Both the position numbers and the translations under genes were made by a program. This document shows positions 1-64,000 of a stretch of DNA of 64,000 bases, piece after piece. How positions within the stretch are numbered: position 1 is the first letter of the stretch; every line of letters starts with the position of its first letter. The stretch is from Modicisalibacter coralii (GTDB taxonomy: Bacteria; Pseudomonadota; Gammaproteobacteria; Pseudomonadales; Halomonadaceae): the NCBI RefSeq assembly GCF_004117855.1, contig NZ_QWBW01000012.1, positions 1 to 64,000 of the forward strand, written 5' to 3'. A model generated the notes under the pieces. That model was not told the DNA's origin and did no database searches. It saw only the letters and a list, made by a program, of their open reading frames with translations.

Positions 1-289
1 ACGGCCTCGCCGGCGTCCCGACAAACTCCATGCGGACAAGGCGTACGATCATCGCCGTTGCCGCCGAGCCTGTCAGCGACGGGGCATTCAGCCCCGTATT
101 GCTCGTCGAGGTGTCGAGGATAGTCAGCGACTCGGCTGCCATCGCTGGGTTGTCGAACGAACCTTTGCGTGGCTGAGCCGGATGAGGCGACTTACCACGC
201 GCTATGAGCGGCGAGTCGATATCCATTATGCCTTTACGCTGTTGGGCTGTTCCTTGGTCTGTCTGAACAAGCTTCAAGGCAGGTTTTGA
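1..289 (+). CDS. IS5-family transposase, C-terminal part (cut by window edge)
   Basis: An open frame enters at base 2 and ends with TGA at 287-289, giving 95 residues. The fragment carries DKAYD near its start and VERTFAWLSRMRR further on, which match the second D region and the E region of the DDE catalytic domain of IS5-family (IS427-like) transposases, and it ends in a typical LLGCSLVCLNKL tail. The enzyme would cut and join the ends of its own insertion sequence. The 5' part lies outside the window, so I cannot tell whether the gene is intact. A terminal inverted repeat is expected shortly after the stop, but the other end is not visible, so I do not mark one. Confidence 0.85.
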   Translation, partial: RPRRRPDKLHADKAYDHRRCRRACQRRGIQPRIARRGVEDSQRLGCHRWVVERTFAWLSRMRRLTTRYERRVDIHYAFTLLGCSLVCLNKLQGRF

Positions 290-342
290 AAGGCGCTCTA
301 AGCGGCACTTCCTGGTTATCCAGTTGAAAAGAATGCCTGTGG

Positions 343-1497
343 CTATTCCCGACTCAACTGATCGATATAGTCGCCATAGGCGAACACCCGGTTGCGCTTC
401 TGGCCGGTCAACTCCCGTACGATATTCAACTGCTGCGCCAGGGCTTCCAGCACCTTGCCGACGGTGGCCTGGGTCAGCCCGGTGTCCCGATGCAGCGTGG
501 CGATATTGGCGATGGGGTGACGGTAGAGCGCTTCCAGCACCTGGGTCGCGGAACCGGATAGGCGGCCAAGCTCGCTCAGGCGCGCCTTGTCCCGGGCCAG
601 TAGCGCATTGAGCGCCTGCGCCGTGGCAACGGCATGGTTGGCGGTATCGGCGATGGCATCGACGAAAAAGAGCAACCAGCTTTCCCAATCGCCGGTCAGG
701 CGCACGTTCTGGAGGTGATCGTAATAGACCTGCCGGTGACGTTTGAAGAACACCGAAAGGTAGAGCAGCGGCTCCGTCAGAAAGCCTGCCTGCACCAGAA
801 TCAGCGGGATCAACAAGCGCCCGAGCCGACCATTGCCATCCATGAACGGGTGGATGGTTTCGAACTGCACGTGTGCCAGGGCGGCCTTGATCACCGGTTC
901 CGTCGCCGCCGGCTCGTCATTGAGAAAGCGCTCGAAGGCGCCCCAGCAGTCAGCGAGTTGGTTGGCCGGGGGTGGCACGAACGCGGCTTCGTCCGCCCGG
1001 TGCCCGCCGATCCAGACCTGGTTCTGGCGGAACTCCCCCGGGCGGCGATGCGCACCGCGCCCGTGAGTCATCAAGGCGTCGTGTAGCTCACGCACGAGCC
1101 GGATCGTAATCGGCTGCCCTTCGCGAATGCGCTGAACGCCCAGGTTGAGCGCCCGCACGTAGCAGGAGACCTCCTGCACGTCATCCATCGGGACACCGGG
1201 AATGCCGTCCATCTCATAGATCATGAGATCGCTGAGCGACGACTGCGTGCCCTCGATCTGCGAGGACATCACCGCTTCCTTGCGCACATAGCTGTAGAGA
1301 AATAGCTGTGCGTCGGGCAGCAGCATCGAGATGCCATCGAGCCGCCCCAGGGCGATGTGGGCGGCGGAGAGCCGACGCTGTAGCTTGTCATCCAGTGACA
1401 GCGCGGGCTCGGGGGGCAGTGGCGCCGGAACGAACGCCTGGCAGCCGACGCCACCGGCGATGCTGGGGGTGTATTGGCCGGTCAGCCCGCGCTGCAT
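343..1497 (-). CDS. Fic family protein (probable AMP-transferase) with C-terminal winged helix
   Basis: 384 residues from the start chosen here. It has a Fic_N-type N-terminus, an inhibitory-helix motif SSQIEG (residues 78-83, matching [ST]xxxE[GN], so a class II autoinhibited Fic), the catalytic motif HPFMDGNGRLGR (216-227) and a C-terminal winged helix-turn-helix (about 320-375). Fic enzymes of this type transfer AMP from ATP to target proteins; the target is unknown. An in-frame ATG at 1551 would extend the protein by 18 residues, but the ATG at 1497 is preceded by AGGA at good spacing, and the longer start lies inside an inverted repeat that looks like the operator. The gene stands alone next to an insertion-sequence end, consistent with accessory DNA. 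Confidence 0.88.
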   Translation of the reverse strand: MQRGLTGQYTPSIAGGVGCQAFVPAPLPPEPALSLDDKLQRRLSAAHIALGRLDGISMLLPDAQLFLYSYVRKEAVMSSQIEGTQSSLSDLMIYEMDGIPGVPMDDVQEVSCYVRALNLGVQRIREGQPITIRLVRELHDALMTHGRGAHRRPGEFRQNQVWIGGHRADEAAFVPPPANQLADCWGAFERFLNDEPAATEPVIKAALAHVQFETIHPFMDGNGRLGRLLIPLILVQAGFLTEPLLYLSVFFKRHRQVYYDHLQNVRLTGDWESWLLFFVDAIADTANHAVATAQALNALLARDKARLSELGRLSGSATQVLEALYRHPIANIATLHRDTGLTQATVGKVLEALAQQLNIVRELTGQKRNRVFAYGDYIDQLSRE

Positions 1498-1515
1498 GAG
1501 GGTATCCTGGCAAGG

Positions 1516-1564
1516 TGAAATAGACTGAAAGACTATTTCATTTTTACCCATAAATTGAAATAGT
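1516..1564 (-). promoter_or_regulatory. Inverted-repeat operator upstream of fic
   Basis: ACTATTTCA at 1532-1540 and its exact reverse complement TGAAATAGT at 1556-1564 form an inverted repeat with a 15-bp spacer. A third half-site, TGAAATAG, lies at 1516-1523. All three sit just upstream of the preferred fic start at 1497. Because the Fic protein ends in a winged helix, autoregulation through these sites is a reasonable inference, but binding is not shown by the sequence. Confidence 0.5.
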
Positions 1565-1688
1565 GGCCCTGGCTATTTTAACGTCCCGCCCTTCGCTCGA
1601 GCGTCCCAGCAGCACGGCGACCCCTCGTCCACGCTTCAGAAGGCGTTTTTCAGTCGCTATTCCCTCTTGGGCAGCACAGCCGGCCCCG

Positions 1689-2585
1689 TCACTCGAAGCG
1701 TACCCGCAACGCCTCCACCACGACCCGAAAGGCCGCGGTCTGCTGGCGGCGATTCGGGTAGTAGAGATGATAGCCCGTGAAGGGCTCGGACCAGTCGGCG
1801 AGGACCTCCTGCAGGTCGCCGCGCTCCAGGTGCGCCTGAACCAGCCCGTCGGGCAGTTGCGCCAGGCCCACCCCGGCAAGACAGGCATCGAGGATCTGTT
1901 CCACGCTGTTCATGATCAACGGGCCGCTGACGCGGACCCGAAATTCGCGGCCGCCGTTGCCGAACTCCCAGGCATAGAGACCGCCGTGGGTGGGCAGACG
2001 CAGGTTGATGCAACGATGGCTCGTCAACGCTTCCGGCGTCCGGGGCGTGCCATGTCGCGCCAGATACTCGGGTGAGGCCACGGTGACCAGCCGCATGCGC
2101 AGGCCGATCGGCACGGCGATCATGTCGGCGGCGACGGTGCCACCCAGGCGCACCCCGGCGTCGAAGCGTTCGGCGACGATGTCCGTCAGCCCGTAGTCGG
2201 TGGTCAGTTCGATGGTGAGTCCGGGGTAGGCTTCCAGCAGGGGGAGCAGCTTCGGCCACAGGACGTGACGCGCCGCGTATTCGTCGGCGGTGATGCGTAC
2301 CGTGCCCGCCGGGCGCTCTCGCAGTTCGGTCACGGCGGTTACCTGCGCCTCGATCGCCTCCAGCAGCGGGGCGATCTCGCGCAGCAGCTTCTCGCCTGCC
2401 TCGGTACGCGTGACGCGACGCGTCGTGCGCGTCAGCAAGCGCACCCCGAGGCGCTCTTCCAGCCCTCGCAACGTCTGGCTCACCGCCGAGGGCGATACGC
2501 CGAGATGCGCCGCCGCGCGGGTGAAGTTGCCTTCGCGCCCCACCGTCACGAAGACGGCCAGATCGTCCAGCCGATACGCCGCCAT
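1689..2585 (-). CDS. LysR family transcriptional regulator
   Basis: 298 residues with an N-terminal winged helix-turn-helix (LDDLAVFVTVGREGNFTRAA onwards, with SPSAVSQTLRGLEERLGVRLL as recognition region, about residues 4-62) and a LysR substrate-binding domain to the end. It belongs to the large group resembling DhcR/PecT-type LTTRs. The start at 2585 (MAAYRL) is preceded by GGGGAG at 7 nt; an ATG 18 nt upstream has no clear ribosome site. It is divergent from the cupin gene at 2696, with the two promoters in the 110-bp gap, so the cupin gene is its likely target. The effector cannot be read from sequence. Confidence 0.88.
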   Translation of the reverse strand: MAAYRLDDLAVFVTVGREGNFTRAAAHLGVSPSAVSQTLRGLEERLGVRLLTRTTRRVTRTEAGEKLLREIAPLLEAIEAQVTAVTELRERPAGTVRITADEYAARHVLWPKLLPLLEAYPGLTIELTTDYGLTDIVAERFDAGVRLGGTVAADMIAVPIGLRMRLVTVASPEYLARHGTPRTPEALTSHRCINLRLPTHGGLYAWEFGNGGREFRVRVSGPLIMNSVEQILDACLAGVGLAQLPDGLVQAHLERGDLQEVLADWSEPFTGYHLYYPNRRQQTAAFRVVVEALRVRFE

Positions 2586-2695
2586 TATGAAGCTCCCCTT
2601 CATTCTGCATTCAGGATCTTACATATACTCGGCTCAATCGCGGCCTGCTACCGTTCAACGGACACCACGACACGCAGCAATCGCAGGAGGTTGCC

Positions 2696-3139
2696 ATGAA
2701 TGAGACCCACGCCTCGTCAGCAGACATGCTGGTGCAGCGCGCCGGTTCCAGCGACGCCATCCAGGGGCCCAGCGAGTATTTCACCGGCCAGGTTCGCATC
2801 GACCGGGTCTTCAGTGCGCCGGCGCCTTCGCGGGTGGGCGTCGCCGTGGTCAATTTCGAGCCGGGTGCGCGTACCAACTGGCACACGCATCCGGTAGGGC
2901 AGATCCTGCTGGTGACCGACGGCGTGGGCTGGACCCAGTGCGAGGGCGGGCCGAAGACCGAGATTCGCCCGGGCGACCTGATCTGGTGTAACTGCGGTCG
3001 TCGCCATTGGCATGGCGCCACCGACAAGACGGCGATGCAGCACGTCGCCATTCAGGAGTCGCAGGACGGCTCGCCGGTCGAGTGGATGGAGCCCGTCCCG
3101 GACGCGGTCTACCTCGCCGGCCCGGTCAAGACGGACTGA
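2696..3139 (+). CDS. Cupin domain protein
   Basis: 147 residues, a single conserved beta-barrel cupin. Motif 1 appears as [13 protein letters not shown] (residues 61-73), with two His ligands and Gln where the usual Glu stands, and motif 2 as [17 protein letters not shown] with a further His. It is similar to the small quercetinase/carboxymuconolactone-decarboxylase-associated cupins often found beside LysR genes. It is probably a metal-binding enzyme or an accessory protein; substrate unknown. The start follows a strong AGGAGG. Divergent from the LysR gene, which likely controls it. Confidence 0.8.
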
Positions 3140-3237
3140 GTGGTATCGATCGACAGGGGGCTGTCTCGGGCGACGTGCCCACCGGCTTGAGCCGGCGCGT
3201 CTCTCGAGAGCGGGCCCTTACGCCAGGGCCGCTCGCC

Positions 3238-3714
3238 TCAGATGGCGTTCAGGTTGCGGAACATCTTGCTCAGGCACTGGTTGACGTAGACGATCTCGTC
3301 TTTCTCCAGGCCGTCGAAGGCCTTTTCGACGATGCGCCCGGTGAGACCCCGGGCCTCCGCCAGCTTGGCCTCGCCATCCTCGGTCAACGCCACTTCCGTG
3401 ACCCGGCCGTCCTGCGGCGAGGGTGCCGTCTCGAGCAGGCCGGTTTCCTGCATCTTGTAGACGATCTTGGTGACCGTGGAGAGCTTGGCCACGACATGGG
3501 TGGCGATGTCCGACATGCTCAGGCGGCCCTGCTCGTGGAGGATCATCAGCACGCGCCACTTGGAGGAACTCAGCCCGAGGGGCTTGAGCAGCGCGTCCAC
3601 CTCGGCGCTGTACTTGGCATTCAGTCGCGCCACCCAGTAAAGCGGAAAATCCCGGGCGCGGTAGTCGTCGGAGAGCGGAAAGAAGGGAGAGGCCAGTTCT
3701 TCCTTGTCGACCAT
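3238..3714 (-). CDS. iacR: MarR family regulator, probable IacR
   Basis: 158 residues with the MarR winged helix-turn-helix (SSKWRVLMILHEQGRLSMSD, then a wing around LLETAPSPQDGRVTEVALTE). MarR proteins are dimeric repressors released by small aromatic ligands. The iac locus for indole-3-acetate catabolism carries a MarR-type repressor, IacR, and this gene lies at one end of the iac-like island, so IacR is the likely identity. It is not adjacent to the iac core (it is 8 kb away, beyond the permease/porin unit), so the assignment rests on family and context. Start at 3714 with GGAG upstream; longer readings run into non-coding sequence. A TAGTTGAATAGTCTA stretch at 3740-3754 in its own upstream region may be an operator. 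Confidence 0.65.
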   Translation of the reverse strand: MVDKEELASPFFPLSDDYRARDFPLYWVARLNAKYSAEVDALLKPLGLSSSKWRVLMILHEQGRLSMSDIATHVVAKLSTVTKIVYKMQETGLLETAPSPQDGRVTEVALTEDGEAKLAEARGLTGRIVEKAFDGLEKDEIVYVNQCLSKMFRNLNAI

Positions 3715-3851
3715 GCGTGAGCGCTCCAAGACGATAAAATAGTTGAATAGTCTAGCATATCGCCCTTTTGGAGAAAGCGCCTGGCGCTCGCGCTGCCCTG
3801 GCTGGCCGACTCTTCCGCGGTGAGGCCGCGGGTTCGACGCATCGCCCGCCG

Positions 3852-4784
3852 TCAGTCGCTGCGCGGTGTTTCGGAGGGGTATTCGCCGAACAGCGTGTAA
3901 TAGCTCGCCGAGAAGTGGCTGAGATGGCGGAAACCCATCGCGTAGGCCACATCGCCCACCGAACTCTCGTCGGCGGACGACGCCATCAACTGGCGGCGCA
4001 CGGCGTTGAGCCGGATGCTGCGCAGGAACTCCACCGGACGCATGCTCACCACCCGCTGGAAGCTGTTCTGCAACGTCTTGCGGCTGACGTGCAGCTGCTC
4101 GCACAGGTCCAGTACGCTGAGCGGTCGTTGCGGATCGGCCAGGGCCAGTTCCTGGCTGCGCTTGACCAGATAGGTGCTCACGGCGAGTTCGTTGCGGCGT
4201 TTCTCGCCATTGGCCTGCAGGAAGAGATCGAGCAGTACCGCCATCAGGGTGTCTTCGATACGTTTTTCGAGAACCGGGTCGTCGTGGCTGCCCCGCGCGA
4301 CCAGGCCGTCGAGATCGCGAAAGAGCCCCACGCTGATCGCTTTCAGCAGCCGCATCGGGACATCCATGCCGGGCATCGCGGCGAACCGGGCGAAGCGCTC
4401 GGCCCCCAGCTCGACCTCGGCCAGGCGGCTGAAGCGCTCGAGGTCGACGCACAGAGCCAGAAACGCCAGGCCTTCCGGTGCGTGCAGCATGAATTCCTCG
4501 CCGTCGCGCAGCAGCAGCACGCTGTTCGAAACGACCTTGCAGCCCTGGATGACCGGGGTCCTGGCGGTGGAGAACGCCATGCAGAAACGCTTGCGGGGCG
4601 ACTGGCCGTGCTGCACCACCCGCTTGTCGAGCACCTCGTGGAAGACCTGGAAGCGCTCCCCCGAGACCTGCAGGAGTTCACTGGAAGGGCGGCCGGCGCC
4701 TAGCTGGTCGTAGACCTGCTGCCAGCCAGCGATCGCCGCCGCATGTCGCTGAGAATCCTGAAAGGAACGCAACTCACATAACAT
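3852..4784 (-). CDS. AraC family transcriptional regulator
   Basis: About 310 residues. The N-terminal half resembles the AraC_binding_2-type sensor domain; the C-terminal 100 residues hold two helix-turn-helix units (LDLCEQLHVSRKTLQNSFQR and a second one ending in MGFRHLSHFSASYYTLFGEYP). The start at 4784 (MLCELRS) was chosen over an upstream ATG at 4859, whose extra residues look like non-coding translation. It sits just beyond the porin gene on the same strand and is the only AraC regulator of the island, so activation of the permease/aldehyde dehydrogenase/porin unit is likely. Related regulators such as FeaR and EutR control amine or aldehyde catabolism; the ligand here is unknown. Confidence 0.82.
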   Translation of the reverse strand: MLCELRSFQDSQRHAAAIAGWQQVYDQLGAGRPSSELLQVSGERFQVFHEVLDKRVVQHGQSPRKRFCMAFSTARTPVIQGCKVVSNSVLLLRDGEEFMLHAPEGLAFLALCVDLERFSRLAEVELGAERFARFAAMPGMDVPMRLLKAISVGLFRDLDGLVARGSHDDPVLEKRIEDTLMAVLLDLFLQANGEKRRNELAVSTYLVKRSQELALADPQRPLSVLDLCEQLHVSRKTLQNSFQRVVSMRPVEFLRSIRLNAVRRQLMASSADESSVGDVAYAMGFRHLSHFSASYYTLFGEYPSETPRSD

Positions 4785-4868
4785 ACCCGCCCCCGTGGAT
4801 GGCACTCGCCGGTTGGCCGCTGCCGCCTGTCGAGCCACGGCTTGGCGGCCTCTCGTCATGCCGATCCC

Positions 4869-6197
4869 TCAGAAGAACGCCGCCAGCACCAACTGCGCAT
4901 ACACATTGGTATCGTTATCCCCGACCTGGGTGCCCCCATCGGCCGCGCTCTTGTCGGGCTTGTAGAAGCCCACCAGGGGGCTGACGGCGATATGCTCGGT
5001 CGCCATCCAGCTCGCGTACAGGTCCAGCTCCCGAGCATCCAGATTACGCGCATCGCGGTGCTCCAGGGTAGTGAAGTCGAAGAACAGCGCTCCCAGGGAC
5101 AAGCTTTGCGTCGGTCTGAGGCTCAGGCCGACATGATGGATTCCCGTGTTGCGCGCGAAGATGCCCGCGTAGTTGGAGGCCACCTCGCCCTGGAACCAGG
5201 TGCCCAGATCGGGACTGTTCTGGCCGGTGAACAGCGAGTCCCAATCCGCCGAGTAGCGGGTGTAGCGGTAGGTCAGCGTCGGCGTCCAGGCGAGGTCCGC
5301 GAAGGTGTACCGGGCCTGGCCGTACCAGGCAGTCTCGGTGCCGGCATCCTTGTACTGGCGGGCGTACTCGAAGGCGAAGTCGGCATTGGCGATGCCGAGG
5401 TCGCTGTCGCCGCGCAGGCTGTAGACGTTCATGCCGTCGCGCTGACGCAGGAAGTCGTCGGCCCAGGCGTCGTCGACGTCGAGCCCGTGCACCGCGGTCA
5501 GGCCGAGGGTACCGGCCTCACCGGTGTAGTCGAGGGTACCGGCGAGCAGCTCGGTGTCCGCCTGGGCGCGGTTGTCCGAGGCGAGCCAGGCGGCCGTGCC
5601 GTGCAGGCCGCGGTCACCGCCGATGCGTGCCACCGCGGTGCGGTCGAAGGCGTGCCGCGCCGCCAGGTAGTAGGCGCCGCCGCGATCGAGGGCGCCCCCG
5701 GCCGGCCCCTCGCCGAGATTCAGGCCGTCGTCGTTGATGATGAAGCCCTTGCCGAGCTGGACCACCTGCCGACCGGCGGAGAGATCCAGCCCATCCGTGC
5801 CGAGGAAGGGGAAGCGCTCGCCCGATCGCCAGCCCAGATAGGCTTCCTCGAGCGAGGTGCGCCGCTCCGAGCCGATGCTGTTGCCGCCGGCGTCACCATC
5901 GCCCCAGGTGGCGGAGCTGACCCAGTCGAGGGCACCGTAGACATCGCCGGTGCCACCCAGCGTGCGATGGCCACTGAAGCCGTACTTGGCGAAGCCCTCG
6001 CGCCAGCTCGAGCCACCGCTGCGACCGTCGTAATTCTTGCGGCTGTGCATCCAGCCATGCACGGCCAGCACGTCGATGTTGAGGGCGCCGTCGGGGCTCG
6101 ACAGCAGTTCGTAGGCCTGTGCGGTGCCGGTCTGCGCGAGCGTGAAGCCCAGCACGGCGAGACCGCCGGCGAGCCGGGTCGTCTTGAGAAGTGTCAT
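4869..6197 (-). CDS. Outer-membrane beta-barrel porin (alginate-export/OprD-like)
   Basis: 442 residues. A signal peptide is clear (MTLLKTTRLAGG, hydrophobic core, cleavage after AQA near residue 28). The rest alternates short amphipathic strands and turns rich in Gly, Asp, Tyr and Trp and ends in Phe, as outer-membrane barrels do. The overall pattern resembles the alginate export (AlgE-like) family. Porins of this type take up small organic acids or aromatic compounds across the outer membrane. It follows the aldehyde dehydrogenase at 94 bp on the same strand, so it is probably co-transcribed with permease and dehydrogenase. Its exact substrate cannot be inferred. Confidence 0.7.
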   Translation of the reverse strand: MTLLKTTRLAGGLAVLGFTLAQTGTAQAYELLSSPDGALNIDVLAVHGWMHSRKNYDGRSGGSSWREGFAKYGFSGHRTLGGTGDVYGALDWVSSATWGDGDAGGNSIGSERRTSLEEAYLGWRSGERFPFLGTDGLDLSAGRQVVQLGKGFIINDDGLNLGEGPAGGALDRGGAYYLAARHAFDRTAVARIGGDRGLHGTAAWLASDNRAQADTELLAGTLDYTGEAGTLGLTAVHGLDVDDAWADDFLRQRDGMNVYSLRGDSDLGIANADFAFEYARQYKDAGTETAWYGQARYTFADLAWTPTLTYRYTRYSADWDSLFTGQNSPDLGTWFQGEVASNYAGIFARNTGIHHVGLSLRPTQSLSLGALFFDFTTLEHRDARNLDARELDLYASWMATEHIAVSPLVGFYKPDKSAADGGTQVGDNDTNVYAQLVLAAFF

Positions 6198-6290
6198 GTG
6201 AGTACCTTATCGGTGTTGTTGTTGTGACGTGGGAACCGACCACCGGGACAGCCGGTCGCGCCTGCGCGAAGGGCGGCTGGCCCGGCGCGC

Positions 6291-7712
6291 TCATTTCGTC
6301 GGGAACGTCCGGACGTAGTGCAGTTGCGGCGTGGTGAACTCGAGCAGCCCCTGGAGGCCGAACTCGACGCCGAAACCGGACATCTTGCAACCGCCGAAGG
6401 GCGTATTGGGCTGGATCTGCGCGTGGCAGTTGACCCACGCCACGCCACTTTCCAGGCGGCTGGCAACGGCCTGGGCACGGACCTCGTCGCTGCCCCAGAC
6501 CGAGCCGCCCAGCCCCATCGACGAGGCGTTGGCGCGGCGCAGGGCGTCCTCGACGTCGCTATAGGCGATCACCGGCAGTACCGGACCGAACTGCTCCTCG
6601 TCCACCAGGCGCTGACCGTCGCTGACGCCGGTGACGATGGTCGGCGGATAGAAGAAGCCGGGGCGGTCCAGGCGCTCGCCGCCGCACAGCACCTCGGCGC
6701 CCTGGGCGCGGGCGTCGTCGACGAGTTCGCTGACCAGTGCGAGCTGGTCGGCATTCTGCACCGGGCCGAAGGTCACGCCAGCCTCCAGGCCATCGCCGAC
6801 CACCTGGCGCCGCGCGATGTCGGCCAGCGCCTCGGCGAATTCACGATACTGGGATTCGTGGACGTAGAGCCGCTTCAGCGCCGAGCAGGTCTGGCCCATG
6901 TTGAGAAAGGCCGCCTGGAAGATTTCCTCGGCCACCGCCGCTACCGGCGTCTCCGGCAGCACGATGGCGGCGTCGTTGCCGCCCAGTTCCAGGGTCAGAC
7001 GCTTGAGATTACCGGCCGAGGCTCGCATGACGCGCTGCCCGGTCTCGGTGGAGCCGGTGAAGACGATCTTGTCGATGCCCGGATGGCCGGTAATCGCGCT
7101 ACCCAGGCCCTGCTGCCCGGTGACCACGTTGATCACGCCCCGCGGTACGTGGCGGGCGATGATCTCCACCAGCCGGATCGTGCTCAGCGGGGTCAGGCTG
7201 GAGGGCTTGCTCACCACGCAATTGCCCGCCCGCAGCGCCGGCATGATGTGCCATACCGCGATCATGAAGGGCCAGTTCCAGGGCGTGATCGAGGCCACCA
7301 CCCCCACCGGCCGGTGGTGCAGCTCGATACGCTGGGTGGGCGTCTCCTCGATCCACTCCACCGGGATCTCCTGGCCCGCCGCGTAGCGCGTCCAGGCCAC
7401 GCCGCCGGCGATTTCCGACTGGGCCAGCGCCAGCGGCTTGCCCTGCTCGCGAACGATCAGCCGCGCCAGTTCGTCCGCTTCGCGCTCGATGTCGTCGGCG
7501 ACCCGGGTCAGCGCCTCGCAGCGTTGTGCGTGGCTCAGGGCCTGCCACTCGCCACAGGCGGCCCGGGCGGCATCGACCGCGCGATCCAACTGCGCGGGGG
7601 AACCCGCCGGGCAGCGCGCGAAGGCCTGACCGCTGGCCGGGTCGATCACCGCGAAGTGCCCGTCGTCACCCGGCACGCTGTCGCCACCGATCACTAGTTC
7701 ATGGTCACGCAT
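6291..7712 (-). CDS. NAD(P)-dependent aldehyde dehydrogenase
   Basis: 473 residues, the normal length of the superfamily. Catalytic Cys276 lies in NMGQTCSALKR, general base Glu242 in LELGGN, Asn146 in TPWNWP and Lys169 in VSKPSS. The enzyme oxidises an aldehyde to the acid with NAD or NADP. It lies 39 bp after the APC permease gene and before the porin gene on the same strand. In an island that appears to degrade indole-3-acetate, an attractive role is oxidation of indole-3-acetaldehyde (or another aryl aldehyde) to the acid that enters the iac pathway; this is inference from context only. Confidence 0.85.
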   Translation of the reverse strand: MRDHELVIGGDSVPGDDGHFAVIDPASGQAFARCPAGSPAQLDRAVDAARAACGEWQALSHAQRCEALTRVADDIEREADELARLIVREQGKPLALAQSEIAGGVAWTRYAAGQEIPVEWIEETPTQRIELHHRPVGVVASITPWNWPFMIAVWHIMPALRAGNCVVSKPSSLTPLSTIRLVEIIARHVPRGVINVVTGQQGLGSAITGHPGIDKIVFTGSTETGQRVMRASAGNLKRLTLELGGNDAAIVLPETPVAAVAEEIFQAAFLNMGQTCSALKRLYVHESQYREFAEALADIARRQVVGDGLEAGVTFGPVQNADQLALVSELVDDARAQGAEVLCGGERLDRPGFFYPPTIVTGVSDGQRLVDEEQFGPVLPVIAYSDVEDALRRANASSMGLGGSVWGSDEVRAQAVASRLESGVAWVNCHAQIQPNTPFGGCKMSGFGVEFGLQGLLEFTTPQLHYVRTFPTK

Positions 7713-7751
7713 GACGCTCGTCCTTTTTCTGCATGTGGTGGAAATCGCCGT

Positions 7752-9203
7752 CTAGATTCGCTGGGCGCCGATCTGCTCGAACCGCGCCGGGGCCAGCCGA
7801 CGCAGACGTATCGCCAGCATCCCGCCCACGCCGAGCGCCACCAGGATGAGCACGCAGAGCCCATAGGAGAGCAGCTGGCTCGACCCGGTCAGCACGTCGA
7901 AGTGGATGACCGCGATCACCATCACGGCGAGCAGCAGCAGACCGGAGATGGCCGGCAGGATTCGTCCGCGCCAGACCCCGACGTTCAGCTCGGGATGGCG
8001 TTGGAAGTAGAGCGTCACCGCCAGCGAGGTGATGGCCATCAGCAGGATCAACGACAGCGCCGCCAGGCTGGAGAACCAGGCGAACAGCTGCAGGATGGGA
8101 TCGCTGCCGCAGGCGGCGAAGATCATCACCGCGGTCGCCGCGATCAGGGTCTGCAGGAGCGAACCGACGTGCGGGCTCTGGTGAACGGCGTGCGTCGTCC
8201 CCAGGGCGTCGTGCAGCAGGCCGTCGCGACCGATGGCGTAGAAGTAGCGCGCCGCCGAGTTGTGGAAGGCCAGCAGGCCGGCATAGAGGCTGATCAGGAA
8301 CAGCACGCGGGCGATGTGCGTGAGCCAGCCCCCCACATAGTGGTCAGACAGGGTGTAGATCAGGGTGGTGGGATCCTGGAGTCCCTGCAGGGTCGTCACG
8401 ATCTTGTCGGACCCCACGCCGATGATCATCGACCAGGTCGACAGGGCATAGAAACAGCCGATCAGCAGGATCGAGGCGTAGGTGGCCAGCGGAATGTCGC
8501 GGCGGGGGTTCTTCGCTTCCTCGCCATAGATGGTGGTCGCCTCGAAGCCGATGAACGCCGCGAAGCAGAACAGCATGCCGATGGAGGGGGCGCCACTGAA
8601 GATATGCTCGGGCTGGAAGGCGGCAAAGTCGACGCCACTGTCCCCGCCGCTGGAAACAATCGCGATATCCAGGATCAGGATGACCGCGTACTCGGCCATG
8701 ACGATGAAGCACAGCAACTTGGCCGAAAGATCGATCTGCCGATAGCCGAGCAGGGCGATGCTCGCCATCGCGATCAGCGAATAGATCCACCAGGGCAGGC
8801 TCACGTCGAAGACCGCGCTCATGCTCCCCGCGGCGACACCGCCGAACATGCCGTAGATCCCGATCTGCAGGATGTTGTAGGCGAAGACCGCCAGCCCCGC
8901 GACCGCCCCGCCGGAGACCGGCCCCAGGCCTTTCGCCGAGAAGGCGTAGAAACCGCCCGCGTTGGTCACGTAGCGCGACATGGTGGTGTAGCCCACCGAG
9001 AACAGCAGCAGAATGAGCAGTACCAACACGATCAGTGACGGCGTCCCGGCGCCGTTGCCGAGCATGATACCGATGGGAAAGCCGCCCGCGAGCACACTGA
9101 AGGGGCTCGCCGCGGAGACCACGAAGAAGATGATGAAGCCGACACCCAGAGCGCCGCGCCGGAGCTCCGTCGAGGTCATCGCAGGGGAGGAGGTCACACT
9201 CAT
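7752..9203 (-). CDS. APC superfamily permease
   Basis: 483 residues with about 12 hydrophobic segments and the APC-type N-terminal segment (GALGVGFIIFFVVSAASPFS) followed by GEEAKNPRRDIP, a conserved cytoplasmic loop of amino acid/polyamine/organocation permeases. It should be an inner-membrane symporter for an amino acid, amine or related compound. Start at 9203 (MSVTSSPA) with GAAGG upstream; residues encoded upstream of it are not conserved-looking. First gene of the unit permease - aldehyde dehydrogenase - porin, with its promoter in the 232-bp gap to 9436. It suggests import of a precursor such as an aromatic amine or amino acid. Confidence 0.83.
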   Translation of the reverse strand: MSVTSSPAMTSTELRRGALGVGFIIFFVVSAASPFSVLAGGFPIGIMLGNGAGTPSLIVLVLLILLLFSVGYTTMSRYVTNAGGFYAFSAKGLGPVSGGAVAGLAVFAYNILQIGIYGMFGGVAAGSMSAVFDVSLPWWIYSLIAMASIALLGYRQIDLSAKLLCFIVMAEYAVILILDIAIVSSGGDSGVDFAAFQPEHIFSGAPSIGMLFCFAAFIGFEATTIYGEEAKNPRRDIPLATYASILLIGCFYALSTWSMIIGVGSDKIVTTLQGLQDPTTLIYTLSDHYVGGWLTHIARVLFLISLYAGLLAFHNSAARYFYAIGRDGLLHDALGTTHAVHQSPHVGSLLQTLIAATAVMIFAACGSDPILQLFAWFSSLAALSLILLMAITSLAVTLYFQRHPELNVGVWRGRILPAISGLLLLAVMVIAVIHFDVLTGSSQLLSYGLCVLILVALGVGGMLAIRLRRLAPARFEQIGAQRI

Positions 9204-9435
9204 TGTTCTATGCCTTCGTATTATGATTGTTGGAATCGACAACGCGTCAAACTCGATGATAAGCACATCCAGACTGCCGACGTTATCCCAAATTGGAACC
9301 AATAATTCCTTTAAAAACAGTTAGTTGAAATAAAACTAAAGCGCCCCGAGCGGCCCGCATCAGCCGCTTGGCGCCACCGTCCGGCAGGCCGGCCCCGGAC
9401 TCTTTCTTTCGAAAGCCGCCGGCCGGACGCTCCCG
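9204..9435 (-). promoter_or_regulatory. Promoter region of the permease unit, with two inverted repeats
   Basis: This AT-rich gap holds TTAGTT (9321-9326) facing AACTAA (9334-9339), a perfect 6-bp inverted repeat with a 7-bp spacer, and the 10-bp palindrome TTGGAACCAA at 9293-9302. The half-site TAGTTGAA in the first repeat recurs upstream of the MarR gene (3740-3747). These are candidate regulator sites for the permease gene starting at 9203. A weak 8-bp inverted repeat (9378-9385 with 9422-9429, 36-nt loop, no T run) lies past the dioxygenase stop and is not a convincing terminator. Confidence 0.4.
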
Positions 9436-10290
9436 TCAGTCGTCGCGGGCGCCGACCATGACGAAATCGAAATCCACCTGCCATGTCGTGTCCCCCGCCG
9501 TGGCTTTTCGATAATCCACGATCAACGCTTCCTTGACGCCGAAGACGGCATCCGAGGTCAGGTAGTCGTCGCCCGAGACGAAGGTATGGGTGACGATCCG
9601 CTCGTGATCCGGGTGGGTGATCAGAAAGTGCATGTGGGCCGGCCGCCAGGGATGACGCCCGAGACGCGCCAGCATTTTGCCCACCGGCCCGTCGTCGGGG
9701 ATCGGATAGGAGACCGGCTTGATGCCGACGAAGTCGTAGCGGCCGTCGGGGCCGGTGACGAACACGCCGCGGTTGTTCCATTTCGGCTGCCGGCCGGGCT
9801 GCTGGACGTCGTAGAAGCCCTCGCTGTTGTCCGACCAGACATCGAGGCGCGCGCCGGCGAGGGGCCGGCCTTCCAGGTCCAGCACGCGGCCCGTGTAGCG
9901 GCACGATTCGCCCTTGCCATCCAGCGAGATGCAGCTGCCCATGGGCAGCTCCGGGGCGCCGTCGACGTGGAAGGGGCCGAACACCGTGTTCTCGGTGGCG
10001 CCCGCCGGGCGGCGGTGGGCGATGGCGTCCACCAGCATGGAGACGCCGAGGGTATCGGAGAGCAGGATGAACTCCTGGCGCTCGGCATCGCACAACTGGC
10101 CGGTGCGGGTCAGAAAGTCGATCGCCGCCTCCCATTCGCGCTGGGTCAGCCCGACCTCCTTGACGAAGTCGTGCAGGTGGCGAACCAGCGCCGCCATGAC
10201 CTCGCGCAGCCGCGGGTCGGTCGCCTCGCCCATGCGCGCGTTGACCGCCTCGACGGAGTTGGCTTCGGTGAAATAGTCGATCCGGGGCAT
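9436..10290 (-). CDS. Intradiol ring-cleavage dioxygenase, hydroxyquinol 1,2-dioxygenase type
   Basis: 284 residues. The four ligands of the non-haem ferric iron are visible: Tyr160 (EGFYDVQ), Tyr195 (SYPIPDDGP), His219 and His221 (RPAHMHF). An N-terminal helical dimer domain precedes the catalytic barrel. The helical region (RLREVMAALVRHLHDFV, RQEFILLSDTLGVSMLVDAI, ENTVFGPFHV) resembles hydroxyquinol 1,2-dioxygenases more than catechol enzymes, and the neighbouring maleylacetate reductase fits, since hydroxyquinol cleavage gives maleylacetate. AGGAGG precedes the start at 10290; the reading frame stays open far upstream, but that part overlaps the reductase in another frame. It is the last gene of the long catabolic run. 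Confidence 0.83.
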   Translation of the reverse strand: MPRIDYFTEANSVEAVNARMGEATDPRLREVMAALVRHLHDFVKEVGLTQREWEAAIDFLTRTGQLCDAERQEFILLSDTLGVSMLVDAIAHRRPAGATENTVFGPFHVDGAPELPMGSCISLDGKGESCRYTGRVLDLEGRPLAGARLDVWSDNSEGFYDVQQPGRQPKWNNRGVFVTGPDGRYDFVGIKPVSYPIPDDGPVGKMLARLGRHPWRPAHMHFLITHPDHERIVTHTFVSGDDYLTSDAVFGVKEALIVDYRKATAGDTTWQVDFDFVMVGARDD

Positions 10291-10343
10291 GCTCTCTCCT
10301 CCTTGTCGGCCCGGTGACCGGGCCTCGATACGGGAACGCGGCC

Positions 10344-11402
10344 TTACACCGGGCGCTCGCCACGCCAGGCGCGGCCCAGCAGCTCGCGGATGGCGTCGCG
10401 CTCGATGGGGCGCGGGTTCCAGTAGGGATTCATGACCGCCAGCTCGGCGGCACGGTCCAGATCGGACTCGCGCAGCCCCAGGGCCTCGAGGGTCAGCGGT
10501 GCGCCCAGGCCGGCGGCGAAGTCGTGGAGGCCGCCACCCAGCTCGCCACCGAACAGGCGCGCCGCCGGCGCCAGGACATCGGCCGCCGCCTCGGCGTTGT
10601 AGGCGGCGGTATGCGGCAGCAGCACGGCGTGGGTCTCGGCGTGGGGCAGATCGAAGCTGCCGCCCAGGGTGTGGCACAGCTTGTGGTGCAGCGACATGCC
10701 CACGCTGCCCAGCACGCTGCCGCACAGCCAGGCACCGTAGAGCGCGTCGCTGCGCGCCTCGAGATCCCGCGGATGCTCGACGATCGCCGGCAGTGCCCGC
10801 TTCAGGCTGTCGAGCCCCTCCACGGCCATCCGCCCGGTCAGCGGGTTGCGGTCGCGGGCGTAGAGCCCCTCCACCGCGTGCGCCATGGCGTTAAGGCCAC
10901 TGGTCACGCTGATCGCCGGTGGCAGCTCGAGGGTGAGCTCGGCGTCGTAGATCACCACCTCGGGCAGGATGCCGGGGCCCTTGAGCGTGGTCTTCACGCC
11001 GTTCTCGGTCTGCCCCAGGATCGGCGTGACCTCGGAGCCGGCGTAGGTGGTCGCCACCACGATCTGCGGGGCGTCGTTGCGGTGGGCGATCGCCTTGGCC
11101 AGGCCCACGGTGGAGCCACCGCCCAGCGCGACGACACAGTCGGCATCGGCCTGCGCGAACGCCGCCATGGCCCGCTCGGTCACCGCCACCGGGGTATGCA
11201 TGGCGGCCTCGCTGAACACCCCCGCGGCCAGCTCGCCGAGCCGGGTCTGGAGCTCGAGCGCCGCGTCGCGGCGGGTGGGCGTGGCGAGCACCAGCGCCCG
11301 GCGGCACGCCAGGCGGCGGATCTCGTCGGCGATCCGGGCCCGGCTGCCGGGCCCGAAGAGAATACGCGCCGGGTTGCCCGTGTACACGAATTCGTGTGCC
11401 AT
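10344..11402 (-). CDS. Maleylacetate reductase
   Basis: 352 residues, iron-type alcohol dehydrogenase superfamily. The nucleotide-binding motif GGGSTVGLAKAIA (about residues 94-106) and the metal-region HHKLCHTLGGSFDLPHAETHAVLLPH are both present and typical of maleylacetate reductases. The enzyme reduces maleylacetate to 3-oxoadipate with NADH or NADPH, the step after hydroxyquinol (or chlorocatechol) cleavage. AGGAGG lies before the start. It directly precedes the intradiol dioxygenase and follows the SnoaL-like gene by 9 bp, so all are probably one transcript. Its presence in an iac-like run is unusual. Confidence 0.88.
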   Translation of the reverse strand: MAHEFVYTGNPARILFGPGSRARIADEIRRLACRRALVLATPTRRDAALELQTRLGELAAGVFSEAAMHTPVAVTERAMAAFAQADADCVVALGGGSTVGLAKAIAHRNDAPQIVVATTYAGSEVTPILGQTENGVKTTLKGPGILPEVVIYDAELTLELPPAISVTSGLNAMAHAVEGLYARDRNPLTGRMAVEGLDSLKRALPAIVEHPRDLEARSDALYGAWLCGSVLGSVGMSLHHKLCHTLGGSFDLPHAETHAVLLPHTAAYNAEAAADVLAPAARLFGGELGGGLHDFAAGLGAPLTLEALGLRESDLDRAAELAVMNPYWNPRPIERDAIRELLGRAWRGERPV

Positions 11403-11411
11403 GACGCCTCC

Positions 11412-11978
11412 TCAGTCCTTGAGCAGCACCGACTCGCTGGGATAGTCCGTCGCCCAGCCTTCCTGCAGCGGCGCCACGAAGACGTTCTCGGTGCGCGTGC
11501 GGGTGATCTTCCACTGCCCGTCGGGCTCCTTGCGGAAGGCATTGTTGAGCCGCGACGAACGCAGCAGCGCCTTGCCGTTGGAGAAGATCCAGGGCTGGCA
11601 GTGGACCCACTGACCTTCGGCGACGTCGCCGCGCACATGGATCTGCTCCGAGGTCAGATAGTGGACGTTGAGCAGCAGCTTGGGGTCCGCGTCCTGCTTC
11701 CAGAAACCCTCGAAATGCCGCCGGATCGCCGCCGCGCCCTCGGCGCGCCCGAACTGGTCGTCGTAGTACTCGCCGACGCCTTCCCAGACGGCATCCTCGG
11801 TATACAGCGCCATGATCCGGTCGATGCGTTCGGCGTCGCTGGTCACTCCGTACTCGGGGATCGGAGTGTCGCAGAGGAACATGTAGCGCGCCTGCAGGCG
11901 GCGGATCTCGGCTTCGGCCTCCAGCGTCTCGATGCGCGCCACCAGGGCGTTCACTTCAGCACTCGTTACTTCCGACAT
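11412..11978 (-). CDS. iacI: SnoaL/NTF2-like protein, probable IacI
   Basis: 188 residues with a short N-terminal coiled coil (VNALVARIETLEAEAEIRRL) and a SnoaL/NTF2-like cone fold: RYMFLCDT, IMALYTEDAVWEG and QWKITRTRTE are typical segments. The iac locus includes a small protein of this kind, IacI, with no well-settled function. Here it lies between iacG and maleylacetate reductase, and a good ribosome site (AAGGAG) precedes the start. It could be an isomerase, a cyclase-like enzyme or an accessory protein of the Rieske system, whose small subunits share this fold. Confidence 0.7.
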   Translation of the reverse strand: MSEVTSAEVNALVARIETLEAEAEIRRLQARYMFLCDTPIPEYGVTSDAERIDRIMALYTEDAVWEGVGEYYDDQFGRAEGAAAIRRHFEGFWKQDADPKLLLNVHYLTSEQIHVRGDVAEGQWVHCQPWIFSNGKALLRSSRLNNAFRKEPDGQWKITRTRTENVFVAPLQEGWATDYPSESVLLKD

Positions 11979-12044
11979 GGTCGGTCTCCTTGGTTTGCTT
12001 GGCTTTTTTGGCTTGCTTGCACATTGGCCTCTCGCTCGGAGAGG

Positions 12045-12971
12045 TCACGAAGGGGCGCCGAGACGCTCGATCACACGCCCCAGCCCCGACTTGAGGGCAT
12101 CGGCCTCGTTAGGCGCCAGGCTCTCGAACAGGCGACGCTCGTAGTCGTCGGCCATCGCCAGCAGACGCAGCGCCAGGCTCTGTCCGTCCTCGGTGAGATG
12201 CACGTCCCGGGAGTCGTCCACGCCCAGAAGCCCCCGCTCCCGGAGTATCGCGAGGATGTCCTCGAGCTCCGCGAGCGGTTGTGCCACGCGCCGCGCCAGC
12301 ACCTCGGCGGCCAGCGGCCCGCCATCGGCGAGCAGGGTCAGCACCCGCCACTCGTTGTCGTTGACGCCGAGGCAGGCGAGCCGCGGGTAGAAATCCCCCC
12401 GGTAGGCGGCCAGTGCCTGGCGCATCAGATAGAGCAGGTGCCGGCCCAGCCGGCCGTCCAGCGCCGTGTGCTCGCCGACGTCGAGCATCAGCGGATGCGG
12501 TTCGGGCACGGCGTAGCGGCCGTTGTGGAAGACCAGGGCGCTGCCCTCCTTGCGGTAGGCGTAGCGCAGCACTTCACCGACGATGATCAGGTGATCGCCG
12601 CCCTCGTAGACGTTCCAGGTCCGGCACTCGAAATGGGCCGCGGCCCCCGTCACCCGGGCGACGCCACCCAGGCCCTCGTCGATGGCGATACCGGCGAACT
12701 TGTCCTCGCCGCGCCGGGCGAAGCGGTTGGAGATGTCGACCTGCTCGTTGCCGAGCACGTTGACCACGAAGTGTTCGGCGTGGCGGTAGACATCGAGGCT
12801 GTAGGCCCCCTTGTCGATGCTCCACAGGATCAGCGGCGGATCCATCGACACCGAGTTGAAGCTGCTGGCGGTCACGCCGTGGTGCGTCTCGCCATCGCGG
12901 GCGGTGATCACCGTCACCCCGGTGGCGAACTTGCCCAGCGCGCTGCGGAAATCTCTCGTATCGAAGCTCAT
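12045..12971 (-). CDS. iacG: Flavin reductase fused to a MarR-like domain, probable IacG
   Basis: 308 residues in two parts. Residues 1-165 are a short-chain flavin reductase (RSALGKFATGVTVIT, then GVTASSFNSVSMDPPLILWS, the flavin-binding region, and VNVLGNEQ). Residues about 175-305 form a winged helix of MarR type (NDNEWRVLTLLADGGPLAAE, DDSRDVHLTEDGQSLA). The same architecture occurs in the reductase (C1) of p-hydroxyphenylacetate hydroxylase of Acinetobacter, where the MarR-like part binds the aromatic substrate and controls NADH oxidation. It should supply reduced flavin to the IacA monooxygenase. The domain is more likely an allosteric sensor than a DNA-binding regulator, though both remain possible. 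Confidence 0.83.
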   Translation of the reverse strand: MSFDTRDFRSALGKFATGVTVITARDGETHHGVTASSFNSVSMDPPLILWSIDKGAYSLDVYRHAEHFVVNVLGNEQVDISNRFARRGEDKFAGIAIDEGLGGVARVTGAAAHFECRTWNVYEGGDHLIIVGEVLRYAYRKEGSALVFHNGRYAVPEPHPLMLDVGEHTALDGRLGRHLLYLMRQALAAYRGDFYPRLACLGVNDNEWRVLTLLADGGPLAAEVLARRVAQPLAELEDILAILRERGLLGVDDSRDVHLTEDGQSLALRLLAMADDYERRLFESLAPNEADALKSGLGRVIERLGAPS

Positions 12972-13004
12972 CGGCGACTCTCCGTTGCGGTCGTCAGACG
13001 CTGT

Positions 13005-13196
13005 TCAGCGGCCCAGGCGCTCGGCGGTCTCGCCGCCGATGCCGTAGTCGCTCTTGGGTATCTCGCTGATGATCACGCGCACGTTGGCCGGCGGTGCATC
13101 GAGGGAGTCGGCGACGGCATCGGTCACCTGACGAATCAGGGATTCCTTCTGGGTCGGGGTGCGCCCCGCGATCATGTAGACGTGAACGGTTGGCAT
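13005..13196 (-). CDS. 4-oxalocrotonate tautomerase family protein
   Basis: 63 residues, the normal monomer length of the family. After removal of Met, catalytic Pro1 is at the N-terminus (PTVHVYMIAGR), Arg11 and Arg39 fall exactly at the positions of the two active-site arginines of 4-oxalocrotonate tautomerase, and the VRVIISE strand is conserved. The family moves double bonds or protons in 2-hydroxydienoates and similar acids. It lies between iacF and iacG in the same run with short gaps. A tautomerase is not among the nine described iac structural genes, so it may act on a ring-opened or keto-enol intermediate particular to this variant. Confidence 0.85.
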   Translation of the reverse strand: MPTVHVYMIAGRTPTQKESLIRQVTDAVADSLDAPPANVRVIISEIPKSDYGIGGETAERLGR

Positions 13197-13216
13197 TGTT
13201 GTGTTCCTTGGTGGAT

Positions 13217-14188
13217 TCAGAGATCGAGAACGAGTCGCTTGCCTCGGGCCCGGGAACAGCAGACGCACATCTGGTCGCCGTCCTCGCGCTCGTCGGCGGT
13301 GAGAAAGTGGTCGCGATGATCGATCTCGCCGTCGAGGACGTCGGTCACGCAGGTGCCGCACACGCCCTCCTCGCATTTCACCTCGACCATGACCCCGGCC
13401 CGCGCCAGCGCCTTGGCGATGGTGTCCTCGGCGCCCACGTGGACGGTGACGCCGGAACGTTCGGCGACCACCTCGAAGGCCTCGCCCGAGACGTCGACGT
13501 CGGCGGAGAAGAACTCCCGGTGAATGCGGGCGTCGTCGATACCGAAGGCACCGGCGCGCCCAATCACCCAGTCCATGAAGCCCGGCGGGCCGCACACGTA
13601 GACGTTGACCCCGGCATCGGCCTCGGCCAGCGCGGCATCCAGGTCGAGCCGGGTCGCCGGGTCGTCGTCGTGGTGATAGACCACGGCATCGGCCAGGCCG
13701 GCGGCCGCCACCGCGTCGCGGAAGGCGGTGGCCTGCCGCGAACGCGTGCAGTAGTGCAGCGTGAAATCCCGCCCCAGCGCGTGCAGCCGCCGGGCCATGG
13801 CGATCATCGGCGTCACCCCGATGCCGCCGCCGAACAGCAGGCTCTGGGTGGCCGCCTCGTTGAGCGGAAAGTGGTTCTTCGGCCCCTCGACCTCGAGGGT
13901 GCCGCCGGTTCGCACGATGCGGTGCAGGGTTTCCGAACCACCGCGACTGTTGGGGTCGCGCAGCACGCCGATCTCGTAGAAGGCGGTCTCCGCCGGGTCG
14001 GAACACAGCGAGTACTGCCGCCACAGGTCGACGTCGGCGTCGCGGATGTGCACGTCCAGGTGGGCGCCGGCGGTGAACGGCGGCAGCGGAGCACCGTCGG
14101 CGGCGCGCAGCCGCAGTCTGGCGATATTGCCCGGCTCGTCGATGCGTTCGTCGATGGTCAGCGTCAAGCGCTCTTTTGGCGTCTCCAT
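13217..14188 (-). CDS. iacF: Ferredoxin reductase of the Rieske oxygenase system, probable IacF
   Basis: 323 residues with the phthalate-dioxygenase-reductase order: flavin domain (about 10-105, RQYSLCSDP as the FMN/FAD-binding RxYS motif), NAD domain (LLFGGGIGVTPMIAMARRL and VYVCGPPGFMDWV) and a C-terminal plant-type [2Fe-2S] ferredoxin with CEEGVCGTC followed by a later Cys. It carries electrons from NADH to the IacC/IacD oxygenase. Two start codons lie 6 nt apart (14194 and 14188); the second has AGGTG at a proper distance. It starts just past the stop of iacE. Confidence 0.88.
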   Translation of the reverse strand: METPKERLTLTIDERIDEPGNIARLRLRAADGAPLPPFTAGAHLDVHIRDADVDLWRQYSLCSDPAETAFYEIGVLRDPNSRGGSETLHRIVRTGGTLEVEGPKNHFPLNEAATQSLLFGGGIGVTPMIAMARRLHALGRDFTLHYCTRSRQATAFRDAVAAAGLADAVVYHHDDDPATRLDLDAALAEADAGVNVYVCGPPGFMDWVIGRAGAFGIDDARIHREFFSADVDVSGEAFEVVAERSGVTVHVGAEDTIAKALARAGVMVEVKCEEGVCGTCVTDVLDGEIDHRDHFLTADEREDGDQMCVCCSRARGKRLVLDL

Positions 14189-14193
14189 TGGCA

Positions 14194-14952
14194 TCACCTC
14201 ATGTAGATTCCGCCGTTGACGTCCCAGCAGGCGCCGTTGACGAAGGCCGCCCTGGGGCCGGCCAGCAGCGCCACCAGCTCGGCGACGAAGGACGGGTCGC
14301 CGAGTCGGCCCACCGGGATATTGGCGAGGGCCTGCTCGAGGTTGTCGCCCAGCACCGAACGCACCATGGGCGTGTCCATCGGTCCGGGGGCAATCGCATT
14401 GCAGGTGACGCCGAAGGGCGCCAGGTCGCGGGCGAAGATCTTGGTCAGGGTCAGGATGGCGCCCTTGGACGCGGCGTAGTGGGCGCCGGTCGCGGTGCCG
14501 CCGTTCTGTCCCGCCAGCGAGGCCAGATTGACGATGCGTCCGTAGCCCCGGGCCTTGAAGTGGCGGCCGAAGATCTGGCTGCCGGCGAAGGTGCCGCCGG
14601 CGTTGGTGGCGAGCACGGCGTTGAAGTCCGCGGGGTCGATCTCCAGCACGCCCTGGACCGCGGTGCGTGCGGCGTTGTTGACCAGCACCTCCACCGAGCC
14701 CCAGCGCTCGAGGCACTTGTCGAGCACGGCCTGGAAGTCGTCGGGACGGGTCACGTCGAGGGTCGCGGTGATCGCGGTCTCGCCGGAGAGGTCCAGCTCG
14801 CTGGCCAGCGCCGCGGCCGGCTCGGGGTCGATGTCGGAGATCACCACCCGGAAGCCGGCGCGATGCAGTGCACGCACCGCCTCGGCGCCGAAGCCGCGGG
14901 CGCCGCCGGTGACCACGGCGGTGTGGATCTTGTCGGGGGCAGGTAGCGTCAT
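14194..14952 (-). CDS. iacE: Short-chain dehydrogenase/reductase, probable IacE
   Basis: 252 residues. It has the Rossmann glycine motif TGGARGFG (15-22), NNA at 92-94, and the catalytic Ser145, Tyr159 and Lys163 (YAASK). In the iac pathway IacE is the SDR that acts on the hydroxylated IAA product on the way to dioxindole-3-acetic acid. Start and stop overlap those of its neighbours: its ATG shares a base with the stop of iacD (TGATG), and iacF starts within a few bases of its stop, so translation is coupled. Substrate is inferred from locus identity. Confidence 0.82.
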   Translation of the reverse strand: MTLPAPDKIHTAVVTGGARGFGAEAVRALHRAGFRVVISDIDPEPAAALASELDLSGETAITATLDVTRPDDFQAVLDKCLERWGSVEVLVNNAARTAVQGVLEIDPADFNAVLATNAGGTFAGSQIFGRHFKARGYGRIVNLASLAGQNGGTATGAHYAASKGAILTLTKIFARDLAPFGVTCNAIAPGPMDTPMVRSVLGDNLEQALANIPVGRLGDPSFVAELVALLAGPRAAFVNGACWDVNGGIYMR

Positions 14953-15446
14953 CAGAACAAATAGCTGAACGAATTCAGCATCCCGTCGGAGTTGAGCAGA
15001 CGTGCCACCTTGTGGCGGATCTGGAAGCCGCCCGGGGTGACGATGAGGGTGTAGGTGAGGTCGGCGGCCCAGACGCGCTGGCGACCGAACTTGTCCTCGA
15101 TCAGGTGTTCGGCGCAGCGCACCCTGACGTCATCGCCATCGACCGCCTCGATCACGAAGCGCGACAACGTGCGCACGGTGCGCGCCGGCGGCGCCGAGGA
15201 GATCGAGAAGCCCTGCTGGAAGCGCGTGATGCGCTCGCGCCGCATGTGGGCGTCGTCGTGGCACAGGTTGAGCGCGTCGTCGAAGTCCCGGGTATCGCCG
15301 ATCGGCAGGGTATAGAAGCCGTCGTCGCTCCACAGGGCGAGCCACGCCTCGTAGTCGCGGTGGTCGAGCATGTCCGCCTCGGCCCAGATGAAGGCCTGGG
15401 CGTCCCACAGCAGTGAGTCGTTCCGGGTGTCGGTCGGGGTGTTCAT
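14952..15446 (-). CDS. iacD: Rieske-type dioxygenase small (beta) subunit, probable IacD
   Basis: 164 residues, the usual size and cone fold of ring-hydroxylating dioxygenase beta subunits: FIWAEADMLDHRDYEAWLALW near the N-terminus, the HMRRERITRF segment and RVWAADLTYTLIVTPGGFQIRHKVARLLN near the end match the family pattern. The subunit has no metal centre and stabilises the alpha subunit. The start at 15446 overlaps the stop of iacC (ATGA), a strong sign of coupled expression with its partner. Confidence 0.86.
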   Translation of the reverse strand: MNTPTDTRNDSLLWDAQAFIWAEADMLDHRDYEAWLALWSDDGFYTLPIGDTRDFDDALNLCHDDAHMRRERITRFQQGFSISSAPPARTVRTLSRFVIEAVDGDDVRVRCAEHLIEDKFGRQRVWAADLTYTLIVTPGGFQIRHKVARLLNSDGMLNSFSYLF

Positions 15447-16717
15447 GACTGCATCATCCTTTTCCACATGTCGTACGCCGCGCGCATGCCGGTCTCGGCA
15501 CTGATATGCCCGCGCGGGCCCGCCTCGCCGGGTTGCTCGTCGTCGAGGCCACGGTTGATCAGGATGGGCAGCTCCGCCCCGCCCTGAACGCCGCGCTGGA
15601 TGCGCTCCCATACCTCGGCATCGTCGGGCGAGCCGAACCCCATGGGGCCCTGGAAGTGCTCGTGCAGCCGCATTCGCGCCCGGTTGGCGGCGTCAGGACC
15701 GCCATCCATGCCGATGGCGATGTGGCGGATGTCGGTGCGATCGACGCTCACCGGCGTCAGCACGCGGAAGAAGGCCAGCGAGAACGACACGTTGGGGAAC
15801 AGGTTGAGGTTGAAGCCGGCGCCACCCACGGCGCGCACGATGCGTCGCACCTGCGGCTCGTCATGGCCGGCGTCGCGCAGCTCCTGGGCCAGGGTCTGGA
15901 AGCGTTCGGGGATCGGCGCGTCGAGGTTGTCCTCGAGATCCACCAGCTCGGGGATCATCACCATCACCGAGTGGCCGTTGCCGAGATCCTCGACGTAGCC
16001 CTTGCCCTGGTCGAGGAACGAGAAGACCGCCTCGGTCTCGTCGTCCAGCGACTGCAGGAACGACTTGTGCACCACCGGGAAGTGATAGGCGTCGGTGGTG
16101 TTCTCGAGCTGGATCTTCCAGTTCATCGGCACGCTGAACTGATGCTCGCCGAGCACCTTGACCGGGTAGCCCGCGCCCTGCTTCATGAACAGGTCGATCC
16201 AGTGGGTCACCGGCCCGAGAAAATCGAGCAGCGGCTCGGCCTGCTCGTCGAAGGTGGCGAAGATCATCCCGGCGTAGGATTCGGTGCGCAGCTTGAGCAG
16301 GCCGTGCTGCGCCTTGTCGAAGTCGTCACCGTACTGCTCGGGATAGGGCAGCGCGCGCAGCGAGCCGTCCAGGGCGTAGCCCCAGCCGTGGTAGGGGCAC
16401 TGGAACGAGGCGGTCTTGCCCTGCTTGACCTCGCACACCGTGGCCGCCCGGTGGCGGCAGCGGTTGATCATGACGTGGATCTTGCCCTTGCGGTCGCGCA
16501 CCACGATCACCGGGTCGCGCCCCACCTGGGACAGCTTGAACGAGCCCTTGTCGGGAATTTCGCTCTCGTGAGCGACCCACACCCAGGTCTTCTTGAAGAT
16601 GCGTTCCATCTCGGCGTCGAAAAGCGCCGGGTCGTCGTACATGGGGGTGCGGATGTGGTCCCTGAACACCAGTTCATCCGGTTCAGGGACGAGGTCGATC
16701 CTGTTGTCGATCGTCAT
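15443..16717 (-). CDS. iacC: Rieske-type dioxygenase large (alpha) subunit, probable IacC
   Basis: 424 residues. The Rieske [2Fe-2S] ligands are Cys87, His89, Cys107 and His110 (CRHRA and CPYHGWGY). The catalytic domain shows the mononuclear iron signature ENTTDAYHFPVVH with bridging Asp209 and ligands His212 and His217. With IacD it forms the terminal oxygenase, which in iac-type pathways attacks a product of indole-3-acetate oxidation and leads to an aromatic diol. It starts at 16717 about 85 bp after iacB. Family membership is certain; the substrate is inferred from the locus. Confidence 0.9.
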   Translation of the reverse strand: MTIDNRIDLVPEPDELVFRDHIRTPMYDDPALFDAEMERIFKKTWVWVAHESEIPDKGSFKLSQVGRDPVIVVRDRKGKIHVMINRCRHRAATVCEVKQGKTASFQCPYHGWGYALDGSLRALPYPEQYGDDFDKAQHGLLKLRTESYAGMIFATFDEQAEPLLDFLGPVTHWIDLFMKQGAGYPVKVLGEHQFSVPMNWKIQLENTTDAYHFPVVHKSFLQSLDDETEAVFSFLDQGKGYVEDLGNGHSVMVMIPELVDLEDNLDAPIPERFQTLAQELRDAGHDEPQVRRIVRAVGGAGFNLNLFPNVSFSLAFFRVLTPVSVDRTDIRHIAIGMDGGPDAANRARMRLHEHFQGPMGFGSPDDAEVWERIQRGVQGGAELPILINRGLDDEQPGEAGPRGHISAETGMRAAYDMWKRMMQS

Positions 16718-16802
16718 GATGGCCTCGCGCTAGCGGTTGTCGGGTCGTTGTCGAAACGCCTGTCGTGACACGTCTTTCTGAAAACGTCGGTGACGCTGTC
16801 CG

Positions 16803-17150
16803 TCACTCGGGGACGACGAGTTCGCGGCCGATGCGCGCCTCGACACGGCAGTATTTCCAGAGCTTGTAGGTACCGTCCCCCACCGGGGTGGTGCGGAAGA
16901 AATTGCAGGCGTCGACGATGGCTTCGTAGGTCTCGACGTCGGCCATGATGTAGAAGGTCCAGGGCGCGGCGAGGGAGGGGCCGACCTGAATGCGGTCGTC
17001 GTCCATGATCCCCAGGATGGTGACGCCGGGCAGACCGTCGATGCCCTGCAGCATGGTGCGGGTGGCTTCCCAGACCTGCTTGGCCTCGTCGGCGGTGGCG
17101 CTCATGAAGTTCTGGTTGATGCCGCAGCAGAACAGTACGCGATGTTGCAT
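16803..17150 (-). CDS. iacB: Small conserved protein, probable IacB
   Basis: 115 residues with no signal peptide or membrane segment. The sequence has a ferredoxin-like dimeric alpha/beta-barrel feel (MQHRVLFCCGINQNFM, TFYIMADVETYEAIVDACNFFR, KLWKYCRVEARIG), as in EthD- or monooxygenase-associated proteins, but I cannot place it firmly. Position directly after the flavin monooxygenase and before the Rieske subunits matches iacB of known iac loci, whose function is not well established. The start at 17150 lies 35 bp after iacA. Confidence 0.7.
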   Translation of the reverse strand: MQHRVLFCCGINQNFMSATADEAKQVWEATRTMLQGIDGLPGVTILGIMDDDRIQVGPSLAAPWTFYIMADVETYEAIVDACNFFRTTPVGDGTYKLWKYCRVEARIGRELVVPE

Positions 17151-17185
17151 GTCGTGATTCTCCGTTAGCGAGTGATTGGCCCGGC

Positions 17186-18331
17186 TCACAGGTAGCCCGG
17201 CAGCGGGTCGTGGTCGAAGAAGATGGCGCCGGCGTTCTTCCAGGTGATCTCGCCCATGAAGGCGTGCTGAGTACACAGCATCGAGTCGCGCAGGATGCGC
17301 GACAGCGGGTGCCCGTTGTCGGCGCCGCTCATGCCGCTGAGCTGGTACACGCCGCGGATCGCCTCGGCACACTCCCGGGTCAGGTGGGTGGTGGACAGAC
17401 GCAGCAGGTTGATCTGGTCGCGACTCGGCTCGCCGCCCGCCTCGACGGCACGCCAGGCGGCCTCGGTGCTCTCGTAGAAGAAGGCGCGGGCGGCACGCAC
17501 CTGGGCCTCGGCCTTGGCCAGGCCGATCTGGGCGTATTCGCGTTCGCCGAGGTTGGGCGCGCCGGTGACCGACTTGCGCCCCCCGGCCGAGGCCCGCATC
17601 ACGTCGAGCGCCTCGCGGGCCAGGCCCAGGGTGGTCGCCGCCAGCACCTGGGCGGCGAAGGCCAGCGCCGGGTAACGGAAGAAAGGGGCATCGATGGTCG
17701 CCCGGGCGCCGCGCACGAAGGTCCACTCCTCGGCGACGTAGGCGTCGTCCACCACCAGGTCGTGGCTGCCGGTGGCGACCATGCCGACCATGTTCCAGGT
17801 GGGATCGATGCGTACCCTGTCGGGGGGAAGCACCGCCATGCGCGGCGCGGCATCGGGCTCGTCGGGCTGGATGCCGACGCCGCACAGGGTCGCGCCCATG
17901 CAGCCGCTGGCGAACTTCCAGCGACCCTTGATGCGGTAGCCGCGATCGACCCGCTCGGCGGGATGCGGCGGAAAGATGCCGCCGGCGAACACCACGTCCG
18001 GGGAGTCCGCCCAGATCCGGGTGATGGTTGCCTCGGGCAGCGCGGCCAGGTAGGCGGGATTCATGCCGAAACTCGCCACCCAGCCGGCGGAGCCATCAGC
18101 CGCCGAGATCGCCTCGACCATCTTCAGGAACTCGGCGGGGGATTTCTCGTCGCCGCCGTAGCGCTTGGGCACCAGGGCCCGGTAGACCCCGATAGCCTTG
18201 AACGCGTCGACGATGTCCGCCGAGATATGCCGTTGCGCCTCGAACTCCTCGCGGCGCTGACGAATCTCGTCGAGCAGCGCATCGAAACGCGCCTCGCCGC
18301 CCCATTGGGCCTTATCGACCAGGCTGTACAT
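17186..18331 (-). CDS. iacA: Flavin-dependent indole monooxygenase (acyl-CoA dehydrogenase fold), probable IacA
   Basis: 381 residues with the fold of acyl-CoA dehydrogenases used by group D flavin monooxygenases: an N-terminal helical domain (FKAIGVYRALVPKRYGG, AISAADGSAGWVASFG), a middle barrel (YRIKGRWKFASGCMGATLCGVG) and a C-terminal helical domain. Such enzymes use reduced flavin and O2; relatives are the oxygenase of p-hydroxyphenylacetate hydroxylase and IacA, which hydroxylates indole-3-acetate. The partner reductase would be IacG. The start at 18331 has AGGAG at 6 nt; another ATG at 18337 sits on the ribosome site. The gene overlaps the end of the amidase gene by 20 bp. Confidence 0.85.
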   Translation of the reverse strand: MYSLVDKAQWGGEARFDALLDEIRQRREEFEAQRHISADIVDAFKAIGVYRALVPKRYGGDEKSPAEFLKMVEAISAADGSAGWVASFGMNPAYLAALPEATITRIWADSPDVVFAGGIFPPHPAERVDRGYRIKGRWKFASGCMGATLCGVGIQPDEPDAAPRMAVLPPDRVRIDPTWNMVGMVATGSHDLVVDDAYVAEEWTFVRGARATIDAPFFRYPALAFAAQVLAATTLGLAREALDVMRASAGGRKSVTGAPNLGEREYAQIGLAKAEAQVRAARAFFYESTEAAWRAVEAGGEPSRDQINLLRLSTTHLTRECAEAIRGVYQLSGMSGADNGHPLSRILRDSMLCTQHAFMGEITWKNAGAIFFDHDPLPGYL

Positions 18332-19484
18332 ACGCATCTCCTGTGGTTGTGGGGGTTGCCGCCGGGCGTGTGCCGAGCAGGTGGCGCGCAGCCCGGCAGA
18401 CCCCGGCGTCGTCGCCGCGCCGACCGACCAGCTGCAGGCTCACCGGGCGGTCGCGATCCGGCGCCAGGGGCAGGCTCAGGGCGGGATGCCCCGACAGGTT
18501 GAAGGGCCGCACCAGGGCCGAAATGGTCAGGTCCTGCTGCCCGCCTTCGGCGGCGGCGCGGGTCAAAGGAAAATGCGGCAGCGTCGGCAGCGCCAGCACC
18601 GCGTGGGTCTCGAGCAGCCGGTCCACGGCGGCGGTGAAGGCGCGGCGCACCGCCTCGGCCTCGCGCACCTCGGCGTCGGTGGTCTCGGCGGCGGCACGCA
18701 GGCGGCGCTCGACATCGGCACCCAGGCGGCCGCTTTCCAGCCAGGGCCGGCAGGCGAGATAGGTCTCGCGATTGATCAGCGCCATGCCCGCCGCGTAGGC
18801 CTCGTCCATCAGCGGCAAGGATCGCGTGGTAGCGTCCAGCCCGGCGCTTTCCAGACAGGCCGCAACCGCTCCGTGGATTGCCGGATCGGCATCGACGTCC
18901 AGCGCTCCCAGCCGGGGCGGCGCACCGCCAGCGGCGGTGGCGTCGAACGTGGGATCGACCGCCGCCATGAACGCGATGAGGGTGTCGAGATCGGCGCTCA
19001 GCGGCCCCACGCAGTCGAGACTGCTGTGCGCCGGCATGACGCCCCGGCGGTCGAGCCGGCCAAAGGTGGGCTTGAGCCCGTAGACGCCGCAGCACGCCGC
19101 GGGTACCCGGATCGAGCCGCCGGTATCGGTGCCGATGCCGATCTCCGCCAGCCCCGCGGCGACCGCCGCCGCCGAGCCGCTGGACGAGCCGCCCGGGATC
19201 AGCGCCGGGAAGCGCGGGTTGTCGGGCGTTCCGGTCCAGGCGTTGAGCCCGCTCATGCCGAACGCCAGCTCGTGCAGGTTGGCCTTGCCGACGATGCGGT
19301 AGCCCGCGGCCAGAGTGCGCTCGACGATCGCCGCATGGCGCGTCGCCGCCGGGACCTCGGCCAGCGCCTCGCAACCGGCGCGGGTGGGCTGGCCGGCGAT
19401 GTCGATGCTGTCCTTGACCACGACCCGGGCGGGGCCGGTGCCGAGATCCAGGGATTGAACGAGTACGGACTTGGGCGATTTCAT
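18312..19484 (-). CDS. iacH: Amidase signature family enzyme, probable IacH
   Basis: 390 residues. The Ser-cisSer-Lys triad region is intact: Lys24 in VVVKDSIDIAG, the GGSSSGSAA segment at 98-106 and the nucleophile Ser124 in TDTGGSIRVPA. The family hydrolyses amide bonds. IacH is the amidase of iac loci; a role on indole-3-acetamide or on a ring-opened amide intermediate is possible. The start at 19484 follows a 20-bp element shared with the dctP promoter and has only a weak ribosome site; the frame remains open upstream, but there it runs antisense-like through the dctM coding frame and is not real. First gene of the iac run. Confidence 0.83.
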   Translation of the reverse strand: MKSPKSVLVQSLDLGTGPARVVVKDSIDIAGQPTRAGCEALAEVPAATRHAAIVERTLAAGYRIVGKANLHELAFGMSGLNAWTGTPDNPRFPALIPGGSSSGSAAAVAAGLAEIGIGTDTGGSIRVPAACCGVYGLKPTFGRLDRRGVMPAHSSLDCVGPLSADLDTLIAFMAAVDPTFDATAAGGAPPRLGALDVDADPAIHGAVAACLESAGLDATTRSLPLMDEAYAAGMALINRETYLACRPWLESGRLGADVERRLRAAAETTDAEVREAEAVRRAFTAAVDRLLETHAVLALPTLPHFPLTRAAAEGGQQDLTISALVRPFNLSGHPALSLPLAPDRDRPVSLQLVGRRGDDAGVCRAARHLLGTRPAATPTTTGDAYVQPGR

Positions 19485-19489
19485 TGACT

Positions 19490-19509
19490 TATCACATGAA
19501 TTTTCAAGT
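19490..19509 (-). promoter_or_regulatory. 20-bp shared operator, copy 2 (before iacH)
   Basis: On the minus strand this reads ACTTGAAAATTCATGTGATA. The identical 20 bases occur at 22447-22466 before dctP. The core ACTTGAA-AA-TTCATGT is a near-perfect inverted repeat (one mismatch), the size and shape of a MarR-family site. The copy lies only 6 bp before the iacH ATG, inside the 56-bp gap after dctM, so a bound protein would block initiation of the iac run. Regulator identity (IacR?) is inference. Confidence 0.65.
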
Positions 19510-19540
19510 TTTTGTGTAAAAAATGGACGGCCACCAGCCC

Positions 19541-20830
19541 TCAGAGGACGAAGGTCACCAGCCCGGGCACCAGCAGCAGCAAGGCGATACACAACAGATA
19601 GGGCATCAGAAAGTAGCCGACGCCACGGAAGATCTCGCCGATGCCAAGCTCGGGATCGAGACGCTTGACGATGAAGGCGTTGACGCCCACCGGCGGCGTG
19701 ATCGCCCCCATGCTGGTCACGATGCAGACCATGATGCCGAACCATACCGGGTCGTAGCCCAGCGCCAACGCGACCGGAAAGAAGATCGGGATCGAGATGA
19801 TCAAGAACCCCATGGCATCCATCAGCGCCCCGCCGATGACATAGATCAGCAGCACGCAGGCCATCACCAGTATCGCCGGCAGGGGGAGCGCGGCCGCCCA
19901 CTCGCCGACCATGAAGGGCAGCCGGGTCACGGTGAGGAAGCGGCCGAAGACCACCGCGCCGGTCACCAGCATCAGGATCATCGCCGAGGTCGCCAGCGAG
20001 TGGCTCAGCGAGTCCCGCAGCACCGCCCAGGACAACCGCCCGCGCAGGCCGACGACGATCATGGCGCCCACGCAGCCCACGGCCGCGGCCTCGGTGGAGG
20101 TGAACCAACCGGCGAACAATCCGCCCAGCACCAGCATGAAGAGCGCGGCGATCTCCATCAGCCCCTGGAGAGATGCCAGGCGGGCACGCCAGGTGGAACG
20201 CTGACCGGCCGGCGCCAGCGACGGATCGCGCCAGCAGAGATAGGCGATGGTCAGCACGAAGAGCAGCATCAGGATCAGCCCGGGCACGATGCTGGCGACG
20301 AACAGATCGCGAATCGCCAGTTGGGCCTGCAGGGCGATCACCACCAGCACCGCACTGGGCGGGATGATCACGCCCAGAGTGCCGCCGGTGGCCACGCTCC
20401 CGGCGCTCAGCGCCTTCTGGTAGCCGAACTTCTTCATCTCCGGCAGGGCGATGGTGCCCACCGTGGCCGCGGTCGCCGTATTGGACCCGCACACCGCGGC
20501 GAAACCGGCGCTGCTCAGGATCGTGGTGGTGGCCATCGAGCCCCGGCGGTGCCCCGTCCAGGCATAGGCGGCGGCGAACAGCTTTTCGGTGATGCCCGAG
20601 CGAAACAGCAACTCGCCCATGAACACGAACAGCGGTATCACGCTCAGCGAATACGCCGAGAGCTGTTCCCAGATCCCCGAGCTGACGATGTTGTAGGCCG
20701 CCAGTGGACTGGTGATGCCGAGCATGCCGAAGAAGCCGACGATGAACATGGCGAAGCTGATCGGCATCTGCAGGACGATCAGGCCGAACAGCACCAGCAC
20801 GCCGACCAGGGCCATCAGGGTCAGGCTCAT
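19541..20830 (-). CDS. dctM: TRAP transporter large permease subunit (DctM)
   Basis: 429 residues with about 12 hydrophobic segments and DctM family signatures (GSNTATAATVGTIALPEMKKFGYQKALSAG; residues quoted in part: TVGTIALPEMKKFGY). It forms the ion-coupled membrane channel of a tripartite ATP-independent periplasmic transporter. The start at 20830 has GGAGGG upstream and its ATG overlaps the stop of dctQ (ATGA). The position directly before iacH suggests import of the substrate of the iac pathway. Confidence 0.9.
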   Translation of the reverse strand: MSLTLMALVGVLVLFGLIVLQMPISFAMFIVGFFGMLGITSPLAAYNIVSSGIWEQLSAYSLSVIPLFVFMGELLFRSGITEKLFAAAYAWTGHRRGSMATTTILSSAGFAAVCGSNTATAATVGTIALPEMKKFGYQKALSAGSVATGGTLGVIIPPSAVLVVIALQAQLAIRDLFVASIVPGLILMLLFVLTIAYLCWRDPSLAPAGQRSTWRARLASLQGLMEIAALFMLVLGGLFAGWFTSTEAAAVGCVGAMIVVGLRGRLSWAVLRDSLSHSLATSAMILMLVTGAVVFGRFLTVTRLPFMVGEWAAALPLPAILVMACVLLIYVIGGALMDAMGFLIISIPIFFPVALALGYDPVWFGIMVCIVTSMGAITPPVGVNAFIVKRLDPELGIGEIFRGVGYFLMPYLLCIALLLLVPGLVTFVL

Positions 20831-21303
20831 GTCCGCACCCTCCGGGTCAGGCACGCCATCAGGTCCGTCAGCAGCACCAGGCAGAACGCAGAGAAGCCGA
20901 AAGCGACCAGATAGATGATGGGATAGATCGCCAGGCGCAGGGATTGCGATACCGTGTCGCGCTGCATGGCGAGCAGGCCGTAGTGCCACAGCTGGTAAGC
21001 CACCATGGCGAAGAACGCGAGGCTCGCCAGCAGCACCAGGGCCTGTACACCGGTCTGCAGCCGCCGCGGCAGGCGGGCGACCACCAGATCCAGCTCGATG
21101 TGTGCCTTCTTCGACTGGGCATGGGCCAGCGACAGGGACACCACGGCGGCCGTCAGCCAGCCGACGACCTCGGTGGTGCCGCCGAACGACGCCGACACCT
21201 GACGCAGCACGATGTTGGCCACCACCAGCAGCGTCATCGCCAGCAACGCCGCCCCGGCGAGGACGAGCAACGACCGACTGACCACAAGCGAGAAGCGATA
21301 CAT
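20827..21303 (-). CDS. dctQ: TRAP transporter small permease subunit (DctQ)
   Basis: 158 residues with four hydrophobic segments and the DctQ features VANIVLRQVSASFGGTTEVV and SKKAHIELDLVV. It pairs with DctM in the inner membrane. AGGAGG lies before the start at 21303; an upstream in-frame ATG overlaps that ribosome site and is rejected. It lies 34 bp after dctP and overlaps dctM by 4 bp, so the three genes are one operon. Confidence 0.88.
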   Translation of the reverse strand: MYRFSLVVSRSLLVLAGAALLAMTLLVVANIVLRQVSASFGGTTEVVGWLTAAVVSLSLAHAQSKKAHIELDLVVARLPRRLQTGVQALVLLASLAFFAMVAYQLWHYGLLAMQRDTVSQSLRLAIYPIIYLVAFGFSAFCLVLLTDLMACLTRRVRT

Positions 21304-21337
21304 GATCGAGACCTCCTCTAGGCGCATGTCGCCGGGC

Positions 21338-22390
21338 TCAGTCCCGGACGCCATCGCTCTGCCGATAGTGGTCGAACAACTCGAGCATGCGCGTCTCGAA
21401 CGCCTCGGCGGGAAGGCCCATCTCGGCCACACGGGTCAGGCGCTGCTGATTGACCGGCGCCAGGCGTTCGTCCCAGCGGGCCGCTTCGGCCTCGCTCAGG
21501 GGCAGCACCTCGACCCCTTCCTCCTTGCGCGCCCACGCCAGCGACTCGGCGACGTGGCCATCGAGGTAGTCACCGGCATAGCGGGCCATTTCCGGCCCCA
21601 GGTCATCGATGACCGCCTGCACGTCCTTGGGCAGCGACTCCCAGCGCTGGCGGTTCATGACCGCCACCAGCACGGCGTTGGTCAGGGGGTAGTCGGTGAC
21701 GTACTTGACGGTCCGCGCGTAGCGCAGATCCATCAGCACCTCCCGGGAGCTCACGTAGCCGTCGACGACGCCGGCCTGCAGCGCCTCGCCGGTATCCGAC
21801 TGCGCCAGGGCGATCGGCACGCCGCCCAATGCCGCCAGGACGTCGGTGGCATCGCCGGGGACCCGGATCTCCTGACCTTGCAGCGCCTCAAGGGACGTCA
21901 CCGGGTCCTTGGTCTGCAAGTAGCCCGGCTCGGCGGTGAAGGCGGTGATGACCTTGAAATCCTCGAGTCCGAGTTGCTCGGGCGGGAATTCCTGAATCAG
22001 CTCGTAGACGGTCTGGCTGGCCACGCTCGAATCGACCTGCAGCCCGGTCAGGCTGCCGGCCAGGTTGAGCAGCGGAAAGCGGTTGGGTTCGTAGGAGGTG
22101 ATCGACAGGCCGATGTCGGCGACGCCGCTACGCACGCCGTCGTACATGTTGTCGGCGGTCAGCAGCGTGCCACCGGGAAAGGTGTTCACGGTCACGCGGC
22201 CATCGGTGCGACGCTCGATTTCCTCGGCCCAGTGCTCCATCTGCACGCCGGGGAAGGTGCTGGTGGGCGAGATGAAGGCATAGCTGAGGGTGATATCGCC
22301 GGCGGCGGCCAGCGGACTCGCCAGCACGCCCGCCAGGCCGATGGCCCCGGCCAGGCACGCGATGCCCGGCACGACTGTCTTCTTCGTCAT
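21338..22390 (-). CDS. dctP: TRAP transporter substrate-binding protein (DctP)
   Basis: 350 residues. A signal peptide ends near residue 30 (VLASPLAAAGD). The mature part shows the DctP pattern: WAEEIERRTDGRVTVNTFPGG near the start, DIGLSITSYEPNRFP, the LQGQEIRVPG segment with the conserved Arg that binds a carboxylate ligand, and YVSSREVLMDL. It captures an organic acid in the periplasm for DctQM. Start at 22390 with a purine-rich ribosome site; its promoter carries the 20-bp shared element. An aromatic acid such as indole-3-acetate is a reasonable ligand, by context. Confidence 0.88.
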   Translation of the reverse strand: MTKKTVVPGIACLAGAIGLAGVLASPLAAAGDITLSYAFISPTSTFPGVQMEHWAEEIERRTDGRVTVNTFPGGTLLTADNMYDGVRSGVADIGLSITSYEPNRFPLLNLAGSLTGLQVDSSVASQTVYELIQEFPPEQLGLEDFKVITAFTAEPGYLQTKDPVTSLEALQGQEIRVPGDATDVLAALGGVPIALAQSDTGEALQAGVVDGYVSSREVLMDLRYARTVKYVTDYPLTNAVLVAVMNRQRWESLPKDVQAVIDDLGPEMARYAGDYLDGHVAESLAWARKEEGVEVLPLSEAEAARWDERLAPVNQQRLTRVAEMGLPAEAFETRMLELFDHYRQSDGVRD

Positions 22391-22444
22391 GGGTCCTACC
22401 TCGGTTGTCGTTGTTATTGATGCGTCTCGGCATCCATTACAGGC

Positions 22445-22473
22445 AATATCACATGAATTTTCAAGTATTGCAA
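22445..22473 (-). promoter_or_regulatory. dctP promoter with 20-bp shared operator, copy 1
   Basis: On the minus strand TTGCAA (22473-22468) and GATATT (22450-22445) are spaced by 17 bp and look like -35 and -10 boxes for dctP. The spacer and -10 contain ACTTGAAAATTCATGTGATA (22466-22447), identical to the copy before iacH. A repressor on the near-palindrome ACTTGAA-AA-TTCATGT would sit between the boxes and block RNA polymerase. Confidence 0.65.
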
Positions 22474-22586
22474 AGAGCGCGCACATGTTCGCACTGCGGC
22501 CACCATGGCTTCATGCCACACTGTCACACGGTCGTCACCGCCGCACCGCATCGTCGACGGTTTGGACAGAAGCGGGAGCAGTGCCC

Positions 22587-23783
22587 ATGCCGGAGCAGCG
22601 TACCGCCGGGTCGCCCGGCGAGGTCTTCAAGGCCTTCCTGATGCTCGGCCTGACGTCGTTCGGCGGCCCCATCGCCCATCTGGGCTACTTCCGCAGCGAG
22701 TTCGTCGAACGTCGCCGCTGGCTGACGGAACGCGATTATGCCGACCTGGTGGCGCTCTGCCAGTTCCTGCCCGGGCCGGCCAGCAGTCAGGTCGGTTTCG
22801 CGCTGGGGCTGATGCGCGCCGGTTGTCGGGGGGCGGCCGCCGCCTGGCTGGCCTTCACCCTGCCCTCCGCCGTGCTGATGACGCTCTTCGCCCTGGGCGC
22901 GGCACGCCTCGACGCGCCACTCGGCGAGGGCCTCCTCGAGGGCCTGAAACTCGCCGCGGTGGCCGTCGTGGCACACGCCGTGCTGGGCATGGCCCGGACC
23001 CTCTGCCCGGATCGACGGCGCAGCGCCATCGCGCTGGCCGCCGTCGCCGTCGTCACGCTGGTCGGCGGACCGCTCGGCCAGCTCGCCGCCATCCTGACCG
23101 GCGCGCTCGGCGGCATGCTGCTCTGCCGCACGTCGAGTGCGTCGGCCCCGCCGATCGCCATCATGCCGCTGTCACGACGCGCGGGACACGCCGCCCTGGC
23201 ATTCGCCCTGGCGCTGTTCGTCGGCCTTCCGCTGCTGGTCTGGCTGGAAGCGGCGCCCTGGACACGGATGCTGGATGCCTTCTACCGGGCCGGGGCGCTG
23301 GTCTTCGGTGGGGGGCACGTAGCGCTGCCGCTGCTGGAAAGCGCAGTGGTGCAGCCCGGCTGGGTTTCCCAGGAGGCGTTCCTGGCCGGTTATGGGGCCG
23401 CACAGGCGGTCCCCGGCCCGCTGTTCACCTTTGCCGCCTACCTGGGGGCGGTGATCGCCCCGCTGGACGATCCTTTGCTGGGGGCTGGCGTGGCGCTGGG
23501 CATGATCTTCTTGCCCGGGCTGTTGCTGCTGCTGGCCGCCCTGCCCCACTGGAATCGCCTGCGTCGGCTGAGCGGCATGCAGGGGTCGATCCGAGGGGCC
23601 AACGCCGCCGTGGTGGGCATCCTCGGCGCGGTGCTCTATCAGCCCTTGTGGACCGGCACGGTCCAGGGCTCGGCCGAGTTCCTGCTGGTGCTGACGGGCT
23701 TCGTGCTGCTCGGCGTCTGGAAGGCGCCGGCCTGGCTGGTGGTGCTCATCCTCGCCGCCGGCGGCGCGCTGCTCCCTGCCTGA
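22587..23783 (+). CDS. chrA: Chromate transporter, ChrA family
   Basis: 398 residues, two homologous chromate-transport domains. The first carries FGGPIAHLGYF and the QFLPGPASSQVGF segment (about 25-75); the second carries FGGGHVALPLLE and AVPGPLFTFAAYLGA. There are about ten hydrophobic segments. ChrA exports chromate from the cytoplasm and gives chromate resistance. The start at 22587 follows GGGAG. It runs opposite to dctP and is not part of the catabolic run; no regulator is next to it. Confidence 0.88.
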   Translation: MPEQRTAGSPGEVFKAFLMLGLTSFGGPIAHLGYFRSEFVERRRWLTERDYADLVALCQFLPGPASSQVGFALGLMRAGCRGAAAAWLAFTLPSAVLMTLFALGAARLDAPLGEGLLEGLKLAAVAVVAHAVLGMARTLCPDRRRSAIALAAVAVVTLVGGPLGQLAAILTGALGGMLLCRTSSASAPPIAIMPLSRRAGHAALAFALALFVGLPLLVWLEAAPWTRMLDAFYRAGALVFGGGHVALPLLESAVVQPGWVSQEAFLAGYGAAQAVPGPLFTFAAYLGAVIAPLDDPLLGAGVALGMIFLPGLLLLLAALPHWNRLRRLSGMQGSIRGANAAVVGILGAVLYQPLWTGTVQGSAEFLLVLTGFVLLGVWKAPAWLVVLILAAGGALLPA

Positions 23784-24112
23784 CGGCGGCCTTGCCGCGC
23801 TCCCGGGTTTCTGTAAACCTGAAAGCGCAGTCATGTTGAACCGCCAGCCGGCCTGAGCCGCGCCCCGGCCGGGTCCATTCAGCGGCTGACAGGCCAAGCG
23901 ACCGGCCTTTCCCGCGGGCCAGCGGATGGACTCGACAAAAGCGTCTTCGCTACCACCGAGGGCGCCATGCCGGGCGGGCCACACCATGGCATGGGGCGCT
24001 CGTCGGGCAAGGCATCGAACACCAGGCGTATCCGACGATAATCGCCCGCGCGAGCGAACGGCTTGCGGTCGCCATGGACGGTGACCCGACACAACCGACG
24101 AGACGGAATGGC
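23784..24112. other. Intergenic region, no feature recognised
   Basis: This 329-bp stretch between chrA and the MFS gene contains no convincing ORF, terminator hairpin with T run, or repeat. A short imperfect inverted repeat (GGTTT/AAACC around 23806-23819) is too weak to call. It presumably holds the promoter of the MFS gene at 24113. Confidence 0.5.
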
Positions 24113-25315
24113 ATGAACTACAGGGACGTGATCCGGCAGTACCCGGCGGTACTGGCGTTCGGCTTCATCGCGATCTTCTCGGGCAACCTGGGCCAGACGT
24201 TTCTGGTCGGCTATCTCCAGCCGGCGATTTCCGCGGCCTTCTCGCTGAGCAGCGCCACGTTCGGCATCCTCTATTCGTCGCTCACGCTGGCCTCGGGATT
24301 TCTGATCTTCTTCATCGGGCCCATGCTCGACTGGATACCGCCGCGCCGCTTCGGGCTCTTCGTGGTGCTGGGCATGAGCCTGGGCATCCTGCTGCTGACC
24401 CTGTCGCCATGGCTGTGGCTGGCGATACCGGGGCTGGGGCTGATCCGCTTCTGCGGTCAGGGGCTGTTCACCCACCTCGGCACCACCACCGTCGCCAAGC
24501 AGGTCAGCGAGGCACGCGGCAGCGCACTGGCCCTGGTCACGCTGGCCATGCCCATCGGCGAGGCTGTGCTGCCGTCGATTACCACCGCCGCCCTGCAGGT
24601 CGTCGAGTGGCGGCAATACCTCTGGGCGTTGCTGGGCGTTCTGATCATTGTATGGCTGCCCCTGCTGCTCCGGGCACCCGACGGCGGCACGCCACCCGCC
24701 GCGCGATCGCCCGAGCGGTCGGGAGCATCCGCGAACCCGGTTCAGCCCCTGAAGGACGGCCGGTTCTGGCGGCTGAGCCTGATGATGATGTCGATCGCCA
24801 TCGTCAACACCGGGATCTTCGTCTTCCAGGCCGACCTGACCACCGAGTTCGCCACCACGTCCGCCGTGTTCGCGCTGGGCTTCGCCCTGGCGGCCTCGGG
24901 GCGGGTGATCGGCTCGCTCGTCGCCGGGCGGCTCGTCGACCGGCTCGGCGCCTCGCTGATGGGGCGCCTCTACCTGCTGCCGCTCGTCGCCGGGCTGGTC
25001 GTCGCCATCGTCCTCGAGAACGGCTACGGCATCCTCGCCTACATGCTGCTCTCCGGGCTGGTCACCGGCATGCAGGAACCCATCGTCACCAGCCTGCTCA
25101 TCCAGCTCTGGGGCAGCGACAACCTGGCCCGGCTGCGCTCGGTCTTCACCGCCGGCATGGTGTTTTCCTCGGGGCTGGCGCCGGCCTTCTTCGGCGTGCT
25201 GCTGGATGCGGGCGTCGCCTTCGTCACCATCCTCGCGCTGATGGCGGCCATGGTCGCCGCCGGCTGGCTGCTGGCCCTGAAGCCGCTGAAGGAAGCCGCC
25301 CGCCGGCCGGCATGA
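24113..25315 (+). CDS. MFS transporter
   Basis: 400 residues with about 12 membrane segments and MFS-type loops (FFIGPMLDWIPPRRFGLF between segments 2 and 3; GRLVDRLGASLMGRLY between 8 and 9). It probably moves a small organic solute across the inner membrane; direction and substrate are unknown. An in-frame ATG at 24074 would add 13 residues; I prefer 24113, where the residues begin to look like the cytoplasmic lead of a transporter. It converges with the next MFS gene 22 bp away. Confidence 0.82.
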   Translation: MNYRDVIRQYPAVLAFGFIAIFSGNLGQTFLVGYLQPAISAAFSLSSATFGILYSSLTLASGFLIFFIGPMLDWIPPRRFGLFVVLGMSLGILLLTLSPWLWLAIPGLGLIRFCGQGLFTHLGTTTVAKQVSEARGSALALVTLAMPIGEAVLPSITTAALQVVEWRQYLWALLGVLIIVWLPLLLRAPDGGTPPAARSPERSGASANPVQPLKDGRFWRLSLMMMSIAIVNTGIFVFQADLTTEFATTSAVFALGFALAASGRVIGSLVAGRLVDRLGASLMGRLYLLPLVAGLVVAIVLENGYGILAYMLLSGLVTGMQEPIVTSLLIQLWGSDNLARLRSVFTAGMVFSSGLAPAFFGVLLDAGVAFVTILALMAAMVAAGWLLALKPLKEAARRPA

Positions 25316-25337
25316 GAACCGCCCCCGGCGAGCGGCC

Positions 25338-26546
25338 TCAGGATCGGCAGGGGGTGGGTGTCCGGCGGCGCTCCACCCACAGCCCCACGGCGAAGATCAC
25401 CAGCCCCGCGGCGGCCAGGGCGGCACCGACCAGCCCGGTCGACGACCAGGGGAAGCCCAGCTTGACGGTCACCCCGGCGAGCCAGGCACCCAGCGCGTTG
25501 GCACCGTTGAAGGCGGCGTGGTTGAGCGAGGCGGCCATGGTCTGGGCGTCCTCGGCGACGTCCATCAGCCGGGTCTGCAGGGTCGGCCCCAGCGCCATGC
25601 TGGTACCCACCAGGCCGACGAACAGCAGGCCCCAGGCCACGCTGTTGGCGGCCACGTAGAACAGCCCCTGGACGACCAGGCACCAGACCAGGATGCCGGG
25701 GATCGCCCGCATCAGGTTCTTGTCGGCGGCCCGCGCCCCGACCAGGTTGCCGAGGATGGTGCCAAGGCCGAACACCACCAGCACCAGCGGCCCCCAGGCC
25801 TCGGCCATGCCGGCCTGGCGGGTGAGGGTGGGCATCACGTAGCTGAATACCGCGAACATGCCGCCGAAACCGATGCTGGCGATGCCCAGCGTGAACAGCA
25901 CGCGCTGCTTGACCAGGGCTCCCAGCTCGCGCTTCGGGCTGGCATGCGGGTCGGCGGGCTGTGCCGGCACCCACAGCCGGATCAGCAGCGCGGTGACCAG
26001 GGCGATCGCCCCCACGCCGGAGAAGGCGATCTGCCAGCCCAGCAGGTTGCCGGCCCAGGTGGCGAGCGGCGCGCCGATCAGAATCGCCGTGGTCAGCCCC
26101 AGCATCACCCGGCTCACCGCGCGGGCGCGCTCGTCGATGGGCACCGCCGCCGCGGCGACCAGGGCGGCGACACCGAAGTAAGCGCCATGCGGCAGCCCGG
26201 CGAGAAAGCGCAGCAGCACGAAGCTGCCGAAGCCGGGGGCGAAGGCACTGGCGATGTTGCCGAGCGCGAAGACCAGCATCAGGCCGATCAGCAGTAGACG
26301 CCGGGGCAAGCGCGCGGCCAGCGAGGAGATCACCGGCGCCCCCACCACCACGCCCAGCGCATAGCTGCTGATGGCGTAGCCGACGTCGGGCACCGCGACC
26401 TGAAGATCGTCGGCCACCCGGCTCATCAGCCCCATGATCACGAATTCGCCGGTGCCGATACCGAAGCCGCCCAGGGCCAGGGCGAACTCGGCCAGACGCG
26501 GATGGGCCACGCCTGGGTTGTCTGTCGCACGCTCGACAGCCGTCAT
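25338..26546 (-). CDS. MFS transporter, DHA1 (AraJ/YdhP-like) family
   Basis: 402 residues with about 12 hydrophobic segments and the family hallmark GGFGIGTGEFVIMGLM in the first segment, as in AraJ, YdhP and related exporters, followed by LAARLPRRLLLIG and GLPHGAYFGVAALVAA. It is likely a proton-driven drug or sugar-efflux-type exporter; the substrate is unknown. The start at 26546 is preceded by GGGAGG. It stands alone on the minus strand between convergent and divergent neighbours. Confidence 0.84.
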   Translation of the reverse strand: MTAVERATDNPGVAHPRLAEFALALGGFGIGTGEFVIMGLMSRVADDLQVAVPDVGYAISSYALGVVVGAPVISSLAARLPRRLLLIGLMLVFALGNIASAFAPGFGSFVLLRFLAGLPHGAYFGVAALVAAAAVPIDERARAVSRVMLGLTTAILIGAPLATWAGNLLGWQIAFSGVGAIALVTALLIRLWVPAQPADPHASPKRELGALVKQRVLFTLGIASIGFGGMFAVFSYVMPTLTRQAGMAEAWGPLVLVVFGLGTILGNLVGARAADKNLMRAIPGILVWCLVVQGLFYVAANSVAWGLLFVGLVGTSMALGPTLQTRLMDVAEDAQTMAASLNHAAFNGANALGAWLAGVTVKLGFPWSSTGLVGAALAAAGLVIFAVGLWVERRRTPTPCRS

Positions 26547-26806
26547 AGGTACCTCCCTGTACGGGGTAGCGAACAAACGGGACCGGTGTCACCCGACGCG
26601 AGTACCGGCAGACCACGACGAACGACGCCGCGCGGCCGGTGAACAGCGCGGTCGTCGCCGTCAGTAAAGCGCGCCATTCTTGCAGAATTGCGACTTAAGT
26701 ATAAGACCGGGATCGCCTATCGATGAGATCACCCTTGACGATGCGCGCGCATCGCGCGTTACCGAGCTGATAGCATCAGGGGACTGCCAAGGATTGGAGA
26801 ACGCCC

Positions 26807-27388
26807 ATGAACGCCTTGATCCGCCGTCCCTTCGTCTTCCTGCGCCACGGTCAGAGCGTCAGCAACGCCGCCCGGGAGATGGCCGGCAGCCGCGACGTGG
26901 CACTGACCGCCCGCGGCGAGGCCGAGGCCCGTGCCGCGAGCGACTTGCTCGGCGAGGTGGCCTGGCCGCTGGTCGCCGCCAGCCCGCTGCAACGCGCCCG
27001 GCGCACCGCGGAACTGGCCGTGGGGCGCGCGCCCGACCGCCTCGTCGAGGGGCTGATGGAGCGCGACTGGGGCGAGCTGCAGGGGCGTCCGATCCCCGCA
27101 CGGCTCGACCATCTCGCCACGCCCGAGGGCGGCGAGCCTTGGCGGGACTTCGTCGCGCGCATCGTCGCCGCGCTCAACGATCTGTTCGAACAGGACGACA
27201 TCCCGCTGGTGGTGGGCCATGCCGGGCTGCCGCGGGCGATTCGCTATCTGGCCACCGGCCGGCCCGAGGGGCCGCGCACCGCCAATGCCACGCCGTTGTG
27301 GATCGCCCCCGAGAGCGACACCGGCTGGACGCTGCGCGATCTCGAACCGGCGGATCTCGTCCGGCTGCCGCGACGCACCCCGGCCTGA
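26807..27388 (+). CDS. Histidine phosphatase family protein (phosphoglycerate mutase-like)
   Basis: 193 residues. It has the catalytic LRHGQS (residues 12-17, the RHG motif whose His is phosphorylated), an Arg and Glu in the middle (RARRTAEL; ERDWGELQGRP) and the second catalytic His in VVGHAGLPRAI. It is likely a phosphatase acting on a small phosphorylated metabolite, not a true glycolytic mutase, being too short for that. It stands alone and converges with the emrB gene 1 bp away. Confidence 0.85.
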   Translation: MNALIRRPFVFLRHGQSVSNAAREMAGSRDVALTARGEAEARAASDLLGEVAWPLVAASPLQRARRTAELAVGRAPDRLVEGLMERDWGELQGRPIPARLDHLATPEGGEPWRDFVARIVAALNDLFEQDDIPLVVGHAGLPRAIRYLATGRPEGPRTANATPLWIAPESDTGWTLRDLEPADLVRLPRRTPA

Positions 27389-27389
27389 C

Positions 27390-28952
27390 TCATGCCCGGC
27401 GCCGCTCGAGCATCAGCCACGCCGGCAGCAACGCCACCAGGAACACCAGCGCCACCGCCAGGAAACTCTCGCGAAAGCCCATCATCTGACTCTGCAGCGC
27501 GATCACCTGATCGAGATAGCCGCTGGCGGCAGCCTGGCGGGCCGGTTCGGCCACCCCACCACCGGCCAGCAGCGAGTTGGCGGCATCGAGAAAGGCGCCG
27601 GTGGTGCTGTTGCGGCCGTCCTGGGTCGCCGTGAAGGCCTGGGCATAGAGCTGACTGCGGTGGGCGAGCAGGATCGACAATAGATTGACGCCGAACGCCC
27701 CGCCCAGTTGGCGAACGAAGTTGATCGCCCCGCTGCCCTGGCCGAGCAGCTTGCGCGGCAGCGCCGACAGCGCCCCGGCATTGAGACTGGGCAGCACCAG
27801 GCCCAGACCGATGCGCCCCACCATGATCCAGATGGCGAACGTCCAGAAGCCGGTATCGGTGTCCGCGTCGGTCATCAGATAGCAGGACAGCGCGAACACC
27901 GCCAGGCCGACACTGATGATCATCGGCGGCGGAGCCCTGTCGGTAATGCGCCCGGCGATCGGGAAGACCACCGCCAGGATGAGCCCCGCCGGCATCAGCA
28001 ACAGCCCCGAGCGGGTCGGCGTATAGCCCTGGATGGTCTGCACGAACAGCGGGATCAGGTAGGTCGAGCCGTAGATGCCGGCACCGAAGATGAACGCCAC
28101 CAGTGCCGCCCCCGAGAACACCCGGCGCGAGAACAGCGTCAGGTTGAGCAGCGGCGTCGCCGTCCACAGCTCCCAGGCAATGAAGGCGACACAAGACAGC
28201 GCGGCGAGGCAGAAGTCGCCGAGGATGGCATCCGACAGCCAGCCTTCACGCTGGCCGTTGGACAGCCCATCGAGCAGTGTCACCAGAAACAGCGTGAGCA
28301 GGCCGAAGCCCGGCCAGTCGAAGCGCGAGGCCGGGCCTTCGCCCTCGCGCCCGGGCAGGAACAGCATGGCCAGAAAGGGCCCCAGCAGGCTGAACGGCAG
28401 GGCGATGAAGAACACATAGCGCCAGCTGAAGCTGTCGACCATGATCCCGCCCAGGGTCGGGCCCAGTGCCGGCGCCAGCACCACGCCGATGCCGTAGATG
28501 CCCATCGCCGAGCCGCGCCGCTCCGGCGGGAAGACCTGGAAGATGACCTGCATCGCCAGCGGCTGGAGAATCCCCGCGGCGCAGCCCTGGAGAATCCGCC
28601 CGGCGATCAGCAGCGTCTCGCTGGTGGCCAGCCCACCCATCACCGAGGCGGCGCTGAACACGCCCATGGCGATCAGGTAGGTGATGCGCTGTCCCACCGC
28701 CTCGACCAGCCAGGCGTTGAGCAGCATGGTCCCGGTCATCGCCGCCAGGAAGCCGGTGGAGAGCAGTTGCGCCTTGTCCTGGCCCATGCCGAAGGCGCCC
28801 ATGATATCGGGCAGGGCGACATTGATGATGGTCGCGGTGAGCACCGTCGAGATGGTGCCCATCATCGCCGTCACCGTCGCCAGATAACGGTAGGCGGACC
28901 CGTAGCGCGCGAACAGGCCTTCGATGCTGTCGGCGCGGATGGCGTCAGCCAC
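27390..28952 (-). CDS. emrB: MFS efflux pump, DHA2/EmrB family
   Basis: 520 residues, about 14 hydrophobic segments as in DHA2 transporters. The motif-C-like stretch GVVLAPALGPTLGG (antiporter signature) and LNAWLVEAVGQRITYLIAMG are present. It pumps drugs or other toxic compounds out with proton exchange and pairs with the EmrA-like adaptor encoded just upstream; the two genes overlap by 8 bp. An aromatic or hydrophobic compound is the usual substrate for the family. Confidence 0.85.
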   Translation of the reverse strand: MADAIRADSIEGLFARYGSAYRYLATVTAMMGTISTVLTATIINVALPDIMGAFGMGQDKAQLLSTGFLAAMTGTMLLNAWLVEAVGQRITYLIAMGVFSAASVMGGLATSETLLIAGRILQGCAAGILQPLAMQVIFQVFPPERRGSAMGIYGIGVVLAPALGPTLGGIMVDSFSWRYVFFIALPFSLLGPFLAMLFLPGREGEGPASRFDWPGFGLLTLFLVTLLDGLSNGQREGWLSDAILGDFCLAALSCVAFIAWELWTATPLLNLTLFSRRVFSGAALVAFIFGAGIYGSTYLIPLFVQTIQGYTPTRSGLLLMPAGLILAVVFPIAGRITDRAPPPMIISVGLAVFALSCYLMTDADTDTGFWTFAIWIMVGRIGLGLVLPSLNAGALSALPRKLLGQGSGAINFVRQLGGAFGVNLLSILLAHRSQLYAQAFTATQDGRNSTTGAFLDAANSLLAGGGVAEPARQAAASGYLDQVIALQSQMMGFRESFLAVALVFLVALLPAWLMLERRRA

Positions 28953-30054
28953 CGCTGGTGGTCTCCAGCTCGACCATCATGCCCGGCTTGAGCAGGCCGT
29001 CGGTCTGCTCGACGGCGATGCGCACCGGCAGGCGCTGGGTGATCTTGGTGAAGTTGCCGCTGGGATTGGGGCTGGGCAGCAGCGCGAACTCGCTGGTCGC
29101 CGCCTGGCCGACCCGCTCCACGGTACCCTCGAAATGCCGGTCGGGCAGGGCGTCGACATGCACGTCGACCGACTTGCCGGGCGTGAAGTGGCGAAAGTCG
29201 GTTTCCTTGACGTTGGCCTCGACGCGCACCGCCCGCGGATCATGGACCATCACCAGCCGCTGGCCGGCGGTGACATACTCGCCGTCGTCGATGAAGACCC
29301 GGTCGATGACGCCGTCGAAGGGCATGCTCAGGGTACGGTCGTGCAGGTCCAGGCGCGCCTGCTCGCGTTGCGCGCGCAGTTGCTTGGCCTGGGCCTCGAG
29401 TCCCGCCAGTTGCTTGTGCAGCACACCGAGCTGCCCGCGGTCGGCGCGCGCCTCGGTGAGTTCGGCCTTGGCATTGTGGAGCTGGGCTTCGGCGCTGCCC
29501 ACGGCCTCCCTGGCGGTGGCCAGGGCAGTACGGGTCTGGTCGAGTCGCGACCGGTTGATCGCCCCCTGATCGGCCAGCTTGGCGATCCGCCGATTGTCGA
29601 GACGCGCCAGATCGCGCTCGGCCTCGGCCGAGCTCAATGCCGCGCGGGCGACATCGATCGCCGCCTGCCTGGCCTCGATGGCGCTGCGGGTCTGTCGATC
29701 GACCATGGCGAGGCGCGCCCGGGTCTCCTCGCGGCTGTCCTCGAGCGCCTCGATCCTGGCGTCGAGTTCGTCGAGGCGCAGGCGGTTCCGGCGGTCATCG
29801 ATGGTCACCAGCACCCGCCCCCGGGCCGCCTCGTCGCCCTCAATCACCTCGACCCCGGTCACCCAGCCGGGCACCCGGCTGCTGAGCACGATCATGTCGG
29901 CGGCGACGCGGGCATCGATGACATTGACGTGGGTGAACTGCCGATAGACCCAACCACCCCCCACGGCGACCGCCACCACGACCACGGCCAGCACCACCGC
30001 CAGCCGCCAGCGGCGTGGACGCGCCTCGGACGCCTCGCGCGAATCGTCGCTCAC
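28945..30054 (-). CDS. emrA: HlyD/EmrA family membrane fusion protein
   Basis: 369 residues. One N-terminal membrane anchor (about 17-40), then a biotinyl-lipoyl-like half (GWVTGVEVIEGDEAARGRVL), a long alpha-helical hairpin (about 85-215, rich in Ala, Arg, Glu and Leu) and a closing barrel (MPFDGVIDRVFIDDGEYV). Such periplasmic adaptors connect an inner-membrane MFS pump to an outer-membrane channel; no channel gene is nearby. It overlaps the MarR gene (ATGA) and emrB, so the order marR-emrA-emrB is one operon. Confidence 0.87.
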   Translation of the reverse strand: MSDDSREASEARPRRWRLAVVLAVVVVAVAVGGGWVYRQFTHVNVIDARVAADMIVLSSRVPGWVTGVEVIEGDEAARGRVLVTIDDRRNRLRLDELDARIEALEDSREETRARLAMVDRQTRSAIEARQAAIDVARAALSSAEAERDLARLDNRRIAKLADQGAINRSRLDQTRTALATAREAVGSAEAQLHNAKAELTEARADRGQLGVLHKQLAGLEAQAKQLRAQREQARLDLHDRTLSMPFDGVIDRVFIDDGEYVTAGQRLVMVHDPRAVRVEANVKETDFRHFTPGKSVDVHVDALPDRHFEGTVERVGQAATSEFALLPSPNPSGNFTKITQRLPVRIAVEQTDGLLKPGMMVELETTSGG

Positions 30055-30518
30055 GTCGCCTGCTCCGGCGCATCCGGATTACCGCCGAGCCGACCGGCGA
30101 TCCGCGCCAGCACGTCCAGGCACAGCGCCAGCTCACTCTCGTCGACGGGGCCCAGGATCTCGGCGCGCACGCTGGTTACCACCGTCTGGATACGTTCGAG
30201 GATGGGCGTCGCCCGGGCCGTCAGGTGAACCACCTTGACCCGCCGATCGCCGACCACCGCCCGCCGCTCGATCAACCCCTCGCTCTCCAGGCTGTCCAGC
30301 GAGCGCACCAGGGTCGGGCCCTGGACGTTGACCGCCGCGGCCAGGGCTTTCTGGGTCAGCGGCTCGCTGGCCTGCGACAACTGCCAGAGGATGCGCCAGC
30401 GCGACTCGGTCAGCCCATAGGGCGCCAGGCGGCGGTCGATCTCGGCGCGCCACAGCCGGGCGACCTGGCCCAGTTGCGCGCCGAAGCGATCGCGCGGGGA
30501 AACGGAATGATCGGCCAT
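30051..30518 (-). CDS. MarR family regulator of the emrAB operon
   Basis: 155 residues with the winged helix (ESRWRILWQLSQASEPLTQK, then a wing with GDRRVKVVHLTARA). Leader gene of the emrAB operon, with a palindromic site just upstream, which is the arrangement of EmrR/MprA and SlyA-type repressors. The ATG at 30518 is preferred; a TTG at 30536 would lengthen it slightly. Confidence 0.85.
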   Translation of the reverse strand: MADHSVSPRDRFGAQLGQVARLWRAEIDRRLAPYGLTESRWRILWQLSQASEPLTQKALAAAVNVQGPTLVRSLDSLESEGLIERRAVVGDRRVKVVHLTARATPILERIQTVVTSVRAEILGPVDESELALCLDVLARIAGRLGGNPDAPEQAT

Positions 30519-30540
30519 CGTGTTCTCGAGCAACAAAATA

Positions 30541-30554
30541 GATAGCTAACTATC
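30541..30554 (-). promoter_or_regulatory. Palindromic operator of the marR-emrAB operon
   Basis: GATAGCTAACTATC is a 14-bp inverted repeat (GATAG, 4-bp spacer, CTATC) 23 bp before the preferred start of the MarR gene. It lies in the most AT-rich part of the gap to the Lrp gene and is the obvious site for autorepression. Confidence 0.6.
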
Positions 30555-30601
30555 ATAATACCTGAACGCGATATCGCCAACCCGCCCGCACCACGCTCGT
30601 G

Positions 30602-31066
30602 TCACACCGGCAGCGGGCGGCTCTCGGCCAGCGCCTCCATGGCGAAATAGGAGGTCACGGTGTCGATCTCGAAGCCGTCGATCAGGCGCTGATAGATCCG
30701 GTCGAAGGCGCCGATGTCGCGGGCCACGATCTTGAGCATGTAGTCGTAATCGCCGCCGATACGATAGAAGTCGATCACCTCGGGGATGCCCAGCACGTGC
30801 TCGCGGAAGGCCGCCAGCCAGGCACGTGAATGGCTGCGGGTGCGGATCATCGAGAACACCACCAGCCCGAAGCCGAGCGCCTGACGGCTCAGCACGAGCC
30901 GCCGCGCCTCGATCACGCCGGCCTCTTCGAGCTGTTTGACCCGCCGCCAGCAGGCGTTCTGGGAGAGATTGACGCGCTCGGCCAGCTCGCGCTGGGCGCA
31001 GCCGGGGTGCTGCTGCAGCTCGCGCAGGATGGCAAGGTTGAAATGATCCAATTTCACGCCGCTCAT
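30602..31066 (-). CDS. Lrp/AsnC family transcriptional regulator
   Basis: 154 residues. It has an N-terminal helix-turn-helix (LDHFNLAILRELQQHPGCAQ, then LSQNACWRRVKQLEEAGVIE) and a C-terminal RAM/AsnC ligand domain (IDFYRIGGDYDYMLKIVARD, DTVTSYFAMEAL). Lrp proteins sense amino acids and usually control a neighbouring amino acid gene. It is divergent from the class V aminotransferase at 31189, its most likely target. Confidence 0.9.
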   Translation of the reverse strand: MSGVKLDHFNLAILRELQQHPGCAQRELAERVNLSQNACWRRVKQLEEAGVIEARRLVLSRQALGFGLVVFSMIRTRSHSRAWLAAFREHVLGIPEVIDFYRIGGDYDYMLKIVARDIGAFDRIYQRLIDGFEIDTVTSYFAMEALAESRPLPV

Positions 31067-31188
31067 GGGGTCAAATCACTCAATATTTGGGTCGATGCCG
31101 GGTCATAACGAGAAATCTACCCGCCCGAGACGGGATATCATAGCCTCGTATACCGCGCTTGCATGTCCTCCTCTGTGACGAGGCCTCC

Positions 31189-32631
31189 ATGACCACACTC
31201 GCCGACTTCACACACGTTCTCTCCGGCCCCGACCTGGTGGCGCGCCTGCGCCAGGGCCTGATCGGCGACGATATGCCGATCACCACGCCCTTCGGTCAGC
31301 GCCGCCTGCTCTACGCCGATTATGTCGCCTCCGGGCGCGCGCTGCGCCAGGTCGAGCGCTTCGTCAGTGAAGAGGTCCTGCCGTTCTATGCCAACTCGCA
31401 CACCGAGGCGTCGCACTGCGGGCAGACCATGACCCGGCTGCGCCAGGAGGCAAGGACGCTGATCGCGCGGGAGCTCAACGCCGAGGATTGCCATGTGGTA
31501 TTCAGCGGCAGTGGCGCCACCGCCGGTATCAACCGGATCGTGGCACTGCTCGATATCGCCGCCGGGGTGCACCGCGGCGAGCGCATCCGCGTGCTGGTCG
31601 GCCCCTACGAGCATCACTCCAACCTGCTCGCCTGGCGCGAGAGTGGCGCCGAGGTGGTCGAGATCCCCGAAGGCGAGGCCGGCGGGCCGGACCCGGCGGC
31701 GCTGGAGCGGGCACTGGTGGAGGCCGCCGGCAGTGACCTGATCGTCGGCGCCTTCTCGGCCGCCTCCAACGTTACCGGCATCATCAGCGACATCGACGAC
31801 ATCACCCGCCGGCTCAAGCGCCACGGCGCCCTGGCGATATGGGATTACGCCGGTGCCGGCCCCTATCTGGCGATGGACATGGCGCCCGCGCCGGACTGCC
31901 GCAAGGATGCCATCGTCTTCTCACCGCACAAGTTCGTCGGCGGTCCCGGGGCCTCCGGGGTCATGGTGGTGCGCGACAGCGTGGCACGGCGGCACACGTC
32001 TTCGCTGCCCGGCGGCGGCACGGTCAGCTTCGTTTCGCCCTGGGCGCACCGCTACAGCGCCAACCTGGCGGCGCGCGAGGAGGGCGGCACGCCCAACGTG
32101 ATCGGTGACATTCGCGCCGCGCTGGCGCTGATGGTCAAGGCAGCGATCGGGCTGCCCGAGATCGCTCAGCGCGATGCCAAGCTGCGCCGCCGCGCCCTCG
32201 CCCACTGGGCCGACGAACCGCGGCTGGTGCTGCTGGGGCGCCAGGACGTGCCGGCACTGCCGATCTTCTCCTTCCGCGTACACGACACCGACGGCGGCCT
32301 GATCCACCATCAGCTGTTCACCCGCATGCTCTCGGACCTCCACGGTATCCAGGCCCGCGGCGGCTGCGCCTGCGCCGGGCCCTATGCCCATCGCCTGCTG
32401 GGGATCGACGCCTCCGCCTCGGCAGCCCTGGTCGAACGTCTCGACCAGGGGCAAGAACTGGAAAAGCCCGGCTGGGTAAGGCTGAGCCTGCATCTGCTCC
32501 ACAGCGAGGAGCAGGTGGCGCGCCTTCTCGATGGCGTGCTCACCCTGGCCCGGGAAGCGCCGACCTGGGCCCGCCACTACCGCGCCGACCCGGCCACCGC
32601 ACGCTTCCGAGCCGACACCGCCGAGGGATGA
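31189..32631 (+). CDS. Class V aminotransferase (cysteine desulfurase-like)
   Basis: 480 residues, longer than SufS-type enzymes (about 400). The PLP Lys lies in FSPHKFVGGPGASGVM, preceded by WDYAGAGPY (the Asp that holds the PLP ring); substrate-region segments TEASHCGQTMTRLR and ARGGCACAGPYAHRLLGI contain Cys residues placed roughly where desulfurases have theirs. It could be an aminotransferase, a lyase or a desulfurase of an amino acid. Divergent from the Lrp gene, which likely regulates it. Start at 31189 with GAGG upstream. Confidence 0.8.
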   Translation: MTTLADFTHVLSGPDLVARLRQGLIGDDMPITTPFGQRRLLYADYVASGRALRQVERFVSEEVLPFYANSHTEASHCGQTMTRLRQEARTLIARELNAEDCHVVFSGSGATAGINRIVALLDIAAGVHRGERIRVLVGPYEHHSNLLAWRESGAEVVEIPEGEAGGPDPAALERALVEAAGSDLIVGAFSAASNVTGIISDIDDITRRLKRHGALAIWDYAGAGPYLAMDMAPAPDCRKDAIVFSPHKFVGGPGASGVMVVRDSVARRHTSSLPGGGTVSFVSPWAHRYSANLAAREEGGTPNVIGDIRAALALMVKAAIGLPEIAQRDAKLRRRALAHWADEPRLVLLGRQDVPALPIFSFRVHDTDGGLIHHQLFTRMLSDLHGIQARGGCACAGPYAHRLLGIDASASAALVERLDQGQELEKPGWVRLSLHLLHSEEQVARLLDGVLTLAREAPTWARHYRADPATARFRADTAEG

Positions 32632-32867
32632 CAGCCGCGCCGAGGCGGGTAAGATGATCCCCTTGGCTGGTCTTGCCGCGCATGAAGGCGTCACGCTCTA
32701 GCGCGATGCCTTCAGTGATCGTTAACAGATAGGTCAGGTGCAAAGGCAACGCCTAGTGCCTGGCTATCGCTTCTCTTTGGACTCGTCATCCTTCATGCTT
32801 AACGCTATCAGGCGTTGGCAAAAAGCCCCTCGCAGCCATCCATGTCGTTGCTTACCGACCCACATTC

Positions 32868-33707
32868 ATGAATATTTCACTGTCTAAAAATGAAACCTCC
32901 ACTTCGCCGTCACTGCTCGACCTGGCAAATCGTACGGTGTTGCGCGAAGACGCGGAGAGTAGTGACTATGTGACTTTCTACGAGGCGTTCAAAGGGCGAA
33001 AATTCCACATCCTCGTGAAAGAGGTGGGTGAGGGGCAGGTTGGTGTCGCCTTCCGCGAAGGCGAAGGCCTACAGAGTCTCGTCACCTCGGAGAGCCAACA
33101 GCTGCTCCACGAACAGCTCGAGACCTCAGGTCTGGAGCTGCGTGAAGTGACCGGCTTTGCCATCTTGCGCATGACGGAAAGCGTTGAATTCGTGCTCGGC
33201 ATCATGGAAGGCGCAGAGGAGAAAGATTGGTTTTTCTTGACGCATGATCAGCTAGTGCTGCTGTACCGTATAGCCAACATCCAAGCGGCCCCGGCCGATG
33301 CAAGGTCGCTGGATGACCATCAGGTTTACAAGATGTACCCCAAGGCCTTCCTCGACTGGCTCTATCGCTACTGTCGCGAAAACCCGGATATCGAGCGATG
33401 CTGGTTCGTCATTGTGGCCATTGGTTCAGCCAACAACCTCGATGTCGTCGTCGTTCTCGACAGTCAAAGCGACACCCCCCATTTGGCACGGATTCGCGAA
33501 CGTGCCAAGCCGGAATTCGCGGCAAATGTCAGTGTCCTCGACGAACAGGGCCTGGTGAACATTGCAGAGCAGGACGTGTCGACCACCATTCGGGCCAACA
33601 AGCCCCTTTTCGACCGTCGCCACAAGCAGCACCCCTTGGCGCGACTGGCTCGTGCGCTGCGCCGTCACCCCTTTACCTTTCTGACGGTCAACCTGACACA
33701 GGAGTAA
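32868..33707 (+). CDS. Uncharacterised protein, possibly SseB-like
   Basis: 279 residues, no signal peptide or membrane segment. Two halves: an N-terminal part with FKGRKFHILVKEVGEGQVGV and a C-terminal part (about 165-265) with WLYRYCRENPDIERCWFVIV, LDVVVVLDSQSD and TTIRANKPLFDRRH. The second part faintly recalls the C-terminal domain of the SseB (enhanced serine sensitivity) family, but I cannot confirm it. Base and codon use are visibly less GC-rich than the neighbours and there is no clear ribosome site, which suggests acquired DNA. The preceding 236 bp (32632-32867) show no feature. Confidence 0.55.
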   Translation: MNISLSKNETSTSPSLLDLANRTVLREDAESSDYVTFYEAFKGRKFHILVKEVGEGQVGVAFREGEGLQSLVTSESQQLLHEQLETSGLELREVTGFAILRMTESVEFVLGIMEGAEEKDWFFLTHDQLVLLYRIANIQAAPADARSLDDHQVYKMYPKAFLDWLYRYCRENPDIERCWFVIVAIGSANNLDVVVVLDSQSDTPHLARIRERAKPEFAANVSVLDEQGLVNIAEQDVSTTIRANKPLFDRRHKQHPLARLARALRRHPFTFLTVNLTQE

Positions 33708-33795
33708 GGCGTTAAATGAAGGGGGTGAGGGAGGCCATCGAAACACCGATCTCCTCCCCGAGCCCCTCGCTCCCGATGCGCGGAGAAGCCACCGC

Positions 33796-34590
33796 TCAGC
33801 CGTTACTACCCTCATGCTTGGCCACGAGATCCAACCCGACCACCCGCCCGTGCCAGCTGTCGTTCCGGCGGGTGGCGATAACGAGCGCGTCATGGTCATC
33901 GGCTACGGCCAATGGGCCTGAATCGGTCCAGAAGCCGCTGCCCCCGATCGCCGTCATGCCGCCGCCGACGCCGTTGTGGTTGGCCATGCCGACCAGCATG
34001 GCATAGCGCTCGGCGATCTCGGCCAGGCGCCGGGTATCGGCGTCATAGCCGCCCGCGGTGATCAAGGCGGCGGCGAGATAGACGGTCGCGCCCAGCGATG
34101 CACACTCGTCCCCATGCGCAGGGGCGTTGGTATCGGCACAGATGGCGAAGGCCACACGCTCACCGCCGATTTCGCAAACGATCTGCGTCTCGCCGACCTC
34201 GAAAGCGGCCTCTTCCCCGGGATGCAGATAGCGCTTGGCATAGGTCAGAGGCTCACCGCCCGCCGGGTCGAAGATCACCACCCCGACCCGGGGCCGGGTT
34301 TCACCGTTCAGCGGCAGCCCCGCCACCACGTGCATGCCGCAGCGCTCGGCCGCTGCACGCAATGGCGCCAGACGCGCGCTGCGCGGCGACAAGGCCAGCG
34401 CGGCGGCCAGACCGGGCTCGTAGCCGGTCAACGAGAGTTCGGGAAACACCAGCAGCGAGACACCTTGGCGTGCGGCCGCCTCGACCGCCGCCACGTGCCT
34501 CGCCAGATTGGCGTCGAGATCGCCGGCCTGCGCCGCCAGCTGCGCCAGGCCGATCACCAGCTCGGATCGCGAAGACGTCGCCTCAGTCAT
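33796..34590 (-). CDS. Carbon-nitrogen hydrolase (nitrilase superfamily)
   Basis: 264 residues with the three catalytic residues of the superfamily in order: Glu in [10 protein letters not shown] (about 50), Lys in [10 protein letters not shown] (about 120) and Cys in [11 protein letters not shown] (about 151). Members hydrolyse nitriles, amides or carbamoyl compounds; this sequence most resembles aliphatic amidase/omega-amidase-like members rather than true nitrilases. Its start overlaps the end of pyrC by 8 bp, so the two are co-transcribed. Confidence 0.83.
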
Positions 34591-35635
34591 TCAGCGTCGT
34601 CTTCCAGGTCAGCGATTCACCGGCCTTGTAGGGTATGAAAGTGTTCTCGCCCTCGCCCACGCTGGGCGCCACCGGCGTGGGCCGGCGCGTCAGCGTGACG
34701 GTGCCTTCATTCAGCGGCAGACGGTAGAAACGCGGGCCGTTCTCGGAGCAGAAGGCTTCGAAGTGATCGAGCGCCCCCTCCTGCTCGAAGACATCGGCGT
34801 AGACCGACAGCGCCGCCTCGGCATTGAACACTCCGGCGCAGCCGCAGGCGGTCTCCTTGGCGGCACACACGTGCGGCGCGGAGTCGGTGCCGAGGAAGAA
34901 GCGCGGATGACCGCTGGCCACCGCGCGGCGCAGGGCCGCCTGATGCTCCTGACGCTTGAGAATCGGCAGGCAGTAGAGGTGCGGGCGGATACCGCCGACC
35001 AGCATGTCGTTGCGGTTCTGGGCCAGGTGCTGCGGGGTCAGGGTGGCGCCCAGATACTCATCGCCCTCGAGCACGAACTGGGCCGCATCCTTGGTGGTGA
35101 TGTGCTCGAACACCACGCGTAGCTCGGGGAACTGGCGGCGGATATCGCTCATCACCTCATCGATGAAGACCTTCTCGCGGTCGAAGATATCGATCTCGCC
35201 CCGCGTCACCTCGCCGTGTACCAGCAGCGGCATGCCGATGCGCTGCATCGTCTCCAGCAACGGGTAGACGTCGCTGATGCGCTTGACCCCGTGCTGGGAG
35301 TTGGTGGTGGCGTTGGCCGGATAGAGCTTGGCCGCAGTGAAGACGCCTTCGGCGTGTCCACGGGTCAGCGTCTCGGCGCTCACGCTCTCGTTGAGATAGC
35401 AGGTCATCAGCGGGGTGAAGTCGTGACCGGTGGGCAGCGCGGCAAGAATACGCTCACGATAGGCCGCGGCGGCCTCGACCGTGGTCACCGGCGGCGCCAG
35501 GTTGGGCATGACGATGGCGCGGGCAAAGGTCGCGCTGGTGTAGGGCAGCACGGTGCGGGTGATCGCGTCGTCGCGCAGGTGCAGGTGCCAGTCGTCGGGG
35601 CGGCGGAGGGTGAGCGTGTCGGGCGCGGCGGTCAT
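34583..35635 (-). CDS. pyrC: Dihydroorotase
   Basis: 350 residues, the size of class II (E. coli PyrC-type) dihydroorotases. It shows the metal-binding [10 protein letters not shown] near residue 15, the carboxylated Lys in [12 protein letters not shown] (about 103), His residues in LLVHGEVT and FEHITTKDA, and the catalytic Asp in FLGTDSAPH. It closes carbamoyl aspartate to dihydroorotate, the third step of pyrimidine synthesis. Followed in the same transcript by the nitrilase-like gene. Confidence 0.95.
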
Positions 35636-35803
35636 CGGAAACTCCTGGCAGGGGGTGAACGAGGGGCCCGTAGCATATCAGAGCGCGGTGCCCCGGGCGC
35701 GGCGGCTCTCCAAGGCGGCTCCGTCGCGCCGCCGCTTGGGCGCACGGCCGCTAGTCGTGGCGCCCGATATCAGCGTAAGACCTCGGCCCGCCCCACCGGA
35801 CCA

Positions 35804-36199
35804 TCACTCCGGGGCATGGCAAACGGCCTCCACGTTGTTGCCATCCGGATCGATCAAAAAAGCGCCGTAGTAGTTCTCGTGATACAGCGGGCGCAGGCCG
35901 GGCTTGCCGTTGTCGCTGCCACCGTTGGCCATGCCCTGGCGATGGAACTCCTCGACCTCTGCCCGGGACGGCGCCGAGAACGCCACGTGCCGGGGCGTGA
36001 AGCGCACCTTGCTTTCGATGACCCAGTAGGAAGGCTTGCCGTCGCGGCCGAAGGCACACATTCTCTGGGTTGGGAAATCCTGATTCCACTCCGCCACGAA
36101 CTCCGTTTGCACGGAATACCCCAGCGGCGCAAACACCGCCTCGTAGAATGATTTTGTCGCGCCGTAATCCGTGGCATAGGTACTGATATGGTCAAACAT
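35804..36199 (-). CDS. VOC (glyoxalase/bleomycin resistance/dioxygenase) family protein
   Basis: 131 residues in two beta-alpha-beta-beta-beta modules: FDHISTYATDYGATKSFYEA at the start and RPLYHENYYGAFLIDPDGNNVEAVCH at the end, with the metal His/Glu candidates at each. Small members of this group have unknown substrates. GGGGAG precedes the start at 36199. It lies next to a repeat element. Confidence 0.83.
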   Translation of the reverse strand: MFDHISTYATDYGATKSFYEAVFAPLGYSVQTEFVAEWNQDFPTQRMCAFGRDGKPSYWVIESKVRFTPRHVAFSAPSRAEVEEFHRQGMANGGSDNGKPGLRPLYHENYYGAFLIDPDGNNVEAVCHAPE

Positions 36200-36217
36200 G
36201 GTCTCTCCCCAAGCTCT

Positions 36218-36433
36218 GTCTGAAAAATCGACGAGCGATGGCCAGACAAGGCAAAAATTGACGAAAAAGCGGAGTTTACAAACCGTAAATGAGCATTTTG
36301 AGTCAAATTTTAACGCCGTATGGGCGAGCGCAGACATTTTTCAGACCCAGCGTAAGGGATTATGACACTGCACGAGAGCTTACTTTAGGCTTTGTACGAA
36401 AAACTGCCTTCGCTCGTCGACTTTTCGTACAAA
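36218..36433. repeat. Intergenic repeat element with nested inverted ends
   Basis: GTCTGAAAAAT (36218-36228) is exactly inverted at 36336-36346 (ATTTTTCAGAC), and TTTGTACGAAAA (36391-36402) is exactly inverted at 36422-36433. In addition TCGACGAGCGATGGCCAG near the left end (36228-36245) recurs as an imperfect reverse complement near the right end (around 36404-36421, GTCGACGAGCGAAGGCAG on the minus strand). The element fills the gap between the VOC and MFS genes, codes for nothing and is AT-rich. It looks like a non-autonomous mobile or structured RNA repeat; the right hairpin could also end transcription of the MFS gene. Confidence 0.6.
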
Positions 36434-36448
36434 CCCATGCCATACGAC

Positions 36449-37642
36449 TTACCCTTTCACCCCGCCTTGACCGCCAGTACGCCACAGCAACACAAGCGCC
36501 ACGCAACAGAGCAGCGCCACCGCGCCGGAAAACCCCACTCCGGTGGCCGCCAGGCCGATCGTCCGTGACACCAGGCCGATGCCCACCACCGGGATCGACA
36601 GCGCCACGTAGGCGACGACGAAGAAGGTCGAGGTTACCGCGCCGCGATGCGCGGCGGGGCTCGCCGCGGCGAGCGCCCCCAGTCCGGCGCGAAAGGCCAC
36701 CCCCTGGCCGAGTCCGGCGATGAGCGCCCCGCACAGGAAGGTAGCCAGCGAAGCCAGGGCGATGCCCGCGCCGATCGTCAGCGCGCCGACGAGCATCACC
36801 GCACAGCCCAGCGGCAGGCGCCACGCCGCGTCGACCCGCCCCTGCAGCCACTGCCCCAGGGTCGAGGCGAAGAACACCACCCCGGCGACCAGCCCGATCA
36901 GCGCCAGATTGGTCTGGCCCAGCACCTGCTTCATGAATGCCGGCACGGTGGCGGTGAAGAAGCCCAGCACCGCAAAGCCGGCGAACCCGGCGATCGCCGC
37001 CGGCACGAAGACGCCGCGCACCGACTCGGGCACGCTCAGCCGCTGGAACTCGAGGCGCGGACGCGGCGGCCGCTCGACCGTCTCCGGGGCGCGCCACACC
37101 GCCAGCACGCCGAGCACGGCCAGCGCCAGATGCAGCGCATAGGGCAGGTGCAGCGGCCAGGGCGCGTATTCGCCGAGCAACCCGGCGCATACCGGCCCCA
37201 ACCCCAGGCCGCCCATGTTGACCGCGGTGGCGACTAAGGTCGCGCGACGCTTCCATGCCTCGGGGGCCAGCTCGATCACCGCCACCGTGGCCGTGCCGGT
37301 GAAGATGCCCGCCGAGACACCCGAGATCACCCGCGCGATCAACAGCAGCGGCAGTGAACCGGCGAGCAGGAACACCGCGTCGCTGAGCACGCTCGCGGCG
37401 AGCCCGGCGAGCAGCAGCGGTCGGCGGCCAAGCTGATCCGACCAGCGCCCGGTGACCAGCAGCGCGCCGATCACGCCCACGGCATAGGCGGCGAAGATCA
37501 CCGTGATGGTCAGCTGCGAGAAGCCGAAGGCGTCCCGGTAGATCGGGTACAGGGGCGTCGGCAGGGTGGTGCCGAGCATGGTCAGCAGGAAGGCGGCGGC
37601 ACCGCCGACGAAGGCGAAGGGCGAGACTGGGCGTTGGCTCAT
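36449..37642 (-). CDS. MFS transporter
   Basis: 397 residues, about 12 hydrophobic segments. Motif A-like loop GRWSDQLGRRPLLLAG after segment 2 and RVISGVSAGIFTGTATVAVIEL in segment 4 are typical of DHA1-type exporters. Substrate unknown. AAGGA precedes the start at 37642; an extension further upstream is unlikely. It is divergent from gmk. Confidence 0.83.
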   Translation of the reverse strand: MSQRPVSPFAFVGGAAAFLLTMLGTTLPTPLYPIYRDAFGFSQLTITVIFAAYAVGVIGALLVTGRWSDQLGRRPLLLAGLAASVLSDAVFLLAGSLPLLLIARVISGVSAGIFTGTATVAVIELAPEAWKRRATLVATAVNMGGLGLGPVCAGLLGEYAPWPLHLPYALHLALAVLGVLAVWRAPETVERPPRPRLEFQRLSVPESVRGVFVPAAIAGFAGFAVLGFFTATVPAFMKQVLGQTNLALIGLVAGVVFFASTLGQWLQGRVDAAWRLPLGCAVMLVGALTIGAGIALASLATFLCGALIAGLGQGVAFRAGLGALAAASPAAHRGAVTSTFFVVAYVALSIPVVGIGLVSRTIGLAATGVGFSGAVALLCCVALVLLWRTGGQGGVKG

Positions 37643-37730
37643 GGGTGTCCTTGCAGGGCAGCGCCGTACGGCGCGGGTGGGCGACGAGTCGACCCGCAAC
37701 AGTGTAGTGGTCACGACCAATGTGCGATAA

Positions 37731-38405
<675 letters not shown>

Positions 38406-38421
38406 ACTCATCTGTCCTACC

Positions 38422-38440
38422 GCGCGATCATCGATCGCGC
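38422..38440 (+). repeat. Stem-loop between gmk and rpoZ
   Basis: GCGCGATC (38422-38429), a 3-nt loop, and GATCGCGC (38433-38440) form a perfect 8-bp stem. No T run follows, so it is not a clear intrinsic terminator. It may set the ratio of gmk to rpoZ transcript or be a processing site. Confidence 0.4.
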
Positions 38441-38480
38441 CCGCGAATCACGCTCTCAAGCTCAAGCAGGAATACCGTTC

Positions 38481-38735
38481 ATGGCGCGAGTTACCGTAGA
38501 AGACTGTCTCGACCACGTCGAAAATCGTTTCAAGCTGGTGATGATCTCCACCCAGCGCGCGCGCCAGCTGGCTCGCGGCACCCGCGACGCCCAGTTGCCG
38601 TGGGAAAACGACAAGCCCACCGTGATGGCGCTGCGCGAGATCGCCGCCGGCAAGATCGACGAAAACGTGCTCGACGAGCCGGTCGAGGCGCCGGTGCGGC
38701 CGCGGCCCGAACCGAGCATCGATCCCGAGGCCTGA
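38481..38735 (+). CDS. rpoZ: DNA-directed RNA polymerase omega subunit
   Basis: 84 residues. The N-terminal [20 protein letters not shown] and the following ARQLARG and [15 protein letters not shown] segments match omega throughout. It binds the beta-prime subunit and aids assembly and ppGpp response. AGGA lies upstream of the start. It lies between gmk and spoT, as is usual. Confidence 0.97.
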
Positions 38736-38830
38736 CCGCGGGCTCACGGCGTCACGTCCGACGACCACACCGCACGCCCGTGATCCGGGCCGGTGCCCGA
38801 CCACGAGGTTGCTGATCATAGGCGCGCTGC

Positions 38831-40972
38831 ATGTTTACCATCGATGACCTGGCCGACCGCCTCGGCGGATATCTCCCGCAGGACGAGATCCAGCAGGTCA
38901 AGCGTGCCTTCTACTACGCCGAGCAGGCCCACGACGGCCAGCGGCGGCGTTCCGGCGAGCCCTACGTCACCCATCCGCTGGCGGTCTCCAACATCCTCGC
39001 CAACATGCACATGGACCATCAGAGCCTGATGGCCGCCATGCTGCACGACGTGATCGAGGATACCGGGGTGACCAAGGAGGCCCTGGCCGCGCAGTTCGGC
39101 GAGGCGGTGGCGGAACTGGTCGACGGCGTCTCCAAGCTCACCCAGATCACCTTCGAGGACAAGGCGGTCGCCCAGGCCGAGAATTTCCAGAAGATGGTGA
39201 TGGCGATGTCCCAGGACATCCGGGTGATCATCGTCAAGCTCGCCGACCGCCTGCACAACATGCGCACCCTGGGGGCGCTGCGCCCCGACAAGAAGCGGCG
39301 CATCGCCCGCGAGACGCTGGAGATCTACGCCCGCATCGCCGGCCGGCTGGGCATCAACACCATCCGCGTCGAGCTCGAGGATCTCTCCTTCCAGGCGCTG
39401 TATCCGATGCGTGCCGAACGCATCAAGCGTGCCGTGTCGAAGGCCCGCGGCAACCGCCGGACGATGATCCGCCAGGTCCAGAACAGCCTGCAGAACTGCC
39501 TCGACGACGACGGCCTGCCGGGCACCGTGGTGGGCCGCCAGAAGCACCTGCTGTCGATCTATCGCAAGATGCGCGACCAGCGCAAGTCGTTCGCCGAGAT
39601 CATGGACGTGTTCGGCTTTCGCATCATCACCGACGACGTCGATACCTGCTATCGCATCCTCGGCGCGGTGCACAACCTCTACAAGCCGGTGCCCGGGCGC
39701 TTCAAGGATTACATCGCGATCCCCAAGGCCAATGGCTACCAGAGCCTGCACACCACGCTGTTCGGCGCCAACGGCATGCCCATCGAGGTGCAGATCCGCA
39801 CCCGCGAGATGGAGGCGATGGCCAACAACGGCATCGCCGCGCACTGGCTGTACAAGGCCGGTCAGACCGAACGGCCGATCGCCGCCGGCAGTCACGCCCG
39901 GGCACGGGAGTGGGTGCGCGGCCTGCTCGAGATGCAGCGCCACGCCGGCAACCCACTGGAGTTCATCGAGCACGTCAAGAACGACCTGTTCCCCGACGAC
40001 ATCTACGTGTTCACGCCCAAGGGCGACATCATGGAGCTGCCCCAGGGGGCCACGGCGGTGGACTTCGCCTACATGGTCCACACCGACATCGGCAACAGCT
40101 GCATCGCGTGTCGCATCGACCGCCACCTGGCGCCGCTGTCGAGCCGCCTGGAGAGTGGCCAGACCCTGGAGATCATCACCGCCCCGGGGGCGCGACCCAA
40201 TCTCGCCTGGCTGAATTTCGTGGTCACCGCCAAGGCGCGTTCGGCGATCCGTCACGCGCTCAAGAACCAGCAACGCACCGAGTCGATCCAGCTCGGTCGG
40301 CGGCTGCTCAACAAGGCGCTGGCCGATTTCGAGACCAGCCTCGAGGAGCTGCCCGAGATGCGCCTGCCGGCGGTGCTCGACGACCTCGAGATCCGCAGCG
40401 TCGACGACCTGCTCGAGTCGATCGGCATGGGCACCCGCATGGCCTACGCCATCGCCCGGCAACTGGCGGAGGCGCCGGCCGGCCTGGAAGCCTCCCGGCC
40501 GTCCGCCGGCGACGGCTCATCGGCCGCGCCGGTGCTGATCAGCGGCACCGAGGGCATGGTGCTGAGCTTCGCGCGCTGCTGTCATCCGCTGCCCGGCGAT
40601 CCGATCATCGGCCATCTCTCGGTGGGCAAGGGAATCGTCGTCCACCGGGTGGACTGCCGCAACCTCGACGATTTCAAGCGCGACGACCCCGACAAGCTGT
40701 TCACCCTGGAGTGGGCCCAGGACATCAGCGGCGACTTCCCGGTGGGCCTGCGTATCGAGATGGAGACGCGCCGCGGCCTGGTCGCCGAACTGGCTGGCCT
40801 GGTCACCGATGCCGATGCCAACATCGAGCGCATCGGCATCGAGGAGCGCGACGCCCGGCTGTCGATCGTCAACCTGACGCTGGCGGTGCGCGACCGGGTG
40901 CACCTGGCCAGTATCATCAAGCGGATTCGTCACCAGCCGCACGTCGGCCGGATCAGCCGCATCCGCAACTGA
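38831..40972 (+). CDS. spoT: Bifunctional (p)ppGpp synthetase/hydrolase SpoT
   Basis: 713 residues with the full order: HD hydrolase domain (HPLAVSNILANM, MLHDVIEDTGVT, about 40-140), synthetase domain (FGFRIITDDVDTCYRILG, about 235-345), TGS (IYVFTPKGDIMELPQGATAVDFAY, about 390-450), a helical part and a C-terminal ACT domain (about 635-710). The hydrolase motif HD is intact, so it degrades and probably makes ppGpp in response to starvation signals. Followed at once by a strong terminator. Confidence 0.96.
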   Translation: MFTIDDLADRLGGYLPQDEIQQVKRAFYYAEQAHDGQRRRSGEPYVTHPLAVSNILANMHMDHQSLMAAMLHDVIEDTGVTKEALAAQFGEAVAELVDGVSKLTQITFEDKAVAQAENFQKMVMAMSQDIRVIIVKLADRLHNMRTLGALRPDKKRRIARETLEIYARIAGRLGINTIRVELEDLSFQALYPMRAERIKRAVSKARGNRRTMIRQVQNSLQNCLDDDGLPGTVVGRQKHLLSIYRKMRDQRKSFAEIMDVFGFRIITDDVDTCYRILGAVHNLYKPVPGRFKDYIAIPKANGYQSLHTTLFGANGMPIEVQIRTREMEAMANNGIAAHWLYKAGQTERPIAAGSHARAREWVRGLLEMQRHAGNPLEFIEHVKNDLFPDDIYVFTPKGDIMELPQGATAVDFAYMVHTDIGNSCIACRIDRHLAPLSSRLESGQTLEIITAPGARPNLAWLNFVVTAKARSAIRHALKNQQRTESIQLGRRLLNKALADFETSLEELPEMRLPAVLDDLEIRSVDDLLESIGMGTRMAYAIARQLAEAPAGLEASRPSAGDGSSAAPVLISGTEGMVLSFARCCHPLPGDPIIGHLSVGKGIVVHRVDCRNLDDFKRDDPDKLFTLEWAQDISGDFPVGLRIEMETRRGLVAELAGLVTDADANIERIGIEERDARLSIVNLTLAVRDRVHLASIIKRIRHQPHVGRISRIRN

Positions 40973-40978
40973 CACCCA

Positions 40979-41017
40979 GCGCCCGTCCCGTCAGGCATGG
41001 CCTGGCGGGACGGGCGC
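40979..41017 (+). terminator. Intrinsic terminator after spoT
   Basis: GCGCCCGTCCCG (40979-40990) pairs perfectly with CGGGACGGGCGC (41006-41017), and the inner CAGGC/GCCTG continues the stem to a 3-nt loop. CGTGTTTTC follows. This is a very stable hairpin with a short T run immediately past the spoT stop. Confidence 0.85.
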
Positions 41018-41075
41018 CGTGTTTTCGGACGCCGCCCGGCAAAGACCGGGCACGACGCACTGAAGGAGTCTCGTC

Positions 41076-41465
41076 ATGAGCAACAAGGCCGTCATCCAGA
41101 CCGCCAAGGCGCCCGCCGCCATCGGTCCCTACTCCCAGGCCATCAAGGCCGGCAACACCGTCTACCTCTCCGGGCAGATCCCGCTCGACCCCGAGCGCAT
41201 GGAGATCGTCGCCGGCGACGTCAAGGCCCAGGCCCGCCAGGTGTTCACCAACCTCGCCGCCGTCTGCGAGGAAGCCGCCGGCTCGCTGCAGGACATCGTC
41301 AAGCTCAACCTCTACCTGGTGGACCTGGACAACTTCGCGCTGGTCAACGAAGTGATGGAGGAATTCTTCCAGCCGCCCTACCCGGCGCGCGCCGCGGTGG
41401 GCGTGAAGGCGCTGCCGAAGGGCAGTCAGGTCGAGGCGGAAGGCGTCATGGTCATCGGCGACTGA
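41076..41465 (+). CDS. ridA: RidA family reactive-intermediate deaminase
   Basis: 129 residues, full length. [20 protein letters not shown] near the N-terminus, the YPARAAVGV segment with the catalytic Arg (about 105) and the final VEAEGVMVI match RidA. It hydrolyses 2-aminoacrylate and similar enamines made by PLP enzymes. GGAG precedes the start. The neighbourhood spoT-ridA is common in gammaproteobacteria. Confidence 0.94.
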
Positions 41466-41500
41466 GCGCCGCCGAACCGCTCGCTGCCGGACGCCGCCCC

Positions 41501-42493
41501 TCAGGCCAGCGTCCGGCTGGACATGACCGGCTGCTGCGCGGTTTCCGGTAGCTCGCCGCGCAGCTGGGTCACGTCCGCCCGCGGCGGCACCCCGAACATG
41601 CGGCTGTATTCGCGGCTGAAATGGGAGGGGCTGCTGTAGCCGACCCGGAAACTGGCCGTGGCCGCCTCCATCCCCTCGGCCAGCATCAGCCGACGCGCCT
41701 CGTGCAGGCGCAGGCGCTTCTGGAACTGCAGCGGCGACATCCGCGTCACCTGCTTGAAGCTGTGGAACAGCGACGACTCGCTCATGTTGACCAGCTCGGC
41801 GAGATCGCGCACTCGCAGCGGCTCCATGAAGCGCTCCTTGAGTACCGCAATCACCCGGGACATGCGCTGGGTCTGGCCGTCGGCCAGCGCGAACTTGCGC
41901 ATGTAGGGCGCCAGCTCGCCGACCAGCGCCCGGTAGAGAATCTCGCGCCGTACCAGCGGCGCCAGGATGGCGATGTCCCACGGCGTGTCGAGCAATCCGA
42001 CCAGTCTGGCCATCGCCTCCAGCATTCCCGCATCCGCCCTCGCCAGGCCGAGCCCGCAGACCCCATCCGGACACTCGTCCTCCGACGCCCGCGCCACCGG
42101 CGCGCCCATCGCCAGCATCAGGTCGGCGACCTCCTGAGCGTCGACCGTGAGCTTGATGCCCAGGTAAGGCTTCTGCGGCGAGGCATCGGTCACCTTGCCG
42201 AGAATCGGCAGCGGCACCGCCGAGACCATGCAGTTGAGCGGGCCATAGTCGATCTGGCGATCCCCCAGCCACACCGTCTTGGCACCCTGGGCGATCAGAC
42301 ACAGCGCCGGCTCGTAGACCCGCGAGCCCATGCAGCCGGTGGGCGAATCGGCACGCACCAGCTCGAGGCCGGGGACGGCACTGGCGATGAACCCCTCACC
42401 ATGGGCGTGATCGAGAATTCGACCCACGAGAGTATTCATCAATTCATCGAACGACGGCTCGGCTTGCCTGGAGATGGGCTGTGCGGCGGTCAC
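41501..42493 (-). CDS. AraC family regulator (AraC_N type)
   Basis: 330 residues from a GTG start at 42493 that has GGGAGAG at good distance; the first ATG (42439) has none. The N-terminal 160 residues are the AraC_N sensor (SRVYEPALCLIAQGAKTVWLG); the C-terminal part holds two helix-turn-helices (VRDLAELVNMSESSLFHSFK and the VGYSSPSHFSREYSRMFGVPP segment). It is divergent from the RND efflux genes with 21-bp-phased direct repeats in its upstream region, so it likely controls itself and perhaps that pump. Confidence 0.85.
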   Translation of the reverse strand: MTAAQPISRQAEPSFDELMNTLVGRILDHAHGEGFIASAVPGLELVRADSPTGCMGSRVYEPALCLIAQGAKTVWLGDRQIDYGPLNCMVSAVPLPILGKVTDASPQKPYLGIKLTVDAQEVADLMLAMGAPVARASEDECPDGVCGLGLARADAGMLEAMARLVGLLDTPWDIAILAPLVRREILYRALVGELAPYMRKFALADGQTQRMSRVIAVLKERFMEPLRVRDLAELVNMSESSLFHSFKQVTRMSPLQFQKRLRLHEARRLMLAEGMEAATASFRVGYSSPSHFSREYSRMFGVPPRADVTQLRGELPETAQQPVMSSRTLA

Positions 42494-42850
42494 GAATTCT
42501 CTCCCGAACTGGCAGATGGCAAAGCAACAGAGGGTGACCGGGAGTATAAGCCCGATTTCACGGCACTTGGCGGCAAAACGCCGAGCTTTGCAGGATTGGG
42601 CAAGCACGCCGAAGGATTCGACAATCCTCGCCGAGAATCGCGTCAGGCAAGACTCGACAGGCGACATCGGCACGGTGGCCGCTTCCTAGACCTCGGAGAA
42701 TCGGGCAAGCAATCGGGAGAAAACCGATAACGTCGTTCGCCGCGCCCCCGCTACAGTTCCCTTCCTGACTCCCGCCCCTCGTTCGACGACGGCGCTCCCC
42801 GGAGCGCGCACGGTCGCCGACGCCACCCTGACGAAAATGCGGAGCGAAGC
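42494..42850. promoter_or_regulatory. Divergent promoter region with phased AraC-type direct repeats
   Basis: AGGATTGGGCAA (42592-42603) and AGGATTCGACAA (42613-42624) are direct repeats exactly 21 bp apart, two helical turns, the spacing of AraC-type half-sites. A third similar site, AGAATCGGGCAA, lies at 42697-42708. The region separates the AraC gene from the RND adaptor gene and no ORF is credible inside it. Confidence 0.6.
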
Positions 42851-44050
42851 ATGAACGCGAGGATCCTTCAGGACACCGGCGGCAGCCGGAGGCCGGCGGC
42901 CCTGCTGCCGATATCGTTGTTGCTGGCGGCGCTGCTGCTGGCCGGCTGCGATGCCCACGGCGAGCCCCAGGCCGCTGCCCCGCCACCGCCCGAAGTCGAT
43001 GTCGCCACCGTCACGGCCGAGCCGATCACCCTCACCGAGACCTTCACCGGGCGCATCGAGGCGCCCGAGACCGTGGCACTACGCCCGCGGGTGAGCGGCT
43101 ATGTCGATGAGATCGCCTTCACCGAGGGCCAGCTGGTCAAGGCCGGCGACCTGCTGTTCCAGATCGACCCGCGCCCCTATGCGGCGCGCGTCGATGCCGC
43201 CAAGGCGGCCCTGGCCCAGGCGCGTAGCCAGCGTCAGCTCGCCGATGTCGAAGCCAGCCGCTCGCGCCGGCTGATCGGCCGCCACATGATCTCCCAGGAG
43301 CAGCACGACCAGCGCCAGGCAGCGGCCCAGGACGCCCGCGCGCGCGAAGCGCAGGCCCGCGCCGCGCTCACCAGCGCCGAACTCGACCTCGCGTACACCC
43401 GCGTCACCGCGCCGATCTCCGGGCGCATCGGGCGGGCGCTGGTCACCCGCGGCAACCTGGCCAGCGCCGACCAGACGCTGTTGACCACGCTGGTTTCGGT
43501 CGACCCGCTCTATGTCTACTTCGACAGCAACGAGAGCGGCGCCGAGAACACGCTGGCGAGCGTCGACCCCGACCACCCCGTGGCGGTGCGGGTGAGCCTC
43601 ACCGGCGAGAGCGGCTTCCCCCATCGCGGTCGGCTCGACTTCGTCGACAACCGTATCGATCCCACCACCGGCACCCTGACCTACCGCGCCGTGCTCGACA
43701 ATCCGGACGGGCGCATCCGCCCCGGCCAGTTCGCCCGCGTCGAGATGCCCGTCGCCGCGCTCACCGCGGCGCTGCTGATCGACCGCCAGGCGGTGCTGAC
43801 CAACCAGGATCGGCGCTTCGTCTATCGGGTGGCCGATGACAACAGCGTCACGCCGCAACCGGTGGTGACCGGCGCCGCGGTGGGCGACCGAGTGGTGATC
43901 CGCGACGGTCTCGCCCCGGGAGACCGCATCGTGGTCAACGGCACCCAGAAGATCTACGCCCCCGGCATGACCATCTCACCGCATCCGGTCGACCCACGAC
44001 CGACCGACCCGCAGCCGGCGGCCCAGGGCGCGCTCGCCGCGCGCTCTTGA
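42851..44050 (+). CDS. RND efflux periplasmic adaptor (MexA/AcrA family)
   Basis: 399 residues. It is a lipoprotein: a signal peptide ends in LLLAGC (Cys near residue 35). The mature part has the lipoyl half (VSGYVDEIAFTEGQLVKAGDLLF), an alpha hairpin (about 100-175, AKAALAQARSQRQLADVEAS), the second lipoyl half (LAYTRVTAPISGRIGRALVTRGNL) and beta-barrel plus membrane-proximal domains. It joins an RND pump to an outer-membrane channel; no channel gene is present. The pump gene follows at 97 bp but is broken. Confidence 0.9.
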   Translation: MNARILQDTGGSRRPAALLPISLLLAALLLAGCDAHGEPQAAAPPPPEVDVATVTAEPITLTETFTGRIEAPETVALRPRVSGYVDEIAFTEGQLVKAGDLLFQIDPRPYAARVDAAKAALAQARSQRQLADVEASRSRRLIGRHMISQEQHDQRQAAAQDARAREAQARAALTSAELDLAYTRVTAPISGRIGRALVTRGNLASADQTLLTTLVSVDPLYVYFDSNESGAENTLASVDPDHPVAVRVSLTGESGFPHRGRLDFVDNRIDPTTGTLTYRAVLDNPDGRIRPGQFARVEMPVAALTAALLIDRQAVLTNQDRRFVYRVADDNSVTPQPVVTGAAVGDRVVIRDGLAPGDRIVVNGTQKIYAPGMTISPHPVDPRPTDPQPAAQGALAARS

Positions 44051-44147
44051 CAGGCGGCGGCGCTCACCACGCGCCGCCTGCGCCAACCATTCCCGGGAAC
44101 GACGACAAGCGGCGGGCATCGCATCCGCCGCACAGGAGCCCCAAGGC

Positions 44148-47100
44148 ATGAATGTTTCGCGTTTCTTCGTCGACCGCCCGATCTTCGCCGCGGTGCTGTC
44201 GATCGTCATGTTCGCGCTCGGCGCGATCTCGATCCCCAACCTGCCGATCGGCGAGTATCCGGAGGTGGTGCCGCCCTCGGTGCTGGTCCGCACGGTCTAC
44301 CCCGGCGCCAACCCCAAGGAGATCGCCGACACCGTCGCCGCGCCGCTCGAGGAGGCGATCACCGGTGTCGAAGGGATGATGTACTACAAGTCGGTCGCCG
44401 GTTCCGACGGGGTGCTGCAGATGACCGTCACCTTCCGCCCCGGCACCGACGCCGAGCAGGCCACGGTGCGGGTGCAGAACCGGGTCAGCCAGGCCCTGGC
44501 GCGCTTGCCCGAGGCGGTGCGCCGCCAGGGCGTGACCACCCAGAAGCAGTCGCCGACCTTTCTGATGGTGGTGCACCTGGTCTCGCCGGACGACCGCTAC
44601 GACACTCTCTACCTGCGCAACTACGCCCGCCTGCACGTGCGCGACCAGCTGGCGCGCATCCCCGGCGTGGGCGAGGCGCAGCTGTTCGGCGGCGGCGACT
44701 ACGCCATGCGCGTGTGGCTCGACCCGGACCGGGTCGCCGCCCACGGCCTCACCGCCGGCGACGTGGTGGCGGCGATCCGCGACCAGAACGTGCAGGTCTC
44801 CGCCGGGCAGATCGGCGGCGAACCGATGCCGGACAGCGACTTCCTGACCCTGATCAACGCCAAGGGGCGCCTGACCAGCGAGGCGGAGTTCGGCGACATC
44901 GTGCTCAAGACCGGCGCCGATGGCGACATTCTCAGACTCAAGGATGTCGCCCGGCTGCAGCTCGGCGCCGGCGACTACACCCTGCGCGCCCGTCTGGATG
45001 GCAAGGACGCGGTGGCGATCGGCATCTTCCAGTCGCCCGGGGCCAACGCGCTGGAGATTCGCGATCAGGTGATCCATACCATGGACGAGCTGGCGACCCA
45101 GTTCCCCGCCGGGCTCGAGTATCGCAGCGTCTACGACACCACGCTGTTCGTCACCGATTCGATCCACTCGGTGATCCAGACCCTGCTGGAAGCGGTGCTG
45201 CTGGTGGTGCTGGTGGTGACGCTGTTCCTGCAGACCTGGCGCGCGTCGCTGATCCCGCTGCGGGCTGGTGCTGGCGATCGGTATCGTCGTCGACGACGCC
45301 ATCGTGGTGGTGGAGAACGTGGAGCGCAACATCGAGCAGGGGCTGGCGCCACGCGCCGCGGCGCATCAGGCAATGCGCGAGGTCTCGGGGCCAATCGTGG
45401 CCATCGGCCTGGTGCTGTGCGCGGTGTTCGTGCCGATGGCCTTTCTCTCCGGGGTGACCGGCCAGTTCTATCGCCAGTTCGCGGTGACCATCGCCATCTC
45501 CACGGTCATCTCGACGATCAACTCGCTGACGCTGTCGCCGGCCCTGGCGGCGATGCTGCTCAGGCCCCACGATGCGCCCAAGGATCGCCTGACGCGGGTG
45601 ATCGACGCCCTGTTCGGCTGGCTGTTCCGGCCCTTCAACCGGCTCTTCAACGCCGGCTCCGAGCGCTACCGGGGCGTGGTGTCGCGCAGCCTGAAACGCC
45701 GCGGCGCGGTGTTCGTGATCTACCTGATCCTGCTCGGGGCCACCAGCTATCTGTTCAAGACGGTGCCGCCCGGGTTCATTCCGGTGCAGGACAAGATGTA
45801 CCTGATCGCCGGCGTCAAGCTGCCCGAGGGCGCCTCCCTCGAGCGCACCGACGCCCTGCTGCGTCAGGTGGTGGATATCGCCATGCACACCGATGGGGTC
45901 GAGCACGCGATCTCGTTCCCGGGGCTCAATGCGCTGCAGTTCACCAACACCTCCAACACCGGCCTGGCGTTTCTGACCCTGACGCCGTTCACCGAGCGCA
46001 CCCGCACGGCAGCGGAGATCAATGCCGAGCTCGCCGGCAAGCTCGCCGCCCTCAAGGACGGCATCGCCTTCTCGTTCATGCCGCCACCGATCCTGGGGCT
46101 CGGCAACGGCTCCGGCTATCAGCTGTTCCTCGAGGATCGCGGCGGCCTCGGCTACGGCCCGCTGCAGGAAGCGGTCAACGCCTTCCAGGGCGCGGTGATG
46201 CAGACCCCGGGGATGTCCTATCCGATCACCAGCTATCAGGCCAACGTGCCCCAGCTCGATGCCGACGTCGACCGCTTGAAGGCCAAGTCCCAGGGGGTGG
46301 CGGTGGCCGATCTCTTCGACACCCTGCAGACCTATCTGGGCTCGACCTACGTCAACGATTTCAACCAGTTCGGCCGCACCTGGCAGGTCATTGCCCAGGC
46401 CGATGCCCCCTACCGCGACAGCGTCGAGGACATCGCCCGCCTGCGCACCCGCAACGCCCAGGGCGAGATGGTACCGATCGGCTCGATGATAAAGGTCCAC
46501 CAGACCTTCGGCCCCGACCCGGTGCTGCGCTTCAACGGCTACCCCGCCGCCGATCTCGCCGGCGAGGCCGACCCGCGGGTGCTCTCCTCGCCCCAGGCGA
46601 TGGCCGAGCTGACCCGGATCGGCGCCCAGGTGCTGCCGGCAGGGATCGACTTCGAGTGGACCGATCTCAGCTATCAGCAGGCGACCCAGGGCAACGCCGC
46701 GCTGATCGTGTTCCCGCTGGCGGTGATGCTGGTGTTCCTGGTGCTGGCCGCGCTCTACGAGAGCTGGACCCTGCCGCTGGCGGTGATCCTGATCGTGCCG
46801 ATGTGCGTGCTCTCGGCGCTGATCGGGGTGCGCCTGGTGGGCGGCGATACCAATATCTTCGTCCAGGTGGGGCTGGTGGTGCTGATCGGGCTGGCGTGCA
46901 AGAACGCGATCCTGATCGTCGAGTTCGCCCGCGAGCTGGAGCTCGAGGGTCGCGAGACCGTGGCCGCGGCGCTGGAAGCCTGCCGTCTGCGCCTGCGCCC
47001 GATCGTCATGACCTCGATCACCTTCACCGCGGCGGTGATACCGCTGGCGCTGGGCCACGGCGCGGGCGCCGAGGTCCGCCAGGCGCTGGGAGTCGCGGTG

Positions 47101-47253
47101 TTCGCCGGCATGCTCGGGGTGACCCTGTTCGGCCTGCTGCTGACCCCGGTGTTCTATGTCGCGCTGCGCAAGCTGGCCGGGCCGCTGAAGCACGCCCATG
47201 CGTCTACGCTGGAGGGGGAGAACGTCGGGCAGCCGAAGGATGGCCACGCCTGA
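44148..47253 (+). pseudogene. RND efflux pump (MexF/AcrB family), disrupted by an internal deletion
   Basis: Two frames together give a nearly complete pump. The first runs from MNVSRFFVDRPIFAAVLS to TWRASLIPL (ending near 45260); the second resumes at GLVLAIGIVVDDAIVVVENV (from about 45262) and runs to 47253. In AcrB-like pumps about 27 residues, covering transmembrane helix 3, lie between these points; here only 1 nt separates them, so about 80 nt are missing and the frame shifts. The proton-relay DD motif of helix 4 is kept. A full-length product cannot form; a sequencing or assembly error is also possible. The second frame has a GTG at 45268 but lacks the first porter domain. Confidence 0.85.
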
Positions 47254-47287
47254 CGCCCCATGCGCGCCAGACACCGGAGTCGACATC

Positions 47288-47824
47288 GTGACACAGCCCT
47301 ATCGGCTCTTCTTCGCCCTGTGGCCGGACAGCGAGTTGCGCGACCGCCTGGCGACGCTGGCCCACGAGGCGCGGCGCCATTGCGGCGGGCGCGCCACGCC
47401 GCCGGACAAGCTGCACCTGACGTTGGCGTTTATCGGCGAGGCTGGCGCGGCGCAGGCCGAGTCGCTGACGGCGGCCACGCGCCGGCTATGCATGGCGCCG
47501 GGTACCTGGCGGCTCGACCATGGCGGGCACTTCCGCGGCGGCGGGATCGTCTGGCTGGGCGGCGACGACGGCGCCGAGACGCTGACGGCGCTGCACCGTC
47601 GACTCGCCGCGCTGGCCGAGGCGGCGGCCGGCCTGCCGTTGCCGTCCGACCGGCCCTTTCGCCCCCACGTCACCCTACGCCGACGCGCCAAGCCGCCACC
47701 CGCCGCCTGGCCGGGGGTCACCCTCGACTGGCACTATCGACGGGTGGCGCTGGTGGCATCAAGCCAGCGAGACGGCCAGCACCGCTATCGGACGCTGGCC
47801 GTCTCGGAGACAGCGTCTGGCTGA
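47288..47824 (+). CDS. thpR: RNA 2',3'-cyclic phosphodiesterase (2'-5' RNA ligase family)
   Basis: 178 residues. Both HxTx motifs of the 2H phosphoesterase family are present: HLTL (in KLHLTLAFIG) and HVTL (in FRPHVTLRRRA). The family opens 2',3'-cyclic phosphates on RNA. I chose the GTG at 47288, which has GGAG upstream; an ATG at 47240 overlaps the end of the pump gene and has no proper ribosome site. Confidence 0.87.
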   Translation: MTQPYRLFFALWPDSELRDRLATLAHEARRHCGGRATPPDKLHLTLAFIGEAGAAQAESLTAATRRLCMAPGTWRLDHGGHFRGGGIVWLGGDDGAETLTALHRRLAALAEAAAGLPLPSDRPFRPHVTLRRRAKPPPAAWPGVTLDWHYRRVALVASSQRDGQHRYRTLAVSETASG

Positions 47825-47839
47825 GGGACCGAGAAGAGA

Positions 47840-48715
47840 TCAGGCCTTGGCGGGCTTGGCCGGGTCGGCGCTGGCCAGCACCTGGGCATAGCCCTCGCGG
47901 AAGGTCGGGTAGCGGAAGTGGTAGCCGGTCTCGCGCAGACGGGTATTGTCGCAGCGCTTGCTGGAACGACGCTTGAGCGGCGATTGCATGGTCTCGCTGC
48001 TCTCGATGCCGAGGCGCTGGGCCAGCCAGGCGGTCACGTCGTGCAGCGGCACCGGTTCGCAGTCGCTGGCCAGATACAGCGGCTCGAGCGGCTGGTCGTC
48101 CAGGGCCCGGCCGATCAGGTGGGCGAGCACCCCGGCACAGTCGTCGCGATGGATGCGATTGGTATACATCGGCGGCACGGCAGCGGCCATGCGACCCTCG
48201 CGAACCTGCTGGATCAAGCGGTCGCGGCCGGGGCCGTAGATCCCCGAGAAGCGCACCACGGTGCCCGGCAGGGCGTGCTCGGTCAGCGCGCGTTCGGCGG
48301 TCAGCATCAGTTGCCCGGAGAAACCGCGCGGCTCGGTCGGCGAGGTCTCGTCGACCTGTTCGCCGTCCTGCTGGGCATAGACGCTGGTCGAGGAGACGAA
48401 GAACACCCGCTTCGGCGCCTTGTCGCGCCGCTCGAGTTCGCCGAGTACCGCCTTCAGCCCGTCGGGATAGGCGGCCCGGTAGGCGCTCTCGTCGAAATGA
48501 TCGGCGCTGGCCACGTAGACCACGATGTCGGCGTCGGGCAGCGACGCCAGCGCGGCCTCGTCGGTGAGGTCGAGAGCCAGCGGCTCGATGCCGGTCCCCT
48601 CGAGCGCCTGCGGACGGCGCCGAACGCCGACCACGCGATGGCCGGCATCGACGAGCAAGCGGCCGAGCGTCGTTCCGATGTCGCCACAGCCGAGAATCAG
48701 ACTGGTATTCTTCAC
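47840..48715 (-). CDS. Extended SDR/NAD-dependent epimerase-like protein (YeeZ type)
   Basis: 291 residues. The Rossmann motif appears as LGCGDIGTTLG near the N-terminus, followed by ADIVVYVASADHFDE, SSTSVYAQQDGE (the Ser and Tyr region) and RFSGIYGPGRDRLI. It resembles E. coli YeeZ; the substrate is unknown. GTG start at 48715 with AGGAG upstream; an ATG at 48748 is possible. Divergent from oxyR. Confidence 0.82.
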   Translation of the reverse strand: MKNTSLILGCGDIGTTLGRLLVDAGHRVVGVRRRPQALEGTGIEPLALDLTDEAALASLPDADIVVYVASADHFDESAYRAAYPDGLKAVLGELERRDKAPKRVFFVSSTSVYAQQDGEQVDETSPTEPRGFSGQLMLTAERALTEHALPGTVVRFSGIYGPGRDRLIQQVREGRMAAAVPPMYTNRIHRDDCAGVLAHLIGRALDDQPLEPLYLASDCEPVPLHDVTAWLAQRLGIESSETMQSPLKRRSSKRCDNTRLRETGYHFRYPTFREGYAQVLASADPAKPAKA

Positions 48716-48786
48716 CTTTACCTGGCTCCTTGGTAAAAACGAAAGCATCCATTGTTGCAACAGGACAGCCCATTGCGGGCCACACC

Positions 48787-49713
48787 ATGACTCTAACAGA
48801 ACTTCGCTATATCGTAACCTTGGCGCAGGAGCGCCATTTCGGCCGGGCCGCCGAGCGCTGCTTCGTCTCGCAGCCGACGTTGTCCGTGGCCGTGAAGAAG
48901 CTCGAGGAGGAGCTCGGGGTGGCGCTGTTCGAGCGTTCCAAGTCGACGGTTCAGGTCACGCCGCTGGGCGAGAAGGTGATCGAGCAGGCCCAGCGCGTGC
49001 TCGAACAGGCCAGCCTGATCCGCGAGCTGGCCAACGAAGGCAAGGATCAGTTGAGCAGCCCGATCCGTATCGGCGCGATCTACACCATCGGCCCTTACCT
49101 GTTTCCCTACCTGATTCCCGAGCTGTCGCGCAGCGCACCGCAGATGCCGCTGTACATCGAGGAGAACTTCACCGCCGAACTGCGACGCAAGCTGCGCAGC
49201 GGCGAACTCGATGCGATCATCGTCGCCCTGCCCTTCACCGAGGCCGACGTGGTCACCCGCGCGCTCTACGACGAGCCCTTCGAGGTACTGATGCCCAGCG
49301 GCCACCCCTGGGCGCAGAAGAAATTCATCGACAAGGACGACCTGGCCCGCGAGCGCCTGCTGCTGCTCGGCGAGGGCCACTGCTTCCGCGACCAGATCCT
49401 CGAGGCCTGCCCGGCGATCGGCAGCCAGCTCAACAACCCGTCCAACACGCTCACCGCCGAGGGCGGCTCGCTGGAGACCATTCGTCACATGGTCGCCTCC
49501 CGGCTGGGCATCACGGTACTGCCCAGTTCGGCGATCGGCACCAACCACTACGAATCGGGGCTGCTGGAGAGCCGGCCGTTCGCCCCCGAGGCACCCAGCC
49601 GCACCGTGGCGATCGCCTGGCGCGCCAGCTTCCCGCGGCCCAAGGCGATCGACGCCCTGATCGAGGCCATCGAACGCTGCCGCCAGCAGCAGGCCGACCC
49701 CGTTCCGGCATGA
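48787..49713 (+). CDS. oxyR: Hydrogen peroxide-sensing regulator OxyR
   Basis: 308 residues. LysR-type helix-turn-helix at the N-terminus (FGRAAERCFVSQPTLSVAVK) and the redox pair Cys199 and Cys208 in GEGHCFRDQILEAC, at exactly the E. coli positions. Oxidation by peroxide forms the disulfide that activates antioxidant genes. Its stop overlaps the recG start (ATGA), a common gammaproteobacterial pair. Confidence 0.96.
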   Translation: MTLTELRYIVTLAQERHFGRAAERCFVSQPTLSVAVKKLEEELGVALFERSKSTVQVTPLGEKVIEQAQRVLEQASLIRELANEGKDQLSSPIRIGAIYTIGPYLFPYLIPELSRSAPQMPLYIEENFTAELRRKLRSGELDAIIVALPFTEADVVTRALYDEPFEVLMPSGHPWAQKKFIDKDDLARERLLLLGEGHCFRDQILEACPAIGSQLNNPSNTLTAEGGSLETIRHMVASRLGITVLPSSAIGTNHYESGLLESRPFAPEAPSRTVAIAWRASFPRPKAIDALIEAIERCRQQQADPVPA

Positions 49714-51791
49714 ATGATCTGGCGCAACCGGTCACCGAACTGACCGGCGTCGGCGAGGCGCTCGCCGCCAAGCTGGCCCGGCTGCGCGTCCAGACGATCG
49801 CCGACCTGCTGTTTCACCTGCCGCTGCGCTATCAGGACCGCACCCGGATCACCCCGATCGGCACCCTGCGCGCCGGCATGGAGGGCGTCGTCGAGGGCGA
49901 GGTGTCGGCCGCCGACGTGGTCAAGGGGCGCCGGCGCAGCCTGCTGGTGCGGCTCAAGGACGACTCGGGGATCATCAGTCTGCGTTTCTTCCACTTTTCG
50001 CCGGCCCAGCAGCAACAGTTCCAGCGCGGCACCCACGTGCGCTGTTTCGGCGAGGCGCGGGCCGGCGCCACCGGGCTCGAGATCTACCACCCCGAGTACC
50101 GGTTGATCGGCACCGGCGAGGCACCGGTCGAGGATCACCTGACGCCGATCTACCCCACCACCGAGGGGCTCACCCAACCGCGCCTGCGCGGGCTGATCGG
50201 CCAGGCGCTCAAGCGGCTCGCCGAGGCCCCCGAGTCGCTGCCCGACGGCATCCCCGAGCCGCTGCGCGAGCGCTTCCGCCTGCCCGGGCTCCACGAGTGC
50301 CTGCGCTACCTGCACGAGCCGCCGCCGGACGCCGATCTCGAGCGCCTCGCCGAGGGCCGTCATCCCACCCAGCGGCGCCTGGCCCTCGAGGAGCTGCTCG
50401 CCCACCAGTTGAGCCTGCGCCAGGTGCGCCTGCGCATCCAGGCCGACGGCGCTCCCGCGCTGCCCTCGGGCCGCGGCCTGCAGGCGCGTTTCGTCGCCCA
50501 GTTGCCGTTCTCGCTGACCGGCGCCCAGCAACGTGTGCTCGACGAGATCGCCCGCGACCTGGAGACCGAGTGCCCGATGCTGCGGCTGGTTCAGGGCGAC
50601 GTCGGCTCGGGCAAGACGGTGGTCGCGGCGATGGCCGCGCTGGCCGCCATCGCCGGTGGCTGCCAGGCGGCGGTGATGGCGCCCACCGAGATTCTCGCCG
50701 AGCAGCATTTCCGCAACTTCCGCGAGTGGTTCGCGCCGCTGGGCATCGAGGTCGCCTGGCTCGCCGGCAAGCTCAAGGGCAAGGCGCGCCTCGATACCAA
50801 GGCGGCGATCGCCGACGGCCGCGCCCAGGTGGTGGTGGGCACCCATGCGCTGTTCCAGGAGGACGTCCACTTCCAGCGCCTGGGCCTGGCGATCGTCGAC
50901 GAGCAGCATCGCTTCGGCGTCCACCAGCGTCTGGCGCTGCGCCAGAAGGGCGAGGCCGGCGGGCTGACCCCGCACCAGTTGATCATGACCGCCACGCCGA
51001 TCCCGCGCACCCTGGCGATGAGCGCCTACGCCGATCTCGACCTGTCGGTGATCGACGAGCTGCCGCCGGGACGCACCCCGGTGCAGACCGTGGCGGTCCC
51101 CGACGAGCGCCGTCCCGAGGTGGTGGCGAGGATCCGCAACGCCTGCGCCGAGGGGCGCCAGGCCTATTGGGTCTGCACGCTGATCGAGGAGTCCGAGGCC
51201 CTGCAGTGCCAGGCCGCCGAGGCGACCCGCGACGCCCTGACCGAGGCTCTGCCGGAACTCGCCGTGGGACTGGTCCACGGGCGCATGAAGGCCGCCGAGA
51301 AGGCGGCGGTGATGGCGGCTTTCAAGAGCGGCGAACTCGACCTGCTGGTCGCCACCACGGTGATCGAGGTGGGCGTCGACGTGCCCAATGCCAGCCTGAT
51401 GATCATCGAGAACCCCGAGCGGCTGGGGCTGTCGCAGCTTCACCAGCTGCGCGGGCGGGTCGGACGTGGGAGCACCGAGAGCTTCTGCGTGCTGCTCTAT
51501 CATCCGCCGCTGTCGGCCCACTCCCGGGAGCGCCTGGCGGTGATGCGCGAGAGCACCGACGGCTTCCGCATCGCCGAGAAGGATCTCGAACTGCGCGGTC
51601 CCGGCGAGGTGCTGGGCACCCGCCAGACCGGCCTGGCGCAGATGAAGATCGCCGACCTGGAGCGCGACCGCGACCTGCTCGAACGGGTCAGCCCGCTGGC
51701 CCGGGCGCTGCTCGAGGAAGCCCCGGATGCCAGCGAGCCCTTGATCCGGCGCTGGCTGGGCGACGAGGCGGGACGCTATGGGCAGGTGTGA
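49710..51791 (+). CDS. recG: ATP-dependent DNA helicase RecG
   Basis: 693 residues. N-terminal wedge/OB domain (LPLRYQDRTRITPIG), Walker A GDVGSGKTVVAA (about 292), DEQH box in IVDEQHRFGVHQR, the TATPIPRTLAM motif and the C-terminal QLRGRVGRG helicase motif VI. It remodels stalled replication forks and Holliday junctions. ATG at 49710 overlaps the oxyR stop. Confidence 0.97.
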   Translation: MNDLAQPVTELTGVGEALAAKLARLRVQTIADLLFHLPLRYQDRTRITPIGTLRAGMEGVVEGEVSAADVVKGRRRSLLVRLKDDSGIISLRFFHFSPAQQQQFQRGTHVRCFGEARAGATGLEIYHPEYRLIGTGEAPVEDHLTPIYPTTEGLTQPRLRGLIGQALKRLAEAPESLPDGIPEPLRERFRLPGLHECLRYLHEPPPDADLERLAEGRHPTQRRLALEELLAHQLSLRQVRLRIQADGAPALPSGRGLQARFVAQLPFSLTGAQQRVLDEIARDLETECPMLRLVQGDVGSGKTVVAAMAALAAIAGGCQAAVMAPTEILAEQHFRNFREWFAPLGIEVAWLAGKLKGKARLDTKAAIADGRAQVVVGTHALFQEDVHFQRLGLAIVDEQHRFGVHQRLALRQKGEAGGLTPHQLIMTATPIPRTLAMSAYADLDLSVIDELPPGRTPVQTVAVPDERRPEVVARIRNACAEGRQAYWVCTLIEESEALQCQAAEATRDALTEALPELAVGLVHGRMKAAEKAAVMAAFKSGELDLLVATTVIEVGVDVPNASLMIIENPERLGLSQLHQLRGRVGRGSTESFCVLLYHPPLSAHSRERLAVMRESTDGFRIAEKDLELRGPGEVLGTRQTGLAQMKIADLERDRDLLERVSPLARALLEEAPDASEPLIRRWLGDEAGRYGQV

Positions 51792-51857
51792 GGCATTTGC
51801 CTCGATACGCCATCACCCGTCTACAAGCCTCCCGCTGACCGATCCACAGGAGCACGC

Positions 51858-52019
51858 ATGAGCGCGACCGAGCAATGCGACATCATTGAGCACAGTGTCA
51901 GCCCGCCACTGAGTGACCAATCATTTGCGGACACATTGCCCGCCGATGTCGTCATCGGTATGTCCTTGAGACCCACCGCCAATGACACGAACAACGGAGG
52001 CAAGGTATGCAGCCCGTGA
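51858..52019 (+). CDS. Small ORF, 53 residues, coupled to the next gene
   Basis: An ATG at 51858 with AGGAG at 5 nt opens a 53-residue frame (MSATEQCDIIEHSVSPPLSD...) ending at 52019, inside the start of the following gene. The downstream gene's GGAGG ribosome site lies within it, so translation may be coupled. I do not recognise the product; it has no membrane segment. It could be a short leader peptide, an antitoxin-like partner or chance. Confidence 0.4.
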   Translation: MSATEQCDIIEHSVSPPLSDQSFADTLPADVVIGMSLRPTANDTNNGGKVCSP

Positions 52020-53473
52020 ATCGTGCTCGGGATATCGATCTGGTCGATGAATTACGCAGCCACCCCGCAGAATTGCCTTGGCTGGAGTTCAAGCAGGACA
52101 ACATCGATCCGGACGTAATCGGCAAGCGCTGTTCCGCCCTCGCCAACGCGGCGCGCGTCGAGGGGCAAGATTGCGGCTATATGCTCTGGGGTATCGACGA
52201 TGCCACGCATGCCGTGGTGGGCACCCGTTTCCAGCCCGACGGCCAGCGCGTCAAGGGGCAGGAGTTGCAGCTCTGGCTCGCCAATCAGCTGCAGCCCAGT
52301 ATCGCTTTCACCTTTCGCGTGATCGATCATCCGGAAGGCCGAGTGGTCATGCTCGAGATCCCCGCCGCTACGACAGCGCCGATCGCCTTCAAGAATATTG
52401 CCTATATCCGCGTCGGTAGCACGACACCCAAGCTAGCCGACTATCCCGAGCGCTATAAGCAGCTCATCGAGTCTCTCCGTCCTTATGTCTGGGAATACGG
52501 CGTGGCACTGTCTTACCAGACGGGCGACGACGTACTGGCACTGATCGACTATGCCCAATATTTTCGCTACACGCGTCAGCCCCTGCCGGACAACCGGGCG
52601 GGGATCTTCGAACGCCTGTCCGCGGATCGGCTCATCGAACGCGATGTCGGCGAGCGATGGAACATCACCCACCTGGGTGCGATGCTTTTTGCCGTGCGCC
52701 TCGAGGACTTCGAGGCGTCGCTATCGCGCAAGGCGGTGCGCCTGGTCGTCTACGATGGCCACAACCGCGCCGCGACAGTCACCCACCGCCTGGATGGCAA
52801 GAAGGGTTACGCCTGTGGCTTCGAGGGGCTGGTCGACTATATCAACGATGTCGTACCGCATAACGAACACATCGGCCGAGCACGCCGCGAATCTCGACCA
52901 CTGTTTCCTGAACTGGCCGTTCGTGAGTTGGTGGCGAATGCGCTGATTCACCAGGACATGACGATTACTGGAGCAGGCCCGCAGATCGAGATATTCCGTG
53001 ACCGGATGGAAATCACCAACCCGGGGCGGCCATTGATCCAGGCAGAACGCATGATCGATCTGCCGCCGCGCTCTCGCAATGAAACGCTGGCTTCTCTCAT
53101 GCGACGGATGAGATTCTGTGAAGAACAGGGCAGCGGCCTGGACAAGGTCGTTGCCGAGGTCGAGCTGTACCAGTTACCGCCCCCGCTGTTTCGAGAAGAG
53201 GGCGACGCCACGCAGGTAGTGCTCTATGGGCCGCGGAAATTCGCTGACATGACGCCTGACGAACGCGTTCGAGCCTGTTATCAGCACGCCGTGCTGAAGT
53301 TCTTGAGTGGCGGGGAGCGGATGAAAAACGCCACGCTTTGCCAACGTTTCGGCATCGATCCCAGAAACGCATCGCAGGCCTCGGCCGTGATCAGGAAGAC
53401 GCAGGCAGCAGGACTGATCAAGGTTGCCGACCCCGATCACCCACGCGCCGGGTACGTCCCGGGCTGGGCGTGA
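52007..53473 (+). CDS. AlbA_2 (Schlafen-like) domain protein with C-terminal ATPase and winged helix
   Basis: 488 residues. N-terminal AlbA_2 domain (LPWLEFKQDNIDPDVIGKRC, GYMLWGIDD, about 20-145), a central region, then a histidine-kinase-type ATP-binding region (PELAVRELVANALIHQDMTI with the N-box-like Glu-Asn, and a Gly-rich EEQGSGLDKVV, about 305-375) and a winged-helix-like tail. These proteins occur in defence islands and near mobile elements and are often called putative DNA-binding or transcriptional regulators. GGAGG precedes the start. Slightly lower GC than the neighbours. Confidence 0.82.
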   Translation: MQPVNRARDIDLVDELRSHPAELPWLEFKQDNIDPDVIGKRCSALANAARVEGQDCGYMLWGIDDATHAVVGTRFQPDGQRVKGQELQLWLANQLQPSIAFTFRVIDHPEGRVVMLEIPAATTAPIAFKNIAYIRVGSTTPKLADYPERYKQLIESLRPYVWEYGVALSYQTGDDVLALIDYAQYFRYTRQPLPDNRAGIFERLSADRLIERDVGERWNITHLGAMLFAVRLEDFEASLSRKAVRLVVYDGHNRAATVTHRLDGKKGYACGFEGLVDYINDVVPHNEHIGRARRESRPLFPELAVRELVANALIHQDMTITGAGPQIEIFRDRMEITNPGRPLIQAERMIDLPPRSRNETLASLMRRMRFCEEQGSGLDKVVAEVELYQLPPPLFREEGDATQVVLYGPRKFADMTPDERVRACYQHAVLKFLSGGERMKNATLCQRFGIDPRNASQASAVIRKTQAAGLIKVADPDHPRAGYVPGWA

Positions 53474-53588
53474 TTTCTTGATCGAGTTTTCATTCTGGGC
53501 GATACCGGCCCTTTCAACCCCTTTTAAAATTCATATAAAACAAAGACTTAAAGACACCATCCATAGCAAGTTTTCTTGATCGGGTTTT
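53474..53588. repeat. 17-bp direct repeats around an AT-rich segment
   Basis: TTTCTTGATCGAGTTTT (53474-53490) begins right after the stop of the AlbA_2 gene and recurs with one change as TTTCTTGATCGGGTTTT at 53572-53588. The AT-rich sequence between them is unlike its surroundings. The pair may mark the edge of an inserted segment. Confidence 0.45.
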
Positions 53589-53618
53589 GATCGACGGGAA
53601 GCAGCACGGGCGTCTGTC

Positions 53619-53792
53619 TCAATCCAGCGGCAGCCGGTTGGTCGACTTCACCTCGCGCAGCGACAGGCTGGAGCGGATATTGGTCACCCCTGGCAGCCGT
53701 CGCAGCTCGCGCTCCACGAACTGGCTGTAATCGTCTAGGTCCTTGGCCACGATGATCAGCAGGAAGTCGTCGTCGCCGGTACGGCACTTCCA
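53619..53792 (-). pseudogene. Lrp/AsnC regulator relic (C-terminal domain only)
   Basis: Reading from 53792 to the stop at 53619, 57 residues match the end of an Lrp ligand domain: [36 protein letters not shown], and STNRLPLD at the end. A TAG lies directly upstream, and the helix-turn-helix and start are absent. It is a truncated gene, cut next to the promoter of the alcohol dehydrogenase. Confidence 0.8.
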
Positions 53793-53821
53793 CTAAACCC
53801 TCCAGCGTACGAGTCATCGCC

Positions 53822-54865
53822 ATGAAAGCCGTGGTCTTCGAAAGCTTCCAGACACCTCCCAGTATCCAGACCGTTCCCGATCCCTCTCCTGCCCCCCACG
53901 GCGTGGTGGTGCGGGTAGAGGCATCGGGGCTGTGCCGCAGCGACTGGCACGCCTGGATGGGGCACGACAGCGACATCGTGCTGCCCCACGTGCCCGGGCA
54001 CGAGCTGGCCGGCACCATCGTCGCGGTGGGCAAGGAGGTCACTCGCTGGCAGCCGGGCGCGCGGGTCACCGTGCCCTTCGTCAGCGGCTGCGGCGCCTGC
54101 CACGAGTGCCGCAGCGGCCACCAGCAGGTATGCCACCACCAGGTGCAGCCCGGTTTCACCCAGTGGGGCTCCTACGCCGAGTACACCAGCCTGCAGCATG
54201 CCGATCTCAACCTGGTCGCGCTGCCCGAGAGCATGGACTTCGCCACCGCCGCGGGCCTCGGCTGCCGTTTCGCCACCGCCTTCCGCGCGGTGGTCGATCA
54301 GGGCCGGGTCAGCGGCGGGCAGTGGGTCTGCGTCTATGGCTGCGGCGGGGTCGGGCTGTCGGCGATCATGATCGCCAGCGCCCTGGGCGCTCAGGTGGTG
54401 GCGGTGGATATCGACGACGCCAAGCTGCGCCTGGCGCGGGAACTCGGCGCCACGGCGACGCTGAATGCCACGCAGTGTGCGGATGTCGTCGCGGCGGTCC
54501 GCGAGCTGAGCCAGGGTGGCGCCCATGTCTCGCTGGACGCGCTGGGCAGCCGGCTCACCTGCCAGAACTCGATCCTGAGTCTGCGCACCCGAGGCAAGCA
54601 CGTGCAGGTGGGGCTGATGGCGGGGGACCAGCAGTCGCCGCCGCTGCCCATGCACCGGGTGATCGCCGAGGAGCTGGAGATTCTGGGCAGCCACGGCATG
54701 CAGGCGCACCGCTACGGCGCCATGCTCGACATGGTGCGCCACGGCCGGCTCGACCCGGCGCGGCTGGTCGGCCGGCGTATTGGCCTGGCCGAAGCGCCGG
54801 CGGCGCTGATGGCGATGGATTCGTTCCAGGGTGTGGGGGCCACGGTGATCACCGACTTCCGCTAG
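53822..54865 (+). CDS. Zinc-dependent alcohol dehydrogenase
   Basis: 347 residues. Catalytic zinc region with Cys in [14 protein letters not shown] and GHE in VPGHELAGT; structural zinc Cys cluster [18 protein letters not shown]-binding [19 protein letters not shown]. It oxidises an alcohol or reduces an aldehyde; substrate unknown. The upstream region abuts the truncated Lrp gene, whose intact ancestor may have regulated it. No strong ribosome site is seen. Confidence 0.88.
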
Positions 54866-54894
54866 GCCTGTCTGAAAAGGACGGTCCGGCCCCG

Positions 54895-57174
54895 TCAGAC
54901 CGCCTCGGCGGCCGGCGTCTCGTCGTCGGCTTCGACCGGCCGGGCCACCAGCCGCGCGGCGGCTTCGCTCAGCGGCACCAGTTGCCGGCTGAGATGCAGC
55001 AGCTGGGTCTGGACCACGCGGCGTTCGTCGTCGGCGTCGTCCCGGGCAGCGACGGGCTCGCGCTCGAAGATGGCGACCAGGGCGTCCTGCTCGTCACGCG
55101 GGTCGGCGATGGGCTCGCGGGCCTGCAGGCGGGCGGCGATGGCATCGAGGTCGTCGGCGAGCCGCCGCGCGGCGGCGTAGAGCTCAGCGTCGTCCGCACT
55201 GGCCACCAGGGTGCCCCGGTGAGCCCCCAGCGCGGAGAGATATCCCAGCAGGGTGTGCGAGACGACCAGAAAGCGAAAGCCCTCGTCGGCGTCCTTCTTG
55301 CGGTAGTGCCCGGGTTCCTGAAGCATGTTGCCCAGCACCGTGGAGAGCGCGGCGTCGGCATTGTGGGCGTTGCGTCGCGCCAGCCGGTAGGCGAGATCGT
55401 CCTGCTTGCCGCTCTCGTACTGGTGGATGATCTCGCGCAGGTAGGCGGTGCTGTCGGCGAGCGCCCTCGACGCGACCTTGTGCAGCCGGCGCCCCTGCCA
55501 GTCCGGCAGGATGAAGAACACCGCCAGCCCGGCGATCAGGGCGCCGACCAGGGTATCGAACAGGCGAGGCAGGATCAGGTCGAAGCCATCGCCGACCTGG
55601 TTGAAGCTCGCCAGCACCAGCGTGGTGATGGCCGCGGTGGCGACGATGTAGTGGCGTTCGCGGTTGGCGAAGAACACCACGCCGGCGATGACCGCGATCA
55701 ACGACTGCACCAGCGGGTCGGGAAACAGGCTGATCAGCGCCCAGCCGACCACCAGCCCCAGCACCGTGCCCTGGATCCGCTGGCGCAGGAAGCGTCGTGT
55801 GGCGCCGAAGTTGGGCCGACACACGAACAGCGTGGTCAGCAGGATCCAGTAGCCCTGGGTAGGGTGCACCAGGTGCAGCACGGCGTAGCCCGCCAGCAAC
55901 GCGATGGGCAGGCGCAGGGCGTGGCGGAAGGTCGGCGAGCCCGGCGTCAGCTGCAGGCGCACGCGCTCCCAGGCGTCCGTGATGCTGCGCGGCGAGCGAT
56001 CGAACAGGCTGGCGTCCTGCTCGTCGACCGCCGCGTCCGGGTTCTGGGCGCTGGAAAGCTGATTCTCCAGCGTCGTCAGGTTGCGCGCCAGGGCCTGCAG
56101 CGAGCGCAGCAGCAGCGTCCAGTCCGGGTTGCGCTGCGCGCGCAGGTAGACGATCGAGGCGTGCAGATCCTCCAGGGCCTGTTCGCTCTGGTCGTGATCG
56201 AAGGGCTGGCGCAGCAGCAGGGCCCGGGCCAGCCGCTTGCAGGCGCGGCCCTGCTGGTCGAGCAGGCGCTGGCAGCGGAACAGCACGTCGTGGTGGAAGA
56301 AGGCCTCGGCCAGCGCCGAATAGGGGTAGTGCGAGGCGCTGACCCGTTCGTGGATGTCCTGGGCGATGAAATAGAGCCGCAGGTAGCGATTGAGCTTGCG
56401 GCTGCCGCGCTGGCCTTCCAGGCGCCGGAAGATCATCTCCTTGGCCTGGTTGAGGGCGGTAACGACGCGGCCGTTCTGGCGCGCCAGCGCCACCCGGCGC
56501 TCCTCGACGTCGAGCCCGCGCAATGGCTCGAACAGGGTCGCCTTGATGATCAGGTACTCGCCCAGCTCGCGATAGAGCTGAGCCATGCTCTGCTTGAGCG
56601 GCTGGCGCGAGAACAGCGCGCACCAGATCACCGAGATCAGCCCGTACCAGGCCGCCCCGCCGACCAGCAGCAGCGGCTGACGCCAGACATTCTCGCTGGT
56701 CCCGCCGTGCTGCTCGATGCTGATCATCGAGTAGACCGACAGGATCAGCGTCGCCGAGGCGATGGTCGCGTAACGCGGTCCCACGGCGCCCAGCATGATG
56801 AAGACGAAGGCGGACAACGCCAGGCCGGGCGCGAACAACCATGGCCAGGGAAACAGCAGCTCCACCGAGAGCGAGGCGACGGCGAAACACACCAGCGTGA
56901 CCAGCAGCGCCCGGACCCGCCCCTCCCAGTTGTCGTCGGTCTCGGCCAGGGCGCTGGCGATGATGCCGAGGAACAAGGGTATCGTCAGCGCGATCCGGTC
57001 CAGATGCCAGCCGAGGGCGATGGCGCCGCCGAGGGCGAGGAACACGCGCAGGCTGTAGGCGAACTTGTCGAGCGTCCACAGGCGACGCAGGGATTGGGCG
57101 AGCGAATCGGGAATCTCGGTATCTCCGGGTCGTGACCGTGGGGCACGCTTGCCTGCCGGGGCGGTGGCAGACAC
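54895..57174 (-). CDS. FUSC family inner-membrane protein (YccS-like)
   Basis: 759 residues. Two clusters of hydrophobic segments (about 40-175 and 415-550), each followed by a long soluble helical part, as in the YccS/YhfK branch of the FUSC family. GALIAGLAVFFILPDWQGRR and LVGGAAWYGLISVIWCALFSR are membrane parts. Related AaeB proteins export aromatic acids; the function of YccS-type members is not settled. Confidence 0.85.
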   Translation of the reverse strand: MSATAPAGKRAPRSRPGDTEIPDSLAQSLRRLWTLDKFAYSLRVFLALGGAIALGWHLDRIALTIPLFLGIIASALAETDDNWEGRVRALLVTLVCFAVASLSVELLFPWPWLFAPGLALSAFVFIMLGAVGPRYATIASATLILSVYSMISIEQHGGTSENVWRQPLLLVGGAAWYGLISVIWCALFSRQPLKQSMAQLYRELGEYLIIKATLFEPLRGLDVEERRVALARQNGRVVTALNQAKEMIFRRLEGQRGSRKLNRYLRLYFIAQDIHERVSASHYPYSALAEAFFHHDVLFRCQRLLDQQGRACKRLARALLLRQPFDHDQSEQALEDLHASIVYLRAQRNPDWTLLLRSLQALARNLTTLENQLSSAQNPDAAVDEQDASLFDRSPRSITDAWERVRLQLTPGSPTFRHALRLPIALLAGYAVLHLVHPTQGYWILLTTLFVCRPNFGATRRFLRQRIQGTVLGLVVGWALISLFPDPLVQSLIAVIAGVVFFANRERHYIVATAAITTLVLASFNQVGDGFDLILPRLFDTLVGALIAGLAVFFILPDWQGRRLHKVASRALADSTAYLREIIHQYESGKQDDLAYRLARRNAHNADAALSTVLGNMLQEPGHYRKKDADEGFRFLVVSHTLLGYLSALGAHRGTLVASADDAELYAAARRLADDLDAIAARLQAREPIADPRDEQDALVAIFEREPVAARDDADDERRVVQTQLLHLSRQLVPLSEAAARLVARPVEADDETPAAEAV

Positions 57175-57368
57175 CTGGCGCGGCGCTGATGCTCTTAAAC
57201 TTTAGTATAACGTCTTGTGGCTTATCGGCGGCAACAGCGAGCGCTTTACCCGGGGCGGACACGCTGGGCGGGGACGCAAGGGTACACAGTCACACCTGAG
57301 CCGTGCGGTCTCGGACGTCGGCCCGAGCCGGTTCCTGCGGCTCGGGCGCGCGGCCGCCAGGCGATTGG

Positions 57369-57725
57369 TCAGAGGTGCTTGAGCAGTGCCTGGAGGCGAT
57401 TGAGATCCCGGGAATCGCCGACCAGCCGCAAGCGCCCGTCGATCAGGCCCTCGCGGAAGGCCCGCTGGGAGGGCTTCTTCAGGACCGCCAGGGCGGCCTC
57501 GGCGTCGCGAAAGCGCAGTTCCAGGTCGAGATCCACCGGCAGGCCCGGGGCGCTGGCGACCCGCTCGGCGTTCATCCGGTAGTGTCGGGCGATGGACAGA
57601 TCCTCGGTGGCGATGCCCCAGTCCAGCCGACCGCGTTCGCGCAGGGCGTCGCGAAACGCCGTCCGGCGCCGCCGCGCACGCTTGAGCATCCAGCCGAGCA
57701 GCCACAGCATCAGTCGAAGCTTCAT
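57369..57725 (-). CDS. Small SCP2-like protein
   Basis: 118 residues. The N-terminus is basic and partly hydrophobic (MKLRLMLWLLGWMLKRARRR), suggesting membrane contact. The C-terminal part (LRFRDAEAALAVLKKPSQR, GLIDGRLRLVGDSRDLNRLQ) recalls the SCP2 lipid-binding fold. Function unknown; it lies upstream of the hupB terminator on the same strand. The 194 bp beyond its stop, up to 57174, show no feature. Confidence 0.6.
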   Translation of the reverse strand: MKLRLMLWLLGWMLKRARRRRTAFRDALRERGRLDWGIATEDLSIARHYRMNAERVASAPGLPVDLDLELRFRDAEAALAVLKKPSQRAFREGLIDGRLRLVGDSRDLNRLQALLKHL

Positions 57726-57757
57726 GGCGCATCCATGACGTCAGAGGAGGAAGGGAG

Positions 57758-57778
57758 AGCCGTCGCCTGGGCGACGGC
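57758..57778 (-). terminator. Intrinsic terminator after hupB
   Basis: AGCCGTCGC and GCGACGGCT form a perfect 9-bp stem with a 3-nt loop, 54 bp past the hupB stop on the minus strand, followed by pyrimidine-rich CTCTCCCTTCCTCC. A classic GC stem, though without a pure T run. Confidence 0.6.
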
Positions 57779-57831
57779 TGGCGGGAGGGCCCGAACACGC
57801 TGACGGTACCGGGCTCTCTCCCGCGGCGGTC

Positions 57832-58107
57832 TTACTTGGAGACGGCGTCCTTGAGAGCCTTGCCGGCCTTGAAGGCAACGGTCTTGCTGGCCGGGATGGT
57901 CAGCGACTCGCCGGTCTGCGGGTTCTTGCCGGTACGGGCCGCCCGCTCGCGCACGGTGAAGGAGCCGAAGCCGATCAGTGAAACGTCCTGCCCCTTGGCC
58001 ACGCTGCCGGTGATCTCGTCGAGAATCACGTTGAGCACCTGACTGGCCTTGTCCTTGGAAAGATCGGCACGCTCGGCAATCGCCGCCGCGAGTTCTGGCT
58101 TGCGCAT
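57832..58107 (-). CDS. hupB: DNA-binding protein HU
   Basis: 91 residues. The whole protein matches HU: MRKPELAAAIAERADLSKDK, GFGSFTVRERAARTGKNPQT with the DNA-clasping arm (RTGKNPQTGE), and TVAFKAGKALKDAV at the end. It wraps and bends DNA as a dimer. AGGAGG lies upstream. Alone with its own terminator, as expected for an abundant protein. Confidence 0.95.
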   Translation of the reverse strand: MRKPELAAAIAERADLSKDKASQVLNVILDEITGSVAKGQDVSLIGFGSFTVRERAARTGKNPQTGESLTIPASKTVAFKAGKALKDAVSK

Positions 58108-58216
58108 ATAGCCCTCCTGAAATGTGGCAGTGAAGACGGCAGCCTCGACTACCGTGGGTCTTGTTGTTCGTGACTTAGGTCGACGCGAACCCGCAGGTCT
58201 GCGGGGTATGACGCAA

Positions 58217-59377
58217 CTAGATTAGCAACGGCGGCGCGGCCCGCGCCAGTTCGACTTTCCGCCGCACGCAGCGTCCAGTCAACGCAAAGCCCAACAAACG
58301 TCCGTTCTCGTCTTCCGCCAGGGCACTGAGGTCGACGTCCTCGCCCTCGATCCGCCAGCGGTGGGGAACTTCCCGCGGGGGCAGGGCGACCACCGGGCAA
58401 CAGGGGGTCTTGACGATCACCGGCCAGGGTCCGTAATTCACCGCGGTGGGCGTACCGGCGAGCGTCGCCGCCAGCGCCTTGGCGCTCGCCTGCAGCGGCT
58501 GGACATACATGGCATTGACGCCGTCCACGCAGGCCACGTCGCCCAGCGCGTAGATCCCCGGCGCCGAGGTGCGCAGGTAGCGGTCGGTATGAATGCCCGC
58601 CGCACTGCTGGTGATGCCCGCCCGCTCGGCGAGCGTCGTGCGCGGTGCGAGGCCGGTGGCCACCAGCACCAGGTCGGCATCCAGCGCATGGCCGTCGTCC
58701 AGGGGCAGGCACACGTCGCCACCGTCGAGCGACGGGGCCGTCACGCTGCGCCCCAAGTGCAGCGCGATACCGGCGCCGGCGAGCTCGCCGGCCAGCGCGT
58801 GGCCCAGCGGCTCGGGGAGCAGGCGCGCCAGTGGCGCTCGCTCGGGGGCAATCATCGCCACCGCGTGGCCGCCGGCGGCCAGGTCGTTGGCATATTCACA
58901 GCCCACCAGCCCGGCACCGACGATCGCGACCCGGGCCGGCCGACCGACGGCCTCCAGCGCGGCGTGAAAGGCGCGGTAGTCGTCGAGATCGTTGATGGTG
59001 AAGACCCGTCCGGCGAGCGCCGCGTCGATGGCGAAGGGCGGTTGTGGCGCGGCGCCGGTGGCGAGCACCAGCTCGTCGAAGGCCAGCCTCTCGGTGCCGA
59101 GGTGCAGCTCGCGCGCCCCCGGGTCGACGGCATCGACCCGGGTATGGGTACGCACCACCAGGTTCAGTTCGTCGGCGAGCGCCAGCGCCGAGCGGCTGGC
59201 CAGGGCGTCGGGGGCCAGCCCCTTGGCGAAGCCGGTGGACAGCAGGGGCTTGGAATAGTCGTCGCCACTGTCGGCGGTGATCAGGGTGATCGGCCGTTGC
59301 GGCTGGTGGCGACGCAGGGCACGCGCCAGGCCGAGACCGGCCATGCCGCTGCCGAGCAGGATCAGAGGTGAGCTCAT
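58217..59377 (-). CDS. FAD-dependent NAD(P)/FAD oxidoreductase, rubredoxin reductase type
   Basis: 386 residues. FAD-binding LLGSGMAGLGLARALR at the N-terminus, NAD-binding VAIVGAGLVGCEYANDLA (about 145-162) and the second FAD motif IYALGDVACVDG (about 285). It resembles rubredoxin-NAD reductases of pseudomonads; no rubredoxin gene is visible nearby. AGGGA precedes the start at 59377. Confidence 0.86.
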   Translation of the reverse strand: MSSPLILLGSGMAGLGLARALRRHQPQRPITLITADSGDDYSKPLLSTGFAKGLAPDALASRSALALADELNLVVRTHTRVDAVDPGARELHLGTERLAFDELVLATGAAPQPPFAIDAALAGRVFTINDLDDYRAFHAALEAVGRPARVAIVGAGLVGCEYANDLAAGGHAVAMIAPERAPLARLLPEPLGHALAGELAGAGIALHLGRSVTAPSLDGGDVCLPLDDGHALDADLVLVATGLAPRTTLAERAGITSSAAGIHTDRYLRTSAPGIYALGDVACVDGVNAMYVQPLQASAKALAATLAGTPTAVNYGPWPVIVKTPCCPVVALPPREVPHRWRIEGEDVDLSALAEDENGRLLGFALTGRCVRRKVELARAAPPLLI

Positions 59378-59467
59378 GCGGTTCCCTGGCATGATGATTC
59401 GAGGGTGACGGGCGATGAATGCCGCCATGGTACACTATCGCGTCCCATTTCCGACCCGGAGGCCGCC

Positions 59468-60010
59468 GTGCCCGAGGCGACATCCCTCCCGGCGAACGTC
59501 CCCCACTGGCGCCCCGCCGCGGCCTGGCGACCGGCGATGAGCGCCGCCTGGTGGCGCTGGCTGGCCTCGCGCGACTCGCTGACCCGGCGGCTGATCGCCG
59601 CGGCGCCACAGGGCTTCGCGGTACGCCTGCTCGCCCAGCGGCTCACCTGCCCGCGCCGCGACGAGGCCGTCGCACTGGGCATCCCCGCAACGCGCTACGT
59701 ATGGTGCCGCGAAGTCGCGCTGTGCAACGGCGACACACCCTGGGTCGTGGCCCGCTCGGTGGCCCCGCTGGAGCGCCTGGGCGGCCAGCGTCTCGGCCAG
59801 CTCGGCGAGCGCTCGCTGGGCAGCTGGCTGTTCCGCCAGCCGGGTCTCGAGCGCGGGCCGATCGAGATCACCCGCAGCGCACCGCCCTTCCATCCCGCCA
59901 CCGGCCCCTGGGGGCGCCGCTCGCGGTTTCGTCACGGCCGCTTCGAGGTACTGGTCCAAGAGTTCTTCCTAGCGCGCATGGCGGATGAACTGGCGCTACC
60001 CAGACGCTAG
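59468..60010 (+). CDS. ubiC: Chorismate pyruvate-lyase
   Basis: 180 residues. The pattern of UbiC is present: W at the N-terminal region, LTRRL, REVALCNGDTPWVVARSV and the C-terminal ETR-like RSRFRHGRFEVLVQEFFL. It removes pyruvate from chorismate to give 4-hydroxybenzoate for ubiquinone. GTG start with GGAGG upstream; followed at once by ubiA. Confidence 0.9.
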   Translation: MPEATSLPANVPHWRPAAAWRPAMSAAWWRWLASRDSLTRRLIAAAPQGFAVRLLAQRLTCPRRDEAVALGIPATRYVWCREVALCNGDTPWVVARSVAPLERLGGQRLGQLGERSLGSWLFRQPGLERGPIEITRSAPPFHPATGPWGRRSRFRHGRFEVLVQEFFLARMADELALPRR

Positions 60011-60040
60011 ACTGGGCGACGTTTGCCACCGGAGATCACC

Positions 60041-60940
60041 ATGTCAGACAGCCCGCGTCCCACGGGGGCGGCGCGTTTTCATCCCGCGCGCCTGCCCGCC
60101 TTCCTGCATTTGACCCGGCTCGATCGGCCGATCGGCACCTGGCTGTTGATGTGGCCCACGCTGTGGGCGCTGTGGATCGCCGCCGAGGGCCTCCCCGAGC
60201 GCGCGACGCTGCTGATCTTCGTCGCCGGGGTCTACCTGATGCGCGCCGCCGGCTGCGTGATCAACGATTACGCCGACCGTCACTTCGACGGGCACGTCAA
60301 GCGCACCCGCGACCGCCCGCTGGCCACCGGTCGCATCGGCGAAGGCGAGGCCCGGGCACTGTTCGTCGCGCTGGTGGCCGCGGCCTTCGTGCTGGTCTGC
60401 TTCACCAACGCCTTCACGGTGATGCTCTCGGTGGGCGGCGTGGCGCTGGCCTTCGTCTACCCGTTCATGAAGCGCTACACCCACTGGCCGCAGGCGGTGC
60501 TCGGCGCGGCCTTCTCGTGGGCGATCCCCATGGCCTTCGGCGCCGTCCAGCAGCAGGTGCCGGTGGACGCCTGGCTGCTGTTCTTCGCCAACGTGGCCTG
60601 GACGGTGGCCTACGACACCGAATACGCCATGGTCGACCGCGACGACGACCTGACGATCGGCATCAAGTCCACCGCGGTGCTGTTCGGCGCCTACGACAAG
60701 CTGATGATCGGCCTGCTGCAGCTCGTCACGCTGACGCTGCTGGCGGTGGTCGGCGCGCACCAGGCGCTGAACGGCTACTTCTGGGTCGGCCTGGCGGCGA
60801 TGGCGGCGATCTTCGTCTACCAGCAGTGGCTGATCCGCGACCGCTCGCGGGAGCGCTGTTTCCGGGCGTTTCTCAACAATCACTGGGCGGGGCTGGTGCT
60901 GTTCGCGGGGATCGGCCTGGCGCTGTGGCCGGTGGTGTAA
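60041..60940 (+). CDS. ubiA: 4-hydroxybenzoate octaprenyltransferase
   Basis: 299 residues with about eight membrane segments. Both Asp-rich motifs are present: [20 protein letters not shown] (first) and [20 protein letters not shown] (second). It attaches the polyprenyl chain to 4-hydroxybenzoate in ubiquinone synthesis. 30 bp after ubiC, so one operon. GGAG precedes the start. Confidence 0.95.
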
Positions 60941-60966
60941 GAGTTCATTTCCAAACCCTCTGATGG

Positions 60967-61027
60967 TGGGCGCCGGGGGCAGGGCAAAGCGAGGGTCCTT
61001 TGCCATGGACGGCAAAGGTAGCGCCCA
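60967..61027. repeat. Nested hairpin (REP-like) downstream of ubiA
   Basis: CCTTTGCC (60997-61004) and GGCAAAGG (61011-61018) form a perfect 8-bp stem around ATGGAC; outside it TGGGCGC (60967-60973) pairs with GCGCCCA (61021-61027). The nested structure between ubiA and the Pho boxes looks like an extragenic palindromic repeat and may also end the ubiCA transcript. Confidence 0.5.
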
Positions 61028-61122
61028 GGGAGGGGTTTACAGCGCCCTCGCGACGCCCTGCCGCCGGAGAAGCCCACGCCGCCTACCGGTTGTGAAAGGC
61101 CAGCATTGCGCCCGCGGCACGT

Positions 61123-61173
61123 TTGTCACAAGCTTGTCACATTAGCGCGTTGTAATCGTCATCGTCCTGTCAC
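61123..61173 (+). promoter_or_regulatory. Two tandem Pho boxes upstream of phoB
   Basis: TTGTCACAAGCTTGTCAC at 61123-61140 and TCGTCATCGTCCTGTCAC at 61156-61173 each hold two 7-bp half-sites 11 bp apart, the PhoB-binding pattern (CTGTCAT-N4-CTGTCAC). The two boxes are 33 bp apart, three helical turns, so they lie on one face of the DNA. They show that phoB-phoR is autoregulated by phosphate limitation. Confidence 0.8.
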
Positions 61174-61227
61174 TGCCGGATGCTCGCCAATGGAGGACGA
61201 GATCCGCCACCGCACGAGGCCAGGGGA

Positions 61228-61917
61228 ATGACATCCAAGACCGTGCTCATCGTCGACGACGAGCCCTCCATTCGCGAGATGATCGCCGTGGCGCTGGAGA
61301 TGGCCGACTACCGGGTACTGGAGGCCGACAACGCCCAGGACGCCCACGCCCTGATCGTCGACGACCAGCCCGACCTGCTGCTGCTCGACTGGATGATGCC
61401 CGGCACCAGCGGCATCGAACTGGCGCGTCGCCTCAAGCGCGAGGAGACCACCGCCGAGCTGCCGATCATCCTGCTCACCGCCAAGAGCGAGGAGGACAAC
61501 AAGATCCTCGGTCTCGAGGCCGGTGCCGACGATTACATCACCAAGCCGTTCTCGCCGCGCGAGCTGGTGGCCCGGCTCAAGGCCGTGCTGCGCCGGACCA
61601 CGCCGCGTGGCATCGAGGATGCCGTCGAGGTCGAGGGGCTGATGCTCGATCCGGCCAGCCATCGGGTGTCGTCCCACGGCCAGGCACTGGAGATCGGCCC
61701 CACCGAGTACCGTCTGCTGCAGTTCTTCATGACCCACCAGGAGCGCGCCTATACCCGCGGTCAGCTACTCGATCAGGTGTGGGGCGGCAACGTCTACGTC
61801 GAGGAGCGCACCGTCGACGTGCACATCCGCCGCCTGCGCAAGGCGCTGGGCGAACCCCACCAGCATCTGATCCAGACCGTGCGCGGCACCGGCTACCGCT
61901 TCTCGGCAAGAGGCTGA
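61228..61917 (+). CDS. phoB: Phosphate regulon response regulator PhoB
   Basis: 229 residues, same as E. coli PhoB. Receiver domain with phosphorylated Asp54 (LLLDWMMPG), Thr in LLTAKSE and Lys in TKPFSPREL; C-terminal winged helix (GPTEYRLLQFFMTHQERAYT, VDVHIRRLRKALG). It activates phosphate-starvation genes. Start at 61228; the 5' region holds two Pho boxes. Confidence 0.95.
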   Translation: MTSKTVLIVDDEPSIREMIAVALEMADYRVLEADNAQDAHALIVDDQPDLLLLDWMMPGTSGIELARRLKREETTAELPIILLTAKSEEDNKILGLEAGADDYITKPFSPRELVARLKAVLRRTTPRGIEDAVEVEGLMLDPASHRVSSHGQALEIGPTEYRLLQFFMTHQERAYTRGQLLDQVWGGNVYVEERTVDVHIRRLRKALGEPHQHLIQTVRGTGYRFSARG

Positions 61918-61926
61918 CCCCGGCCG

Positions 61927-63246
61927 ATGTACTACTGGACCAACGAACTCTGGCGACTGGCCTATCTGGTCGGTGGACTGGGGGCGTTGGGCTGGGTGCT
62001 CGATGCCCCCGGCTGGGGGCTGGCCGGCGGCCTGGGGCTGTTCGTGTTCATCCACCTGCGTCACCTGCGCGAACTCTACGTCTGGCTGACCTATCACCCC
62101 GGCCGCGAGCCGCCGGTGGGCAGCGGCGTGTGGGGCGACCTGTTCGACCGACTCTACAAGTACCAGAAGACCCAGCGGATGACCCAGGAACGGCTGCGCG
62201 ACGTGATCCGCCGCGTCCAGGAGTCCTCCGAGGCGATGCGCGACAGCGTGGTGATGCTCGACAGCCGCGGCGACCTGGAGTGGTGGAATACCGCCGCCGA
62301 GCGGATGCTCGGTTTCCAGACCCGCCACGACCGCGGTCAGCACATCACCAATCTGCTGCGCGACCCGCGCTTCGTCGACTACTTCTACGCCCGCGACTAT
62401 CGCGAGCCGCTGACCCTGCCCTCGCCGATCCGCGACGACCTGGTCCTGCAGTTCCAGATCACCCTCTACGGCGACGACGAACGCCTGGTGATGGCCCGCG
62501 ACATCACCCGCCTGCACCGCCTGGAGCAGATGCGCCGCGACTTCGTCGCCAACGTCTCCCATGAGCTGCGCACGCCGCTGACCGTGCTCGCCGGCTATCT
62601 CGAGACCTACACCGAGTACGCCGATCAACTACCGCCGCGGTGGCGGCGCGGGCTCTCTCAGATGCAGGAACAGACCACGCGCATGCAGAATCTGGTCAAC
62701 GACCTGTTGCTGCTCTCGCGGCTCGAGACCGATCACCAGACCGAGCGCTCCACCCCGGTGGCGATCGACGACCTGCTGGAGAGCGTGCGCCGGGATACCG
62801 TCGCGCTCTCGGAGGGACGCCACAGCGTCCATGTCGAGATCGAGGATCCGCGCCGGCTCTCGGGGGTCGAGCAGGAACTGCGCAGCGCCGTCTCCAACCT
62901 GGCGTTCAACGCCGTGCGTTACACCCCCGAAGACAGCACCATCACCCTGCGATGGCGCGCCTGGCAGGAGGGCGCCGCGCTGGAGGTCGAGGACGACGGC
63001 GAGGGTATCGATCCGGTGCACATCCCGCGGCTCACCGAACGCTTCTACCGCGTCGACAAGGGCCGCAGCGCCGCCACCGGCGGTACCGGCCTGGGCCTGG
63101 CGATCGTCAAGCACGTATTGCTGCGCCATGACGCACGCCTGGAGATCGACTCCAATCCCGGCGAGGGCGCGCTGTTCCGCTGCGTGTTCCCCGCCGAGCG
63201 GCTGATCGAGGCCGACCCGGCGCTGGCCGACGCACAGCGGGCCTGA
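61927..63246 (+). CDS. phoR: Phosphate regulon sensor histidine kinase PhoR
   Basis: 439 residues. Two membrane segments (about 12-46), a PAS domain (SEAMRDSVVMLDSRGDLEWW), the phosphorylated His212 in ANVSHELRTPLTVL, and ATP-binding boxes (NLAFNAVRYTP; EDDGEGIDP; GGTGLGLAIVKHV). It senses phosphate status and phosphorylates PhoB. 9 bp after phoB. Confidence 0.95.
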   Translation: MYYWTNELWRLAYLVGGLGALGWVLDAPGWGLAGGLGLFVFIHLRHLRELYVWLTYHPGREPPVGSGVWGDLFDRLYKYQKTQRMTQERLRDVIRRVQESSEAMRDSVVMLDSRGDLEWWNTAAERMLGFQTRHDRGQHITNLLRDPRFVDYFYARDYREPLTLPSPIRDDLVLQFQITLYGDDERLVMARDITRLHRLEQMRRDFVANVSHELRTPLTVLAGYLETYTEYADQLPPRWRRGLSQMQEQTTRMQNLVNDLLLLSRLETDHQTERSTPVAIDDLLESVRRDTVALSEGRHSVHVEIEDPRRLSGVEQELRSAVSNLAFNAVRYTPEDSTITLRWRAWQEGAALEVEDDGEGIDPVHIPRLTERFYRVDKGRSAATGGTGLGLAIVKHVLLRHDARLEIDSNPGEGALFRCVFPAERLIEADPALADAQRA

Positions 63247-63258
63247 CGGCCGAGCCAC

Positions 63259-64000
63259 TCACGCGTCCCGCTGCTTGCCGAAGGGTATGCACAGCGGCGT
63301 GTGAAAGAACGGATCCTCGATCACCCGGCACTCCAGCTGGAAGATCTCGCGTACCCGCTCGCGGGTGATCACCGCCGGCGGCGCCCCCTGGGCATGAACC
63401 CGGCCATCGCGAACCGCGACGATGTGATCGGCGTAGCGACACGCCAGATTGAGGTCGTGCAGGACCATGACGATGGTCTTGCCGGCCTCGCGGTTGAGCG
63501 ACTTCAGCAGCTCCAGCACTTCCATCTGATGGGTCAGGTCGAGAAACGAGGTGGGCTCGTCGAGCAGCATCAGCGGGGTGTCCTGGGCCACCGCCATGGC
63601 AATCCAGGCCCGCTGGCGCTGACCGCCGGAGAGGGTTTCGACCCGACGTTGCGCCTGGTCGCGCATGGCGGTGCGTTCCAGCGCGTCATCGACCCGGCGC
63701 TCGTCCTCCTCGGACCACTGCGAAAGCCAGCTCTGATGCGGGTGGCGCCCGAGGCACACCAGCTGGCGCACGCTGATGCCCTCCGGCGCCACCGGATGCT
63801 GCGGCAGCAGCGAGAGGACCCGCGCCACGGCCCGGGTCGAACGCCGGCGAATGTCGTGGCCATCGAGGCTGACCTGGCCCTGCCAGGGATCGAGCAGGCG
63901 CGCCAGCGCCTTGAGCAGGGTGCTCTTGCCGCAGCCATTGCTACCGACCAGCACCGAGATGCGCCCCTCCGGCAGGTCCAGCGACAGATCGCGCAGGATG
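63259..64000 (-). CDS. Iron-siderophore ABC transporter ATP-binding protein (FecE type), partial
   Basis: About 247 residues are visible; the first residues lie beyond the right window edge. Walker A VGSNGCGKSTLLKALAR, signature LSGGQRQRAWIAMAVAQDT, Walker B LMLLDEPTSFLDLTHQ and the H-loop VLHDLNLACRYAD are all intact. It resembles FecE/FhuC ATPases that drive ferric-siderophore or B12 uptake. It converges on phoR with a 12-bp gap and no terminator between. Confidence 0.86.
   Translation of the reverse strand, partial: ILRDLSLDLPEGRISVLVGSNGCGKSTLLKALARLLDPWQGQVSLDGHDIRRRSTRAVARVLSLLPQHPVAPEGISVRQLVCLGRHPHQSWLSQWSEEDERRVDDALERTAMRDQAQRRVETLSGGQRQRAWIAMAVAQDTPLMLLDEPTSFLDLTHQMEVLELLKSLNREAGKTIVMVLHDLNLACRYADHIVAVRDGRVHAQGAPPAVITRERVREIFQLECRVIEDPFFHTPLCIPFGKQRDA

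Follow-up and report, generated by a model that had tools for sequence, protein, structure and literature searches.

The window analyzed here, a 64,000-nucleotide stretch of the Modicisalibacter coralii genome, carries a minus-strand run of genes in the order iacH-A-B-C-D-E-F, a tautomerase gene, iacG, iacI, MAR and HQD, extending from the IacH start at 19484 to the HQD stop at 9436 (Table 1). As an earlier sequence-only preliminary description had proposed, the nine structural genes correspond to iacA-I, with all nine families in one co-directional run that continues directly into MAR and HQD. The gap between iacI and MAR is 9 bp and that between MAR and HQD is 53 bp, on the same strand. A scan of the minus strand from iacI to the end of HQD found no terminator-like site, and the candidates from a promoter scan did not rise above shuffled sequence. 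The flanking TRAP transporter, APC permease, aldehyde dehydrogenase, porin-like, AraC-type and MarR-type genes go with the island.

Table 1 Genes of the iac-HQD island and its flanks.
Feature	Position	Strand	Basis
MarR-type regulator, iacR candidate	3238..3714	-	no NCBIfam match at 1e-10
AraC-type regulator	3852..4784	-	EutR and AndR models, below cut-off
Porin-like outer membrane protein	4869..6197	-	named from sequence; no Pfam or NCBIfam match
Aldehyde dehydrogenase, proposed (hydroxy)indole-acetaldehyde dehydrogenase	6291..7712	-	
APC-family amine/amino acid permease	7752..9203	-	
HQD, hydroxyquinol-type intradiol 1,2-dioxygenase, 284 aa	9436..10290	-	69.6% to 8r2x over 273 residues; 15/15 presumed 1tmx active-site positions
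MAR, maleylacetate reductase, 352 aa	10344..11402	-	PDB 3hl0 3.5e-150, 3w5s 5.7e-150
iacI, SnoaL-like protein, 188 aa	11412..11978	-	homology and gene order
iacG, flavin reductase with C-terminal extension weakly matching MarR-type models, 308 aa	12045..12971	-	
4-oxalocrotonate-tautomerase-like protein, 63 aa	13005..13196	-	not noticed in the preliminary description
iacF, ferredoxin-reductase-type, serves Rieske dioxygenase, 323 aa	13217..14188	-	homologues annotated "PDR/VanB family oxidoreductase"
iacE, short-chain dehydrogenase	14194..14952	-	
iacD, Rieske dioxygenase beta subunit	14952..15446	-	
iacC, Rieske dioxygenase alpha subunit	15443..16717	-	
iacB, 115 aa	16803..17150	-	homology and gene order; no Pfam or NCBIfam match
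iacA, flavin-dependent monooxygenase, acyl-CoA dehydrogenase fold	17186..18337	-	
iacH, amidase	18312..19484	-	
TRAP transporter large permease	19541..20830	-	most other Halomonadaceae iac loci have homologues at this position
TRAP transporter small permease	20827..21303	-	
TRAP transporter substrate-binding protein DctP	21338..22390	-	NF037995 108 bits, cut-off 50

Assignment of the upper genes to iac rests on family, gene order and annotated relatives; IacB and IacI, which have no specific NCBIfam model, were placed by homology and order. A related locus (L125) has the order H-A-B-I-C-D-E-F-G, the same as that printed for Acinetobacter (iacHABICDEFG), and a Klebsiella plasmid encodes a protein annotated IacB at the equivalent position. 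IacG scores 274 bits on the p-hydroxyphenylacetate 3-hydroxylase reductase model, under the cut-off of 340, and its residues 188–288 match the HpaR model (0.0005). The MarR-type gene is 79% identical to a gene adjoining iacI in locus L120 and 38% identical to MarR genes annotated beside alphaproteobacterial iac. The locus thus shares its nine families, a similar core order and a nearby MarR-type regulator with the iac pathway of Pseudomonas putida 1290, Acinetobacter, Paraburkholderia phytofirmans and Caballeronia glathei. It shares auxin degradation with MarR control with the iad pathway of Variovorax paradoxus CL14 and Bradyrhizobium, but iad, as outlined in parts of the literature, runs via isatin to anthranilate, and the gene set here is that of iac. 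In the sections of the iac papers that we draw on, the end product is catechol and cat genes take over (PMC7225977, PMC9613470, PMC11373566). Here the run ends not in a cat-gene dioxygenase but in MAR and a putative hydroxyquinol dioxygenase, and the genes for the permease and the aldehyde dehydrogenase follow.

The dioxygenase and reductase closing the run

The best solved relative of HQD is the 6-chlorohydroxyquinol 1,2-dioxygenase 8r2x (7e-128), followed by PnpC (4e-79) and 1tmx (3e-74), with chlorocatechol and catechol enzymes at 1.5e-38 or weaker. HQD reaches only 146–154 bits on catechol and chlorocatechol models with cut-offs of 359–404; as a positive control, the CatA of the same genome, encoded on a separate contig, passes its own model (465 against 392). 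All 15 of the positions that we take to form the 1tmx active site are identical in HQD, including the iron ligands Tyr, Tyr, His and His, and CatA differs at six of them. The phylogeny called for in the preliminary description, in which a place among the catechol enzymes would have spoken against its proposal, groups the dioxygenase with characterized hydroxyquinol enzymes, apart from the catechol enzymes with support of 100/100; the tree held no chlorocatechol enzyme, so separation from that family rests on the model scores and structure-database matches. By its sequence, then, HQD is a hydroxyquinol-type dioxygenase, and MAR is close to solved maleylacetate reductases. The idea that the final ring is a trihydroxybenzene gains support from this dioxygenase type and from the presence of MAR for its predicted product.

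An adjacent HQD and MAR are also what the locus has in common with hydroxyquinol lower pathways. The two differ in how they appear to be fed. Such pathways typically receive their substrate from a phenol- or resorcinol-type hydroxylase, and in locus L009 a near HQD-MAR pair is indeed preceded by an FAD aromatic hydroxylase, with no iac gene in its 8-kb contig. In our reading, the pair in the window would be fed by the iac enzymes, and family and profile searches of the operon found no ring hydroxylase beyond the iac oxygenases. It could be argued that the strain uses plain indole-3-acetate, that Iac makes catechol, and that a hydroxylase encoded elsewhere converts this to hydroxyquinol, on which HQD and MAR then act. 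The nine iac genes are all typical, HQD-MAR does stand behind a flavin hydroxylase in L009, and a Sagittula flank holds a salicylyl-CoA 5-hydroxylase and, approximately 3.5 kb past the iac genes, a cytochrome P450, so extra hydroxylation may occur there. We nevertheless consider this unlikely for the window strain, in which the operon has no hydroxylase gene and catA can handle catechol, so that a detour via hydroxyquinol would gain nothing.

Recurrence of the linkage and a natural swap

In a survey of 250 Halomonadaceae genomes, a close HQD (at least 66% identity) was found in 8 of 24 genomes with IacC and in 2 of 226 without. In all eight, HQD lies near IacC. The linkage is beyond chance (Fisher p = 9e-8, with genomes counted singly and kinship ignored), and on the IacC tree the HQD trait needs seven changes, at least five of them on well-supported branches. 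HQD-linked iac was also found in four alphaproteobacterial loci (G551, G563, G569 and G1106) and on plasmids of Gemmobacter, Sagittula, Martelella, Shinella and Azospirillum. Environmental strains that carry the island include Salinicola endophyticus CPA92, Halomonas ventosae and H. campaniensis. Some HQD-linked strains (L163, L145 and L169) have catA nearby as well.

This repeated association on the IacC tree and on the five alphaproteobacterial plasmids bears on whether HQD and MAR could serve an unrelated hydroxyquinol-yielding substrate and merely share the gene run with iac. Among 80 HQD loci, the fetched stretches contain MAR in 68 and IacC in 8, and genomes G412 and G463 have HQD but no IacC, which would suit an independent role. 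Against it also stand the short same-strand gaps and the lack of any other ring-modifying gene in the operon, and we give it slightly less credence than a hydroxylase encoded elsewhere.

Halomonas campaniensis and its relatives provide a swap experiment made by nature, in which the upper enzymes hardly differ. The H. campaniensis DNA is 90–94% identical to that of three HQD-less relatives up to a point inside iacG, beyond which it diverges and the operon ends in MAR-HQD. IacA-E are 98–99% identical to those of the nearest relative, the HQD-less locus L114, and IacA and IacC are at 99%. Since the upper enzymes are conserved across the swap, the incoming ring probably differs between HQD-linked and HQD-less loci. 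Specificity residues in IacA and IacC were considered and rejected as an explanation: with IacA-E this similar, no residue splits the two types cleanly. The tautomerase was likewise dropped as a hydroxyquinol-specific step from 3-hydroxymuconate to maleylacetate, because 13 of the 14 fetched catechol-type Halomonadaceae iac loci carry a homologue at 60% identity or more.

The swap also speaks to whether the upper enzymes themselves add a third hydroxyl to indole-acetate, for example because IacI or the C-terminal part of IacG has changed. Both change together with MAR-HQD in H. campaniensis, the C-terminal part of the window IacG is more divergent from L114 (50%) than residues 1–160 (78%), and a SnoaL-fold domain belongs to the proposed oxygenase IifA in the relevant part of PMC7225977. 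IacI is still 73–81% identical between the HQD and catechol types, however, and the near-identity of IacA and IacC across the swap makes such a gain improbable. An extra hydroxylation, which the preliminary description had offered as its second option, is thus the less likely one, with no further ring hydroxylase in the operon and the H. campaniensis Iac oxygenases 99% identical to those of an HQD-less locus. It is very hard to believe that HQD works as a second catechol 1,2-dioxygenase within an ordinary iac pathway: the enzymes share a protein superfamily, but model scores, structure matches, tree and active-site positions are all of the hydroxyquinol type, and MAR would be left without a role.

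Amine and aldehyde entry genes

Amine or aldehyde entry genes were found in 12 of 12 fetched HQD-linked loci and in 4 of 42 unlinked loci, a contrast that is partly circular because the queries were taken from HQD-linked loci. In the first count, the catechol-type stretches spanned only 0–4.4 kb beyond iacI; a recount after extending these by up to 12 kb downstream, and the other unlinked loci by up to 15 kb either way, left the numbers unchanged. After correction for descent, 4 of 5 pairs agree, which is not significant (p = 0.125). Among Halomonadaceae, homologues of the APC permease occur in 5 of 8 HQD-linked loci and those of the aldehyde dehydrogenase (at least 70% identity) in 6 of 8, versus none of 14 catechol-type loci for either, three of which (G403, G297 and G318) end at contig ends just past or before iacI. 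Among plasmid loci, entry genes occur in all 5 linked ones and in 2 of the 7 unlinked ones (H7, H9, H10, H12, H18, H21 and H25), a small set chosen non-blind in which four linked loci had wider flanks. The four unlinked exceptions (L147, L150, L151 and L126) have iac and catA in view and no HQD within 20 kb, so the entry genes are as compatible with tryptamine as with serotonin.

The entry genes of relatives include a class III aminotransferase and "tyramine oxidase subunit B" (721 bits, cut-off 362). A set for biogenic amine oxidation, comprising tyramine oxidase subunit B, Rid hydrolase, FAD oxidoreductase, APC permease and arylacetaldehyde dehydrogenase, lies beside HQD-linked iac in alphaproteobacterial loci and is partial in H. 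campaniensis and H. olivaria; the subunit B, Rid and FAD genes are also present in L010/L011. In Sagittula, an aminotransferase gene directly precedes MAR and the dioxygenase. Of these genes, the window locus has only the permease and aldehyde dehydrogenase. No tyramine-oxidase-type module (subunit B, Rid, FAD) is among the named genes of its island, and the class III aminotransferase finds no support as the entry enzyme of this strain, since a search of the genome gave no close homologue of it (best 40%, within a large family).

A possible route from hydroxyindole-acetate to 3-oxoadipate

The known auxin-degradation genes are here combined with genes for completing the breakdown of a ring that bears more hydroxyls, and the substrate of the island is therefore probably a hydroxylated relative of auxin, not auxin itself. 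Most simply, the third hydroxyl would already be present on the substrate. We infer an iac-type upper pathway with a hydroxyquinol lower branch, acting on a ring-hydroxylated indole-3-acetate that is probably 5-hydroxyindole-3-acetate (5-HIAA), perhaps derived from serotonin; the 6-hydroxy isomer would fit too. The acid would be taken up by the TRAP transporter. Alternatively, an arylethylamine, with serotonin the natural candidate, may enter via the APC permease and be deaminated and then oxidized by the aldehyde dehydrogenase. IacA/IacG and IacE would oxidize the hydroxyindole-acetate at C2/C3, IacH and possibly IacI would open the ring, and IacCD/IacF would dihydroxylate the two ring-fusion carbons. 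If the C5 hydroxyl is retained, the product would be not catechol but 1,2,4-trihydroxybenzene (hydroxyquinol). HQD would then cleave hydroxyquinol to 3-hydroxymuconate/maleylacetate, which MAR would reduce to 3-oxoadipate. That ring substituents pass through Iac has been published as a hypothesis, not as a product.

More tentatively, this may be a dedicated island for serotonin-type hydroxyindoles, covering amine uptake, deamination, oxidation to 5-HIAA, Iac and the hydroxyquinol branch. Such islands could have arisen several times, among halophilic gammaproteobacteria as well as alphaproteobacteria, as differing amine-entry and hydroxyquinol modules became joined to one auxin-degrading core; sister loci that carry the same amine genes together with catA would then serve the unhydroxylated amine. 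In the open-licence literature we found no paper linking iac with hydroxyquinol and none on a serotonin-to-hydroxyquinol route. The nearest published case found is in Corynebacterium glutamicum, where, in the part of the report used here, indole and 1,2,4-trihydroxybenzene are effectors of the repressor of a MAR/dioxygenase operon, with no iac (PMC7764795).

A recurrent hydroxyquinol-ended variant would make the Iac core look like a general platform for indole-acetates, with the attached lower pathway indicating which substrate it serves. The variant names a candidate gene set for the complete bacterial breakdown of serotonin- or 5-HIAA-type compounds, and the presence of iac genes in a genome would not by itself be proof of auxin degradation.

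Gene order and lower-pathway enzymes of the island

The iac genes, known from indole-3-acetate breakdown, lie in one island on contig 55 of the 4.44 Mb window genome, which its named family members place in Halomonadaceae. Intergenic gaps from DctP through the hydroxyquinol-type intradiol dioxygenase (HQD) range from -26 to 85 bp, with 9 bp between iacI and maleylacetate reductase (MAR), 53 bp between MAR and HQD, and a spacing of 232 bp from HQD to the APC permease. The tautomerase gene was absent from the gene list of the preliminary description; on a Caballeronia plasmid, a tautomerase-family gene follows iacD. A second TRAP transporter is found in 11 of the 14 Halomonadaceae iac operons without HQD (catechol-type) and in Halomonas campaniensis (L113), and is absent from the window-type operon. 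Elsewhere in the window, one stretch drops to a G+C of 0.60, with surroundings at about 0.68-0.71.

Coordinates and gene order of the island and of features in related loci
Feature	Locus	Position	Strand	Detail
Island	Window	22390 down to 3238	minus	one island
Island, upper part	Window		minus	TRAP transporter DctP, Q, M; iacH, A, B, C, D, E, F; tautomerase
Tautomerase	Window	13005-13196	minus	63 aa, between iacF and iacG
Island, lower part	Window		minus	iacG, iacI, MAR, HQD
Island, past HQD	Window		minus	APC permease, aldehyde dehydrogenase, porin-like protein, AraC regulator, MarR regulator
Lowered G+C	Window	52001-54000
Second TRAP transporter	L114-L117, L119-L124, L136			between iacF and tautomerase
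iacG	L010	7206-8132		identity ends at about 7861
Genes matching in pieces	L079	746-12502		Salinicola tamaricis F01
Genes matching in pieces	L011	470-9952		H. olivaria TYRC17
Amidohydrolase	L105	12490-13605		adjoins iacI
Amidohydrolase	L167	12992-14113		adjoins iacI
Amine-entry and 3-oxoadipate genes	L175	4704-7512		N. aromaticivorans pNL2

The solved structure closest to the window HQD is 8r2x, a 6-chlorohydroxyquinol 1,2-dioxygenase (7e-128; 69.6% identity over 273 aligned residues), followed by PnpC and the hydroxyquinol dioxygenase 1tmx; catechol and chlorocatechol enzymes matched at 1.5e-38 or weaker in this solved-structure search. On the catechol/chlorocatechol equivalog models HQD scored 146-154 bits against cut-offs of 359-404, and CatA, the genome's own catechol 1,2-dioxygenase on contig 40, clears the cut-off of the proteobacterial catechol model (465 against 392). 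A 103-row tree places the window HQD in a clade (100/100) made up of 11 Halomonad-type rows and separates the 11 catechol enzymes (100/100). Of the 15 positions taken to line the 1tmx site, the four Fe ligands included, HQD is identical at all 15 and CatA differs at six. The nearest named relatives by HQD are Salinicola tamaricis, S. endophyticus, and Larsenimonas rhizosphaerae. Two maleylacetate reductases of known structure match MAR (3.5e-150 and 5.7e-150).

Recurrence of the linkage and a natural swap

IacC, the Rieske dioxygenase alpha subunit, was found in 24 of 250 Halomonadaceae genomes (E <= 1e-100). Eight of these 24 carry HQD at 75% identity or more, always on the same contig and at most 10 kb from IacC, and the remaining 16 gave no HQD match above 43%. 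HQD at 66% or more occurs in 10 of the 250, two of which (G412, G463) are without IacC. Across the wider order, IacC at 60% identity or more occurs in 14 of 293 genomes, and HQD above 42% is present only in the window genome. In the family of genome G551, IacC occurs in 11 of 295 genomes, with HQD (at least 69%) in three of the 11 and linked in one (13 kb). In that of G569, eight of 297 have IacC and four of the eight have HQD (at least 68%), at 10 kb or less in two, 43 kb in one, and about 520 kb in one. A search for IacC that took in 50 of 80 HQD loci (48 genomes) found it in 14 genomes, nine with both genes within 20 kb. On a 54-row IacC tree the HQD-linked label changes seven times, at least five of them forced by well-supported branches. 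The HQDs of the four linked alphaproteobacterial loci and of one Paracoccus locus form one clade (99/96) apart from the Halomonad clade, so recruitment drew on two or more HQD lineages. Many island genes in Salinicola tamaricis F01, and several in H. olivaria TYRC17, give only fragmentary matches, for which sequencing errors seem likelier than decay.

H. campaniensis (L113, L010) is 92-94% identical in DNA to the HQD-less relatives L114 and L116 and 90-92% to L117, over 13-16 kb in L113. In L010 the identity to these three relatives (92-93%) stops sharply within iacG, marking a recombination breakpoint. Past it, H. campaniensis iacI is about 69% DNA-identical to that of the relatives and is followed by MAR-HQD; in the three relatives iacI is followed by ketopantoate-reductase-like and class II aldolase-like genes, names that rest on the sequence and on a comparable annotated pair in L170. 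The differing parts include the faster-evolving C-terminal part of IacG (window against L114: 78% identical at residues 1-160, 50% at 161-308). From IacA through IacE, L113 and L114 share 98-99% identity; the upper enzymes therefore needed no change as the lower pathway changed. That change may have been a gain or a loss of HQD.

Amine and aldehyde entry genes

The entry genes of HQD-linked loci would yield an arylacetic acid from an arylethylamine. The window has an APC permease and an aldehyde dehydrogenase. Downstream of the aldehyde dehydrogenase, L007, L079, and L140/L163 have a class III aminotransferase. A close homologue of this aminotransferase was not found in the window genome (best match 40%), so the strain may import only the acid. 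Instead of the aminotransferase, L010, L011, and the four linked alphaproteobacterial loci have a protein related to 'tyramine oxidase subunit B' (721 bits on that model for the one in L106, cut-off 362), a Rid protein, and an FAD oxidoreductase. In several alphaproteobacterial HQD-linked loci a class II histone-deacetylase-like amidohydrolase adjoins iacI and might release an N-acetylated amine.

Counting any entry gene at fixed identity thresholds, we found one in 8/8 linked Halomonad loci (window left out) and 4/4 linked alphaproteobacterial loci. The catechol-type Halomonad loci, which cover 14 of the 16 unlinked Halomonadaceae genomes and of which three are cut by contig ends, gave 0/14. 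The counts were 0/12 for unlinked alphaproteobacterial loci, 3/3 for rhizobial loci with no HQD closer than 20 kb, and 1/13 for other loci. The totals, 12/12 linked against 4/42 unlinked, held when the unlinked stretches were widened. The contrast is partly circular because the queries were taken from linked loci. When the threshold was loosened to 80 bits for any member of the family, two of the 14 catechol-type loci have an aldehyde dehydrogenase or aminotransferase relative, and a tree-aware test of entry genes against HQD linkage was not significant (five pairs, p 0.125). In each of the four unlinked exceptions (G885, G1056, G1114, G290) the fetched stretch contains catA, as expected if an unhydroxylated amine is broken down; G885 also has HQD, 43 kb from IacC. 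Loci L147-L149, L150/L188, L151/L189, and L126 combine iac, amine-entry genes, and catA, with no HQD within 20 kb, and by gene content would be what is expected of a tryptamine equivalent to the HQD-linked islands.

Plasmids gave a less circular set: 12 loci fetched of 30 with an IacC match (flanks of 18 kb around H1-H4 and of 12-14 kb around the others; H3 and H4 already known from the HQD match list). Five of the 12 have HQD (Sagittula, Shinella, Martelella, Gemmobacter, Azospirillum), and all five have entry genes by annotation, or by tblastn in the unannotated Shinella and Azospirillum. In Sagittula stellata the aminotransferase, MAR, and dioxygenase are annotated as directly consecutive; MAR was not found within the fetched Martelella stretch. 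Among the seven HQD-less loci, annotated cat genes adjoin iac in three (H9, H12, H25), the Rhodococcus plasmid carries an aldehyde dehydrogenase, and N. aromaticivorans pNL2 has, beside its iac-type genes, 3-oxoadipate genes together with an amine dehydrogenase and an aldehyde dehydrogenase.

A proposed route to hydroxyquinol

As described in two papers, IacA forms 2-oxoindole-3-acetate, IacE forms dioxindole-acetate, and IacCDF, perhaps with IacI, lead to catechol (PMC7225977, PMC9613470). A 2025 paper on 5-chloro-IAA takes as its working hypothesis that Iac converts substituted indole-acetates to substituted catechols; it reports an inhibition of growth specific to cells growing on IAA but shows no product (PMC12502551). 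We propose that IacCD hydroxylates C3a and C7a while the nitrogen and side chain leave. If so, a C5 or C6 hydroxyl would end at catechol position 4, giving hydroxyquinol.

Several results count against this route, the missing close aminotransferase homologue in the window genome among them. CatA genes lie near some HQD-linked islands (L163, L145, L169), entry genes also accompany iac with catA, and the flanking DNA in Sagittula encodes a cytochrome P450 and, farther away, a salicylyl-CoA 5-hydroxylase. The tautomerase is not particular to HQD-type loci, being present in 13 of the 14 catechol-type ones.

In the open-licence literature we found no account that links iac with a hydroxyquinol branch or that takes serotonin to hydroxyquinol. 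5-Hydroxyindole-3-acetate is the oxidation product of serotonin, and as the natural compound that would match both the entry genes and the lower pathway, it is our candidate substrate.
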